From Klebsiella pneumoniae (lineage in GTDB: Bacteria > Pseudomonadota > Gammaproteobacteria > Steroidobacterales > Steroidobacteraceae): a stretch of DNA of 40,574 bases. The notes under the pieces were generated by a model, which did not search any database, had not been told where the DNA came from, and worked only from the letters and a program-made list of their open reading frames with translations. Below, one piece after another: positions 1 to 40,574 of the stretch. The stretch is from contig CAMAQZ010000014.1 of the NCBI GenBank assembly GCA_945860725.1, positions 1 through 40,574 on the forward strand, read 5' to 3'. A program made the translations under genes and the position numbers. The stretch's first letter is position 1. Every line of letters starts with the position of its first letter.

Positions 1-309
1 GAGGTGGACCTGAAATCGGTGGTGGCCTAGCGAATCTCCGCACAGCGCGATAGCACAGCAGCGGACCTGAACGCGATGCTGCGAGCGGGTCGTCGGCGCG
101 TGGATGCAACTTCGCTTCAAGATGCAACGACAAACCGAAGACCGCGAACGGACTGCCGCGCGGTACCGCAGATCGCATCCCTCAGTCATCCGGGCCCACA
201 CGGTGGCACGCAAGTGGCACGCAACCCCTGGTAAGTCTTTGATCCACCGTGGTCAGCAGTGCCACTTACTGCTCATCTAAATCCATGATTTGCTTGCATT
301 TCTCGCATA
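1..309. other. Non-coding left edge beside the tRNA fragment
   Basis: No convincing gene is seen here. The first 30 bases read in frame 1 as nine codons with G or C in almost every third position and then TAG at 28-30, so they could be the last codons of a gene that starts outside the window; this is too short to support a call. The remainder holds a tandem repeat (203-224), an inverted copy of part of it (259-266), and an AT-richer stretch at about 275-310 just before the tRNA fragment. This layout resembles the flank of an integrative element's attachment site. No integrase gene is inside the window. Confidence 0.4.
203..224 (+). repeat. Tandem 11-bp repeat GTGGCACGCAA x2
   Basis: GTGGCACGCAA occurs at 203-213 and again, directly abutting, at 214-224. 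The segment AGTGGCAC (213-220) reappears inverted as GTGCCACT at 259-266. Short repeated and inverted motifs about 100 bp from an att core are what integrase arm-binding sites look like, but no protein in the window can be assigned to them, so the role is inferred. Confidence 0.5.
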
Positions 310-355
310 TTCGGGACGTTAGGAGTCGGAGGTTCAAATCCTCTCATCCCGACCA
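310..355 (+). tRNA. 3' fragment of tRNA-Pro (anticodon CGG), candidate att core
   Basis: The sequence runs from the anticodon loop TTCGGGA (310-316, anticodon CGG at 312-314) through the 3' anticodon strand, variable loop, a T-arm (GGAGG, TTCAAAT, CCTCT) and the acceptor 3' strand to discriminator A352 and encoded CCA (353-355). It follows the 3' half of the bacterial tRNA-Pro(CGG) family closely. The 5' half is missing: the bases before the loop do not pair with the 3' anticodon strand CGTTA, and no D-arm is present. A tRNA 3' half cut at the anticodon loop is the classic remnant left by tyrosine-recombinase integration, so this is probably one end of an integrated element whose body lies to the left, or the scar of one. 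Confidence 0.75.
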
Positions 356-378
356 TTCCCCCAAGTCACCCCGGCAAC

Positions 379-723
379 GTGATCATCAAACCGAAGCATC
401 ACTACCGTGTCGCTGCCTTGCTGGCCATCGGCGCAGCGATGCTCATGGTCGTCGCCAACGGCGCCGTCGGCATCATCGGCAGCGAGGAAAACCCGGTCAA
501 CCGGCTGTTCTCGGGTGTGGTCCTCATCGGCATCGTCGGCGCGCTGCTCGTGCAGTTCCGCGCACGCGGCATGGCCTGGGTGATGTACGCGACGACTGCG
601 GCCTTGCTGCTCGTCGCGGCATACCTCGCGATCACCGGGCAAGGGCTGATCCCGGTGGTGGGCCTCGTGTTTGGCGGCGCATGGATCGTCGCCGGCCGGC
701 TGTTCGCGCGGGCCGCAACTTAA
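379..723 (+). CDS. Small four-helix membrane protein, function unknown
   Basis: A 114-residue protein with about four hydrophobic helices (roughly residues 10-30, 44-62, 68-87 and 91-108), a short basic N terminus (IIKPKHHYR) and almost no soluble domain. I do not recognise the family. The start is GTG at 379, just 23 bp after the tRNA fragment, without a clear ribosome binding site; an internal ATG at 439 is an alternative but would remove part of helix 1. Its stop overlaps the stop of the convergent methyltransferase gene by 4 bp. Third-position GC bias and continuous hydrophobicity support coding. Confidence 0.6.
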   Translation: MIIKPKHHYRVAALLAIGAAMLMVVANGAVGIIGSEENPVNRLFSGVVLIGIVGALLVQFRARGMAWVMYATTAALLLVAAYLAITGQGLIPVVGLVFGGAWIVAGRLFARAAT

Positions 724-1949
724 GCCAACACACCCCGCTCGCGCAACCGCGGCAGCGTCACTTCCATCAGTTCCTGCGCCTCGACCCGCAATCGCGCACG
801 CACCAGCGCGGTCTCGACGATCACCCGACCTTCATGCACCAGATGCTGCCCGAGACGCGCCAGCATGACCTCGGCGTCCCGAGCGACCGAGGCCGCATCC
901 ACCGCACCGTTCCGCCAGGCCGCCAGCATCAGCATGGCCGCGCAGCCAACCTCCACGCCGCCGCCGGTCTGCGGGTCGGCGAGCCACGCCATGCCCGGAC
1001 TGCGCGATGCCAGCGCGAGCAGACGGTCGTTCAATGTTTGAATATCGCGCACCTGGCCATCGCGCCGGCGACGAGATGCGGCTGATGCCCTATCGGCCGT
1101 CAGCATGCAGGCGCTCGGTGGAACACCGTCTTTGACGAAGTACTCGCGCCGGAACCGTACGCCTGACCCCGGTTGCGCTTCGTCTGCCTGCGCAGCGAAC
1201 GCCAGGCCCGCGGACCGCATCGTCGCGGCGACCTCTTCAGGATGCATCGGCGCCCAATCGCGGTTGAAGAGCTCGTGCGCGAGGTAGGCGACGCCTTTGT
1301 GGCGGATCGCCCGCAGTTCCGCCTCGATGCCCGGGCAGGTCTCAAGCAGGACCGGATCGCGTAGCACACGCATCTGCGCATCGTGCAACGCGGCCTCGAT
1401 GCGATCGGCGCGCGGCAGGTCCGCTGGCAGCGCGGCGGCGTAGGCCACCATCATCTCGCGCAGCGGCAGCATCGGCGCCCAACCGGGCAGCGCGTTGTAC
1501 GACACATAGACCACCCCACCCGGCCGCAGCCTGCACGCGACGAGTTCAAGGATGCGATCGCGGTTCGCCGCCGACACCCAACTCCAGACGCCGTGAAGAC
1601 CAATGAAGTCGAACTGCGGCAGGTCATCGCGCGCACAGAACACCGCGAAGGCCTGCTCGGCCGCGTCCAGCCGCGCCTCGGTGCCCGCCACGAGCGCCCG
1701 CACATGCGCCGCATGCGCTGGGCTCAGATCGGTACCCCACCACGCCGCTCCGCCCGCGACCGCATGGATGGCGAGGCTCACCCCCTGCCCAAAGCCAAGT
1801 TCACAGGCTGCGGCGACTTCGGGCGGCTCGACTCCGGCGCGGCGCAACACGGCCTGCATGCGCGCTGGATCGAGTTCCGGGTGGTAGCCGAAGGTGTAGA
1901 GGATGTCCTCCACATATCCATCAGCCTCGTTTACGCTCCGTCGCTCCAC
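720..1949 (-). CDS. SAM-dependent methyltransferase with methyltransferase regulatory domain
   Basis: A 409-residue protein. Residues 45-150 are a class I methyltransferase fold with motif I ACELGFGQG (48-56), an acidic strand end (GTDLSPAH) and a DFIGLHGVWSW segment. It is followed by the region typical of proteins with a methyltransferase regulatory domain (VSYNALPGWAPMLPLREMM and beyond), then an Arg/Ala-rich C-terminal helical part. Such proteins methylate unknown, possibly surface-glycan or protein, substrates. The open frame runs upstream to 2537, but that extension lies antisense to the DUF2147 gene. GTG at 1949 is preferred because homology begins there (GYVEDILYTFGYHPELDP) and a TACCAT hexamer sits 6 bp upstream. 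It converges on the small membrane protein gene. Confidence 0.8.
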   Translation of the reverse strand: MERRSVNEADGYVEDILYTFGYHPELDPARMQAVLRRAGVEPPEVAAACELGFGQGVSLAIHAVAGGAAWWGTDLSPAHAAHVRALVAGTEARLDAAEQAFAVFCARDDLPQFDFIGLHGVWSWVSAANRDRILELVACRLRPGGVVYVSYNALPGWAPMLPLREMMVAYAAALPADLPRADRIEAALHDAQMRVLRDPVLLETCPGIEAELRAIRHKGVAYLAHELFNRDWAPMHPEEVAATMRSAGLAFAAQADEAQPGSGVRFRREYFVKDGVPPSACMLTADRASAASRRRRDGQVRDIQTLNDRLLALASRSPGMAWLADPQTGGGVEVGCAAMLMLAAWRNGAVDAASVARDAEVMLARLGQHLVHEGRVIVETALVRARLRVEAQELMEVTLPRLRERGVLA

Positions 1950-1955
1950 GACGGC

Positions 1956-1961
1956 ATGGTA
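1956..1961 (-). promoter_or_regulatory. -10-like TACCAT, 6 bp before the methyltransferase start
   Basis: TACCAT on the minus strand, then six bases, then GTG at 1949. It fits the TANNNT / 6-9 bp arrangement seen at nine other genes in the window and implies a leaderless transcript. No -35 box is recognisable. Confidence 0.35.
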
Positions 1962-2030
1962 TCCCCCGGAGGATGTTTTGCGGCATCCTTGGAGCTGCGG
2001 CGTCTGTCGCCTGCCGTGACGGAGTGAGCG

Positions 2031-2456
2031 ATGAAGTCTGCGTGGATGATCTGCCTGTCCCTCGCCACCCTTGCGCAAGGCCTGGCCTCGCCGGTCGGTC
2101 TTTGGCGCACCATCAACCCAGAGACCCAATCGGTCGAATCTCTGGTACGCATCGTCGAGACGCCGGCCGGACTCTCCGGGCGTATCGAGCGCGTGCTCGA
2201 TCCCGCCAAGGCGACCGCGCGCTGCGCCGCCTGTGGCGGCCCACGCAAGGACCAACCGGTGCAGGGCATGGCGATCATCGAAGGGGTACGCCGCAGCGCA
2301 TCGGGCGCGCATTGGGACGGCGGCAGCATCCTCGACCCCAAGAACGGCAAGACCTATAAAGTGCGACTGACACCGCTCGACGGCGGTAAGCGCCTGGCGG
2401 TGCGGGGCATGCTGGGCCCGTTCCACCGCGATCAATTCTGGGAACGGGCCGAGTGA
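2031..2456 (+). CDS. Secreted DUF2147-family protein
   Basis: A 141-residue protein with a signal peptide (MKSAWMICLSLATLAQGLAS) and a mature part that begins PVGLWRTINPETQ. It has the usual DUF2147 features: an opening GxW motif, a middle CAACGG pair of cysteines, and the ILDPKNGKTYKVRLTPLDGG segment followed by RGMLGPFHRDQFWER. These are small periplasmic or secreted beta-rich proteins of unsettled function. The divergent methyltransferase gene lies upstream and the MFS gene starts 28 bp downstream on the same strand, so the two may be co-transcribed. Confidence 0.85.
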   Translation: MKSAWMICLSLATLAQGLASPVGLWRTINPETQSVESLVRIVETPAGLSGRIERVLDPAKATARCAACGGPRKDQPVQGMAIIEGVRRSASGAHWDGGSILDPKNGKTYKVRLTPLDGGKRLAVRGMLGPFHRDQFWERAE

Positions 2457-2484
2457 CCCGTAGCCCCGGCGGATCTTCCCGCTC

Positions 2485-3984
2485 ATGAGCGTCGCAACGA
2501 CGGACGACGAAGCCCTCCACGGCCGCAACATCGGCACCGCCGGCTATCGGCGTTATGTGGTGCTTTCGCTGCTGGCGGTCTACACGCTCAACTTCATCGA
2601 CCGCCAACTGCTCGGGGTGATGGCGCAGCCGATCATCGCGCAGTTCAACCTCACGGACACGCAGTACGGCTTCCTGAACGGCCCGCCCTTTGCGCTCTTT
2701 TATGCCTTGATGGGCATCCCGCTCGCGATGGCCGCGGATCGCTGGAACCGCATCCGCCTGCTCGCGCTCTGCATCGCGATATGGTCGGTGATGACCGCGC
2801 TTTGCGGCCTCGCCACCGGCTTCATGTTCCTTTTGATCGCGCGCATCGGCGTCGCGATCGGCGAGGCCGGCTGTACGCCGCCCGCCAATTCCATCATCGG
2901 CGACTTCTTCCGGCCGCGGGACCGCGGACGCGCGATCGGTACCTACACGATGGGCGTCCCCATCGGCGGCGCACTGGCAAGCTTCATCGGTGGCCCCGTC
3001 GCGCAACTCTCCGACCAACGCGTGATCGAACTGCTCGGGATCTTCGGACTCGCAGGCCTTCCCGAGGCGTTGCAGTGGGGCGCGGGCTTCGGTTGGCGCT
3101 TCGTCTTCCTCGCGCTGGGCATCCCCGGGGTGTTGGTGGCGTTGGTCGTGCTGCTGACCTTGCGTGAGCCGCCACGCGGCGCCAGCGACCCGCCCGGCGC
3201 TGCGCAGCAGGACAAGGCAGGTTTCGGCGAGACGCTCCGGCTGCTGCGGGGCAAGCCCAGTTTCTGGGTAATGTGCGCGGGGGCGGCGTTGACGGCGCTG
3301 GTCGGCTTCGGTCATTTCGCCTTCCAAGCGCCGATGATGCAGCGCCTGCACGGCATGCCGCCCGGGGAGTTCGCGCTGCGATTCGGCGGCCCGATCGCCC
3401 TCGCCGGCGCCTGCGGCACTTGGCTCGGCGGCTACTTCAGCGACCGTCTCGCCCGACGCTCGGCGGGTGCGCTCGCGTGGCTCCCCGCTGCCGCCCTGGT
3501 CGTCGCCACCCCGCTCTACCTCGCCGCGTTCCACACACCGGGCGACCGGCACGGACTCGCCTTCCTGCTCTGGCTGGTGGCGGCGGTGGTGCATTACTCC
3601 TACGCAAGCGCCCAGTTCACGATCAGCCAATCGCTCGTGCCCTCGCGCTCGCGGGCCTCGACCATCGCGATCGTGCTGCTCTGCATCGCCCTGGTCGGCA
3701 ACGGCCTCGGCCCGCAGCTGGTCGGGCTGCTGAGCGACGAATTCATGGCACAGGCGCTGCGGGACTCGGGTTTCGGCGACGCACTCGACACCACCACCTG
3801 CCGCACGCGGAACCTCGCCGCACTGGCGCCGGCACTACAGGATGTCTGCACCCGGGCCTACGGACTCGGACTGCAGCGTGCAATGACGGCGACAACGCTG
3901 ATATTTCTGCCGGCTGCCGCCTGCTATTGGCTGGCCTCGCGCTGGTTGCCGCGCGACCTTGCAACCGCTCAGTCGAAGGACTGA
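2485..3984 (+). CDS. MFS transporter, spinster-like
   Basis: A 499-residue inner-membrane transporter with about 12 helices. The N terminus LNFIDRQLLGVMAQPI and the loop between helices 2 and 3 (GIPLAMAADRWNR, MFS motif A) are typical of the spinster-like group found beside catabolic genes, as is GEAGCTPPANSIIGDFF in helix 4-5. A central cytosolic loop (REPPRGASDPPGAAQQDK) separates the two six-helix halves. A late periplasmic loop carries two cysteines (TTCRTRN and DVCTRAY). The substrate cannot be read from sequence. The gene follows DUF2147 by 28 bp. Its last 16 bases overlap the remnant pseudogene on the other strand. Confidence 0.85.
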   Translation: MSVATTDDEALHGRNIGTAGYRRYVVLSLLAVYTLNFIDRQLLGVMAQPIIAQFNLTDTQYGFLNGPPFALFYALMGIPLAMAADRWNRIRLLALCIAIWSVMTALCGLATGFMFLLIARIGVAIGEAGCTPPANSIIGDFFRPRDRGRAIGTYTMGVPIGGALASFIGGPVAQLSDQRVIELLGIFGLAGLPEALQWGAGFGWRFVFLALGIPGVLVALVVLLTLREPPRGASDPPGAAQQDKAGFGETLRLLRGKPSFWVMCAGAALTALVGFGHFAFQAPMMQRLHGMPPGEFALRFGGPIALAGACGTWLGGYFSDRLARRSAGALAWLPAAALVVATPLYLAAFHTPGDRHGLAFLLWLVAAVVHYSYASAQFTISQSLVPSRSRASTIAIVLLCIALVGNGLGPQLVGLLSDEFMAQALRDSGFGDALDTTTCRTRNLAALAPALQDVCTRAYGLGLQRAMTATTLIFLPAAACYWLASRWLPRDLATAQSKD

Positions 3985-4199
3985 CGCAGCGCCATCAACA
4001 CCTGGTCCTCGCCGTCGATGCGGATCAGGCCTCGACGGGGGAATTCGAGATCGAGGATCACATAGATCGCGAGCGGCGGATGGCTGCGAGTCGAGGTGTT
4101 GCGCGTGGTCACGATGTCGAACATGGCGTTGCGCGAAGCCAGCAGCACTTGGGCTACACCGGGCGAGGCCTCGGGCTTGCGTACCCCTGCCACGGCCTT
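3969..4199 (-). pseudogene. Remnant of a bestrophin-like (DUF4239-type) membrane protein with an internal deletion
   Basis: Read on the minus strand, the frame gives AVAGVRKPEASPGVAQVLLA, then a segment with MFDIVTTRNTSTRSHPP, then at once LAIYVILDLEFPRRGLIRID and the end QVLMALRQSFD. From family knowledge the first part matches the region before the last two membrane helices, and the last part matches the conserved C terminus (YVILDxEFPRxGLIRxD). The roughly 40-50 residues normally between them, which form membrane helices, are absent although the frame is kept. Upstream of about 4199 the similarity stops and there is no N-terminal half. I read this as a decayed gene and not a functional small protein. 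Confidence 0.6.
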
Positions 4200-4308
4200 G
4201 GATGGCCTCTTTACGATGATCGCAGAGGAAGAGCGCGCCATCCGTAAAGACCCGCTCGGCCAGGCGAGCAAGTTGCTGCAGAACGTGTTCGAGGCGCTGA
4301 AGAACTAG
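4190..4308 (+). pseudogene. C-terminal gene fragment of unknown family
   Basis: The plus frame ending at TAG 4306-4308 encodes a helix-forming tail, MIAEEERAIRKDPLG then QASKLLQNVFEALKN, with strong third-position GC bias, so it was once coding. The upstream part of the same frame (from 4096) runs antisense to the bestrophin-like remnant and looks non-coding, so the fragment probably begins near 4190, exactly where the other remnant ends. It might be a short intact gene starting at ATG 4216 (30 codons) but no ribosome binding site is evident. The family is not recognised. Confidence 0.35.
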
Positions 4309-4373
4309 CCTCAGCGCAGGCGATGTGTACCGCGCGTAACCGGTTCGTCATGCACCACCGTGGGCGTCGGCGC

Positions 4374-4379
4374 TAGAAT
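4374..4379 (+). promoter_or_regulatory. -10-like TAGAAT, 6 bp before phoD
   Basis: TAGAAT, then CTCTGC, then the ATG at 4386. There is no Shine-Dalgarno sequence. The same GCTAGAAT-N6-ATG layout recurs in front of aguA. It suggests a leaderless phoD mRNA. A -35 box is not obvious. Confidence 0.45.
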
Positions 4380-4385
4380 CTCTGC

Positions 4386-5948
4386 ATGACCTCCCGTCGC
4401 AGATTCCTCGGCGCCGCACTCGCCGGCGCAGGCTGGGTGCTCGCCGCACCCGAGCCCGCCGTCGCCGCACGGCGCGCCCGCTTCGATCGTGACCCCTTCA
4501 CGCTCGGCGTGGCGTCCGGCTATCCACGAGCGGACGGCATGGTGCTCTGGACACGCCTCGCACCCGAGCCCTACACCACCGATGGCGGCGCCGGCTGGGC
4601 AGATCTCGCCCTCCACTACGAGATCGCCGAGGATCCGTCATTCCGGCGGCGCGTCCGCTCCGGAACGGTCACGGCGCCCGCCGCCGACGGCCACAGCGTC
4701 CACCTCGAGATCACAGGGCTGCGTCCTGGACGCGAGTATTTCTACCGTTTCCGCGCCGGTGAAGCCACAAGCCCCATCGGGCGTTCCTGGACGGCGCCAG
4801 AGTCCGGCTCTGCGGCGGCGGCGATGGCCAAGCTTCGGGTCGGCCTCGCCAGTTGCCAGAGTTACGAACAAGGTCACTACCACGCGTGGCGGGACATGGT
4901 CGCGCGCGGTGTCGACCTCGTCCTGCACCTCGGCGATTACATCTACGAAAGCGGCTCTGGAGACCCAGTGCGTCGGCACGATCCGGGCGAATGTGTCTCA
5001 CTCGAGGACTACCGGCGCCGCTACGCTTGGTACCGCAGCGATGCGTGGTTGCGCGCCGCCCATGCGGCCTGCCCTTGGCTCGTCACCTGGGACGACCATG
5101 AGGTCGACAACGACTACGCGGGGCTGCAGTCGGAGCACCCCGCAGAACAAGCGGCGTTCGCCGCGCGGCGTGCCGCAGCCTACCAAGCCTACTGGGAGCA
5201 CATGCCGATGCCTCGCGCGATGCGGCCGATCGGTGGCGCGATGTCGTTGTTCGGCACGACCCAGATCGGCGACCTGTTCGCCTTCCATATGCTCGATACC
5301 CGCCAATACCGATCCCCGCAGGTCTGCTCGAAACCGCCGCGGGTCGGTGGCTCCAGAGTGTTCGTCGATGAATGTCCCACTTGGGAAGACCCCGGGCGTT
5401 CGATGCTGGGCGGGCCACAGGAGCGCTGGATCGACGGGCAGTTACGCGGATCCAAGGCGCGCTGGAACCTGCTGGGCCAAGGCGTCGTGTTCTCCTTGGT
5501 CGATGAGGACCCCAGCCCGCGCACGCAGCACTGGAACGACAGTTGGGCGGGCTACTCGCCTGCGCGGCAACGGCTGCTCGGATCGGTCGCCACCAGCGGT
5601 GTCGCCAATCCGCTGATCTTAGGCGGCGACATACACGCTTTCATCGCCGGCGACCAAAGATTGAGAGCCGGCGACTCGGCCTCACCGATCGTCATGAGCG
5701 AACTCGTCACCACCTCGATCAGCTCCGGCCCACCGCCGAAGCGCGTGATACAGGCCTATCAGCGCGACGGGAATGATGTGCTGTTCGCCGATGGCGATCG
5801 CCGCGGATATCTTTGGATGGAGATCGGCCCGCAGCGCCTGGAAGCGCGCCTGCAGGGCTACGATTCGGTGCGCGAGGAGACGGGCGCCGAGGAGCGGACC
5901 TTGTTCACCTGTGCCCTCGAGGACGGTCGCCGCGGTCTGCAACGCTGA
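4386..5948 (+). CDS. phoD: PhoD-type alkaline phosphatase/phosphodiesterase
   Basis: A 520-residue exported phosphatase of the PhoD family, which hydrolyses phosphomonoesters and diesters outside the inner membrane using Fe and Ca. The N terminus MTSRRRFLGAALAGAG is a twin-arginine signal, expected because PhoD is exported folded. It is followed by the PhoD N-terminal Ig-like domain (FTLGVASGYPRADGMVLWTR, 38-57) and the metallophosphatase core: CQSYEQG (157-163), HLGDYIYE (181-188), WDDHEVDNDY (235-244) and GGDIHAF near 410. All the expected metal-binding motifs are present and the length is normal. It stands alone, with its own promoter-like element and a terminator downstream. Confidence 0.92.
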   Translation: MTSRRRFLGAALAGAGWVLAAPEPAVAARRARFDRDPFTLGVASGYPRADGMVLWTRLAPEPYTTDGGAGWADLALHYEIAEDPSFRRRVRSGTVTAPAADGHSVHLEITGLRPGREYFYRFRAGEATSPIGRSWTAPESGSAAAAMAKLRVGLASCQSYEQGHYHAWRDMVARGVDLVLHLGDYIYESGSGDPVRRHDPGECVSLEDYRRRYAWYRSDAWLRAAHAACPWLVTWDDHEVDNDYAGLQSEHPAEQAAFAARRAAAYQAYWEHMPMPRAMRPIGGAMSLFGTTQIGDLFAFHMLDTRQYRSPQVCSKPPRVGGSRVFVDECPTWEDPGRSMLGGPQERWIDGQLRGSKARWNLLGQGVVFSLVDEDPSPRTQHWNDSWAGYSPARQRLLGSVATSGVANPLILGGDIHAFIAGDQRLRAGDSASPIVMSELVTTSISSGPPPKRVIQAYQRDGNDVLFADGDRRGYLWMEIGPQRLEARLQGYDSVREETGAEERTLFTCALEDGRRGLQR

Positions 5949-5970
5949 TCGAGAGTGGCGGTCGGTCTTC

Positions 5971-6000
5971 GATCGACCCAAAAGAGATCGACCCAAAAGA
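5971..6000 (+). repeat. Tandem 15-bp repeat GATCGACCCAAAAGA x2
   Basis: Two exact, adjacent copies at 5971-5985 and 5986-6000, lying between the phoD stop and the terminator stem at 6001. The copy may come from local slippage. No function is evident. Confidence 0.7.
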
Positions 6001-6028
6001 AAAAGGCCTGCGTCTCCGCAGGCCTTTT
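6001..6028. terminator. Bidirectional rho-independent terminator between phoD and the RRM gene
   Basis: A perfect 12-bp stem, AAAAGGCCTGCG (6001-6012) with CGCAGGCCTTTT (6017-6028), and a 4-base loop TCTC. Each arm ends in four A or T, so it can serve both convergent genes: phoD on the plus strand and the RRM gene, whose stop is at 6071, on the minus strand. Confidence 0.88.
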
Positions 6029-6070
6029 CCATGATCAGCGACCCTTGCGGGTTGTGATCGGCAGGGCCGC

Positions 6071-6448
6071 TTACCAGCGACCGCCACCGCCACCGCCGCC
6101 GCCGCCGCTGCCGCCGCGGTATCCACCGCCGCCGCCGCCGCCGCCACCGCCGCTACCGCCGCGGTATCCACCGCCGCCGCCGCCGCCACCACCGCCCGAG
6201 GGACGCGGACGATCCTGCGCCTCATTGACGCGCAGCGGACGACCGCCCATCGAGTAGCCGTTCAAGGCCTGGATCGCGCGCGCGGCGTCTTCCTGACCCA
6301 TCTCGACGAAGCCGAAGCCACGCGGACGACCGGTATCACGGTCGACCGGCAACGACACCGAAGTCACTTCGCCGTGCTGTGCGAACAGCGTACGGACCGA
6401 AGCCTCATCTGCCGTGAACGGCAGGTTACCAACATAGATTTTCGCCAT
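6071..6448 (-). CDS. Glycine-rich RNA-binding protein (single RRM)
   Basis: A 125-residue protein with one RNA-recognition motif at residues 1-78: RNP2 IYVGNL (4-9) and RNP1 RGFGFVEM (43-50). This resembles the small bacterial Rbp proteins, which bind RNA and are often cold-inducible. Residues 85-125 are almost pure glycine: runs of ten, ten and nine Gly separated by YRGGS and ending RW. The frame continues upstream to 6532, but ATG at 6448 is chosen because the RRM begins there. The upstream region holds an AT-rich stretch (about 6465-6482), so the leader may be 30 bases or more. The low-complexity tail should favour self-association or RNA condensates; that is inference. Confidence 0.9.
   Translation of the reverse strand: MAKIYVGNLPFTADEASVRTLFAQHGEVTSVSLPVDRDTGRPRGFGFVEMGQEDAARAIQALNGYSMGGRPLRVNEAQDRPRPSGGGGGGGGGGYRGGSGGGGGGGGGGYRGGSGGGGGGGGGRW
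6074..6196 (-). repeat. Low-complexity glycine-codon repeat in the RRM gene
   Basis: A near-continuous run of GGN codons encoding the glycine tail. Two 45-bp units (YRGGS followed by ten Gly, then YRGGS followed by nine Gly) are almost identical. Triplet repetition means slippage would change tail length without breaking the frame. Confidence 0.75.
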
Positions 6449-6630
6449 CTCTGGAAACACTCTCACAAAAATAAAACATACACCGACCACCGATCTCGCC
6501 GAAGCCTTGCGACAACGACGGCCTGAGGCCACCTAATCGATGTCGATTCGGGGATGCAGACCTGCGCTCGAGCGCCCAGAGATGCAGTCAAAAAGAGCAA
6601 CGATCTCACGAAGCATAACACAGCCTCCGG

Positions 6631-6636
6631 TATAGT
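6631..6636 (+). promoter_or_regulatory. -10-like TATAGT, 9 bp before the YeiH-family gene
   Basis: TATAGT, nine bases, then ATG at 6646. There is no Shine-Dalgarno sequence. It predicts a leader of only a few bases. Confidence 0.45.
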
Positions 6637-6645
6637 GCGCGGGTC

Positions 6646-7689
6646 ATGGACTCCCCCAGCCCCGCGAGCCCCGCACCCGGTCCCGCCGGGACAGACCGGC
6701 TGCGAGAGTGGGCCCCGGGCCTCCTGCTTGGGGCTGCCGTAGCGGCAAGCGCCTTCGGGCTGCGTTCGACCGGCTTGCCCGGCGTCACCGACCTCTCGCC
6801 TTTGATGCTCGCCATCCTGATCGGCATGGCCGTCCGCAATCTCCTCGGTCGTCCCGAGGCGGCGAAATCGGGACTTGGCTTCGCACTGCGGGCACCCCTA
6901 CGGCTCGGGATCATGCTGCTCGGATTACAGGTGACCCTAGGCGAGATCCTCGGGATCGGCTGGGCTGGCTTGGCACTGCTCGCCTTTGCATTAGCCAGCA
7001 CCTTCGTCGTGACGCTCTGGCTCGGGGCGAGGATGGGGGTCGACCCGGGCCTCGCCCAGCTGCTGGCCGCCGGCACAGGCATCTGCGGCGCCTCAGCCAT
7101 CGTCGCGACCAACACCGTCACCCGCGCAAGCGACGAGTCGGTGGCCTACGCACTCGCAACGGTCACGCTCTATGGGACGATCGCGATGTTCGCTTATCCG
7201 CTGATCGCCGCGTCGCTGCCCCTGAGCCACGCGGGCTATGGACTCTGGACCGGCGCCTCGGTGCATGAGGTCGCCCAAGTAGTCGCTGCCGGCTTTGCCC
7301 GCGGCGCGGAGACCGGCGAGGCCGCGACCGTCGCCAAACTCGCCCGGGTGCTGATGCTGGCACCGCTCGTGCTGCTGCTCGGCGCTTGGGTCGCACGCCA
7401 GGCGAAGGACGACGCCCGTCTCCGCGGCAAGGCACCGTTCCCGCTGTTCGTGTTCGGCTTCCTCGCCATGGTGCTGCTCGCCGGAACCGGCTGGGTCAGC
7501 GAAACGACGCAACACTTCGCGCACTGGGCGACCCAAGCCTTACTCGCCCTCGCGCTCGCAGCGGTCGGCCTAGAGACGGATGTCCGCAGGCTCATCGCCC
7601 AGGGCTGGCGACCGCTCGCACTCGGCGGCGCAGCGACCCTCTGGATCTCCCTCACAACGCTCGGTCTTACGCTCCTCTGGGATCGTTGA
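6646..7689 (+). CDS. YeiH-family (UPF0324) membrane protein, putative sulfate exporter
   Basis: A 347-residue, roughly 10-helix inner-membrane protein of the UPF0324/YeiH family, annotated in related bacteria as a putative sulfate exporter; the substrate is not proven. Family hallmarks visible here are LSPLMLAILIGMAVRNLLG, the LGIMLLGLQVTLGEI helix, the GTGICGASAIVATNTV segment and SVHEVAQVVAAG. The N terminus is Pro/Ser-rich before the first helix. It stands alone, and its 3' end overlaps the 3' end of the convergent RND permease gene by 23 bp. Confidence 0.85.
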   Translation: MDSPSPASPAPGPAGTDRLREWAPGLLLGAAVAASAFGLRSTGLPGVTDLSPLMLAILIGMAVRNLLGRPEAAKSGLGFALRAPLRLGIMLLGLQVTLGEILGIGWAGLALLAFALASTFVVTLWLGARMGVDPGLAQLLAAGTGICGASAIVATNTVTRASDESVAYALATVTLYGTIAMFAYPLIAASLPLSHAGYGLWTGASVHEVAQVVAAGFARGAETGEAATVAKLARVLMLAPLVLLLGAWVARQAKDDARLRGKAPFPLFVFGFLAMVLLAGTGWVSETTQHFAHWATQALLALALAAVGLETDVRRLIAQGWRPLALGGAATLWISLTTLGLTLLWDR

Positions 7690-10600
7690 CCGCAGGATCG
7701 GCTGGCGCGGCCTCGCCTTGGGCGCCGATCAACCGCATGATCCGTGGACCGGCCCAACGCTCGATGTCGTCGACCAGCGAGAACATCGCCGGCACGACCA
7801 ACAGCGTGAGCAACGTCGAAGTGATGAGGCCGCCGATCACCGCGATGCCCATTGGCGCGCGGAACTCCTGGATGCTGAACGCGACCGGCAACATGCCAGC
7901 GACCATCGCCACCGTGGTCATGATGATCGGACGCGCGCGTTTGTGTCCGGCCTCGACCAAGGCCTCCAAGCGGTCTTTACCATTGCGGATCTCCTCGATC
8001 GCGAAATCGACCAACAAGATCGAGTTCTTGCCGACGATCCCCATCAGCATCAGGAAGCCGATCACCACCGGCATCGAGGCCGACTTACCGGTCAACATCA
8101 ACGCGATCATGGCACCCCCCACCGACAGCGGCAGCGCCGAGAGGATCGTGATCGGTTGGAACACCCGCTGGAAGAGCACGACGAGCACGGCGAACACCAT
8201 CAGGACCCCCGCTCCGATCGCCAGCGCGAAGTTGCCGAAGAGCTCCTTGATGAACTCCGCCTGCCCGACCTCGACCAGCCGTACCCCGTCGGGCAGCTTT
8301 GCGATCTCTGGCAAGGCCTTGACCTTGGCGAGCGCCGGACCGATCTCGACGCCGTTGAGGTCCGACTCGATGATGATGCGTCGGCTCTGGTTGTAGCGGC
8401 GGATGGTCGAGGGGCCGCGGCCGAAGGAGATCTCTGCCACCGATTTGAGCGGCACCGTCCCGCCCGTCGCGGTGCGCACGGGAAGGTTCTCGAGGGTCGC
8501 AAGGTCGCTGCGCGAACTCTCGAGCAGACTGACGCGGATCGGCACCTGCCGCTCGGCCAGCGAGAACTTCGCGGCGTTCTGCGGCAGATCGCCCAGCGTC
8601 GCGATGCGGATGGTCTGACCGATAGAGGCGACCGACACCCCGAGTTCAGCCGCTTGGTCGAGCCGCGGTCGCACCAAGAGCTCAGGACGCTCAAGGTCAC
8701 CGTTGATGCGCGGGTCGCGCAGTTCCGGCAACGCGCGCATCGCCTCGATCGCCGCACGCCCCGCCGCCTCGAGTTTCGCCGGATCCTCACCGGTCAGGTA
8801 GAGCGTGATGGGCCTACCGCCACCGCCGGGTTCGTCGTCCTGGAAGGCGACCCGCGCATCGGGCACCGCGGCGAACTCGGGCCGTAGCCGCTCTTGCCAC
8901 TGCTGCTGGGTCTCATCGCGCTCGCTGCGCGGCACCAACGAGATGTAGAGCGTGGCGTTGCGCACATCGCCACCGCCGATCGACTCGATGATATCGGTGA
9001 CCTCCGGTTGCTTGGCGAGCAACGCGGCGACCTGCGCCGAGACACGCGCGGTCTGCTCGAGCTGCACGCCGGGCGGCAGTTCGATCGTCACCTGCGATGT
9101 GGAGAAATCCGAGCGCGGGTAGAACGACTTCGGGACCGCGACCAACAGTCCGATCGAAATGATGAAGAAGAGCGTGCCGCCCGCGAGCGTCGCACCGCGA
9201 TGCGCCAACGCCCAGCGCAGCGACTCGAGATAGCCCTTCATCATCGGTCCATCCGCCGAACGGATCTCGTCGTGGGGCTTCAAGATATAGGCCGCCATCA
9301 AAGGGGTGATCAGGCGTGCGACCAGCAACGAGAAGAACACCGCCGCCGCGACCGTCAAGCCGAACTGCTTGAAGTACTGACCGGTGATGCCTCCCATGAA
9401 GCTGACCGGAACGAACACGGCGATGATGGTGGCGGAGGTCGCCACCACCGCGAGGCCAATCTCGTCCGCCGCATCGAGGGCGGCCTGGAAACCCGTCTTG
9501 CCCATGCGCATGTGACGCACGATATTCTCGATCTCGACGATTGCGTCATCCACCAGCACACCGGCCACCAACGACAAGGCCAGCATGCTGATCGAATTGA
9601 GGGTGAAATCCATCGCGTACATGAACGCGAAGGTCGGGATTGCCGCCAACGGGATGGCGAGCGCGGAGATCGCGGTCGAGCGCCAGTCGCGCAGGAACAC
9701 CAGCACGACGAGCACTGCGAGCACCGAGCCTTCGATCATCGCCGTGAGCGCCGAGCGATAGCTCTGACGGGTGTTCTCCACGGTAGTGAACACGCGGATG
9801 ATGCTGACATCGGGGTTCTCGGTCTTGATGACGGCGATCTCGGCCTCGACGCGATCGAGCGTCGACACATCCGAGGCACCGCGCGACTTCGAAATGCCGA
9901 AATTTACGGCGGATCTGCCGTTGAGCCGCTCGATGGACCGGCGTTCCGCCACCGAGTCGCGCACCTCCGCAAGGTCCGACAAACGCACCAGGGTGCCGCC
10001 CGCCACGCGCACCTGGGTCGCGCCGAGTTCGAGCGCGGTGCCTGCCGAGCCGAGCACGCGGATCGATTGCTCGCCGCCCGCCACCTGCGCTCGTCCGCCC
10101 GGGGCGTTGAGGTTCAGCAGGCGAAGCTGTTGGTTCACCTCGACCGCGGTCACACCGAGCGCCTGCATGCGCGCTGGATCGAGTTCGATGCGGATCTCCC
10201 GGTTCTCACCACCGCCGCGGGACACCTGCGCGACGCCGGGAAGCGACAGCAGCCGCTTGCTGACCGAGTTGTCCACGAACCAACTCAACTGTTCGGGGGT
10301 GCGCCCGGTGGTGCCGACCGCGTAGTACGCGATCGCCCCGCCTTCGACATCGATCCGCGAGACCTGCGGTTCGTCGACGCCCTCGGGCAGCTCGGAGCGG
10401 ACCTTGCTGACGGCATCACGGACATCGCTGAGGGCGCGGTCGACCGGCGTCCCGATCTCGAACTCCACCGAGGTGAAGGAGCCGCCCTCCGACGCGCGGG
10501 AGCTGATCGTACGCACCCCGGATACGCCGCGCACGGCACCCTCGACCTTCTGCGTGATCTGCGTCTCGATCTCAGGCGGTGCCGCGCCGGGCTGGGACAC

Positions 10601-10747
10601 CTGGACGATGATGAGCGGGAACGAGATGTCGGGATTGAGGTTGATCGGCAAGCGCATGAAACTCACGATCCCGAGTACCGTGAGCACCACGAAAGCGACG
10701 ATCGGCAGCGTGGGGTTGCGGATCGCCCACGCGGACATGTTCTTCAT
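7667..10747 (-). CDS. RND efflux pump inner-membrane permease (HAE1-type)
   Basis: A 1026-residue resistance-nodulation-division transporter of the AcrB/MdtB type, exporting drugs or other amphiphiles with proton influx. It has the N-terminal MSAWAIRNPTLPIVAFVVLT helix, two large periplasmic loops, and the helix-4 proton-relay motif VAGVLVDDAIVEIENIV (paired Asp, near residue 410). The helix-10 motif GIVGKNSILLVDFAIEE supplies the matching Lys. Length is standard. It is translated with the adaptor gene through a 4-bp ATGA overlap (10744-10747). No outer-membrane channel gene follows, so a TolC-like partner must be encoded elsewhere. Confidence 0.93.
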   Translation of the reverse strand: MKNMSAWAIRNPTLPIVAFVVLTVLGIVSFMRLPINLNPDISFPLIIVQVSQPGAAPPEIETQITQKVEGAVRGVSGVRTISSRASEGGSFTSVEFEIGTPVDRALSDVRDAVSKVRSELPEGVDEPQVSRIDVEGGAIAYYAVGTTGRTPEQLSWFVDNSVSKRLLSLPGVAQVSRGGGENREIRIELDPARMQALGVTAVEVNQQLRLLNLNAPGGRAQVAGGEQSIRVLGSAGTALELGATQVRVAGGTLVRLSDLAEVRDSVAERRSIERLNGRSAVNFGISKSRGASDVSTLDRVEAEIAVIKTENPDVSIIRVFTTVENTRQSYRSALTAMIEGSVLAVLVVLVFLRDWRSTAISALAIPLAAIPTFAFMYAMDFTLNSISMLALSLVAGVLVDDAIVEIENIVRHMRMGKTGFQAALDAADEIGLAVVATSATIIAVFVPVSFMGGITGQYFKQFGLTVAAAVFFSLLVARLITPLMAAYILKPHDEIRSADGPMMKGYLESLRWALAHRGATLAGGTLFFIISIGLLVAVPKSFYPRSDFSTSQVTIELPPGVQLEQTARVSAQVAALLAKQPEVTDIIESIGGGDVRNATLYISLVPRSERDETQQQWQERLRPEFAAVPDARVAFQDDEPGGGGRPITLYLTGEDPAKLEAAGRAAIEAMRALPELRDPRINGDLERPELLVRPRLDQAAELGVSVASIGQTIRIATLGDLPQNAAKFSLAERQVPIRVSLLESSRSDLATLENLPVRTATGGTVPLKSVAEISFGRGPSTIRRYNQSRRIIIESDLNGVEIGPALAKVKALPEIAKLPDGVRLVEVGQAEFIKELFGNFALAIGAGVLMVFAVLVVLFQRVFQPITILSALPLSVGGAMIALMLTGKSASMPVVIGFLMLMGIVGKNSILLVDFAIEEIRNGKDRLEALVEAGHKRARPIIMTTVAMVAGMLPVAFSIQEFRAPMGIAVIGGLITSTLLTLLVVPAMFSLVDDIERWAGPRIMRLIGAQGEAAPADPAVNDPRGA

Positions 10748-11850
10748 GGCGCGACCCGGACCTGCTCGCCCTCGCGCAGATAAGGCGCTGCCGTGACGAT
10801 CACACGCTCACCGTCCGTCAAGCCTGCCGTGATCACGACCCCCTCGGTACGCATGCCGGCTGCGGTGACCGGTCGCCGCAGCACTTTGTCATCGGCACCG
10901 ACGGTCATCACGAAGCTGCCGGTGGCATCGCTCATGACCGCCGTCTGCGGCAACACCACGGCGCGCCGTGCGCCCGTATCGACCTCGCCGCGTGCGAAGG
11001 CGCCCGGCCGCAGATCCGGGTGCGGCTTGAGATCAATGCGCACGCTGCCGAGGCGACTCACCGGATCGATGACGGCGCCGATCAGCCGGACGCGCCCCTC
11101 GAACGCCGCGATGACACCGGTCACCCGCACCCGCGCACTCTGTCCGACCGACAGACGCGGCAGGTCTTTCTCGGCGATGTTGCCGCGCATCTCGACCGCA
11201 CCCGCGCGCCCGATACGGAACAGCGGCGCACCCCCTGGACCTGCGAGCTGCCCGACTTCGGCGCTGCGCGAGAGGATGATGCCGTCGAACGGAGCGCGGA
11301 TCTCGGTGCGGCGTAAGCGCTCACGCGCCTCGCTCAATTGCGCACCCACCACCTTCACCTTGGCGGCACTCGCCACCGAGGCCGCCCCGCGCCGTTCGAT
11401 CTCCTGCACGGACAGTGCGCCCGAGACCGCGACCGCTTGGGCACGACGGTAATCCGCCTCAGCGACCGCGGCATTGGCACGGGACTCCTCGAGAGAGGCC
11501 TCCAGAACGGCCACCTGCGGCGCGACGAAGGAGGTATCGATCCGGGCCAGCACCGCACCGGCACGCACCCGATCGCCGACCTCGGCGAACATACCCGCGA
11601 CGCGACCACCCTCGCCTTCGGCGCTGAGCGCCGCCTCCTCACGCGCGGCGATGGCCCCGGTGAAGGTGACGGTATCGTCGAGGTCCGACGCACGCACGGC
11701 GAGCACGGTCACCAAGGGCAGCGGCGTGCTCTCACCGGAGGGTCGCGAGTCGAACTTCAGCCGGGCCAAGCCGAGGCCGATCAAGAGGGCGAGGATCCCG
11801 AGAGTCCAAAGGATGTTTCGGGGGATGCTCGAGAGGAAATTGGAGGACAT
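10744..11850 (-). CDS. RND efflux periplasmic adaptor (membrane fusion protein)
   Basis: A 368-residue adaptor linking the permease to an outer-membrane channel. An N-terminal membrane anchor (ILWTLGILALLIGLGLARL) is followed by the barrel-sandwich half-motif (GRVAGMFAEVGDRVRAGAVL), an alpha-hairpin (LEASLEESRANAAVAEADYRR), the second half-motif (RAPFDGIILSRSAEVGQL) and a C-terminal beta-barrel/membrane-proximal domain. No lipoprotein cysteine is present, so it is anchored by the helix. It is the first gene of the two-gene pump operon. Confidence 0.92.
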   Translation of the reverse strand: MSSNFLSSIPRNILWTLGILALLIGLGLARLKFDSRPSGESTPLPLVTVLAVRASDLDDTVTFTGAIAAREEAALSAEGEGGRVAGMFAEVGDRVRAGAVLARIDTSFVAPQVAVLEASLEESRANAAVAEADYRRAQAVAVSGALSVQEIERRGAASVASAAKVKVVGAQLSEARERLRRTEIRAPFDGIILSRSAEVGQLAGPGGAPLFRIGRAGAVEMRGNIAEKDLPRLSVGQSARVRVTGVIAAFEGRVRLIGAVIDPVSRLGSVRIDLKPHPDLRPGAFARGEVDTGARRAVVLPQTAVMSDATGSFVMTVGADDKVLRRPVTAAGMRTEGVVITAGLTDGERVIVTAAPYLREGEQVRVAP

Positions 11851-11988
11851 GGGATACCAGAGCGTGCAGTAGGGAAACGAGACGAAGGCGGCCGGGCGAT
11901 GCTCGCGGGCGGGAGGCTAAACACCTGCACGAGCGAAAGCAACCGCACGGCATCGGAGGCCTGGACAGCAGGCTATCGGCCGGCGGCT

Positions 11989-12024
11989 CAAGCCGGCGCT
12001 CTGGCCGGCGCTTTAGCCGGCGCT
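11989..12024. repeat. Three 12-bp repeats centred on GCCGGCGCT
   Basis: GCCGGCGCT occurs at 11992-12000, 12004-12012 and 12016-12024, exactly 12 bp apart. It lies just after the stop of the secreted-protein gene and about 140 bp before the adaptor gene. Each copy contains the palindrome GCCGGC, so several small stems could form. No T-run follows, so a standard terminator is not supported. Confidence 0.6.
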
Positions 12025-12830
12025 CAACGCGGACGCCACCTCACCCCAAGCGTGACGCTGGTGAAGCTCGCGAACGCGTAGACCTCGTCGTTGTCGGCGC
12101 CGCCATCGAGCCAGCGCGCGCCGGCGGTCGCATGCCAGTCGCGGGACAGTTCCCGCGAGACCCGCATCCCGACATCGACCGCGTAGCCGGGTCCACCCGC
12201 GAGCGCATCGATGTCGCCTTCGAGCGCCCAGCCGGGCGCGAGTCGACGCTCGAACGCGCCGTGCAGCAATGGCACGAAGCCGGTGTTGTCCTTACGCGCC
12301 GAAACCCCGCCTTGGCGCAGCTGTATGCTGGCGTCGCGGATCTTGGCGGTTACGCCGACCTTGACCTTGAAATCCTCTCGATCAATCCATCGCCAGCGCC
12401 AGGTCGCCCGCCAGGAATCGAAGCGGTAGTCGGCCGCCACGGTCCCGGGTGCGAACACCGCACCCTCGAAACGGATCGGGGTGTCCGTCAGGCCGGTCCC
12501 TGAGACCGAGAGCGGAGCGACCAGCACCCGCCATTCATGGCGGTCCTTGAGGATGCCCGAAAGCTGCAACCGACCGGACCAGGCAGGCCCTGCATCGGTG
12601 AGGGGTTCCAACGAGAATCGCGTGCCCGATGCGTCATTCGGCGACTGCACCACATTTCGTCCCTGCCAGGCCGCGAGGCCTTCGAGGTCGAACTCGATCG
12701 CCGTGGCCGTGGAGACGCTGCATGCTGCGACCATCACCCATGCAAAGGCGTATGGATGGGCACACAGGGCGGCGCCGCACGATCCGCCGCGCCTGGATGA
12801 AATCTTTGGACCTTCCATGGGCCACCTCAT
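12024..12830 (-). CDS. Secreted or outer-membrane protein of unknown function coupled to ppc
   Basis: A 268-residue protein with an N-terminal extension and a hydrophobic export segment (FAWVMVAACSVSTATA) that would release a mature chain starting near IEFDLEGLAAWQ. The rest is alternating polar and aromatic, with many W and R/D pairs (DSWRATWRWRWIDRED, RDWHATAGARWLDGG), and ends SVTLGVRWRPR. This resembles a small outer-membrane beta-barrel. The family is not recognised. Its ATG at 12830 overlaps the ppc stop as ATGA, which supports this start and translational coupling; the partnership with a cytosolic carboxylase has no obvious logic. Confidence 0.65.
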   Translation of the reverse strand: MRWPMEGPKISSRRGGSCGAALCAHPYAFAWVMVAACSVSTATAIEFDLEGLAAWQGRNVVQSPNDASGTRFSLEPLTDAGPAWSGRLQLSGILKDRHEWRVLVAPLSVSGTGLTDTPIRFEGAVFAPGTVAADYRFDSWRATWRWRWIDREDFKVKVGVTAKIRDASIQLRQGGVSARKDNTGFVPLLHGAFERRLAPGWALEGDIDALAGGPGYAVDVGMRVSRELSRDWHATAGARWLDGGADNDEVYAFASFTSVTLGVRWRPR

Positions 12831-15553
12831 CCGTTGCTCTGCAACCCTTGGGCGATCCCGCTGACGCTCGCGACCAGTGCATCGAACAACTCACGATCCT
12901 CCCGCCCACCCTCGCGCCAGCGCCGTAGCAGGTCGATCTGCATGAGATGCATCGGATCGACATAAGGGTTGCGCAGTTGGAGTGTCCGTTGCTGCGTACG
13001 ATCGCCGTCGAGCAGCCCCTGCTGCGCCTTGACCTGCAGCACCATCTCGACGGCGAGGGAGTATTCCTCGCGCAGGCGATGCGCGAACGCCCCGCCCTCT
13101 TCGCTCAAGCGATCATATCGCGCGCTGATGTCGAGATCGCTGCGCGCCAGCATCACCTCGACCGAATCGAGGAGATCGCGCAGGAACGCCCAACCACCGC
13201 TCGCGCTGCGGACCGCCGGAAGCCCGAAGGCCTGCACCGCCGCGTGAAGTCCAGTGCCCGCACCGAACCAACCCGGCAGCATCGCGCGGTTCTGCATCCA
13301 CGCGAACACCCACGGCGAGGCGCGCAGACCCTGCAGACCATCGAAACCCGGTCGGACGGCGGGTCGGCCTCCGACCTGCATGCGTTCGATGACATCGACC
13401 GGGGTCACCGCCCGGAACCAGGCGTAGAAGCCCGGCTCCTGCCAGACCAGCGCCCGGTAGGCCTCACTGCTCGCCTCAGCAAACCGCGCGGCGACCTCGA
13501 GGGCGACGGGGTCAGGTTCCCGCGCAAGTCCGCGACGACCCGCCGCCGTGGCCTGCGACAAGGCACCGAACGCGCGCTCGAGCGTCCGCAGGGCGATGGG
13601 CCCGAGACCATAATGCTGGGTCAGGGCCTCGCCTTGCTCGGTGAGACGCAGCCAACCATTGATGCTCGAGGGCGGCATGGCGGCGACCATATCGTCGATG
13701 CGTCCGCCACCCCGCGCGATGCTGCCACCACGGACATGGCAGACCACATGTTCCTCGCCGGCCGCAGCCAACACCGCCGCCAACGCACCCTGTGCGCGAT
13801 ACGCTGCGAACCGGGCGGCGCAGGGACCGACCTGTTTCGCACTCTCGGAGTACCCGACGAGTACCGCCTGCCGACGACCCCGACTGTCGAGGTGCCGACG
13901 ATAGATCGGCTCCGCCAAAAGATCGCGCAAGCTGTCGCCGGCACGCGCCAACGCCTCAGCGGTATCGAACATCGGCGCAAAATCGATCGCCAGTTCGCTG
14001 CTGCGCTTATCGTAGGCCTCGGCCCACTGCGCGACCAGCATCGCGGCGAGCACATCGTCGGCGCCGTTGACGCCGTTGACGACATACGCACCGACCGCCT
14101 CGGCGCCGAAACGCCGACGGCACTGCAACATGGCCTCGAACACGGCGACTGCGCGCTTGGCCACCGCATCGAGCTCGATCTTAGGCCCCTTCTCACGCGC
14201 CAGCAGATCAACCAGACAGCGGGTCCTGGCAGCGCTATCGAGCGACTGCCACAGCGGATCGTCGATCGAACGCGCGACGATCCGATGCAACACCGCGGCG
14301 TGCTGCCGGACCTCGAGACGCGCGAGATGGAAGCCGAACACCGAGATACGACGCAGCAGGCGCTGCACGGCGGCATGGCCGGCATTCCTGCCACGATGCG
14401 CGAACAGACTGTCTGTGACGGTCTCGATATCGCGCTTGAACTGCTCCGGACCCTGGTAGCCGGTCGGCCGGCCGTCGTAGGTCGCCCGCAGACGCTCCGC
14501 GACCTGGCTGAGGAACACCCTGTAGGGCATGCGATCGTGCCGCGCCGATGCACCCGCCCGCACCTCTGGCAGCAAAGTGGCGTAGGTCTCGATGCGCTGC
14601 TGCAACGCCGGGGAAACACCGACCCGGCTCGAGCTCTGCGAAAGCAGCTGGCCGAGCGCTTGCACCTCGCCGAAATAAGCGTTGACGATGGCCTGCTGCT
14701 GGCGCGAAAGCGTCTCGCGAATCGACTTGGCGTGGACATCCGGGTTGCCGTCCATGTCGCCACCGACCCAGGTCCCGAATCGGATGATGGTCGGAACATC
14801 GATGGCGGCGGCGGCCTCGCCATAGTGCAGCACCAAGGCCTCGCCAATCTCCTCGTGGAACGCCGGTACGATGTTGTAGAGGACCTCCACCAGATAAAAG
14901 AGGACATGCTCACACTCGTCCGCGACGGTGAGCCGCTGCCGAGGGTGGTCTTCGGTCTGCCATGAGGTCGTGAGTTCGATGCGGATCTGATCGATCAGCA
15001 TCCGTTGCTCATGCGGGGCGAGCGTCGGATCGAGCCGATCGAACAACAGATCCGCCAAACGCAGTTGCTTACGCAGGATGGTGCGGCGGGTCGATTCCGA
15101 GGGATGGGCCATGAACACCGGTTCGATGCGCAGCGAACCCATCAAGCCCTGCAGGTCTTCGAGCGAACACCCCTCCGCCTTCAGACGCCCGATGGCGTCG
15201 GCGATGCCGCCCGGCTGTGGCTTGCCACCATCGTCGAGGAAATAGGCGCGACGGCGCCGGACGCGGTGCAACTGCTCAGCGAGGTTGACCGCCTGGAACC
15301 AGGCCGTGAACGCGCGTTCGAGATCGCGCGCAACGCCCGGCGGCCGATCCCGCATGCGCGCCTCGAGCTCTTCTCCGGCCGCCGCATCGCCACGCCGACG
15401 GACGATGGCGAGCGTGCGGTCGCGCTCGACGACCTCGAGCAAAGGTTCACCACCCTGCTCGCGCAGCATCTCACCGACCAATGCGCCGAGCATGTGCACA
15501 TCGTCGCGCAGCGCGGCGTGCTTGGGCGGGAAATCCGTATCGGTACGATCCAC
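12827..15553 (-). CDS. ppc: Phosphoenolpyruvate carboxylase, divergent active-site motifs
   Basis: A 908-residue PEP carboxylase making oxaloacetate from PEP and bicarbonate to refill the TCA cycle. The catalytic His pair is present: H150 in VFMAHPSE (146-153, usually TAHPTE) and H606 in CHVRGGSIARGGG (usually FHGRGG...GRGG). R608, R614 and K573 match conserved catalytic positions. Differences are notable: GGDMDGNP (264-271, often GGDRDGNP); FDT at 529-531 where E. coli has FET with metal ligand E506; GYSESAKQ (567-574) where E. coli has GYSDSAKD with ligand D543; and a C terminus QSNG instead of RNTG. The start is GTG at 15553, 7 bp after a TAGACT element. It is first in a two-gene unit with the secreted protein. 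Confidence 0.93.
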   Translation of the reverse strand: MDRTDTDFPPKHAALRDDVHMLGALVGEMLREQGGEPLLEVVERDRTLAIVRRRGDAAAGEELEARMRDRPPGVARDLERAFTAWFQAVNLAEQLHRVRRRRAYFLDDGGKPQPGGIADAIGRLKAEGCSLEDLQGLMGSLRIEPVFMAHPSESTRRTILRKQLRLADLLFDRLDPTLAPHEQRMLIDQIRIELTTSWQTEDHPRQRLTVADECEHVLFYLVEVLYNIVPAFHEEIGEALVLHYGEAAAAIDVPTIIRFGTWVGGDMDGNPDVHAKSIRETLSRQQQAIVNAYFGEVQALGQLLSQSSSRVGVSPALQQRIETYATLLPEVRAGASARHDRMPYRVFLSQVAERLRATYDGRPTGYQGPEQFKRDIETVTDSLFAHRGRNAGHAAVQRLLRRISVFGFHLARLEVRQHAAVLHRIVARSIDDPLWQSLDSAARTRCLVDLLAREKGPKIELDAVAKRAVAVFEAMLQCRRRFGAEAVGAYVVNGVNGADDVLAAMLVAQWAEAYDKRSSELAIDFAPMFDTAEALARAGDSLRDLLAEPIYRRHLDSRGRRQAVLVGYSESAKQVGPCAARFAAYRAQGALAAVLAAAGEEHVVCHVRGGSIARGGGRIDDMVAAMPPSSINGWLRLTEQGEALTQHYGLGPIALRTLERAFGALSQATAAGRRGLAREPDPVALEVAARFAEASSEAYRALVWQEPGFYAWFRAVTPVDVIERMQVGGRPAVRPGFDGLQGLRASPWVFAWMQNRAMLPGWFGAGTGLHAAVQAFGLPAVRSASGGWAFLRDLLDSVEVMLARSDLDISARYDRLSEEGGAFAHRLREEYSLAVEMVLQVKAQQGLLDGDRTQQRTLQLRNPYVDPMHLMQIDLLRRWREGGREDRELFDALVASVSGIAQGLQSNG

Positions 15554-15560
15554 GGCGCGC

Positions 15561-15566
15561 AGTCTA
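15561..15566 (-). promoter_or_regulatory. -10-like TAGACT, 7 bp before ppc
   Basis: TAGACT, seven bases, then GTG at 15553 on the minus strand, without a Shine-Dalgarno sequence. It supports the GTG start and a leaderless transcript. Confidence 0.4.
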
Positions 15567-15619
15567 CACCCGACCGCCGCATCGGCTGCAGGGTGTCGCC
15601 CGCGGCGGGCCGCAAAAGA

Positions 15620-15653
15620 CGAAGGCCGGAGGGATCGCTACTTCCGGCCTTCG
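15620..15653 (-). terminator. Rho-independent terminator after the TonB receptor gene
   Basis: Perfect 11-bp arms CGAAGGCCGGA (15620-15630) and TCCGGCCTTCG (15643-15653) with a 12-base loop. On the minus strand the stem is followed by TCTTTTG, so it ends transcripts from the receptor gene whose stop is at 15703. Confidence 0.82.
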
Positions 15654-15702
15654 CGCGTATCCCGGGAAGGCAACGGCGGTGAGCCGTCGCACCCGATAGA
15701 TG

Positions 15703-18276
15703 TCAGCGGAACGAGTACGAGAAGTCGACGCCCCACGCTCGGCCGGCCGAGTCGTGGATGAACGAACCGCCGAACTCCGGCGCAGGGATGATCTCCTGCA
15801 GGTAGTTCTCGTCGGTGATGTTGCGGCCCCAGGCCGTGACGCCGAACTTGCCGTTGCTCACGCCGATGCGGGCGTTCACGGTGCTGTAGGCGTCACGCTT
15901 CATCTTGTCGAAGGTGCCCTGACCGAACTGAAAGTAGGTGAACAGGTTCGGCAGGCGCTGATTCTGCACCGGGTGGAACCAGGTCTCGCCGACCAGCGAC
16001 GCGTCGACGCGGGCGTTGAGCGTCCAGTCCGAGCTGCTAAAGGGCAGCTCGAAATCGACGCCGACGTTGCCCGTGTACTCCGGCGCGTACGGCACTTCGC
16101 CGCCCGCCGTGTACGGCCGACCGACGTACTTGTCGATATTGCCGTTGGTGCTGCCGTAGGCGGCGAACAGCGAGAAATTGTCGTTCACGCGCCAGCGGCC
16201 GTCGAGCTCGAAGCCCTTGATGGTGACCTCGTCGAGGTTGGTGACGACGCGCAGCAGACCGAAGGGACCCGCGAAGAAGTTAAAGAACTGCATGTCGTCG
16301 ACCTTCGTCTGGTAGTAAGCCGCGTTGAGGCTCACCGTCCGGTCGAAGAAGAACGATTTGATGCCGATCTCCGCCGCCTTCGACACTTCCTTACGGTACT
16401 TGTCGTTGACGTCGGTGATGTTGAGCACCGCATTCGCACCGCAGGTGGGCGGCAGGAACGAGGCGCCGAGGCAGAGCGTGGTGCTGCCAGCGCGGCCGTA
16501 GGCCGTGTTGACCGTGGCAGCGCTGCCCGAGGAGTTGAAGCCGCCGCTGCGGAAGCCGTAGCCATACGACGCGTAGAGCGCGACATCGCCGGTCGCCTTC
16601 CAGTTGGCCGAAAGCTTCGGCTGCAGCTGGCTGAAGGTCTCCGAGCGGCCCGGGATGCCGGTCGTGGCAAACGCCGGGGTCGCGGTGTACGCCGGGTTGA
16701 TGTACGGGTTAGAGAAGAAACTGAAGCCCGGGGTCTGCGCGCGGCAGCTCAACGTGTTGCCCGCCGAGCAGCGGGGCACGTTATTGCTGACCGAGCGGTC
16801 CTCGCTGTCGTAGCGAAGCGCCAACGCCAGCTCGAGCTGGTCGGTGACGTTATAGGCCACCTGACCGAAGACCGCGTAGACCTTGCTCTTGAAGTCGTCG
16901 TCATACAGCAGGTCGGTCGGGTTGAGGCCGCTCGTCGGCACGAAGGGCTTGGCGGTCAGACCCTTGTTCAGGTCAGAACCCTGCGAGACCACGACGCGGC
17001 GCTTGATGTCGGCGGCGTAGAGGCCCGCGACCCAACGCAGCTCCTCGTCGCCCGGCGAGGTCAGGCGCAGCTCGATGCTGGTGTCCTTCTGGTCGCGCTG
17101 CTGGTACTGGTAGCCGTCGCAGGTACTCGGGCCGTACGGCGGCGTGAAGCCGGCGCCGTTGCCGCCCGCCGGGGTCAGCCAGATGCTGGACGGGATGCCG
17201 AAGAACGGCGCCACGTAGCCCGGGTCGGTAAGTGTGGCGTCGTTGGTGCTGCGGCAGGTGGCATCAAGCGCGTAAAGCAGGAACGCCGCACTGGTGCCGT
17301 CGGTGAGGAAGTAGTTCTTTTGGTCGTTATAGGCGAGGTAGCTCGTCAGGGTGCCGACGCCGACCTCCCACTCGCCCTTGACCGACAGGTTGATGTTCTC
17401 CTGCTCGTTCTGCGGGGCGACGTTGTTGATGTAGCGGAAAACGTTCTTGTTCGGGTCCGCGTAGAACGCCGGCGCGTTCAGTCCCGCCGCCGCATCCGAC
17501 AGCGCGATGGTGGCGTTGAAGTTGATCGCGCCCGCATCGATCTGGGAGTACTTGGCCTTGACGTCGATCTCGCCGCCGGCCGCATCGAACATCAAGCGAC
17601 CCTGGACGCCGGTCTCCTCAAAGAAGTCGACGCAGTCGTCGCACTTCAACTTCAGGTTCTCCCACTGGCCGTCGGTCTTGCGTGTGTAGGCCGAAAGCGA
17701 GCCGCGGACGGTGTTGCTGAGCGCGCCGCCGGCGTAGAGGCTGGCCTTGAAGCTGCTGTCGGAGCCGTAGCCGCCACTCACGTCGAACTCTGTGCTGTCA
17801 CCGGGCTTGCGGGTGGTGATGATCATGGCGCCGGCCACCGCGTTGCGGCCGTAGAGCGCGCCCTGCGGGCCCTTCAGGATCTCGATCTGCGAGACGCCGG
17901 AAAGTTCCTGGTTCAGGGCGTTCGGGTTGGTCTGCAGCACGCCGTCGATGACGAGCGCGAAGTTCGTCTCGGCGTCACGGCCCGTGTTGATGCCGCGGAT
18001 ATTCACCTGCAGGTCGCCGGCTTCGGCGGTCTGCACCTGCGACACGCCCGCGGTCAGGGCGATGAAGTCCTGGGGCCGCTCGATGCCGGCGGCCTTGATG
18101 TCTTTAGCCGTGAACGCCGTGATGGTCACAGGCACGTCCTCGATGCGCTCCGCACGCTGGCGGGCCGTCACCACAACTTCCTCGAGCTGCGCTTCCTGTG
18201 CGCCCGCCGGACCGGCGGCGATGGCAGCGATCACGCTCGCCCCGATGAGGGAGAGCCTACGATTGCGGTAGAACAT
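15703..18276 (-). CDS. TonB-dependent outer-membrane receptor, catabolite-type
   Basis: An 857-residue outer-membrane receptor. It has a signal peptide (RRLSLIGASVIAAIAAGPAGA), a TonB box in EEVVVTARQR, a plug domain (IEDVPVTITAF, then LQVNIRGINTG, then EILKGPQGALYGRNAVAG) and a 22-strand-type barrel ending WGVDFSYSFR with terminal aromatic residues. This is the large PGPQGTLYGRN-type receptor class that many environmental proteobacteria use for organic substrates rather than only siderophores. Loops carry cysteine pairs (KCDDC). ATG at 18276 is chosen because GGAGG sits 6 bases upstream and the signal peptide begins there; the open frame continues to 18435 without support. It lies beside the CoA-transferase and acyl-CoA dehydrogenase cluster, so it may import that pathway's substrate. 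Confidence 0.9.
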   Translation of the reverse strand: MFYRNRRLSLIGASVIAAIAAGPAGAQEAQLEEVVVTARQRAERIEDVPVTITAFTAKDIKAAGIERPQDFIALTAGVSQVQTAEAGDLQVNIRGINTGRDAETNFALVIDGVLQTNPNALNQELSGVSQIEILKGPQGALYGRNAVAGAMIITTRKPGDSTEFDVSGGYGSDSSFKASLYAGGALSNTVRGSLSAYTRKTDGQWENLKLKCDDCVDFFEETGVQGRLMFDAAGGEIDVKAKYSQIDAGAINFNATIALSDAAAGLNAPAFYADPNKNVFRYINNVAPQNEQENINLSVKGEWEVGVGTLTSYLAYNDQKNYFLTDGTSAAFLLYALDATCRSTNDATLTDPGYVAPFFGIPSSIWLTPAGGNGAGFTPPYGPSTCDGYQYQQRDQKDTSIELRLTSPGDEELRWVAGLYAADIKRRVVVSQGSDLNKGLTAKPFVPTSGLNPTDLLYDDDFKSKVYAVFGQVAYNVTDQLELALALRYDSEDRSVSNNVPRCSAGNTLSCRAQTPGFSFFSNPYINPAYTATPAFATTGIPGRSETFSQLQPKLSANWKATGDVALYASYGYGFRSGGFNSSGSAATVNTAYGRAGSTTLCLGASFLPPTCGANAVLNITDVNDKYRKEVSKAAEIGIKSFFFDRTVSLNAAYYQTKVDDMQFFNFFAGPFGLLRVVTNLDEVTIKGFELDGRWRVNDNFSLFAAYGSTNGNIDKYVGRPYTAGGEVPYAPEYTGNVGVDFELPFSSSDWTLNARVDASLVGETWFHPVQNQRLPNLFTYFQFGQGTFDKMKRDAYSTVNARIGVSNGKFGVTAWGRNITDENYLQEIIPAPEFGGSFIHDSAGRAWGVDFSYSFR

Positions 18277-18325
18277 TAGAACCTCCGAATCTATCGATGA
18301 AGGAGTTTGGACGAAATAACTTTGA

Positions 18326-18355
18326 AGTGTATGTCGGCCGACCCGCCACAGGCAA
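18326..18355 (-). promoter_or_regulatory. Sigma70-like promoter of the TonB receptor gene
   Basis: On the minus strand TTGCCT (18355-18350), an 18-bp spacer, then TACACT (18331-18326). It gives a leader of about 40 bases carrying the GGAGG ribosome binding site. An inverted repeat, CAACGC (18353-18358) and GCGTTG (18363-18368), overlaps the -35 end and could bind a regulator. Confidence 0.4.
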
Positions 18356-18472
18356 CGCCTACGCGTTGCGCCACCGAAAATATGTTGCGCCGTTACAACA
18401 CTGGCGTCGCCAGAACGGCCGGGCCTGCGCGACAACGCGCTGCGGGTACACGGCCTCGCGGGCTAAACGGAC

Positions 18473-19702
18473 TCAGTCGCCGCCCTTACCCACCGTCTTC
18501 GCCGCCTGATCGGCGCTCATCGCCGCACCCGCGGCCTCGAGGTCCGCGATGGTGGCGGCATCGAGCCCGGCCTCGCGCAGGATCTCCTCGGTGTGCTCGC
18601 CGAGACGCGGCGCCGGACGTGTGCTCATCGCCGGGGTCGAGCCGAAGTTCACCGGGAAGGACGGCATCCGCAGACGCCCCTCGGTCGGGTGGTCCTGGAA
18701 CTGCCAGAAGCCGGTCGCAACCAAATGCGGGTCGGTCGCGAGATCTTCGAGCGTGTTGACCACGATGTGCGGGATGCCCGTGGGGGCGAACACCTGCAGC
18801 CATTCGGCGGTGCTGCGGGTGGCCAGGATCTCGGCCGTGATCTGCGAAGTCGCATCGATGTTGCGTACGCGATCGACGAGCGTCCGGAAACGGGCGTCGT
18901 CGAAGAGTTCACTGTATCCAGTCACGGTGCAGAACTTCTCCCAGTGGCTGTCGAGGTACGGCAAGACCGAGAGGTAGCCATCGAGGGTCTTGCAGGGCTT
19001 GCGATGCTCGCTCAGCAGGCGCACATAACCCGGCTTGCCCTCGGGCGGATCGAAAGTCATCCCCCAAAGATGCTCGGCCATGACGAAGTTGACCATGGTC
19101 TCGAACATCGGGACCTCCAACTCCTGACCTTGACCGGTGCGCTCGCGGTGGAAGAGCGCGGCCGTCACGCCGTACACCACCGTGAGCGCCGTGGTCTTGT
19201 CGGCGACGATCGTGGGCACATAGCGTGGCTCGCCCAGGACCATTTCATTGAGCATGGCGATGCCGCTCGCCGCCTGGATGGAATCATCGAGCGCACCCAG
19301 CGCACCGTACGGCCCCTGCTTCGCGTAGCCGTACGCGCCGCAGTAGATGAGCCGCGGGTTCACCTGCCGGAGGTCGGCGTAGTCGAGACCGAACCGGGTC
19401 ATGACCTGGGGCCGGTTGTTGTGGATGAAGACATCGGCGTCCTTCACCATCGCGAGCAGCGCATCGCGGGCGCCCGGGACGCGCAGATCGAGCACGATGC
19501 TGCGCTTGTTGCGGTTGCAGTTGAGATAGAACGCGCCCATGCCCGGGCTCCGGGCGGCACCCAAGGCGCGGAGGCTGTCGCCTTGCGGCTGTTCGATCTT
19601 GACGACGTCGGCGCCCATGTCGGCGAGCATCTGGCACGCCCAAGGTCCGAGCACGACGCTCGTCATCTCCACCACCTTCACGCCATGCAACGGCCCCGGC
19701 AT
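18473..19702 (-). CDS. Family III CoA-transferase (CaiB/BaiF)
   Basis: A 409-residue enzyme moving CoA between carboxylic acids through an aspartyl-CoA thioester. It shows the family opening GVKVVEMTSVVLGPWACQML, the CoA-binding ADMGADVVKIEQPQGD, the NCNRNKRSIVLDLR segment and the catalytic region with D139 in DDSIQAASG. The C terminus (RLGEHTEEILREAGL) is typical. The start at 19702 has GGAGG six bases upstream (19709-19713); the open frame extends to 19801 over the divergent promoter region and is rejected. Together with the two plus-strand homologues it makes three family members within 6.5 kb. Confidence 0.9.
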   Translation of the reverse strand: MPGPLHGVKVVEMTSVVLGPWACQMLADMGADVVKIEQPQGDSLRALGAARSPGMGAFYLNCNRNKRSIVLDLRVPGARDALLAMVKDADVFIHNNRPQVMTRFGLDYADLRQVNPRLIYCGAYGYAKQGPYGALGALDDSIQAASGIAMLNEMVLGEPRYVPTIVADKTTALTVVYGVTAALFHRERTGQGQELEVPMFETMVNFVMAEHLWGMTFDPPEGKPGYVRLLSEHRKPCKTLDGYLSVLPYLDSHWEKFCTVTGYSELFDDARFRTLVDRVRNIDATSQITAEILATRSTAEWLQVFAPTGIPHIVVNTLEDLATDPHLVATGFWQFQDHPTEGRLRMPSFPVNFGSTPAMSTRPAPRLGEHTEEILREAGLDAATIADLEAAGAAMSADQAAKTVGKGGD

Positions 19703-19743
19703 CACGGTCCTCCGACGGTACGGCATCGACACGCCTTCGATGA

Positions 19744-19749
19744 TACGCT
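19744..19749 (+). promoter_or_regulatory. -10-like TACGCT, 9 bp before the EamA gene and its operon
   Basis: TACGCT, nine bases (CCGACGCCC), then ATG at 19759. The same layout with a nearly identical spacer (TACACT, CCGACGGTC, ATGACG) precedes the gene at 32865. This would be the main promoter of the nine-gene catabolic operon. Confidence 0.45.
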
Positions 19750-19758
19750 CCGACGCCC

Positions 19759-20736
19759 ATGACGCCCGAACCCCCGCCCCCCAAGGCCGCCTTCCGAACA
19801 CCGGCCCTCGATCCGGCGGGTGCGCTGTTCGTTGCGCTGGCGGCCATGCTGTTCGCGACCAAGGGCATCTTCGCCAAGCAGCTCTACGCGCTCGGCGTCG
19901 GTTATGTGGCGCTCGTGGCCACCCGCGCGACGCTGGCGCTGCCGCTCTTCTGGGCGTTCGCGCTGCGGCGCGACGGTTGGGCGGTCATCCGCAGCACACC
20001 GGCCTCGGCCATCGCCGCCGCCGCTGCCGTCGGCGCACTCTGTTACTACGCCGGCGCGCTGCTCGATTTCCTGGCGCTCACGATGATCGATGCCAGCATC
20101 GAGCGGGTCCTGATCTTCAGCTACCCGGCGATGGTGGTGCTGTTTACGGCACTGCGGGATCGACAGTCACCCCCGCGGCGGGTCTTGGCCGCCGCCGCAC
20201 TGACCTACCTCGGCATTTTCTTCACCATGGGCGGGTTCGATCTGACCGAACTGCGCGCCAACCTGCTCGGTGCGGTGCTCGTGCTCGGCTCGGCGCTCAG
20301 CTACGCGGTCTACTTCCTCGTCAGCGAGAAGTACACCCGCGAGCTCGGCAGCCCGCGATTCACGCTGTTCGCGATGACCGCCGCCGCGGCTTGCCTGATC
20401 CCCCATTTCCTCTTCACGCGGGATGCCGGTGCCGAACTCTCCGCCATCACCCCCGCCGCCTGGCTGCTGCTCGCCCTGATCTCGGTGCTGTGCATGTTCT
20501 TGCCGGCTCTGCTGCAGGCCGAGGGCGTCCGGCGCATCGGCGCGCAGCGTGGTGCGGTGCTCTCGACGGTCGGTCCACCGACCACCGTGCTGATCGCCTG
20601 GGCGCTGCTCGGTGAGCGGTTGGGTGGCTGGCAATGGCTCGGCATCGCGCTCATCGTCGGCGGCATCCTCGCGCTCGATCTCGCCCGCGCGGCGGTCGAC
20701 CCGAAGCGCGTCGACGAACCCGCTGCCGAGCGTTGA
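19759..20736 (+). CDS. EamA-family (DMT) transporter
   Basis: A 325-residue, 10-helix inner-membrane transporter with two EamA repeats. The first begins ALFVALAAMLFATKGIFAKQ and the second LGAVLVLGSALSYAVYFLVS; both have the Pro- and Gly-rich helices typical of the drug/metabolite transporter superfamily, and the end GERLGGWQWLGIALIVGGI is diagnostic. Substrates in this family vary widely (amino acids, metabolites, export or import). It is the first gene of the plus-strand cluster, 34 bp before the MaoC gene, so it may move the pathway's substrate or a product. Confidence 0.88.
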   Translation: MTPEPPPPKAAFRTPALDPAGALFVALAAMLFATKGIFAKQLYALGVGYVALVATRATLALPLFWAFALRRDGWAVIRSTPASAIAAAAAVGALCYYAGALLDFLALTMIDASIERVLIFSYPAMVVLFTALRDRQSPPRRVLAAAALTYLGIFFTMGGFDLTELRANLLGAVLVLGSALSYAVYFLVSEKYTRELGSPRFTLFAMTAAAACLIPHFLFTRDAGAELSAITPAAWLLLALISVLCMFLPALLQAEGVRRIGAQRGAVLSTVGPPTTVLIAWALLGERLGGWQWLGIALIVGGILALDLARAAVDPKRVDEPAAER

Positions 20737-20770
20737 CAGGCGGCGGCATGGGCGACAGGATTCCCTCGCC

Positions 20771-21310
20771 ATGTCGCACTCCCCCATCGAGCTCGCTCCC
20801 GGTCGCTACCGGGAATCCTTCGGTCGTCACTACGAGGACTTCGTGGTCGGCGATGTCTACGAACATCGTCCGGGCCGCACCCTGACCGACGCGGACAACA
20901 CTTGGTTCACGCTGCTCACGATGAACACTCACCCGCTGCACTTCGACGCCGAGTACGGCAAGGCGTCGGAGTTCGGCCGCTGCATCGTCGCCTCGCCGCT
21001 GACCCTCGCCGTGCTGGTCGGCATGAGTGTGAGCGATGTCAGCCAGAAGGCCATCGCCAACCTCGGCTGGAAGGACATCCGCATGACCGCGCCGGTGTTC
21101 CCCGGCGATACGCTCTACGCCGAGTCCGAAGTCCTCGACAAGCGCGATTCGAAGTCGCGCCCGACCGCGGGCGTCGTCACCGTGCGCACCCTCGGCCGCA
21201 ACCAGCACGGCACGGTGGTCTGCGAGTTCGAACGCAGCATCCTGATCGCCAAGCGCGGTTTCGCGGTGGATGACCCGAAACCCGCAGCGGACGACCGCAC
21301 CGGAGCATGA
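20771..21310 (+). CDS. MaoC-family enoyl-CoA hydratase/dehydratase
   Basis: A 179-residue hot-dog-fold protein. It resembles the mesaconyl/methylmalyl-CoA hydratase-like branch of MaoC: an N-terminal GRHYEDFVVGDVYEHRPGRT, the hydratase motif region TMNTHPLHFDAEYGKASEFG (Asp and His of the catalytic dyad) and FPGDTLYAESEVLDKRDSKS. It would add water across an enoyl-CoA double bond made by one of the neighbouring dehydrogenases. ATG at 20771 is chosen because homology starts there; the longer frame from 20612 overlaps the EamA gene. Its stop overlaps the next start as ATGA (21307-21310). Confidence 0.87.
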   Translation: MSHSPIELAPGRYRESFGRHYEDFVVGDVYEHRPGRTLTDADNTWFTLLTMNTHPLHFDAEYGKASEFGRCIVASPLTLAVLVGMSVSDVSQKAIANLGWKDIRMTAPVFPGDTLYAESEVLDKRDSKSRPTAGVVTVRTLGRNQHGTVVCEFERSILIAKRGFAVDDPKPAADDRTGA

Positions 21311-22461
21311 ACATGGACATCGACGACACCGATCGCGAGATCCTCGACAGCATCGAGCGTTGGGCGGAGCGCGAACTGCGGCCGGTCGCCCGCAAGTTCG
21401 ACCATGCCGACGAGTACCCCGAGGACATCGTCGAGCAGATGAAAGGGCTTGGTCTCTTCGGTGCCACCATCGCCCCGGAGTTCGGCGGCCTCGGGCTGTC
21501 GGCTTCGACCTATGCGCGTCTGGTGATGAGCATCGCCTCGGTCTGGATGGCGCCGGTCGGGATCTTCAACTCCCACCTCATCATGGCGGCCTGCGTACAG
21601 CGGCACGGCACCGACGCCCAGAAGCGGCACTGGCTGCCACGCTTCGCGAGCGGCGAGATCCGTGGCGGCATCGGCCTCACCGAGCCAAACGCCGGCACCG
21701 ACCTGCAGGCCATCCGCGCCGTCGCCCGGCGCGACGGCGACACCTATGTGATCAACGGCACCAAGACCTGGATCACCAACGGCGTCTACGGCAGCTGCTT
21801 CGGTGTGCTGGTGAAGACCGACTCTGCCGCGCAGCCCCGTCACAAGGGCATGACCATGTTCCTTTGCGAAAAAGGCGAAGGCTTCCGCACCGCCAAGAAG
21901 ATCCGCAAGCTCGGCTACAAGAGCATCGACAGCGCCGAACTCGTGTTCGAAGATTTCCGCGTGCCTGCAGCGAACCTCATCGGCGGCGAGGAGGGACGCG
22001 GTTTCCAACAAGCGGTCGGCGGGCTCGAGCTCGGTCGCATCAACGTCGCCGCGCGCGGCGCCGGTATCGCCGCCGCCGCGCTGCGCGACGCCCTGCGCTA
22101 CGCGCAGCAGCGCGAGACCTTCGGCAAACCGATCGCGCAGCACCAAGCCATCCAGTTGAAGCTCGCCGACATGGCGACCCGGGTGGAAGCCTCACGCCTG
22201 CTCATCGAGCAGGCGGCCCGCAAGTACGACACCGGCGAACGCTGCGACCTCGAGTCCTCGATGGCAAAACTGTTCGCGTCCGAAGCCGGCGTCGAGAACA
22301 GTCTCGAGGCGATGCGCATCTTCGGCGGCTACAGCTATTCCACCGACTTCGATGTCGAGCGCTACTACCGCGACGCGCCGCTGATGTGCATCGGCGAGGG
22401 TACCAACGAGATGCAGCGCATCATCATCGCGCGCCAGCTCATCGAACGGAATCCGGTGTGA
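21307..22461 (+). CDS. Acyl-CoA dehydrogenase (complete active site)
   Basis: A 384-residue FAD enzyme forming the alpha-beta double bond of an acyl-CoA. It has the N-terminal helical domain, the FAD/substrate motifs GGIGLTEPNAGTDLQAI and YVINGTKTWITNG, and the C-terminal helix domain with RETFGKPIAQHQAIQLKLAD. The catalytic base is E364 in CIGEGTNEMQR. The length matches short/medium- or branched-chain family members. It is coupled to MaoC by an ATGA overlap and to the next CoA-transferase by a TGATG overlap (22459-22463), so the hydratase, dehydrogenase and transferase are probably made together. Confidence 0.92.
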   Translation: MNMDIDDTDREILDSIERWAERELRPVARKFDHADEYPEDIVEQMKGLGLFGATIAPEFGGLGLSASTYARLVMSIASVWMAPVGIFNSHLIMAACVQRHGTDAQKRHWLPRFASGEIRGGIGLTEPNAGTDLQAIRAVARRDGDTYVINGTKTWITNGVYGSCFGVLVKTDSAAQPRHKGMTMFLCEKGEGFRTAKKIRKLGYKSIDSAELVFEDFRVPAANLIGGEEGRGFQQAVGGLELGRINVAARGAGIAAAALRDALRYAQQRETFGKPIAQHQAIQLKLADMATRVEASRLLIEQAARKYDTGERCDLESSMAKLFASEAGVENSLEAMRIFGGYSYSTDFDVERYYRDAPLMCIGEGTNEMQRIIIARQLIERNPV

Positions 22462-23696
22462 TGTCGGCGCAGCGCACGGCTGCCGGCGACCCTCGGACGC
22501 CCTCGCCCACCTTGCCGCTCGCCGGGCTGCGGGTGCTCACCTTCGAGGCGTTCGGTGCGGGACCCTTCGGCTCGATGTACCTTGCCGACCTCGGCGCCGA
22601 GGTCATCAAGATCGAGAACCGCGCGCAGGGCGGCGATGCCACGCGCGGCATGGGACCTTTTTTCTTGGGCGAGCACGATTCGCATTTCTTCCAGACCTTC
22701 AACCTCAACAAGCGCAGCGTCTGCCTCGACCTCAAGCAACCCGCAGGACGCGCGGCCTTCGTTCGGCTGGTCGCGACCTCGGACGCCGTGCTCAACAACC
22801 TGCGCGGCGACCAGCCCGACAAGCTCGGTCTCACCTACGACGCCTTGCGCGACGCCAATCCACGCATCATCTGCGCGCACCTCTCAGCCTATGGACGCGA
22901 CAACGAGCGACGCGGCTGGCCGGGTTACGACTACCTCATGCAAGCTGAGGCGGGTTTCCTGCATGTGACCGGCGAGCCGGGCTCACCGCCCTCCCGCATG
23001 GGTCTTTCCATCATCGACTACATGACCGGCATCACCACCGCGCTTGCCATGGTCTCGGCGCTGCTCGGCGTGGCCCGTGGCGGCAGCGGAGGAGACATCG
23101 ATGTCAGCTTGTTCGATGTCGCACTGCACCAGCTCTCATACCCCGGCACCTGGTACCTCAACGACCAGCTCGTCACGGGCCGCGCACCCCGCAGCGCGCA
23201 CCCGACCGCAACGCCGGTGCAGCTCTTCAAGACTGCCGACGGCTGGATCTTCGTGATGTGCATGACGGAAAAATTCTGGCAGGAACTGCTGCGCGTGATC
23301 GCCGCACCGGCGGTGGCCGCCGATCCGCGGTTTGCGGACATGGCGGCGCGACGCGAGCACCGCGATGTCCTGACGGCAGCGCTCGACGGTGTGTTCGAGA
23401 CCGCCACCACCGTACACTGGCTGGAGACGCTGCAAGGCGTGCTGCCCGCCGCACCGGTCTACGACCTCGCGCAGGCGCTCGACAACCCTTTCCCGATCGC
23501 GAACGGCATGATCCGCAATACGCCACATCCGCTGCGCGCCGATTTCCGCAGCTTCGCGAACCCGATCAAGCTCGATGGCAAGCGCCTGCCGGCCGCCAGC
23601 GGTCCGGCGCTCGGCGCCGACACCGACGCGGTGCTCGGCGATCTGGGCTATACGGCTGAGGAACTCGCCGCGCTGCGGGCCTCGGACATCACCTGA
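22461..23696 (+). CDS. Family III CoA-transferase (CaiB/BaiF), second copy
   Basis: A 411-residue CoA-transferase. After a Pro-rich leader it shows LPLAGLRVLTFEAFGAGPFG, LADLGAEVIKIENRAQGGDA, LNKRSVCLDLKQPAGR and the catalytic D157 in GYDYLMQAEAG. A flexible glycine segment (ARGGSGGDIDVSLFD) precedes the second lobe. The ATG at 22461 shares its A with the stop of the preceding acyl-CoA dehydrogenase. The next homologous gene starts 10 bp after its stop; such back-to-back pairs may work as a heterodimer or act on two different acids. Confidence 0.91.
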   Translation: MSAQRTAAGDPRTPSPTLPLAGLRVLTFEAFGAGPFGSMYLADLGAEVIKIENRAQGGDATRGMGPFFLGEHDSHFFQTFNLNKRSVCLDLKQPAGRAAFVRLVATSDAVLNNLRGDQPDKLGLTYDALRDANPRIICAHLSAYGRDNERRGWPGYDYLMQAEAGFLHVTGEPGSPPSRMGLSIIDYMTGITTALAMVSALLGVARGGSGGDIDVSLFDVALHQLSYPGTWYLNDQLVTGRAPRSAHPTATPVQLFKTADGWIFVMCMTEKFWQELLRVIAAPAVAADPRFADMAARREHRDVLTAALDGVFETATTVHWLETLQGVLPAAPVYDLAQALDNPFPIANGMIRNTPHPLRADFRSFANPIKLDGKRLPAASGPALGADTDAVLGDLGYTAEELAALRASDIT

Positions 23697-23706
23697 AGAG
23701 CGCCCG

Positions 23707-24861
23707 ATGAAACTCGCAGGCCTGCGCGTCATCGACCTCTCGCTGTTCCTCCCCGGGCCGCAGGCCTCCCTCTTGATGGCCGACCATGGCGCCTCGGTGA
23801 TCAAGGTCGAGCCACCGGGCGAAGGCGAGCCGAACCGCCATATCGGCGCCACGATCGGCGGCCACAGCGTGTTCTTCCGCAACACCCACCGCGGCAAGCA
23901 GAGCCTCTGCCTCAACCTCAAGCACGCCGAGGCGCGTGAGGCGTTGCTGCGCCTCGCCGAGACGGCAGATGTCTTCATTGAGGCGTTCCGCCCGGGCGTG
24001 GTCGATCGCCTCGGGGTCGGCTACGCCGCCGTGTCGGCGCGCAACCCGCGCATCGTGTACTGCTCGATCTCCGCCTTCGGTCAGGATGGCCCCTATCGCG
24101 ACATCCCCGCGCACGACCTTGCGACCGAGGCTTACGCCGGCCTCGTCAGTCTGAACCTCGGCAATGACGGCGAACCCACGATGCCGCATGTGCCGGTCGC
24201 GGACATGGCCGCTTCACTGCTCGCTTTCGGCGGCATCATGATGGCCTTGCTGCGCCGCGAGCAGAGCGGACGCGGCGACTTCATCGACATCTCGATGCAC
24301 GACTGCGCGCTCTCCTGGACCCCAAACATCACCGGGCAGGTGTTCGCCCATGACCGCGCGCCCGTGCCGAAGCACGAGCGCAGCTTGGGGGGCGGCGCTT
24401 TCTACAACATCTACCGCACCCGCGATGGCCGGCACATCGTGCTCGGCGCGCAGGAGCTCAAGTTCGTGCGTGCCCTGCTCGGCGAGTTCGGCAGGCCCGA
24501 CCTCGTGGCGCTCGCCGAGCGTGGACCGGGCCCGCACCAGCAGCCCTTGATCGACTTCCTACGGGAGCGTTTCGCGACCCGCAGCCGCGACGAGTGGGTC
24601 GAGTGGTTCGCCGGGCGGGACATCGGGTTCGCGCCGGTCAAAGACCTGCGCGAGGCCTTCGACGACCCCCAAGCCGAGGCGCGCGGCATGCGCCTGCGCG
24701 ACGCCGACGGTCTCGAGCACATCGGTCTGCCGGTGAAGTTCCGCGACGAACCGGGTACACCCCGCTTCACGCTGCCCGCAATCGGCGAGCACAACCGGCT
24801 CATCCTGCGCACGCTCGGCTATGATGACGCGGCGATAGACGCCATGGAGAAGGCGCGCTGA
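23707..24861 (+). CDS. Family III CoA-transferase (CaiB/BaiF), third copy
   Basis: A 384-residue homologue with MKLAGLRVIDLSLFLPGPQA at the start, MADHGASVIKVEPPGEGE for CoA binding, and catalytic D137 in AHDLATEAYAG, where the usual Gln four residues later is Glu. It is only distantly similar to the neighbouring copy, so it is not a recent duplicate. ATG at 23707 is used since the fold begins at once; the frame open from 23575 overlaps the previous gene. The next gene begins 27 bp downstream. Confidence 0.9.
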   Translation: MKLAGLRVIDLSLFLPGPQASLLMADHGASVIKVEPPGEGEPNRHIGATIGGHSVFFRNTHRGKQSLCLNLKHAEAREALLRLAETADVFIEAFRPGVVDRLGVGYAAVSARNPRIVYCSISAFGQDGPYRDIPAHDLATEAYAGLVSLNLGNDGEPTMPHVPVADMAASLLAFGGIMMALLRREQSGRGDFIDISMHDCALSWTPNITGQVFAHDRAPVPKHERSLGGGAFYNIYRTRDGRHIVLGAQELKFVRALLGEFGRPDLVALAERGPGPHQQPLIDFLRERFATRSRDEWVEWFAGRDIGFAPVKDLREAFDDPQAEARGMRLRDADGLEHIGLPVKFRDEPGTPRFTLPAIGEHNRLILRTLGYDDAAIDAMEKAR

Positions 24862-24867
24862 ACTCTC

Positions 24868-24873
24868 TACACT
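24868..24873 (+). promoter_or_regulatory. Possible internal -10 element TACACT
   Basis: TACACT lies 15 bp before the ATG at 24889, in the longest gap (27 bp) of the central part of the operon. It could give a secondary transcript for the downstream four dehydrogenase/SDR genes. Weak evidence. Confidence 0.2.
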
Positions 24874-24888
24874 CCCGGGGTTGATGAC

Positions 24889-26130
24889 ATGAATTTTGAC
24901 TACAGCGACCGGGTCCGATCCCTGAGTGCGCAGTTGCTGGCCTTCATGGACCGTCATGTCTATCCGAACGAACGGGTGTTCCTGCAGGAGATCGCGGCCA
25001 ACCGTGCTGCCGGCAAGGTGTGGACGCCGACCGAAGTCATCGAGCGCTTGAAGATCGAAGCGCGCGCTGCCGGCCTCTGGAACCTGTTCCTGCCGAACAG
25101 CCGGCGTGCACCCGAAGGCCTCTCCAACCTCGAGTACGCGCCGCTCTGCGAGATCATGGGACGCGTGCCGTTCGCCGCCGAGGTCTTCAATTGCTCGGCG
25201 CCCGACACCGGCAACATGGAGACGCTCGAGCGCTATGCGAGCGAGGCGCTGAAAGATCGCTGGCTCGAGCCGCTGCTGCGCGGCGAAATCCGCTCGGCCT
25301 TCCTCATGACCGAGCCGGAGGTCGCCTCTTCAGACGCCACCAACATAGCCTGCCGCATCGAACGCGACGGCGATCACTATGTGATCAACGGTCGCAAGTG
25401 GTGGAGTTCGGGCGCCGGCGACCCGCGCTGCAAGATCTACATCGTCATGGGCCGCACCGACCCCGATGCGCCACGCCACGCTCAACAAAGTATGGTGCTG
25501 GTGCCGGCGGAGACGCCGGGCATCGAGGTGCTGCGGCCGCTGCACGTGTTCGGCTATGACGATGCTCCGCATGGCCACATGGAAGTCCTGCTGAAGGATG
25601 TCCGGGTGCCGGTCGCGAACATGCTGCTCGGCGAGGGCCGCGGTTTCGAGATCGCTCAAGGTCGGCTCGGTCCCGGACGCATCCACCACTGCATGCGCTC
25701 GATCGGGGTCGCCGAGCGCGCGCTCGAACTCATGTGCCAACGACTGAGCGCGCGGGTCGCGTTCGGCAAGCCGATCGCCACCCAAGGCGTCTGGCTGGAG
25801 CGCATCGCCGACTCGCGCGTCATGATCGAACAGGCGCGCCTGTTGACGCTCAAGGCGGCTTGGATGATGGACACCGTGGGCAACAAGGTCGCGCGTGGCG
25901 AAATCGCGATGATCAAGGTCGCCGTCCCGAACGTCGCGCTGCAGGTGCTCGACTGGGCGATCCAGGCGCACGGCGGAGCGGGCGTCAGCGACGATTTCCC
26001 GCTGGCCTATGCGTGGGCAAGCCAACGCACGCTGCGCCTCGCGGATGGCCCGGATGAAGTGCACCGCAACTCGATCGCGAAGTTCGAGCTCGGTCGGCAG
26101 GTGCCGCGCCCGGCGGAGTCCGCGCAATGA
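24889..26130 (+). CDS. Acyl-CoA dehydrogenase, ACAD10/11-like
   Basis: A 413-residue FAD acyl-CoA dehydrogenase. It begins [20 protein letters not shown] and carries the [36 protein letters not shown] and [20 protein letters not shown] motifs of the ACAD10/11 group, which handles long or modified (for example branched or phosphorylated) acyl-CoAs. At the site of the usual C-terminal glutamate it has [16 protein letters not shown], normal for this group. Its stop overlaps the SDR start as ATGA (26127-26130). Confidence 0.9.
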
Positions 26131-26930
26131 AGGATCTGTTCTCCGTCACCGGCAAGACCGTGCTCATCACCGGCGGCTCGCGCGGCATCGGCGAGATGAT
26201 GGCGGCTGGCTTCCTGGCCGGTGGCGCCAAGGTCTACATCAGCGCACGTAAAGCCGAGGTGTGTCATGCCACGGCAGCGCGCCTCGTCGCAGCGAACGGC
26301 GGCGAATGCATCGCCCTGCCCGCCGACCTCTCCACGCTCGAGGGCGTCACCGCCCTCGCCACGGCGTTCACCGCCCGCGAGCCCCGCCTCGATGTGCTCA
26401 TCAACAACGCCGGCGCCTCCTGGGGTGCGAAGCTCGGGGAGTTCCCCGAGGCGGGCTGGGACAAGGTCATGGACACCAATGTGAAGGGTCCGTTCTTCCT
26501 CACCCAAGCGCTGCTGCCCGCGTTGCGCGCCGCCGCCGCCGCCGGGACGCCGTCCCGCGTGATCAACATCGGCTCCGTGGATGGCCGCGGCACGCCGATG
26601 TTCGATACCTTCTCGTACGGCCCGTCCAAGGCGGCGATCCACCATCTCACCAAGATGCTGGCCGCACGACTCGCACGCGAGCGCATCCTCGTCAACGCCA
26701 TCGCACCCGGCCCTTTCCCCACCTGGATGCTCAGCACCGGTGTCGGCTTTGGCGGCAAGATCGACGGCGACGGCGTCGACTGGGAGAAGGTCGGCAAGCT
26801 GAACCCGAGCGGTCGCGTCGGTACGCCGGAGGACATCGCCGGGCTCGCGATCTTCCTCGCCTCGCGCGCCGGCGAGTACATCGTCGGCGAAGTCATCGCC
26901 TGCGATGGCGGCTTGTTGGCGGCGCGCTAA
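26127..26930 (+). CDS. SDR-family oxidoreductase
   Basis: A 267-residue classical short-chain dehydrogenase. The nucleotide motif TGGSRGIG is at 15-22, NNAG at 93-96, catalytic Ser150, and the Tyr-Lys pair Y164 and K168 in YGPSKAA. The absence of an acidic residue right after the glycine motif region (SARKAEV at 39-45) hints at NADP(H), though this is not decisive. In context it would oxidise a hydroxyacyl-CoA made by hydration, or a ring or side-chain alcohol. It overlaps the upstream dehydrogenase by 4 bp, and the next gene begins 3 bp after its stop. Confidence 0.92.
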
Positions 26931-26933
26931 CCC

Positions 26934-28118
26934 ATGTCCCTCGAGACTTTCCGTCGCGACACCCGAGCATGGCTCGAAACGAATTGCCCTGCGGCGATGC
27001 GTACTGCGCTCGATGAAAAAGAGGTCGTCTGGGGCGGACGCAACGCGTGGTTCCCGAACGACGACGCCCGACTCTGGCTCACGCGCATGGGCGAGCGCGG
27101 TTGGACGGCACCCACCTGGCCCGCGATATACGGCGGTGGTGGCCTCACGCCCGCCGAGAACGCGGTGCTGCAGGAGGAATTGCGGCGTATCGGGGCGCGT
27201 GCGCCGCTCTGGTCGTTCGGTCTTTGGATGTTCGGGCCGGTGCTGCTCGAGTTCGGCAACGAAGCGCAGAAGCTCGCGTGGTTGCCGGACATCATCCGCG
27301 GCCGCATCCGCTGGTGCCAAGGATATTCCGAACCCGGCGCCGGCTCCGACCTCGCGAGCCTCGCCACGCGCTGCGAGGACCGCGGCGACCACTTTCTCGT
27401 CAACGGACAGAAGATCTGGACCAGTTACGCCGACAAAGCCGACTGGATGTTCTGCTTGGTGCGCACCGACACCACCGCCAAGCATGCCGGCATCTCCTTC
27501 ATCGTGTTCGACATGCGCACATCGGGCGTGGAGACGCGTCCGATTCTGCTGATCTCGGGCGACTCACCGTTCTGCGAGACCTTCCTCACCGATGTCCGCG
27601 TCCCCAAGGACCAACTGGTCGGAACCCTCCACGGCGGCTGGCAGATCGCCAAACGCTTGCTGACCCACGAGCGTCAGAGCATCTCGACCGCGGCCTTCGG
27701 CGGTGGCGTCGGGCTCGATCTCGTGACCGCCGCCCAGCAGAGCGTCGGCCTGATGTGCGGTCAACTCGCGGACGGCGACCTGCGCGCCCGCATCGCCGCG
27801 TTCCGCATGCAAGAGCGTGCCTTCCACCTCACGGTGCGCCGCGCGCAAGCCGAAGCGCGTGCGGGCGGCAACATCGACCACCTCGCATCGCTTTTCAAAT
27901 ACGCAGGCGCTTCCGTCAACCAACAGCGCCTCGAACTTTTGGTGGAAACGCTCGGTCTCGGCGGGCTCGGCTGGGAGGGCGACGGCTTCCATCCTGACGC
28001 GCTGCGCGCGACGCGCCATTGGCTGCGCTCAAAGGGCAACTCCATCGAGGGCGGCACCTCCGAGATCAACCTCAATGTGATCGCCAAGCGCGTACTTGGC
28101 CTGCCGGACCCCACCTGA
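26934..28118 (+). CDS. Acyl-CoA dehydrogenase, probable catalytic subunit of a heteromer
   Basis: A 394-residue FAD dehydrogenase of the FadE26/FadE28-like branch known from steroid side-chain degradation. It has SLETFRRDTRAWLETNCPAA, the WTAPTWPAIYGGGGLTPAEN lid, CQGYSEPGAGSDLASL and FLVNGQKIWTSYADKADWMF. Its C-terminal active-site segment is complete, with E372 in SIEGGTSEINLNVIAKRVLG. It is followed after 1 bp by a shorter homologue whose equivalent glutamate is missing. Such alpha/beta pairs form heterotetramers with one working FAD site per pair; assignment to that architecture is inferred from the pairing. Confidence 0.9.
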   Translation: MSLETFRRDTRAWLETNCPAAMRTALDEKEVVWGGRNAWFPNDDARLWLTRMGERGWTAPTWPAIYGGGGLTPAENAVLQEELRRIGARAPLWSFGLWMFGPVLLEFGNEAQKLAWLPDIIRGRIRWCQGYSEPGAGSDLASLATRCEDRGDHFLVNGQKIWTSYADKADWMFCLVRTDTTAKHAGISFIVFDMRTSGVETRPILLISGDSPFCETFLTDVRVPKDQLVGTLHGGWQIAKRLLTHERQSISTAAFGGGVGLDLVTAAQQSVGLMCGQLADGDLRARIAAFRMQERAFHLTVRRAQAEARAGGNIDHLASLFKYAGASVNQQRLELLVETLGLGGLGWEGDGFHPDALRATRHWLRSKGNSIEGGTSEINLNVIAKRVLGLPDPT

Positions 28119-28119
28119 C

Positions 28120-29289
28120 ATGACACGCCCCCTCACCGACGACCAACGCCTGCTGCAGGACAGCGCCCGCGAATTCTTTGCGGAGCGGGCACCTGTGAAG
28201 GCACTGCGTGCCGACCGCGACGCCGGCCGCCCCTTTGACCCGACGCTCTGGAAAGAGATCGCAGCGCTCGGCTTCGCGGGCGCAGCGGTCCCGGAAGCCT
28301 ACGGCGGTTCGGGCATGGGTTGGCGGTCGCTCGGCCTCGTGCTCGAGGCCGCGGGGCGCACGCTCGTCGGCTCGCCGCTGCTGCAGAGCGCGCTGATCGG
28401 TGTCGCGGCGCTCGAGACGCTGGGATCGGACGCGCAACGCGCGGCTTGGTTGCCTGCTATCGCGGCAGGCGAGATGACCACGGCCTTGGCGTTTGATGAG
28501 GGTGCGCACCACGCGCCGTCGCGGATCGCGATGCGCGCCGTGCGTGAGCCCGGCGGCTGGCGGCTCGAGGGATACAAACGCTTTGTGCCGGACGGTGCCA
28601 CCGCAAGCCACCTGCTGATCGCAGCGCTCGCCGCGCCGACGCCTAACGCGCCCGAAGGCCTGACCCTCTTCTGTGTCCCGGGTTCGACCGCAGGACTCGT
28701 CCGCAAGCCGCTCGCGATGGCGGACAGCCGCGGCATGGCAGACCTAGACCTCACGGCCGTGCGCGTCGCAGAGGATGCGGTGCTCGGCAGCGTCGGTGAG
28801 GCCGCGACCGCCCTTGAAGCGGTGCTCGATACGGCCCGAATCGGTCTCGCCGCCGAGATGCTGGGCGCCGCGGATGCGCTGTTCGCGCTTACCCTCGATC
28901 ACCTCAAGACCCGGCGCCAATTCGGCCAGCCGATCGGTGCCTTCCAGTCGCTGCAACACCGCGCGGCGCGCATGTTCGTCGACCTCGAACTCACCCGCAG
29001 TTGCGTGCTGGCGGCGCTCGATGCGCTCGATGATGCCGCAGGCGCAGGCAGATCGGTGCAATCGGCGGCGCAGGTCGTCCCGCTCGCCTCGCTCGCCTCG
29101 CTCGCCAAGGCGCGCGCCGGCGATACGCTGCACCTCGTCAGCAACGAGGCGGTGCAATTGCACGGCGGCGTCGGCATGACCGACGCCTACGATGCAGGCC
29201 TTTACCTCAAGCGGGCACGGGTCCTCGAGACCCTCTACGGCACCGCCGGTTGGCATCGCGACCGCAGCGCGAGGCTGGACGGGTACTGA
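28120..29289 (+). CDS. Acyl-CoA dehydrogenase-like, probable non-catalytic partner subunit
   Basis: A 389-residue acyl-CoA dehydrogenase fold protein. The N-terminal domain is recognisable (LTDDQRLLQDSAREFFAERA, GFAGAAVPEAYGGSGMGW), as is the late helix RRQFGQPIGAFQSLQHRAAR. However, the C-terminal active-site motif reads LETLYGTAGWHRDR, with Tyr373 where catalytic members have Glu before Gly-Thr, and the middle FAD motif is replaced by TTALAFDEGAHHAPSR. This is the pattern of the beta subunits of heteromeric dehydrogenases. ATG at 28120 lies 1 bp after the upstream stop. It is the last gene of the operon. The final ELxGGVGMTD helix is intact. Confidence 0.88.
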   Translation: MTRPLTDDQRLLQDSAREFFAERAPVKALRADRDAGRPFDPTLWKEIAALGFAGAAVPEAYGGSGMGWRSLGLVLEAAGRTLVGSPLLQSALIGVAALETLGSDAQRAAWLPAIAAGEMTTALAFDEGAHHAPSRIAMRAVREPGGWRLEGYKRFVPDGATASHLLIAALAAPTPNAPEGLTLFCVPGSTAGLVRKPLAMADSRGMADLDLTAVRVAEDAVLGSVGEAATALEAVLDTARIGLAAEMLGAADALFALTLDHLKTRRQFGQPIGAFQSLQHRAARMFVDLELTRSCVLAALDALDDAAGAGRSVQSAAQVVPLASLASLAKARAGDTLHLVSNEAVQLHGGVGMTDAYDAGLYLKRARVLETLYGTAGWHRDRSARLDGY

Positions 29290-29314
29290 AGTCGCACAAC
29301 GCCGGATTCGCTGC

Positions 29315-29320
29315 GATAAT
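29315..29320 (+). promoter_or_regulatory. -10-like GATAAT before the aminotransferase pair
   Basis: GATAAT lies 30 bp before the ATG at 29351, in the 61-bp gap after the dehydrogenase operon. It suggests that the two aminotransferase genes have their own promoter. A convincing -35 is not seen. Confidence 0.35.
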
Positions 29321-29350
29321 GTGAAGGTCAATCCCCCCAGCAGGCCCGCC

Positions 29351-30541
29351 ATGTTCGAGACCCTCGTCCGCGTCCCGCCCGATCCGATCCTCAGCGTCTC
29401 GGCGGCCTTCCAAGCCGACGACTCGCCGGACAAGGTCGACCTTGGGGTCGGCGTCTACAAAGACGAGCACGGCAAGACCCCGATCATGCGTGCCGTGCGC
29501 ACCGCCGAGCAGGAACTGCTCGCAGAGCAATCCACCAAGACCTATGTCAGCCCGATCGGCAACGCGGGTTGCAATGCACTGATGACGGAACTCGTGCTTG
29601 GCAGCGATCACTCCGGTCGTAAGGCCGACCTGTCGCTCACGCAGACCCCGGGCGGCAGCGGCGCACTGCGTCTCGGCGCCGAGTTACTGCAAGCGGCACG
29701 ACCGGGCGCCACCATCCTCGTCAGCGACCCGACCTGGGCCAACCACATCCCCCTGCTCGGCAGCGTCGGCCTGAAGGTCGATCGCTATCCCTATTACGAC
29801 CCGCAGCAGCCGCGCGTGCTCTTCGATCGCATGCTGGGCCACCTCGACGCCCAGCCCGCCGGCACCATCGTCGTGCTGCACGCCTGCTGTCACAACCCGA
29901 CCGGCCAGGATCTCAACCCCGCGCAATGGAGCGAGGTCGCCTCCGTCGTCGCCCGCCGCGGCTTGCTGCCGTTCATGGATCTTGCCTACCTCGGACTCGG
30001 CGAAGACCTCGACCGCGACGCAGCTGCGGTGCGACTGATGGCGCGCGCCGTGCCCGAGATGCTGGTCGCGGTGTCCTGCTCCAAAAATTTCGGCATCTAT
30101 CGTGAACGCACCGGCGTGCTCATCGCGCTCGGTGCGGGTGCGGAGCGCGCCGCCATCACCACCGGTCAACTCGGCCGCCTCGCCCGCACGCTCTGGTCGA
30201 TGCCGCCGGATCATGGCGCCGCGATCGTGCAGCGCGTGTTGTCACAACCGGCGCTACGCCAGGACTGGATGACCGAGCTCTCTCACATGGCCCGTCGCAT
30301 CAACGGGCTGCGCGCCCTGCTCGCCGATCGACTGAGCGCGGCCGCCAGCACCGACTACAGTTGGGTCGGCGCCCAACGCGGGATGTTCTCGCGGCTGCCG
30401 CTCTCGGCCACGCAGGTCGGATTCGCACGCGAGCAGCACCGCCTCTATATGCCACCCGATGGCCGCATCAACATCGCCGGGGTCAGCCCCGCCAATGTCG
30501 ATCGGGTCGCCGCCGGCCTCATCGCTGCGGTGCGCACATGA
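29351..30541 (+). CDS. Aromatic/aspartate aminotransferase (class I, AspC/TyrB family)
   Basis: A 396-residue PLP enzyme transferring amino groups between aspartate or aromatic amino acids and 2-oxoglutarate. The start FETLVRVPPDPILSVSAAFQ and VDLGVGVYKDEHGKTPIM are characteristic of the AspC/TyrB subgroup. Other motifs are TQTPGGSGALRLGAELL (98-114), SDPTWANH (125-132), HNPTGQDL (181-188) and the PLP lysine K245 in SCSKNFGIYRERTG. Length is standard. The longer frame from 29192 overlaps the previous gene and is rejected. The stop overlaps the next start as ATGA (30538-30541). Confidence 0.93.
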   Translation: MFETLVRVPPDPILSVSAAFQADDSPDKVDLGVGVYKDEHGKTPIMRAVRTAEQELLAEQSTKTYVSPIGNAGCNALMTELVLGSDHSGRKADLSLTQTPGGSGALRLGAELLQAARPGATILVSDPTWANHIPLLGSVGLKVDRYPYYDPQQPRVLFDRMLGHLDAQPAGTIVVLHACCHNPTGQDLNPAQWSEVASVVARRGLLPFMDLAYLGLGEDLDRDAAAVRLMARAVPEMLVAVSCSKNFGIYRERTGVLIALGAGAERAAITTGQLGRLARTLWSMPPDHGAAIVQRVLSQPALRQDWMTELSHMARRINGLRALLADRLSAAASTDYSWVGAQRGMFSRLPLSATQVGFAREQHRLYMPPDGRINIAGVSPANVDRVAAGLIAAVRT

Positions 30542-31872
30542 GCGCAGTCCCGAGCGAGGCAGCGCTGCGCGCCTGGTGGATGCCCTTCACCCACAACCGG
30601 CATTTCAAGGCCCAACCGCGCCTGATCGTCGCGGGTCAAGGTGCGTACTACACCCTCGCCGACGGGCGGCGGGTGTTCGACGGGTTGTCCGGGCTCTGGT
30701 GCAGTCCACTCGGGCATTCGCCGGCGCGGGTCGTCGAAGCCGTGCAAAAGCAGGTCGCCACGCTCGATTTCGCGCCGAGCTTCCAGATGGGCCATACCGC
30801 CGCCTTCACCCTCGCCGAGCGCATCGCCTCGCTCGCCGGACACCCGGACGACAAGGTCTTCTTCGTCAACTCCGGGTCCGAGGCGGTCGACACCGCCCTC
30901 AAGATCGCGGTCGCCTACCATCGTGTACGCGGGGAGGCCTCGCGGACCCGCATCATCGGTCGCGAGCGCGGCTACCACGGCGTCGGCATGGGCGGCATCT
31001 CGGTGGGCGGCATCCTCGCCAACCGCAAGATGTTCGCGCCGCTCATGATCCCGGGCGTCGACCATCTGCCGCACACTTGGGACACCTCGAAAATGGGGTA
31101 TACGCGAGGTCAACCCGATTGGGGCCTGCATCTCGCCGAAGATCTCGAGCGCATCGTCGCCCTGCACGATGCGAGCACCATCGCCGCCGTGATCGTCGAA
31201 CCCATGCAAGGTTCGACCGGCGTCATCGTCCCGCCGAAGGGCTATCTGCAGCGCCTGCGCGAGATCTGCACCAAGCACGGCATCCTGCTGATCTTCGATG
31301 AAGTGATCACCGGGTTCGGCCGTCTCGGCACGCCCTTCGCCGCCGATTTCTTTGGCGTCCAGCCTGATATGACCACCTTCGCCAAGGCGGTCAACAACGC
31401 CACCGTGCCGCTCGGCGGCGTGCTCGCAGCGTCACAGATCTACGACACCTTCATGACGGGTCCCGAACACATCATCGAGTTCTTCCACGGCTACACCTAC
31501 TCCGCCCATCCGCTCGCGGTAGCCGCCGCACACGCCACGCTCGATGAATTGGCCGCTGCAGACCTCATCAACCGTGCCGCCGCGCTGGCGCCGGTGCTCG
31601 AAGATGCCATCCACTCGCTGCGGGGCGAAGCACTGGTCACCGACATCCGCAACCTTGGCCTTGCCGCAGCCATCGATGTCACGCCGGTTGCGGGAAAACC
31701 TGCGATGCGCGCCTACCAGGTGTTCGAGCAGGCGCTCTCGCGCGGTCTGATGTTGCGGTTCACGGGCGAGACACTCGCCCTCGCTCCGCCCTTCATCTCC
31801 TCCGAGGACGAGATCCGCGGCGCGGTGTCCGCCCTTCGGGAGTCGCTGCAGGCGGTGTCGAGCGCCGGCTGA
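30538..31872 (+). CDS. Class III aminotransferase, omega-amino acid:pyruvate type
   Basis: A 444-residue PLP enzyme of the class III family, most like omega-amino acid (beta-alanine):pyruvate aminotransferases. WMPFTHNRHFKAQPRLIV opens the substrate region. DGLSGLWCSPLGHSPARVVE, FVNSGSEAVDTALKIA (109-124), FDEVITGFGRLG (253-264, Asp254 to the pyridine nitrogen) and the PLP lysine K283 in TFAKAVNNATVPLGG follow. The coupling to a class I aminotransferase by a 4-bp overlap is unusual; together they could channel amino groups from a terminal amine to aspartate or aromatic amino acids, but the true substrates are unknown. Confidence 0.92.
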   Translation: MSAVPSEAALRAWWMPFTHNRHFKAQPRLIVAGQGAYYTLADGRRVFDGLSGLWCSPLGHSPARVVEAVQKQVATLDFAPSFQMGHTAAFTLAERIASLAGHPDDKVFFVNSGSEAVDTALKIAVAYHRVRGEASRTRIIGRERGYHGVGMGGISVGGILANRKMFAPLMIPGVDHLPHTWDTSKMGYTRGQPDWGLHLAEDLERIVALHDASTIAAVIVEPMQGSTGVIVPPKGYLQRLREICTKHGILLIFDEVITGFGRLGTPFAADFFGVQPDMTTFAKAVNNATVPLGGVLAASQIYDTFMTGPEHIIEFFHGYTYSAHPLAVAAAHATLDELAAADLINRAAALAPVLEDAIHSLRGEALVTDIRNLGLAAAIDVTPVAGKPAMRAYQVFEQALSRGLMLRFTGETLALAPPFISSEDEIRGAVSALRESLQAVSSAG

Positions 31873-31879
31873 TCTCGCC

Positions 31880-32026
31880 GGCCAACAGCAGCAGCTCGCT
31901 GTGCTCGAGCTCAGCGGGTTTGCCGACCATCACGACCTCATCGCCCTGCTGCAAGGTCATCGCCAGATCCGGATCGCGGCCGATGATGCCGTGGCGACGC
32001 ACGCTCTCGATCCGGGCCGTCAGCAC
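31880..32026 (-). pseudogene. C-terminal fragment of an RCK_C (TrkA-C) domain protein
   Basis: On the minus strand from ATG 32026 the frame encodes TARIESVRRHGIIGRDPDLA, then TLQQGDEVVMVGKPAELEHS and ELLLLAGEI. This is the second half of an RCK_C domain as found at the end of KefB/KefC-type or related cation antiporters. The part that should precede it is missing: a few codons upstream the frame is broken by a shift, where a neighbouring frame reads IADPLAAVALGGALAAGILD. Its 3' end abuts the convergent aminotransferase stop. I read it as a decaying gene remnant. Confidence 0.5.
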
Positions 32027-32122
32027 ATCCGCACGGCGCTGAAATCGAGGATGCCGGCTGCCAAGGCACCGCCGAGCGCCACCGCCGCGAGCGGATCGGC
32101 GATAATCGTGAGAAATTACCGT

Positions 32123-32758
32123 TTAGACGACGCAGACGACCCCGGTGCCACCGAGGCCGCAGTATCCGTCCGGGTTCTTGGCGAGGTACTGCTGGTGATA
32201 GTCCTCAGCGGCGAAGAACTCGGGCGCTGGACGGATCTCGGTGGTGATGGGGCCGAGCCTCGCGGCATCGAGGCCCAGCTGATAACGCTCACGGCTCGCC
32301 TCGGCCGCCGTCCTTTGGGCATCATCGGTGCAGTAGATCGCCGAGCGGTACTGGGAGCCGATGTCATTGCCCTGGCGCAGGCCTTGGGTGGGATCGTGAC
32401 GCTCCCAGAATATCGTGAGCAGCGCGTCGTAGGAGACCTGCGCCGGATCGAAGAACACGCGTACGAGCTCCGTGTGACCGGTGCGGCCGCTGCAGACTTC
32501 CTCGTAGCTGGGGTTCGGTGTGTAGCCGCCGGCATAGCCGACCGAGGTCGTCAGCACGCCCGGGATCTTCCAGAACAGGCGCTCGGCGCCCCAGAAACAG
32601 CCCATCCCGAACTGCGCCTCGATGGTCCCCGCCGGAAAGGGCGGCGTCAACGGCGATCTCAACACGAAGTGCTGCGCCGCGAGCGGCATTCGGGTGCTGC
32701 GACCCGGCAAGGCGCTGTCGCGATCCACCATCTCGGCCTTGCGTCGGAACAGCGACAT
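32123..32758 (-). CDS. msrA: Peptide-methionine (S)-S-oxide reductase MsrA
   Basis: A 211-residue enzyme repairing oxidised methionine in proteins. The catalytic cysteine is C54 in [12 protein letters not shown]. The core continues [52 protein letters not shown] and [20 protein letters not shown], all hallmark MsrA segments. C-terminal cysteines ([11 protein letters not shown]) would resolve the disulfide. ATG at 32758 is chosen for the GGAG eight bases upstream; an upstream in-frame ATG at 32824 would run into the divergent promoter region. An N-terminal extension of about 45 residues precedes the core, as in E. coli MsrA. Confidence 0.95.
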
Positions 32759-32838
32759 CTGAGGATCTCCAAAGCGGCCCAACGGAGGATTAGTCTGCGG
32801 CCCGGCGCAGGCGGATTCAAGCACGGCGACGAGCGCTT

Positions 32839-32864
32839 GACCGTCGGGCTACACTCCGACGGTC
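32839..32864 (+). promoter_or_regulatory. Inverted repeat enclosing the -10 element of the ICMT-like gene
   Basis: Perfect 9-bp arms, GACCGTCGG (32839-32847) and CCGACGGTC (32856-32864), enclose GCTACACT, whose TACACT (32850-32855) is a -10-like hexamer nine bases before the ATG at 32865. The symmetry is positioned to act as an operator. If transcription began further upstream it could instead fold as a hairpin that hides the start codon. Confidence 0.5.
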
Positions 32865-33467
32865 ATGACGATCTCGGCGAGCACTCCGCGCTTGCGGGCC
32901 ACCCTGCTGTGGCACCTCGCGCTCATCGGCCTCACGGCGGTCACACGCTCGGTGCCCTGGCATCCCGTCGTGGCGACTGCACTCGATGTCGTCGGTCTGT
33001 GGTTGGTCGCGATCGCCTGTCTCGGCCGCATCTGGTGCTCGGTCTTTATCGCTGGTCGCAAGGATGTCGAACTCGTGACCGTCGGTCCCTACGCGCTCTG
33101 TCGCCACCCGCTCTATACGCTCTCGATGCTCGGCGCATTGGGGCTCGGCTTCACCTCGCATTCCTTGACGCTGACGGCAGCGACGCTTTTGATCCTCGGT
33201 AGTTTGTCGATCCGCGCCGCAGCCGCCGAGGACCGCTTCCTCGCGGCGCGCTTCGACGAACGCTTCGAGGCCTATCGACGCAGCACACCGACCTTCTGGC
33301 CGACCCGTTGGCGCCTCGCGCTACCCGGATCGGCGACGGTCCGCCCGGCGATCCTGTGGAAGGCCTTTGTGGATGCCGCAGCATTCTTCGTCCTCTACGC
33401 GATGGTGGTCATGGCACGTCAGTGGAGCGACCTCGGACTGTTGCCCGCGCCGCTACTGCTGCCGTGA
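32865..33467 (+). CDS. ICMT/phospholipid-methyltransferase-like membrane protein
   Basis: A 200-residue integral membrane protein with about five helices. The central VTVGPYALCRHPLYTLSMLG is the SAM-binding signature (GPYxxxRHPxY) of the isoprenylcysteine carboxyl methyltransferase / PEMT superfamily, and AAAAEDRFLAARFDERFEAYRRSTPTFWP is the usual EExxLxxxFxxxYxxY-like tail motif. Bacterial members methylate lipids or unknown small molecules. A C-terminal extension adds one more helix (AAAFFVLYAMVVMA). The stop overlaps the GTG of the kinase-like gene by 3 bp, so the two are probably translated together. It diverges from msrA. Confidence 0.83.
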   Translation: MTISASTPRLRATLLWHLALIGLTAVTRSVPWHPVVATALDVVGLWLVAIACLGRIWCSVFIAGRKDVELVTVGPYALCRHPLYTLSMLGALGLGFTSHSLTLTAATLLILGSLSIRAAAAEDRFLAARFDERFEAYRRSTPTFWPTRWRLALPGSATVRPAILWKAFVDAAAFFVLYAMVVMARQWSDLGLLPAPLLLP

Positions 33468-34144
33468 CATCCTCCGCAGAGCTGCGGCAGGTCCTGAAGC
33501 GCGACCTGTTCGGGTCGGTGAGCCGCCTGGCGCGGGGCGGTGAGACGCGTGTGCTGCGCGACTGCAGCGACGCCCGCGGGTGGTTGCGTCCGCTCGCCAG
33601 GCACCTGCTCAGGCGCGAGGGCCGCGCACTGCAACGCCTCGAGGGGATCGAGCGCATCCCGACACTGCAGTTCATCAGCCGCGACCGGCTCGAACGACGG
33701 TGGATCGAAGGGCTGCCGATGCAGATCGCGCGCCCCGAGGATCCCGCCTACTTCCGTGAAGCCTTGCGGCTGCTGCGGCGTTTGCACGCTTGCGACCTGA
33801 CCCACAACGATCTCGCGAAGGAAACCAATTGGTTAGTGACGCCCGAGGGGTTACCGGCGTTGGTCGACTTCCAACTCGCCCGTCACGCGCCCCGGCGCGG
33901 CAGACTGTTCCGTATGTTGGCGCACGGCGATCTGCGTCACCTGCTCAAGCACAAGCGCCAGTACCTGCCCGGACACCTGACCGCACGTCAGCGGGCGATC
34001 CTTGCGCAGCCCTCGCCCCTCTCACGAATCTGGCGCGCGACGGTCAAGCCCGTCTATCTTTTTGTGACGCGCCGGCTGCTCGGCTGGTCTGACCGTGAAG
34101 GCGCGGGCGATCGCCAGGAAAACTCACGCGGCAGACGATTGTGA
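33464..34144 (+). CDS. RIO-like serine/threonine or small-molecule kinase
   Basis: A 226-residue soluble kinase-like protein. The N-terminal lobe is short (VLKRDLFGSVSRLARGGETR), and the catalytic loop THNDLAKETNWLV (113-125) and the metal-binding VDFQLARHAP (134-143, Asp135) are clear kinase motifs, with DFQ in place of DFG as in several RIO/lipopolysaccharide-kinase relatives. A basic C-terminal part follows. It starts with GTG at 33464 inside the stop of the methyltransferase-like gene; the longer frame from 33308 is rejected as it runs over that gene. Substrate unknown; a lipid or envelope sugar would suit its membrane-bound neighbour. Confidence 0.78.
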   Translation: MTSSAELRQVLKRDLFGSVSRLARGGETRVLRDCSDARGWLRPLARHLLRREGRALQRLEGIERIPTLQFISRDRLERRWIEGLPMQIARPEDPAYFREALRLLRRLHACDLTHNDLAKETNWLVTPEGLPALVDFQLARHAPRRGRLFRMLAHGDLRHLLKHKRQYLPGHLTARQRAILAQPSPLSRIWRATVKPVYLFVTRRLLGWSDREGAGDRQENSRGRRL

Positions 34145-34161
34145 TCCCGATGCCTTATGGG

Positions 34162-34167
34162 TACGCT
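34162..34167 (+). promoter_or_regulatory. -10-like TACGCT, 8 bp before the 81-residue gene
   Basis: TACGCT, eight bases, then ATG at 34176, with no Shine-Dalgarno sequence. It supports the shorter start for this gene. Confidence 0.4.
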
Positions 34168-34175
34168 TCGCGTCC

Positions 34176-34421
34176 ATGACGATCTGCCAAGCACACAACC
34201 TCCGCGCGCCCGTGATCGATGTGCCGCGTCCCTACGGGGTGCGGATATCTCTGGCCGCCTCCGACCCGTTCCGCAATCTGCTCGGCGCGGACTGGCATCG
34301 CGCCCACTGGTTCGCCGACGCAGCGAGCCGCGATGCGGCGCTCATGGAGTTGTCCCGCAAGCACGAGTACTCGCGGCCGGGTGATCGACCCGCACTGGTC
34401 TTCGAGCGCATCTCGCGCTGA
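34176..34421 (+). CDS. Small conserved protein of unknown function
   Basis: An 81-residue soluble protein: it opens TICQAHNLRAPVIDVPRPYG and includes ASDPFRNLLGADWHRAHWF and ELSRKHEYSRPGDRPAL. It has no signal peptide or membrane helix. I have a sense of having seen this family as an uncharacterised small protein in other gammaproteobacteria, but I cannot name it. The frame is open from 34095; ATG at 34176 is preferred because of the -10-like TACGCT eight bases before it and because upstream residues look unstructured. It follows the kinase-like gene by 31 bp and converges on the PlpD-like gene. Confidence 0.65.
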   Translation: MTICQAHNLRAPVIDVPRPYGVRISLAASDPFRNLLGADWHRAHWFADAASRDAALMELSRKHEYSRPGDRPALVFERISR

Positions 34422-34459
34422 GTCGCGTCCCGCCGCGGGCGGGCGGGCGGACGCCGCCG

Positions 34460-36691
34460 TCAAAAAGTGCGGCCCAGGAACAGATAGAACGCCGTATCGC
34501 CCGCCTCACCGAAGCCGGTACCGAGATACACCGGCCCGATCAGCGTGTCGAAGCCGAAGAAGACACTGCCTTGCTTCAACGCACCGTCGAAGCTGATGTC
34601 GCCGCGCTCATCCCAAACGTTGCCCACCTCGAAAGAGACGCCCGCATACGCCGGCACATCGAGAAAGCCCTCGCCCCGGCGCCCGATCTGGCGGTAATAG
34701 AGGGCGCGGGCGATGGCGAAGTGCCGCCCTGACAAGGCATCGGGCGCAAGCCCTGAGAGATTGAGGAATCCCCCCAACGGGAACAGCGTGCGGACGCTGG
34801 CGGGCGCCGAGTCCAAATGGGTCCCGAAGGAAGTCCACAGGACTCCGGTATGACGGCCCTCGGAACGCGCGATCAGCCAGTCCGCCGAGACCACATCGCC
34901 GCTCGTGAGCGCGCCGCGACGGTCGCCCTCTCCGCGCCACTGCGCGACGAAAGAACTGCCGCGACGCGGAAAATTGCGGCTGTCTAGAGTGTCGTACGCA
35001 AAACTTGCAGAGAAGTCTCGCACATCGAAATCATCGCGCGACGGCAAACCCGGATCACCGAGTCGCAGCCGAGTTTGGCCAGACACCTCGCGCAGCCCGG
35101 CGCGCAGCTCCCCCCAATTACCGAGTTCACGACCGATGTCGACCCCGTACTCGGTGGTGCGCAACCGATACTCGGCCACCCGCACGCCATCCTGCAGGAG
35201 CGGCACATTGCGCACCTCGAACCTCGCCTGCGGCGAGACGAACCAGTTGGCCCGAGCGCCGATCGGCTGGTAGAACTCAGTGGCGATCCGCGGCTCGGAG
35301 CCGAGCTGGAAATCCCAGACCCACTCCGCCGCCAACGCGCCGATATCGGCCAACACGACGCGCGCCGCAGCGTTGTAGTTCGAATTGCCGCTGAAATCGT
35401 CCTCGAGGCTCAACCCGAGGCGCATGTAGTTCGGGCCCCATGAGTTGCGCTCGGCAGAGACCTCGAAATCACGCCGACCATCGCGCTCGACGGACGTGTG
35501 GTCGACGCGCTCGAAATTGCCACGGCCGTAGAGTGTGATGATCGCTTCATCCAAGGTTGCCGCATCCGGTGCAGCCGCCGCACCCGGCTCCAAGGCGTCG
35601 GCAATCGCGGTCCTAATCAATCTTTGATAGCGCTCGGATCCGGCTGCGACGCGCACTTCACCCGCAGGCAACAAGGCGTCCCTCCGAACCGTCGCCCGGG
35701 CGTCGGCGTAGCGGGCGTAATCCGCCGACGCGAGCCGCAGCGGCGCAAGCTTTTCCTGCGCGGCGCGCGCGGCTTGCTCCCCGGCAGCGGCGGCCCGTGG
35801 CACCACCTCGAAATCGAAGCTCGAGGCCTCGCCGAGCTCCGGCTGCAGCAGCACATCCTCCGGCGCGAGCGCCTTCAACTGCGCGTCGCTGCCGCGGCGG
35901 ATCAGGATGGCGAGCATCTGGTTGGAGATGCTCGGAACCGACTCCAAAGAATCTCGCTTACGCAGCGGGAACCCGACATCCACGACGATCAGCACATCGA
36001 CGCCCATCACGCGCGCTGCATCGACTGGCAGATTGTTGGCCAGTCCGCCATCGACCAGCAGACGACCGTCGATCTCGACCGGCGCGAACACCGCAGGCGC
36101 CGCGAGGCTCGCCCGCAGAGCGGTGACCAGATCACCGTTGCGAAGCTCGACCGGTTCGCCGGTCTCGAGATCGGTCGCCATCGCGCGAAAGCGGGTGGGC
36201 AGCTCATCGAAATCACGGACTGTCGCCACCGGGTCGGTCAACCGGCGCAGCAGCTGCGTGAGCCGCTGCCCCGACAGCAGCGATTTCGGTAATCGGAACT
36301 CGCCGGATTCGAGCCCCAACGGGAAATTCACGAGGAACTTCAGATCCTCGCTCTTGCGACGGAAACTCAGCCGGTCGCGCGGTCCGGGTTCGCGGAAGGA
36401 TTCGCGCCATTCGGGCGAGAGCACCAACGCCTCGACCTGCGCTGCGGTCAGGCCGCTCGCGTACAGCCCCCCGACCACCGCGCCCATGCTGGTGCCGGCG
36501 ATGGCATCGATCGGGATCCGCTCGGCCTCGAGGAACTTGAGCACGCCCACATGGGCGGCGCCACGCGCGCCACCCCCGGAGAGCACCAGCCCGACACGGG
36601 GACGCGGACGCTCGGCCGCGGGCTCGGCAGCCACGGCAGAGGCGCCGGCGCCGGCGCCGGCGAGCAACAACGACAGGACGAACAGGCGCAC
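34460..36691 (-). CDS. Patatin-like phospholipase with POTRA and outer-membrane barrel (PlpD-type, type Vd)
   Basis: A 743-residue outer-membrane lipase. After a signal peptide (LFVLSLLLAGAGAGASAVAA) comes a patatin domain: oxyanion loop GGGARG (39-44), nucleophile S68 in GTSMG and catalytic D214 in VDGGLANN. A POTRA-like stretch follows (LDEAIITLYGRGNFERVDHT) and then a 16-strand-type BamA/Omp85 barrel ending FYLFLGRTF with terminal Phe. This order is that of Pseudomonas PlpD, a type Vd system in which the lipase is carried to the cell surface by its own barrel. The start is GTG at 36691, as no in-frame ATG is nearby. It diverges from the second TonB receptor gene over only 59 bp. Confidence 0.92.
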   Translation of the reverse strand: MRLFVLSLLLAGAGAGASAVAAEPAAERPRPRVGLVLSGGGARGAAHVGVLKFLEAERIPIDAIAGTSMGAVVGGLYASGLTAAQVEALVLSPEWRESFREPGPRDRLSFRRKSEDLKFLVNFPLGLESGEFRLPKSLLSGQRLTQLLRRLTDPVATVRDFDELPTRFRAMATDLETGEPVELRNGDLVTALRASLAAPAVFAPVEIDGRLLVDGGLANNLPVDAARVMGVDVLIVVDVGFPLRKRDSLESVPSISNQMLAILIRRGSDAQLKALAPEDVLLQPELGEASSFDFEVVPRAAAAGEQAARAAQEKLAPLRLASADYARYADARATVRRDALLPAGEVRVAAGSERYQRLIRTAIADALEPGAAAAPDAATLDEAIITLYGRGNFERVDHTSVERDGRRDFEVSAERNSWGPNYMRLGLSLEDDFSGNSNYNAAARVVLADIGALAAEWVWDFQLGSEPRIATEFYQPIGARANWFVSPQARFEVRNVPLLQDGVRVAEYRLRTTEYGVDIGRELGNWGELRAGLREVSGQTRLRLGDPGLPSRDDFDVRDFSASFAYDTLDSRNFPRRGSSFVAQWRGEGDRRGALTSGDVVSADWLIARSEGRHTGVLWTSFGTHLDSAPASVRTLFPLGGFLNLSGLAPDALSGRHFAIARALYYRQIGRRGEGFLDVPAYAGVSFEVGNVWDERGDISFDGALKQGSVFFGFDTLIGPVYLGTGFGEAGDTAFYLFLGRTF

Positions 36692-36697
36692 CGCATG

Positions 36698-36703
36698 AGG
36701 ATA
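36698..36703 (-). promoter_or_regulatory. -10-like TATCCT, 6 bp before the PlpD-like gene
   Basis: TATCCT on the minus strand, six bases, then GTG at 36691. It lies 35 bp from the divergent GATAAT element at 36739. Confidence 0.35.
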
Positions 36704-36738
36704 CCAGTGGTCGACTGCATCAGGCGACGCGGATGACC

Positions 36739-36744
36739 GATAAT
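36739..36744 (+). promoter_or_regulatory. -10-like GATAAT, 6 bp before the second TonB receptor start
   Basis: GATAAT, then GCCGGT, then ATG at 36751. It argues that translation begins at 36751 rather than at the in-frame ATG 36733, which lies upstream of this element. Confidence 0.45.
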
Positions 36745-36750
36745 GCCGGT

Positions 36751-38865
36751 ATGTCCCGCCTTCACCGCCACACCGCGCGCGCTTTGTCCCTCACGGCGTT
36801 GTCGGTCGCGCTGCTACCGGTCGTCGTGTTCGCGCAGTCCGCCGCCCCGGTGATGACCCCCGATCCGGCGCTGCTGACCGAAGTCGTCGTCACCGCGCAG
36901 CGCCGTGACGAAGCACGCTGGCGCGTCGCGGCGAGCCTCTCGCGCCTCGAGCCCGGCATCACCGGGGTCATCGACCGCACCCACGCCGCCGAAGCCCTCA
37001 ACCGCATCCCCGGGGTGCTGATGCAGCGCGGCAGCGGCCAGGAGAGCCTGCTCGCCATCCGCTCGCCGGTGCTCACCGGCGCGGGCGCCTGCGGTGCCTT
37101 CCTGCTGCTCGAAGACGGGATGCCGCTACGCCCCACCGGGTTCTGTAATGTGAACCAGCTGTTCGAGGCGAACACCTCGCAGGCCGCCGCCATCGAGGTG
37201 CTGCGCGGCCCGGGCACCGGGCCCTACGGCGCCAATGCCGTACACGGCATCGTCAATGTGCTCTCGCCCGATCCCGATGATCTGCCGGGCCTGCGGCTCG
37301 GCGTGACGCGGGGCGCCGACGAACATCTCGCGCTGCAGTTCGCCGCCGCCGGCGAATCGACCGCCGCTTATGGCCTCTGGCGCGACGAGGACGGATTCCG
37401 GGCCGAGTCACCGGTGCGTGAGTGGAAAGCGAATGCCGTGCACCAGCGCAAGCTCGGCGCCGGCGAACTGCGCCTGCGCGCCGCGGCCACGCAGCTCGAC
37501 CAGGAGACCGCAGGCTTCATCCGCGGCTACGATGCCTATCGCGACCCGGTGCTGCGCGAGAGCAACCCGAACCCCGAGGCGTTCCGCGATGCCGACAGCG
37601 CGCGGGTGTCGAGCGAGTGGTTGAGCGAACCCTGCGACGGCTGCCGCGACGAAGTCCGCGGCATCGTCCGCCACTCGCGCATGGCGTTCCTGCAGCATTT
37701 CCTGCTCGGCAAGCCGCTCGAGCGCAACGGCCAGGACAGCATCGCGTTCGGCGCCGCACGCGCTCGCCCGCTCGGCGCGGGCCCGATCGAGTGGCGGCTC
37801 GGTGTCGATGCGGAGTACGCCGACACGTTCCTGCTCGAGATCCAAGACGGCCCCACGCTCGAGGGCAGTGCCTTTGCGCGCGCGATCCGCCCCGCGGGAC
37901 GGCACTACGACTACGCGGTCGAGGTCACCGGCGCAGCGCTGCACGGCAGCCTCGCGAGCACCGGCGAGTCGCCGTTCCAGTGGCGGTTGTCAGCGCGGCT
38001 CGATGAGACCCGCTACCGCTACGACAACCGCATGCGCGACGGCAACACCGTCGAGGACGGGACGCCCTGCGTACCCGGGCCCTGCCTCTACAGCCGCCCC
38101 GCCGACCGGAGCGATCGCTTCACGGACTTCACGCCGCGCCTCGAACTGCGACACCGCCTCGGCGAGCGCGCGATGGTGTACCTGACCGCAAGCGATGGCT
38201 TCAGACCGCCGGAGATCACCGAACTCTATCGCCTGCAGCGCAACCAATCAGTGGCCGATCTCGACTCCGAGCGGATGTCCGCACTCGAAGCCGGTTGGCG
38301 ACTCGTCGGCGGACGCTACGCCGTCTCGCTCGCCGCGTTCACACAACGCAAACGCCCAGTGATCCTGCGCGATGCCAACGGCTTCAATGTCACGGGCGGA
38401 CGCACCCGCCACGCCGGCCTCGAGTACGAGTTCGCGTGGCAGCCCTTCGAGCGCCTGCGCTTTGACGCCAATGGCAGCTACGCCCGCCATGAGTACGATT
38501 TCGACGCCGCCATCGAGGGCGGCGAGACGATCGTGCGCGGACGCGACATCGACACCGCCCCGCGGCGCCTGCATGCCTGGTCCGCGAACTGGACACCACA
38601 CCCCGACTGGCAAGCGACGCTCGAGTGGCGGCAGGTCGGCGCGTACTTCGCGGACGCCGGCAACGCGCGGCGCTACCCCGGCCACGATGTCGGCACCCTG
38701 CGCGTCGCCTGGCAAGCGTCGCCGCAGTGGCGCGCCTCGCTCGAGATCGAGAACCTCGCCGACACCCTCTACGCCGACCGTGCCGACTTCGCACAAGGCG
38801 ATTGGCGCTACTTCCCGGCGCGGCAGCGCAGCGTGTTCGTCAATGTGGTCTGGCAGAGCGAGTAA
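36751..38865 (+). CDS. TonB-dependent outer-membrane receptor, second
   Basis: A 704-residue receptor: signal peptide SRLHRHTARALSLTALSVAL ending near VFAQS, TonB box in LLTEVVVTAQRRDE, a plug with ALNRIPGVLMQRGSGQESLL and IEVLRGPGTGPYGANAVHGI, then a barrel ending FVNVVWQSE. It is shorter than the first receptor. The plug has two cysteines (GAGACGAF and TGFCNVN), and extracellular-looking segments carry close pairs (EPCDGC, GTPCVPGPC); disulfides are likely. Its cargo is unknown. The start at 36751 is chosen over 36733 because of the -10-like GATAAT and because the signal peptide fits better. Not part of an operon. Confidence 0.9.
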   Translation: MSRLHRHTARALSLTALSVALLPVVVFAQSAAPVMTPDPALLTEVVVTAQRRDEARWRVAASLSRLEPGITGVIDRTHAAEALNRIPGVLMQRGSGQESLLAIRSPVLTGAGACGAFLLLEDGMPLRPTGFCNVNQLFEANTSQAAAIEVLRGPGTGPYGANAVHGIVNVLSPDPDDLPGLRLGVTRGADEHLALQFAAAGESTAAYGLWRDEDGFRAESPVREWKANAVHQRKLGAGELRLRAAATQLDQETAGFIRGYDAYRDPVLRESNPNPEAFRDADSARVSSEWLSEPCDGCRDEVRGIVRHSRMAFLQHFLLGKPLERNGQDSIAFGAARARPLGAGPIEWRLGVDAEYADTFLLEIQDGPTLEGSAFARAIRPAGRHYDYAVEVTGAALHGSLASTGESPFQWRLSARLDETRYRYDNRMRDGNTVEDGTPCVPGPCLYSRPADRSDRFTDFTPRLELRHRLGERAMVYLTASDGFRPPEITELYRLQRNQSVADLDSERMSALEAGWRLVGGRYAVSLAAFTQRKRPVILRDANGFNVTGGRTRHAGLEYEFAWQPFERLRFDANGSYARHEYDFDAAIEGGETIVRGRDIDTAPRRLHAWSANWTPHPDWQATLEWRQVGAYFADAGNARRYPGHDVGTLRVAWQASPQWRASLEIENLADTLYADRADFAQGDWRYFPARQRSVFVNVVWQSE

Positions 38866-38976
38866 GGGGCGTCGGACCGAAGGACGGCTCAGGCCACTCG
38901 AGCGGCAGCGACCAAGCGCTTGCGGCAAGTTAGATGTGCAGGCGGGACGGCAGCTCACTGCGTTCGGAGCGTGCCA

Positions 38977-40071
38977 TCAGCCCGCCGGGATCTGCTGCGT
39001 GATGCAGTGGATATTGCCGCCGCCGAGCAGGATCTCGCGGGCGGGCACACCCACCACCTTGCGGCCCGGGAACAGGCGGCGGATCTTGGCGAGTGCCGCC
39101 CGATCGGTGCGCGCATCGAGCAGCGGCACCACGACGCCCCCGTTGGCGATGTAGAAGTTGACGTAGCTCGCCGCGAGGCGCTCGCCGGGCGACCGCGGCT
39201 TCGCGCCCGTGCCGGTGACGACACCGGCGGCTTCGGCCCGCGTGGTGCGCAGCGGACCGGGCATCGGCAGCTTGTGGACCTTGAGGCGCCGGCCCCGCGC
39301 ATCGCGCGCATCCATCAGACGCTCGAGCGCATCGCGGGAGATCGCATGCTGCGGATCGCGCGCGTTGTCGGTCCAGGTCAACGCCACCTCGCCCGGGGCG
39401 ACGAAGCAGGCGAGGTTGTCGATGTGGCCGTCGGTCTCGTCGTTGAAGACGCCCTCGCCCAACCACAGCACGGTGGTCGCACCGGTGTAGGCACAGAGCA
39501 AGGTCTCGATCTGCCGGCGACCGAGATGGGGGTTGCGGTTGGGATTGAGAAGGCACTGCTCGGTGACGAGCAGCGTGCCCTCGCCGTCCGAGTGGATCGC
39601 CCCACCCTCGCCGACCATCGGCGCACGGTACCGATCGAATCGCTCGATCTCGAGGACCTTGCGCGCGACGGCATCGTCTTGATCCCACGGATGGTAGAGC
39701 CCGCCGAGGTGTCCACCCCAAGCGTTGAACACCCAGTCAACGCCGCGGACCTCGCCACGATCGTCGACGACGCAGGTCGGGCCGACATCACGCATCCAGG
39801 CGTCGTCACTCGAGAGCTCCACCACGCGCACACGCGGGTCGAGGGCCGCCCGCGCAGGGTCGAAGTCGGCGACTGCGACCCCGACCGTCACCGGCTCGAA
39901 ACGCGAGATCGTGGCGGCGACCGCGGCGAAGGCCTGCTGTGCCGGTTGCGCCGCGCGGCGCCAGTTGTCGGGCCGACGCGGCCACAGCATCCAACAACCG
40001 CGGTGCGGTTCGAACTCGCCCGGCATGCGGAAGCCGTCGGCGGCGGGTTTGGAGGCTAGAGTCTTGGACAT
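38977..40071 (-). CDS. aguA: Agmatine deiminase (peptidyl-arginine deiminase family)
   Basis: A 364-residue enzyme converting agmatine to N-carbamoylputrescine and ammonia, a step from arginine to putrescine. Family motifs are complete: [20 protein letters not shown] at the start, [64 protein letters not shown] (catalytic His) and the catalytic C356 in [13 protein letters not shown] at the C terminus. No partner gene (carbamoylputrescine amidase) is adjacent in the window. The start at 40071 sits 6 bp after TAGAAT, which fits a leaderless message. It diverges from icd. Confidence 0.92.
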
Positions 40072-40077
40072 GCGAAT

Positions 40078-40083
40078 ATTCTA
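40078..40083 (-). promoter_or_regulatory. -10-like TAGAAT, 6 bp before aguA
   Basis: On the minus strand GCTAGAAT, six bases (ATTCGC), then ATG at 40071. The layout matches that of phoD exactly. Confidence 0.45.
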
Positions 40084-40137
40084 GCGGTTTGGCGCGAGTG
40101 CGACCCGGTTCGCGGAATCGCCCGAGGGGTGCTGTGC

Positions 40138-40143
40138 TAGCAT
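40138..40143 (+). promoter_or_regulatory. Possible -10 element TAGCAT for icd
   Basis: TGTGCTAGCAT has an extended -10 look. It lies 65 bp before the icd ATG, giving a leader of about 60 bases with AGGAG at 40193-40197, so this gene uses a conventional ribosome binding site. Confidence 0.3.
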
Positions 40144-40208
40144 TTCATCATCGCGATGGCCGTGGGGTTTCCAGGGCTGTCTGCGATCCAACAGGAGACT
40201 CCCTAGCC

Positions 40209-40574
40209 ATGACCACGGCTGTCCCCGTCAAACTCGTACCGCCCGCTGGCGGCGCCAAGATCGTCGTCGAGAACGGCACCCTGAGGGTGCCCGCAAACCC
40301 GATCATCCCCTTCATCGAGGGCGACGGCACGGGCCCGGACATCTGGCGCGCCTCAGTGCGCGTCCTCGACGCCGCGGTCGCCAAGGCGTATGGCGACAGC
40401 CGCAAGATCCACTGGCTCGAGGTCTACGCGGGCGAGAAGGCCAATAAGCTCTTCAACACCTGGCTGCCGGACGAATCCGTCGCCGCCTGCCGCGAGTACC
40501 TGGTCTCCATCAAAGGTCCGCTCACGACGCCGATCGGCGGCGGCATCCGCTCGCTGAACGTCGCGCTGCGCCAG
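40209..40574 (+). CDS. icd: NADP-dependent isocitrate dehydrogenase, N-terminal part
   Basis: The first 122 codons of isocitrate dehydrogenase, which decarboxylates isocitrate to 2-oxoglutarate in the TCA cycle; the gene runs off the window's right end. [20 protein letters not shown] is the conserved opening of the E. coli-type enzyme, and [20 protein letters not shown] contains the substrate-binding Ser, the residue phosphorylated by the IDH kinase in enteric bacteria. ATG at 40209 is preceded by AGGAG 11 bases upstream. It diverges from aguA over 137 bp. Confidence 0.95.

Follow-up and report, generated by a model that had tools for sequence, protein, structure and literature searches.

What had been read from the sequence alone as a single nine-gene operon within the window (the whole 40,574-nucleotide stretch of DNA that was analysed, from an uncultured bacterium) is a mosaic, consisting of a conserved core (MaoC, ACAD1, CaiB2 and CaiB3), an upstream part made up of a TonB receptor, CaiB1 and EamA, and a variable tail. 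The core is already described in kind, since it resembles the methylsuccinate/itaconate pathway with an extra enzyme, and we lean slightly towards a role for the cluster in the CoA-dependent breakdown of a 2-substituted succinate-type dicarboxylic acid. All of the genes named previously exist in the order given, as open frames with strong Pfam matches. They are listed here together with two flanking aminotransferases, with start codons as chosen by the analyst:

15703..18276, minus strand: TonB-dependent receptor, Plug and beta-barrel (Pfam PF00593, PF07715)
18473..19702, minus strand: CaiB1, family III CoA-transferase (PF02515, CoA_transf_3, 355 bits)
19759..20736, plus strand: EamA/DMT-type transporter (PF00892)
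20771..21310, plus strand: MaoC-family hydratase of the RipB/Ich kind, core (NF038241 best, 226 bits)
21307..22461, plus strand: ACAD1, acyl-CoA dehydrogenase, core (Pfam)
22461..23696, plus strand: CaiB2, family III CoA-transferase, core (PF02515, 379 bits)
23707..24861, plus strand: CaiB3, family III fold with AMACR-type active-site His, candidate CoA-level epimerase, core (PF02515, frame from 23701)
24889..26130, plus strand: ACAD2, acyl-CoA dehydrogenase, variable tail (Pfam)
26127..26930, plus strand: SDR oxidoreductase, variable tail (PF13561/PF00106)
26934..28118, plus strand: ACAD3, pimC-like large-subunit acyl-CoA dehydrogenase, variable tail (TIGR03204, 256 bits)
28120..29289, plus strand: ACAD4, pimD-like small-subunit acyl-CoA dehydrogenase, variable tail (TIGR03203, 212 bits)
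29351..30541, plus strand: aromatic/aspartate aminotransferase, flanking (NF006719, 494 bits, above the cut-off of 377)
30538..31872, plus strand: class III omega-aminotransferase of the AptA type, flanking (NF052567, 670 bits, above the cut-off of 500)

From EamA to ACAD4 on the plus strand, the spacings calculated from these coordinates are 34, -4, -1, 10, 27, -4, 3 and 1 bp, so that the overlaps or gaps of 0-34 bp described earlier hold for this run. The TonB receptor, by correction, lies 196 bp from CaiB1 and is therefore not tightly coupled to it. No ligase, thiolase or regulator was found among the 28 window frames run against Pfam, 2 of which were without any match, in agreement with the sequence-only reading. 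The two aminotransferases, which that reading left out of its finding, follow 61 bp after ACAD4 and overlap each other by 4 bp; the first (29351..30541) is probably outside the module.

Within the genus, the core was complete at 20 of 23 places, and at the remaining three the contig ends inside ACAD1 or CaiB2, making conservation of its order far beyond chance. The upstream genes are similarly well kept: at the 15 places in the genus where the sequence extends 7.5 kb or more beyond MaoC on its upstream side, CaiB1 and EamA were each present in 15, and the TonB receptor in 14 at an identity of at least 45%. Downstream, 16 places in the genus have 5.5 kb or more of sequence beyond CaiB3; among these, ACAD2 was found in 8, and SDR, ACAD3 and ACAD4 in 4 each, alongside the aromatic/aspartate aminotransferase in 14 and the AptA-type omega-aminotransferase in 9. 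The comparison of gene order in relatives thus bears out the core and its TonB receptor but not the tail, and since the tail varies even within the genus, one nine-gene system is unsupported.

These data also weaken the view, suggested by the enzyme mixture, that the entire region 15703-29289 forms a single catabolic operon of the steroid or terpenoid type, which we now hold to be very improbable. Tight spacing across 19759-29289 would fit such an operon, as would the maintenance of ACAD2, SDR and ACAD3 together at three same-genus places (at two of them with ACAD4) and the likeness of the adjacent pair ACAD3/ACAD4 to the heteromeric pimeloyl-CoA dehydrogenase PimC/PimD, their best curated families, although both fail the equivalog cut-offs (TIGR03204, 256 bits against 624; TIGR03203, 212 bits against 653). 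Against this, tail genes are missing from at least half of the 16 same-genus places while the core stays, the core is found outside the genus without most of the tail genes, and in some relatives a sulfatase and a receptor-like protein occupy the tail position.

Outside the genus, the core was found in Alpha-, Beta- and Gammaproteobacteria. When the best 80 named loci by MaoC were kept, 52 lay outside the genus and had 4.5 kb or more of sequence on each side of MaoC, and within 6 kb of MaoC these contained ACAD1 (46/52), CaiB2 (39/52), CaiB3 (36/52), a CitE-type lyase (39/52) and MmgE (23/52); all five partners were present in 20 loci and none of them in 3. As noted earlier, the window has no regulator; at least 13 of 30 regions from relatives, however, have a GntR-type gene directly upstream of MaoC. 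Clusters from Azospirillum, Caballeronia and six from family f21 contain MaoC, MmgE, ACAD, GntR and just one CaiB, which is of the CaiB2 type; all of them also have CitE, except one on a contig that breaks off early. Window proteins share 60% (MaoC), 69% (ACAD1) and 54% (CaiB2) identity with the five-gene cluster of Azospirillum, and in a distantly related Cupriavidus cluster, CitE-MaoC-ACAD-CaiB, the next gene encodes an AMACR-type protein (507 bits). Because the core of relatives is often accompanied by a CitE-type lyase, GntR and MmgE/PrpD, the earlier suggestions are all plausible, namely that the route starts with CoA transfer, acts on a branched or dicarboxylic compound and ends non-thiolytically. 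Within the genus the lyase adjoins MaoC at 5 of 23 places, at some of which the contig is short on the upstream side. The window itself contains no CitE-type lyase, the sole match in its own genome being a 38% relative on another contig, and MmgE/PrpD is absent from the window and, at E 1e-60, from its own genome.

The sequence-only reading knew of no cluster of this composition; however, the core of relatives with CitE and MmgE amounts to the itaconate/methylsuccinate set of CaiB, ACAD, MaoC, CitE and MmgE set out in a published account, which places it in P. aeruginosa (PA0878-PA0883) and Cupriavidus necator (ich, mcd, mmgE/msi, ict, ccl) (PMC12290011). The substrates reported for such a gene set, in the parts of the literature available, are itaconate, methylsuccinate and related C5 diacids (PMC12290011, PMC9875883). 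The window shares with these clusters a CoA-transferase, an acyl-CoA dehydrogenase, a hydratase and a proposed non-thiolytic end (PMC12290011), and many relatives of its core also share the CitE lyase and MmgE/PrpD. The window differs in having no lyase, regulator or MmgE next to its core and in the extra CaiB3 with its racemase-type His; moreover, TonB, EamA and CaiB1 occupy the upstream position that a dicarboxylate transporter has in P. aeruginosa.

The families, the neighbourhood (many related clusters have both MmgE and CitE) and the reported substrates speak for the core being identical with the itaconate/methylsuccinate pathway. CaiB2 would then correspond to Ict, ACAD1 to Mcd and MaoC to Ich, a lyase encoded elsewhere in the genome would act as Ccl, and CaiB3 would be a helper; we consider this unlikely. 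The best curated family of the window MaoC is RipB/Ich (NF038241), yet its 226 bits miss the cut-off of 340, which is reached in 0 of the 24 genomes of the genus when genus proteins are compared with the cut-off (best same-genus MaoC matches, 74-98%). The CitE proteins of relatives likewise fall below the curated Ccl cut-off, and the lyases of same-genus clusters are just 37-40% identical to 8khl, which we take to be the P. aeruginosa lyase. The best solved relative of ACAD1 is FadE3 (4iv6, 428 bits). The Yersinia-type RipABC itaconate cluster resembles the window through that same RipB/Ich match; RipA is not known to be a CaiB family member. RipABC, published as a cluster of three genes, cannot use methylsuccinate (PMC12290011), and it is without a dehydrogenase. 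TonB, CaiB1 and EamA are not named, in the text available, among the genes of the published itaconate/methylsuccinate clusters.

The three proteins previously called CoA-transferases all belong to PF02515, but CaiB3 carries a racemase-type active-site His. His136, Asp137, Asp166 and Glu250 are invariant in 18/18 CaiB3 rows and align with H126, D127, D156 and E241 of the AMACR enzyme MCR (1x74), and counterparts of R91 and these four residues are all found in 15/15 CaiB3 rows. At MCR position 126, His is present in 15/15 CaiB3 rows, and Tyr in 16/16 CaiB2 rows, where it precedes the conserved Asp, and in three solved transferases. Since Asp127 and Asp156 are common to all transferase rows and a Glu occupies the E241 column in 12/16 CaiB2 rows as well, only the His is diagnostic. 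His126, Asp156 and Glu241, all present in CaiB3, are the residues mutated in 8rp3, 8rp4 and 8rp5, according to the structure titles. Because this His is found in 18/18 rows, CaiB3 may be a CoA-level epimerase, even though its overall score is still nearer the transferases (270 bits by whole-chain profile, against 213 and 195 for AMACR). Its predicted model, with a mean pLDDT of 71 and an active-site region below 50, is closer to SUGCT (Z 31.1) than to AMACR (Z 27.4), a fold comparison that is not decisive. In an unrooted tree, in which two transferase rows were flagged for long branches, CaiB3 falls into a clade of its own (98/98) that lies between AMACR (100/100) and the all-transferase branch (99/98), with CaiB1 in a clade separate from CaiB2 and CaiB3. 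The idea that CaiB3 substitutes for MmgE found no support, both co-occurring in 22/52 wider loci. In the published work, the dehydrogenase of the studied pathway accepts both enantiomers, and a CoA-level epimerase is therefore not obviously needed (PMC12290011).

Two adjacent family III genes and a dehydrogenase are also a feature of the Bbs pathway, which acts on a 2-substituted succinate and ends with a thiolase, where many relatives of the core have a lyase instead. CaiB2 and CaiB3 could be one heteromeric CoA-transferase like BbsEF (succinyl-CoA:benzylsuccinate CoA-transferase), or two separate transferases, leaving CaiB3 without a racemase role. The adjacency of their genes in many loci, the conserved Asp in both proteins and the proximity of CaiB3 to transferases by profile and fold are consistent with this, but we consider it rather unlikely: every CaiB3 row keeps the racemase-type His, the Azospirillum, Caballeronia and six f21 clusters make do with one CaiB, and matches to BbsE and BbsF are weak (127 and 100 bits for CaiB2, 108 and 96 for CaiB3), ranking for both proteins under those to formyl-CoA transferases and SUGCT.

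For the breakdown of a 2-substituted succinate-type acid, what was observed is which genes are present, how they are conserved, the lyase near the core in relatives and the active-site residues, whereas every reaction, the order of steps and the substrate are inferred. CaiB2 would transfer CoA to the acid, with succinyl-CoA, for example, as the donor, CaiB3 may invert the carbon adjoining the thioester, ACAD1 would introduce a 2,3-double bond, MaoC would hydrate it, and a CitE-type lyase would cleave the product without a thiolase; since none adjoins the core in this genome, a lyase encoded elsewhere would have to act in trans. The TonB receptor, EamA and CaiB1, as the conserved upstream part in the genus, may serve uptake or a second activation, and the ACAD2/SDR/ACAD3/ACAD4 tail would be a lineage-variable add-on that shortens a larger precursor. 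More tentatively, and with some doubt, this could be a widespread proteobacterial pathway for 2-substituted succinates other or larger than methylsuccinate, running through CoA transfer, epimerisation by CaiB3 (as a new AMACR-like branch of family III), dehydrogenation, hydration and lyase cleavage, and tied in the genus to TonB-dependent uptake.

A tightly spaced run of genes, as this case cautions, need not equal one pathway. If the proposal is true, the core found in Alpha-, Beta- and Gammaproteobacteria would degrade an environmental branched diacid, and its third CaiB protein, CaiB3, would be a CoA-ester epimerase that is currently annotated as a CoA-transferase. The questions would then come down to single enzymes: which diacid is used, and whether, alongside transferases sharing the fold, a racemase active site emerged or was retained.

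The window, 40,574 bases, is the whole of contig C14 in a genome assembly of 2.15 Mb (98.85% complete, 110 contigs). Searches of its open frames with Pfam and curated profiles placed every gene of the run from the TonB receptor to the acyl-CoA dehydrogenase ACAD4 (15703-29289) where the sequence-only reading had it, each with the predicted family. The tight spacing also held, with -4 to +34 bp between the plus-strand genes from EamA to ACAD4, and two aminotransferases lie 61 bp 3' of ACAD4. As had been claimed, the 28 window frames searched with Pfam included no ligase, no thiolase and no regulator. Two further features lie towards the end of the window:

36733-38865: second TonB receptor, adjoining the peptidyl-arginine deiminase gene
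38977-40071, minus strand: protein of the Porphyromonas-type peptidyl-arginine deiminase family (PF04371, 411 bits)

To compare gene order, 60 relatives were searched with the MaoC protein and 30 regions were then fetched. A close match was found in 22 of the 23 same-genus genomes, with a weak match only in G023. In one relative MaoC is in two pieces, one with an internal stop (G010:C513:8350-8756, L060). With presence defined as at least 45% identity, the comparison covered 23 same-genus places from 22 genomes, and the complete core of MaoC, ACAD1 and the family III (CoA_transf_3) proteins CaiB2 and CaiB3 was together in 20 of these, a contig end falling inside ACAD1 or CaiB2 in the other three. 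Where at least 7.5 kb were available upstream, the third such protein, CaiB1, and EamA were both kept (15/15), as was the TonB receptor in 14 of the 15, the remaining place having a receptor at 43% identity, below the threshold. Past CaiB3, the 16 same-genus places with at least 5.5 kb retained ACAD2 in eight, and the SDR, ACAD3 and ACAD4 in four each; an aspartate-type aminotransferase was kept in 14. The nine-gene run, which had been read as one operon, is therefore better described as a stable core followed by a variable tail. This variability also weakens the idea of a single steroid-type operon. Several relatives without the SDR or without the ACAD3/ACAD4 pair have in the tail position a sulfatase (typed in one member) and, by eye, a TonB-receptor-like protein (L038 13707-15641, L040 9013-11538). 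The ACAD3 alignment of relative L034 (G007:C29, 13596-14914) is broken in two, as a frameshift or a misassembly would produce.

The relatives also carry neighbours of the core that the window lacks. A GntR-type gene lies directly upstream of MaoC in at least 13 of the 30 fetched regions, and an amidohydrolase between the TonB receptor and CaiB1 in at least 16 (one member of each was typed). A CitE-type lyase, which among curated families scores highest for citE and RipC/Ccl, in both cases under the cut-off, adjoins MaoC in five of the 23 same-genus places, some of the others being short upstream, and in one same-family genome. The window's own genome has just one match to it, a relative at 38% identity that neighbours an apparent aldehyde dehydrogenase gene on contig C70.

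More widely, a scan of named genomes yielded at least 593 encoded MaoC relatives. The best 80, which were taken further, are titled Alpha-, Beta- and Gammaproteobacteria and include isolates of Kaistia, Sphingomonas, Shewanella, Stenotrophomonas and Peristeroidobacter. The nearest named records are titled Gammaproteobacteria, Steroidobacteraceae, Nevskiaceae or Proteobacteria, and one Klebsiella pneumoniae; judged by isolate names, the nearest relatives would be freshwater bacteria. After 24 loci were dropped for short flanks and four more as own-genus-like, 52 non-genus loci remained that have 4.5 kb or more either side of MaoC; because the 80 are those closest by MaoC, the counts describe close relatives. 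Within 6 kb of MaoC, these 52 loci hold ACAD1 in 46, CaiB2 in 39, CaiB3 in 36, CitE in 39 and the isomerase-family protein MmgE in 23, with all five partners in 20 and none in three. In an even phylum sample, the RipB/Ich hydratase model matched at E 1e-60 in five of 299 genomes, the window's own included; three of the other four have the match within such a cluster (L202, L222, L223) and L224 does not. Four metagenome-assembled genomes with the cluster (L103, CAMCBU010000007.1; L112; L115; L119) are titled Klebsiella pneumoniae, Janthinobacterium lividum, Candidatus Planktophila lacus and Limnohabitans, of which at least the Klebsiella title of L103 looks wrong. In Kaistia terrae DSM 21341 (L130, 14886-20475), an isolate with the whole gene set, the core is flanked, by eye, by further CoA-transferase-like, AMP-binding ligase-like and amidase-like genes and a second MmgE, with peptide-type ABC transport genes upstream, and on Tistrella mobilis plasmid pTM2 (L187, L123) the module is split, with MmgE-ACAD1-CaiB2-CaiB3 at ~640 kb and CitE-MaoC at ~452 kb.

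This gene set is reminiscent of methylsuccinate and itaconate breakdown. Gonner et al. 2025 (PMC12290011) describe such a set in Cupriavidus necator and P. aeruginosa, in which methylsuccinate is activated by a CoA-transferase, methylsuccinyl-C4-CoA is dehydrogenated to mesaconyl-C4-CoA and converted via citramalyl-CoA to acetyl-CoA and pyruvate, and MmgE acts as methylsuccinate isomerase; deletions reported by De Witt et al. 2023 (PMC9875883) agree with these gene functions. Plasmid clusters with MaoC, MmgE/PrpD, an ACAD, a single CaiB2-type gene, GntR and CitE were found in Azospirillum (L185) and in Caballeronia (L189, unannotated, its genes located by tblastn). Rhodococcus (L188) shares this set, MaoC being preceded there by a FadR/GntR gene. 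Pseudosulfitobacter (L190) has a CaiB nearby, but of another type than CaiB2, and a C. necator plasmid region (L186) has MmgE alone. In a family of the same class that we take to be Pseudomonadaceae (f21), a close ACAD occurs in 11 of 248 genomes, and six of eight regions from these carry the set (CitE lying beyond the contig end in L211), the other two (L213, L214) having an ACAD of 46-47%. Identity of the window's proteins to those of Azospirillum is 60% for MaoC, 69% for ACAD1 and 54% for CaiB2; CaiB3 has no counterpart there above 31%. The characterised P. aeruginosa/C. necator cluster itself was not found by plasmid, MmgE, MaoC, f21 ACAD or Ich-family searches, which returned clusters of the same kind, and the start of a published primer gave three matches in 298 genomes, each with three mismatches and no MaoC seen in frames or neighbours. 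Of 14 regions around MmgE or MaoC hits in one group, one (L202) has the set; L208, L218, L219, L220, L221 and L224 show other arrangements, with L208 and L221 carrying MaoC and CitE in two copies each beside MmgE and an ACAD, which may encode a similar pathway for another diacid. Among the best 40 matches to the lyase structure 8khl, which from its name we take to be PA0883, identities are 37-40% for same-genus clusters, 39-45% for Azospirillum-like clusters, 50% for Variovorax and 55% for L219. In the open-licence literature no paper was found that treats most of these families (CaiB, MaoC, CoA ester lyase, acyl-CoA dehydrogenase, MmgE; five or more, gene cluster included) together, other literature not being excluded.

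Clusters with MmgE and one CaiB suggested that CaiB3 might substitute for MmgE. The wider counts go against this: with MmgE counted from 100 bits upward, 22 of the 52 loci have both within 6 kb, 14 have CaiB3 without MmgE and one has MmgE without CaiB3. MmgE in the 22 loci is mostly divergent, at ~130-540 bits versus ~580-760 in single-CaiB clusters, several of whose proteins trained the profile; because of these low scores its function there may differ.

CaiB3 is the closest of the three CoA_transf_3 proteins to alpha-methylacyl-CoA racemases (AMACR), matching their structures at 157 (2g04) and 127 bits (1x74) versus 85 and 80 for CaiB1, with no match listed for CaiB2. In an alignment to the 1x74 racemase (MCR), which omits L227, L231, L233, L235, L236 and L240 for want of a usable frame, all 15 CaiB3 rows keep the residues aligned with R91, H126, D127, D156 and E241. 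Position 126 is Tyr in all 16 CaiB2 rows and three solved transferases and Leu in five CaiB1 rows. As judged from the alignment, the remaining columns are less telling: all of these rows have D127 and D156, and Glu also occupies the E241 column in 12 of 16 CaiB2 rows. The unrooted tree, which like the profile omits the out-of-frame row AMACR_L230, places CaiB3 in a separate clade that lies between AMACR and transferases, with a long-branch warning. Speaking against a racemase role, transferases rank first for CaiB3 in both profile scores and fold comparison, the latter not separating the two classes with a structure model of mean pLDDT 71 and a weak active-site region. CaiB2 and CaiB3 may, though we think it less likely than not, be one heteromeric or two separate CoA-transferases, CaiB3 then having no racemase role; of these, a heteromeric BbsEF-like enzyme is less likely from comparison of both proteins with solved family III structures. 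Since Glu in the E241 column does not tell the two classes apart, this reading gains a little weight, and a new pathway with CaiB3 as an epimerase loses a little. The window's own genome has no AMACR relative closer than CaiB3. A clear AMACR relative is encoded directly next to a distant Cupriavidus cluster (CitE-MaoC-ACAD-CaiB), which hints independently, by analogy, that modules of this kind can include a CoA-level epimerase.

With CaiB3 as a candidate epimerase, we infer every reaction of the following route from gene content, order, conservation and residues: an acid would enter through the TonB receptor, CaiB2 would place CoA on it, CaiB3 would epimerise the ester if needed, ACAD1 would dehydrogenate and MaoC then hydrate it, and a lyase supplied in trans would cleave the product. 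Tentatively, and with considerable doubt, the module may serve a pathway for 2-substituted succinates other or larger than methylsuccinate, in which CaiB3 would act as the CoA-level epimerase.
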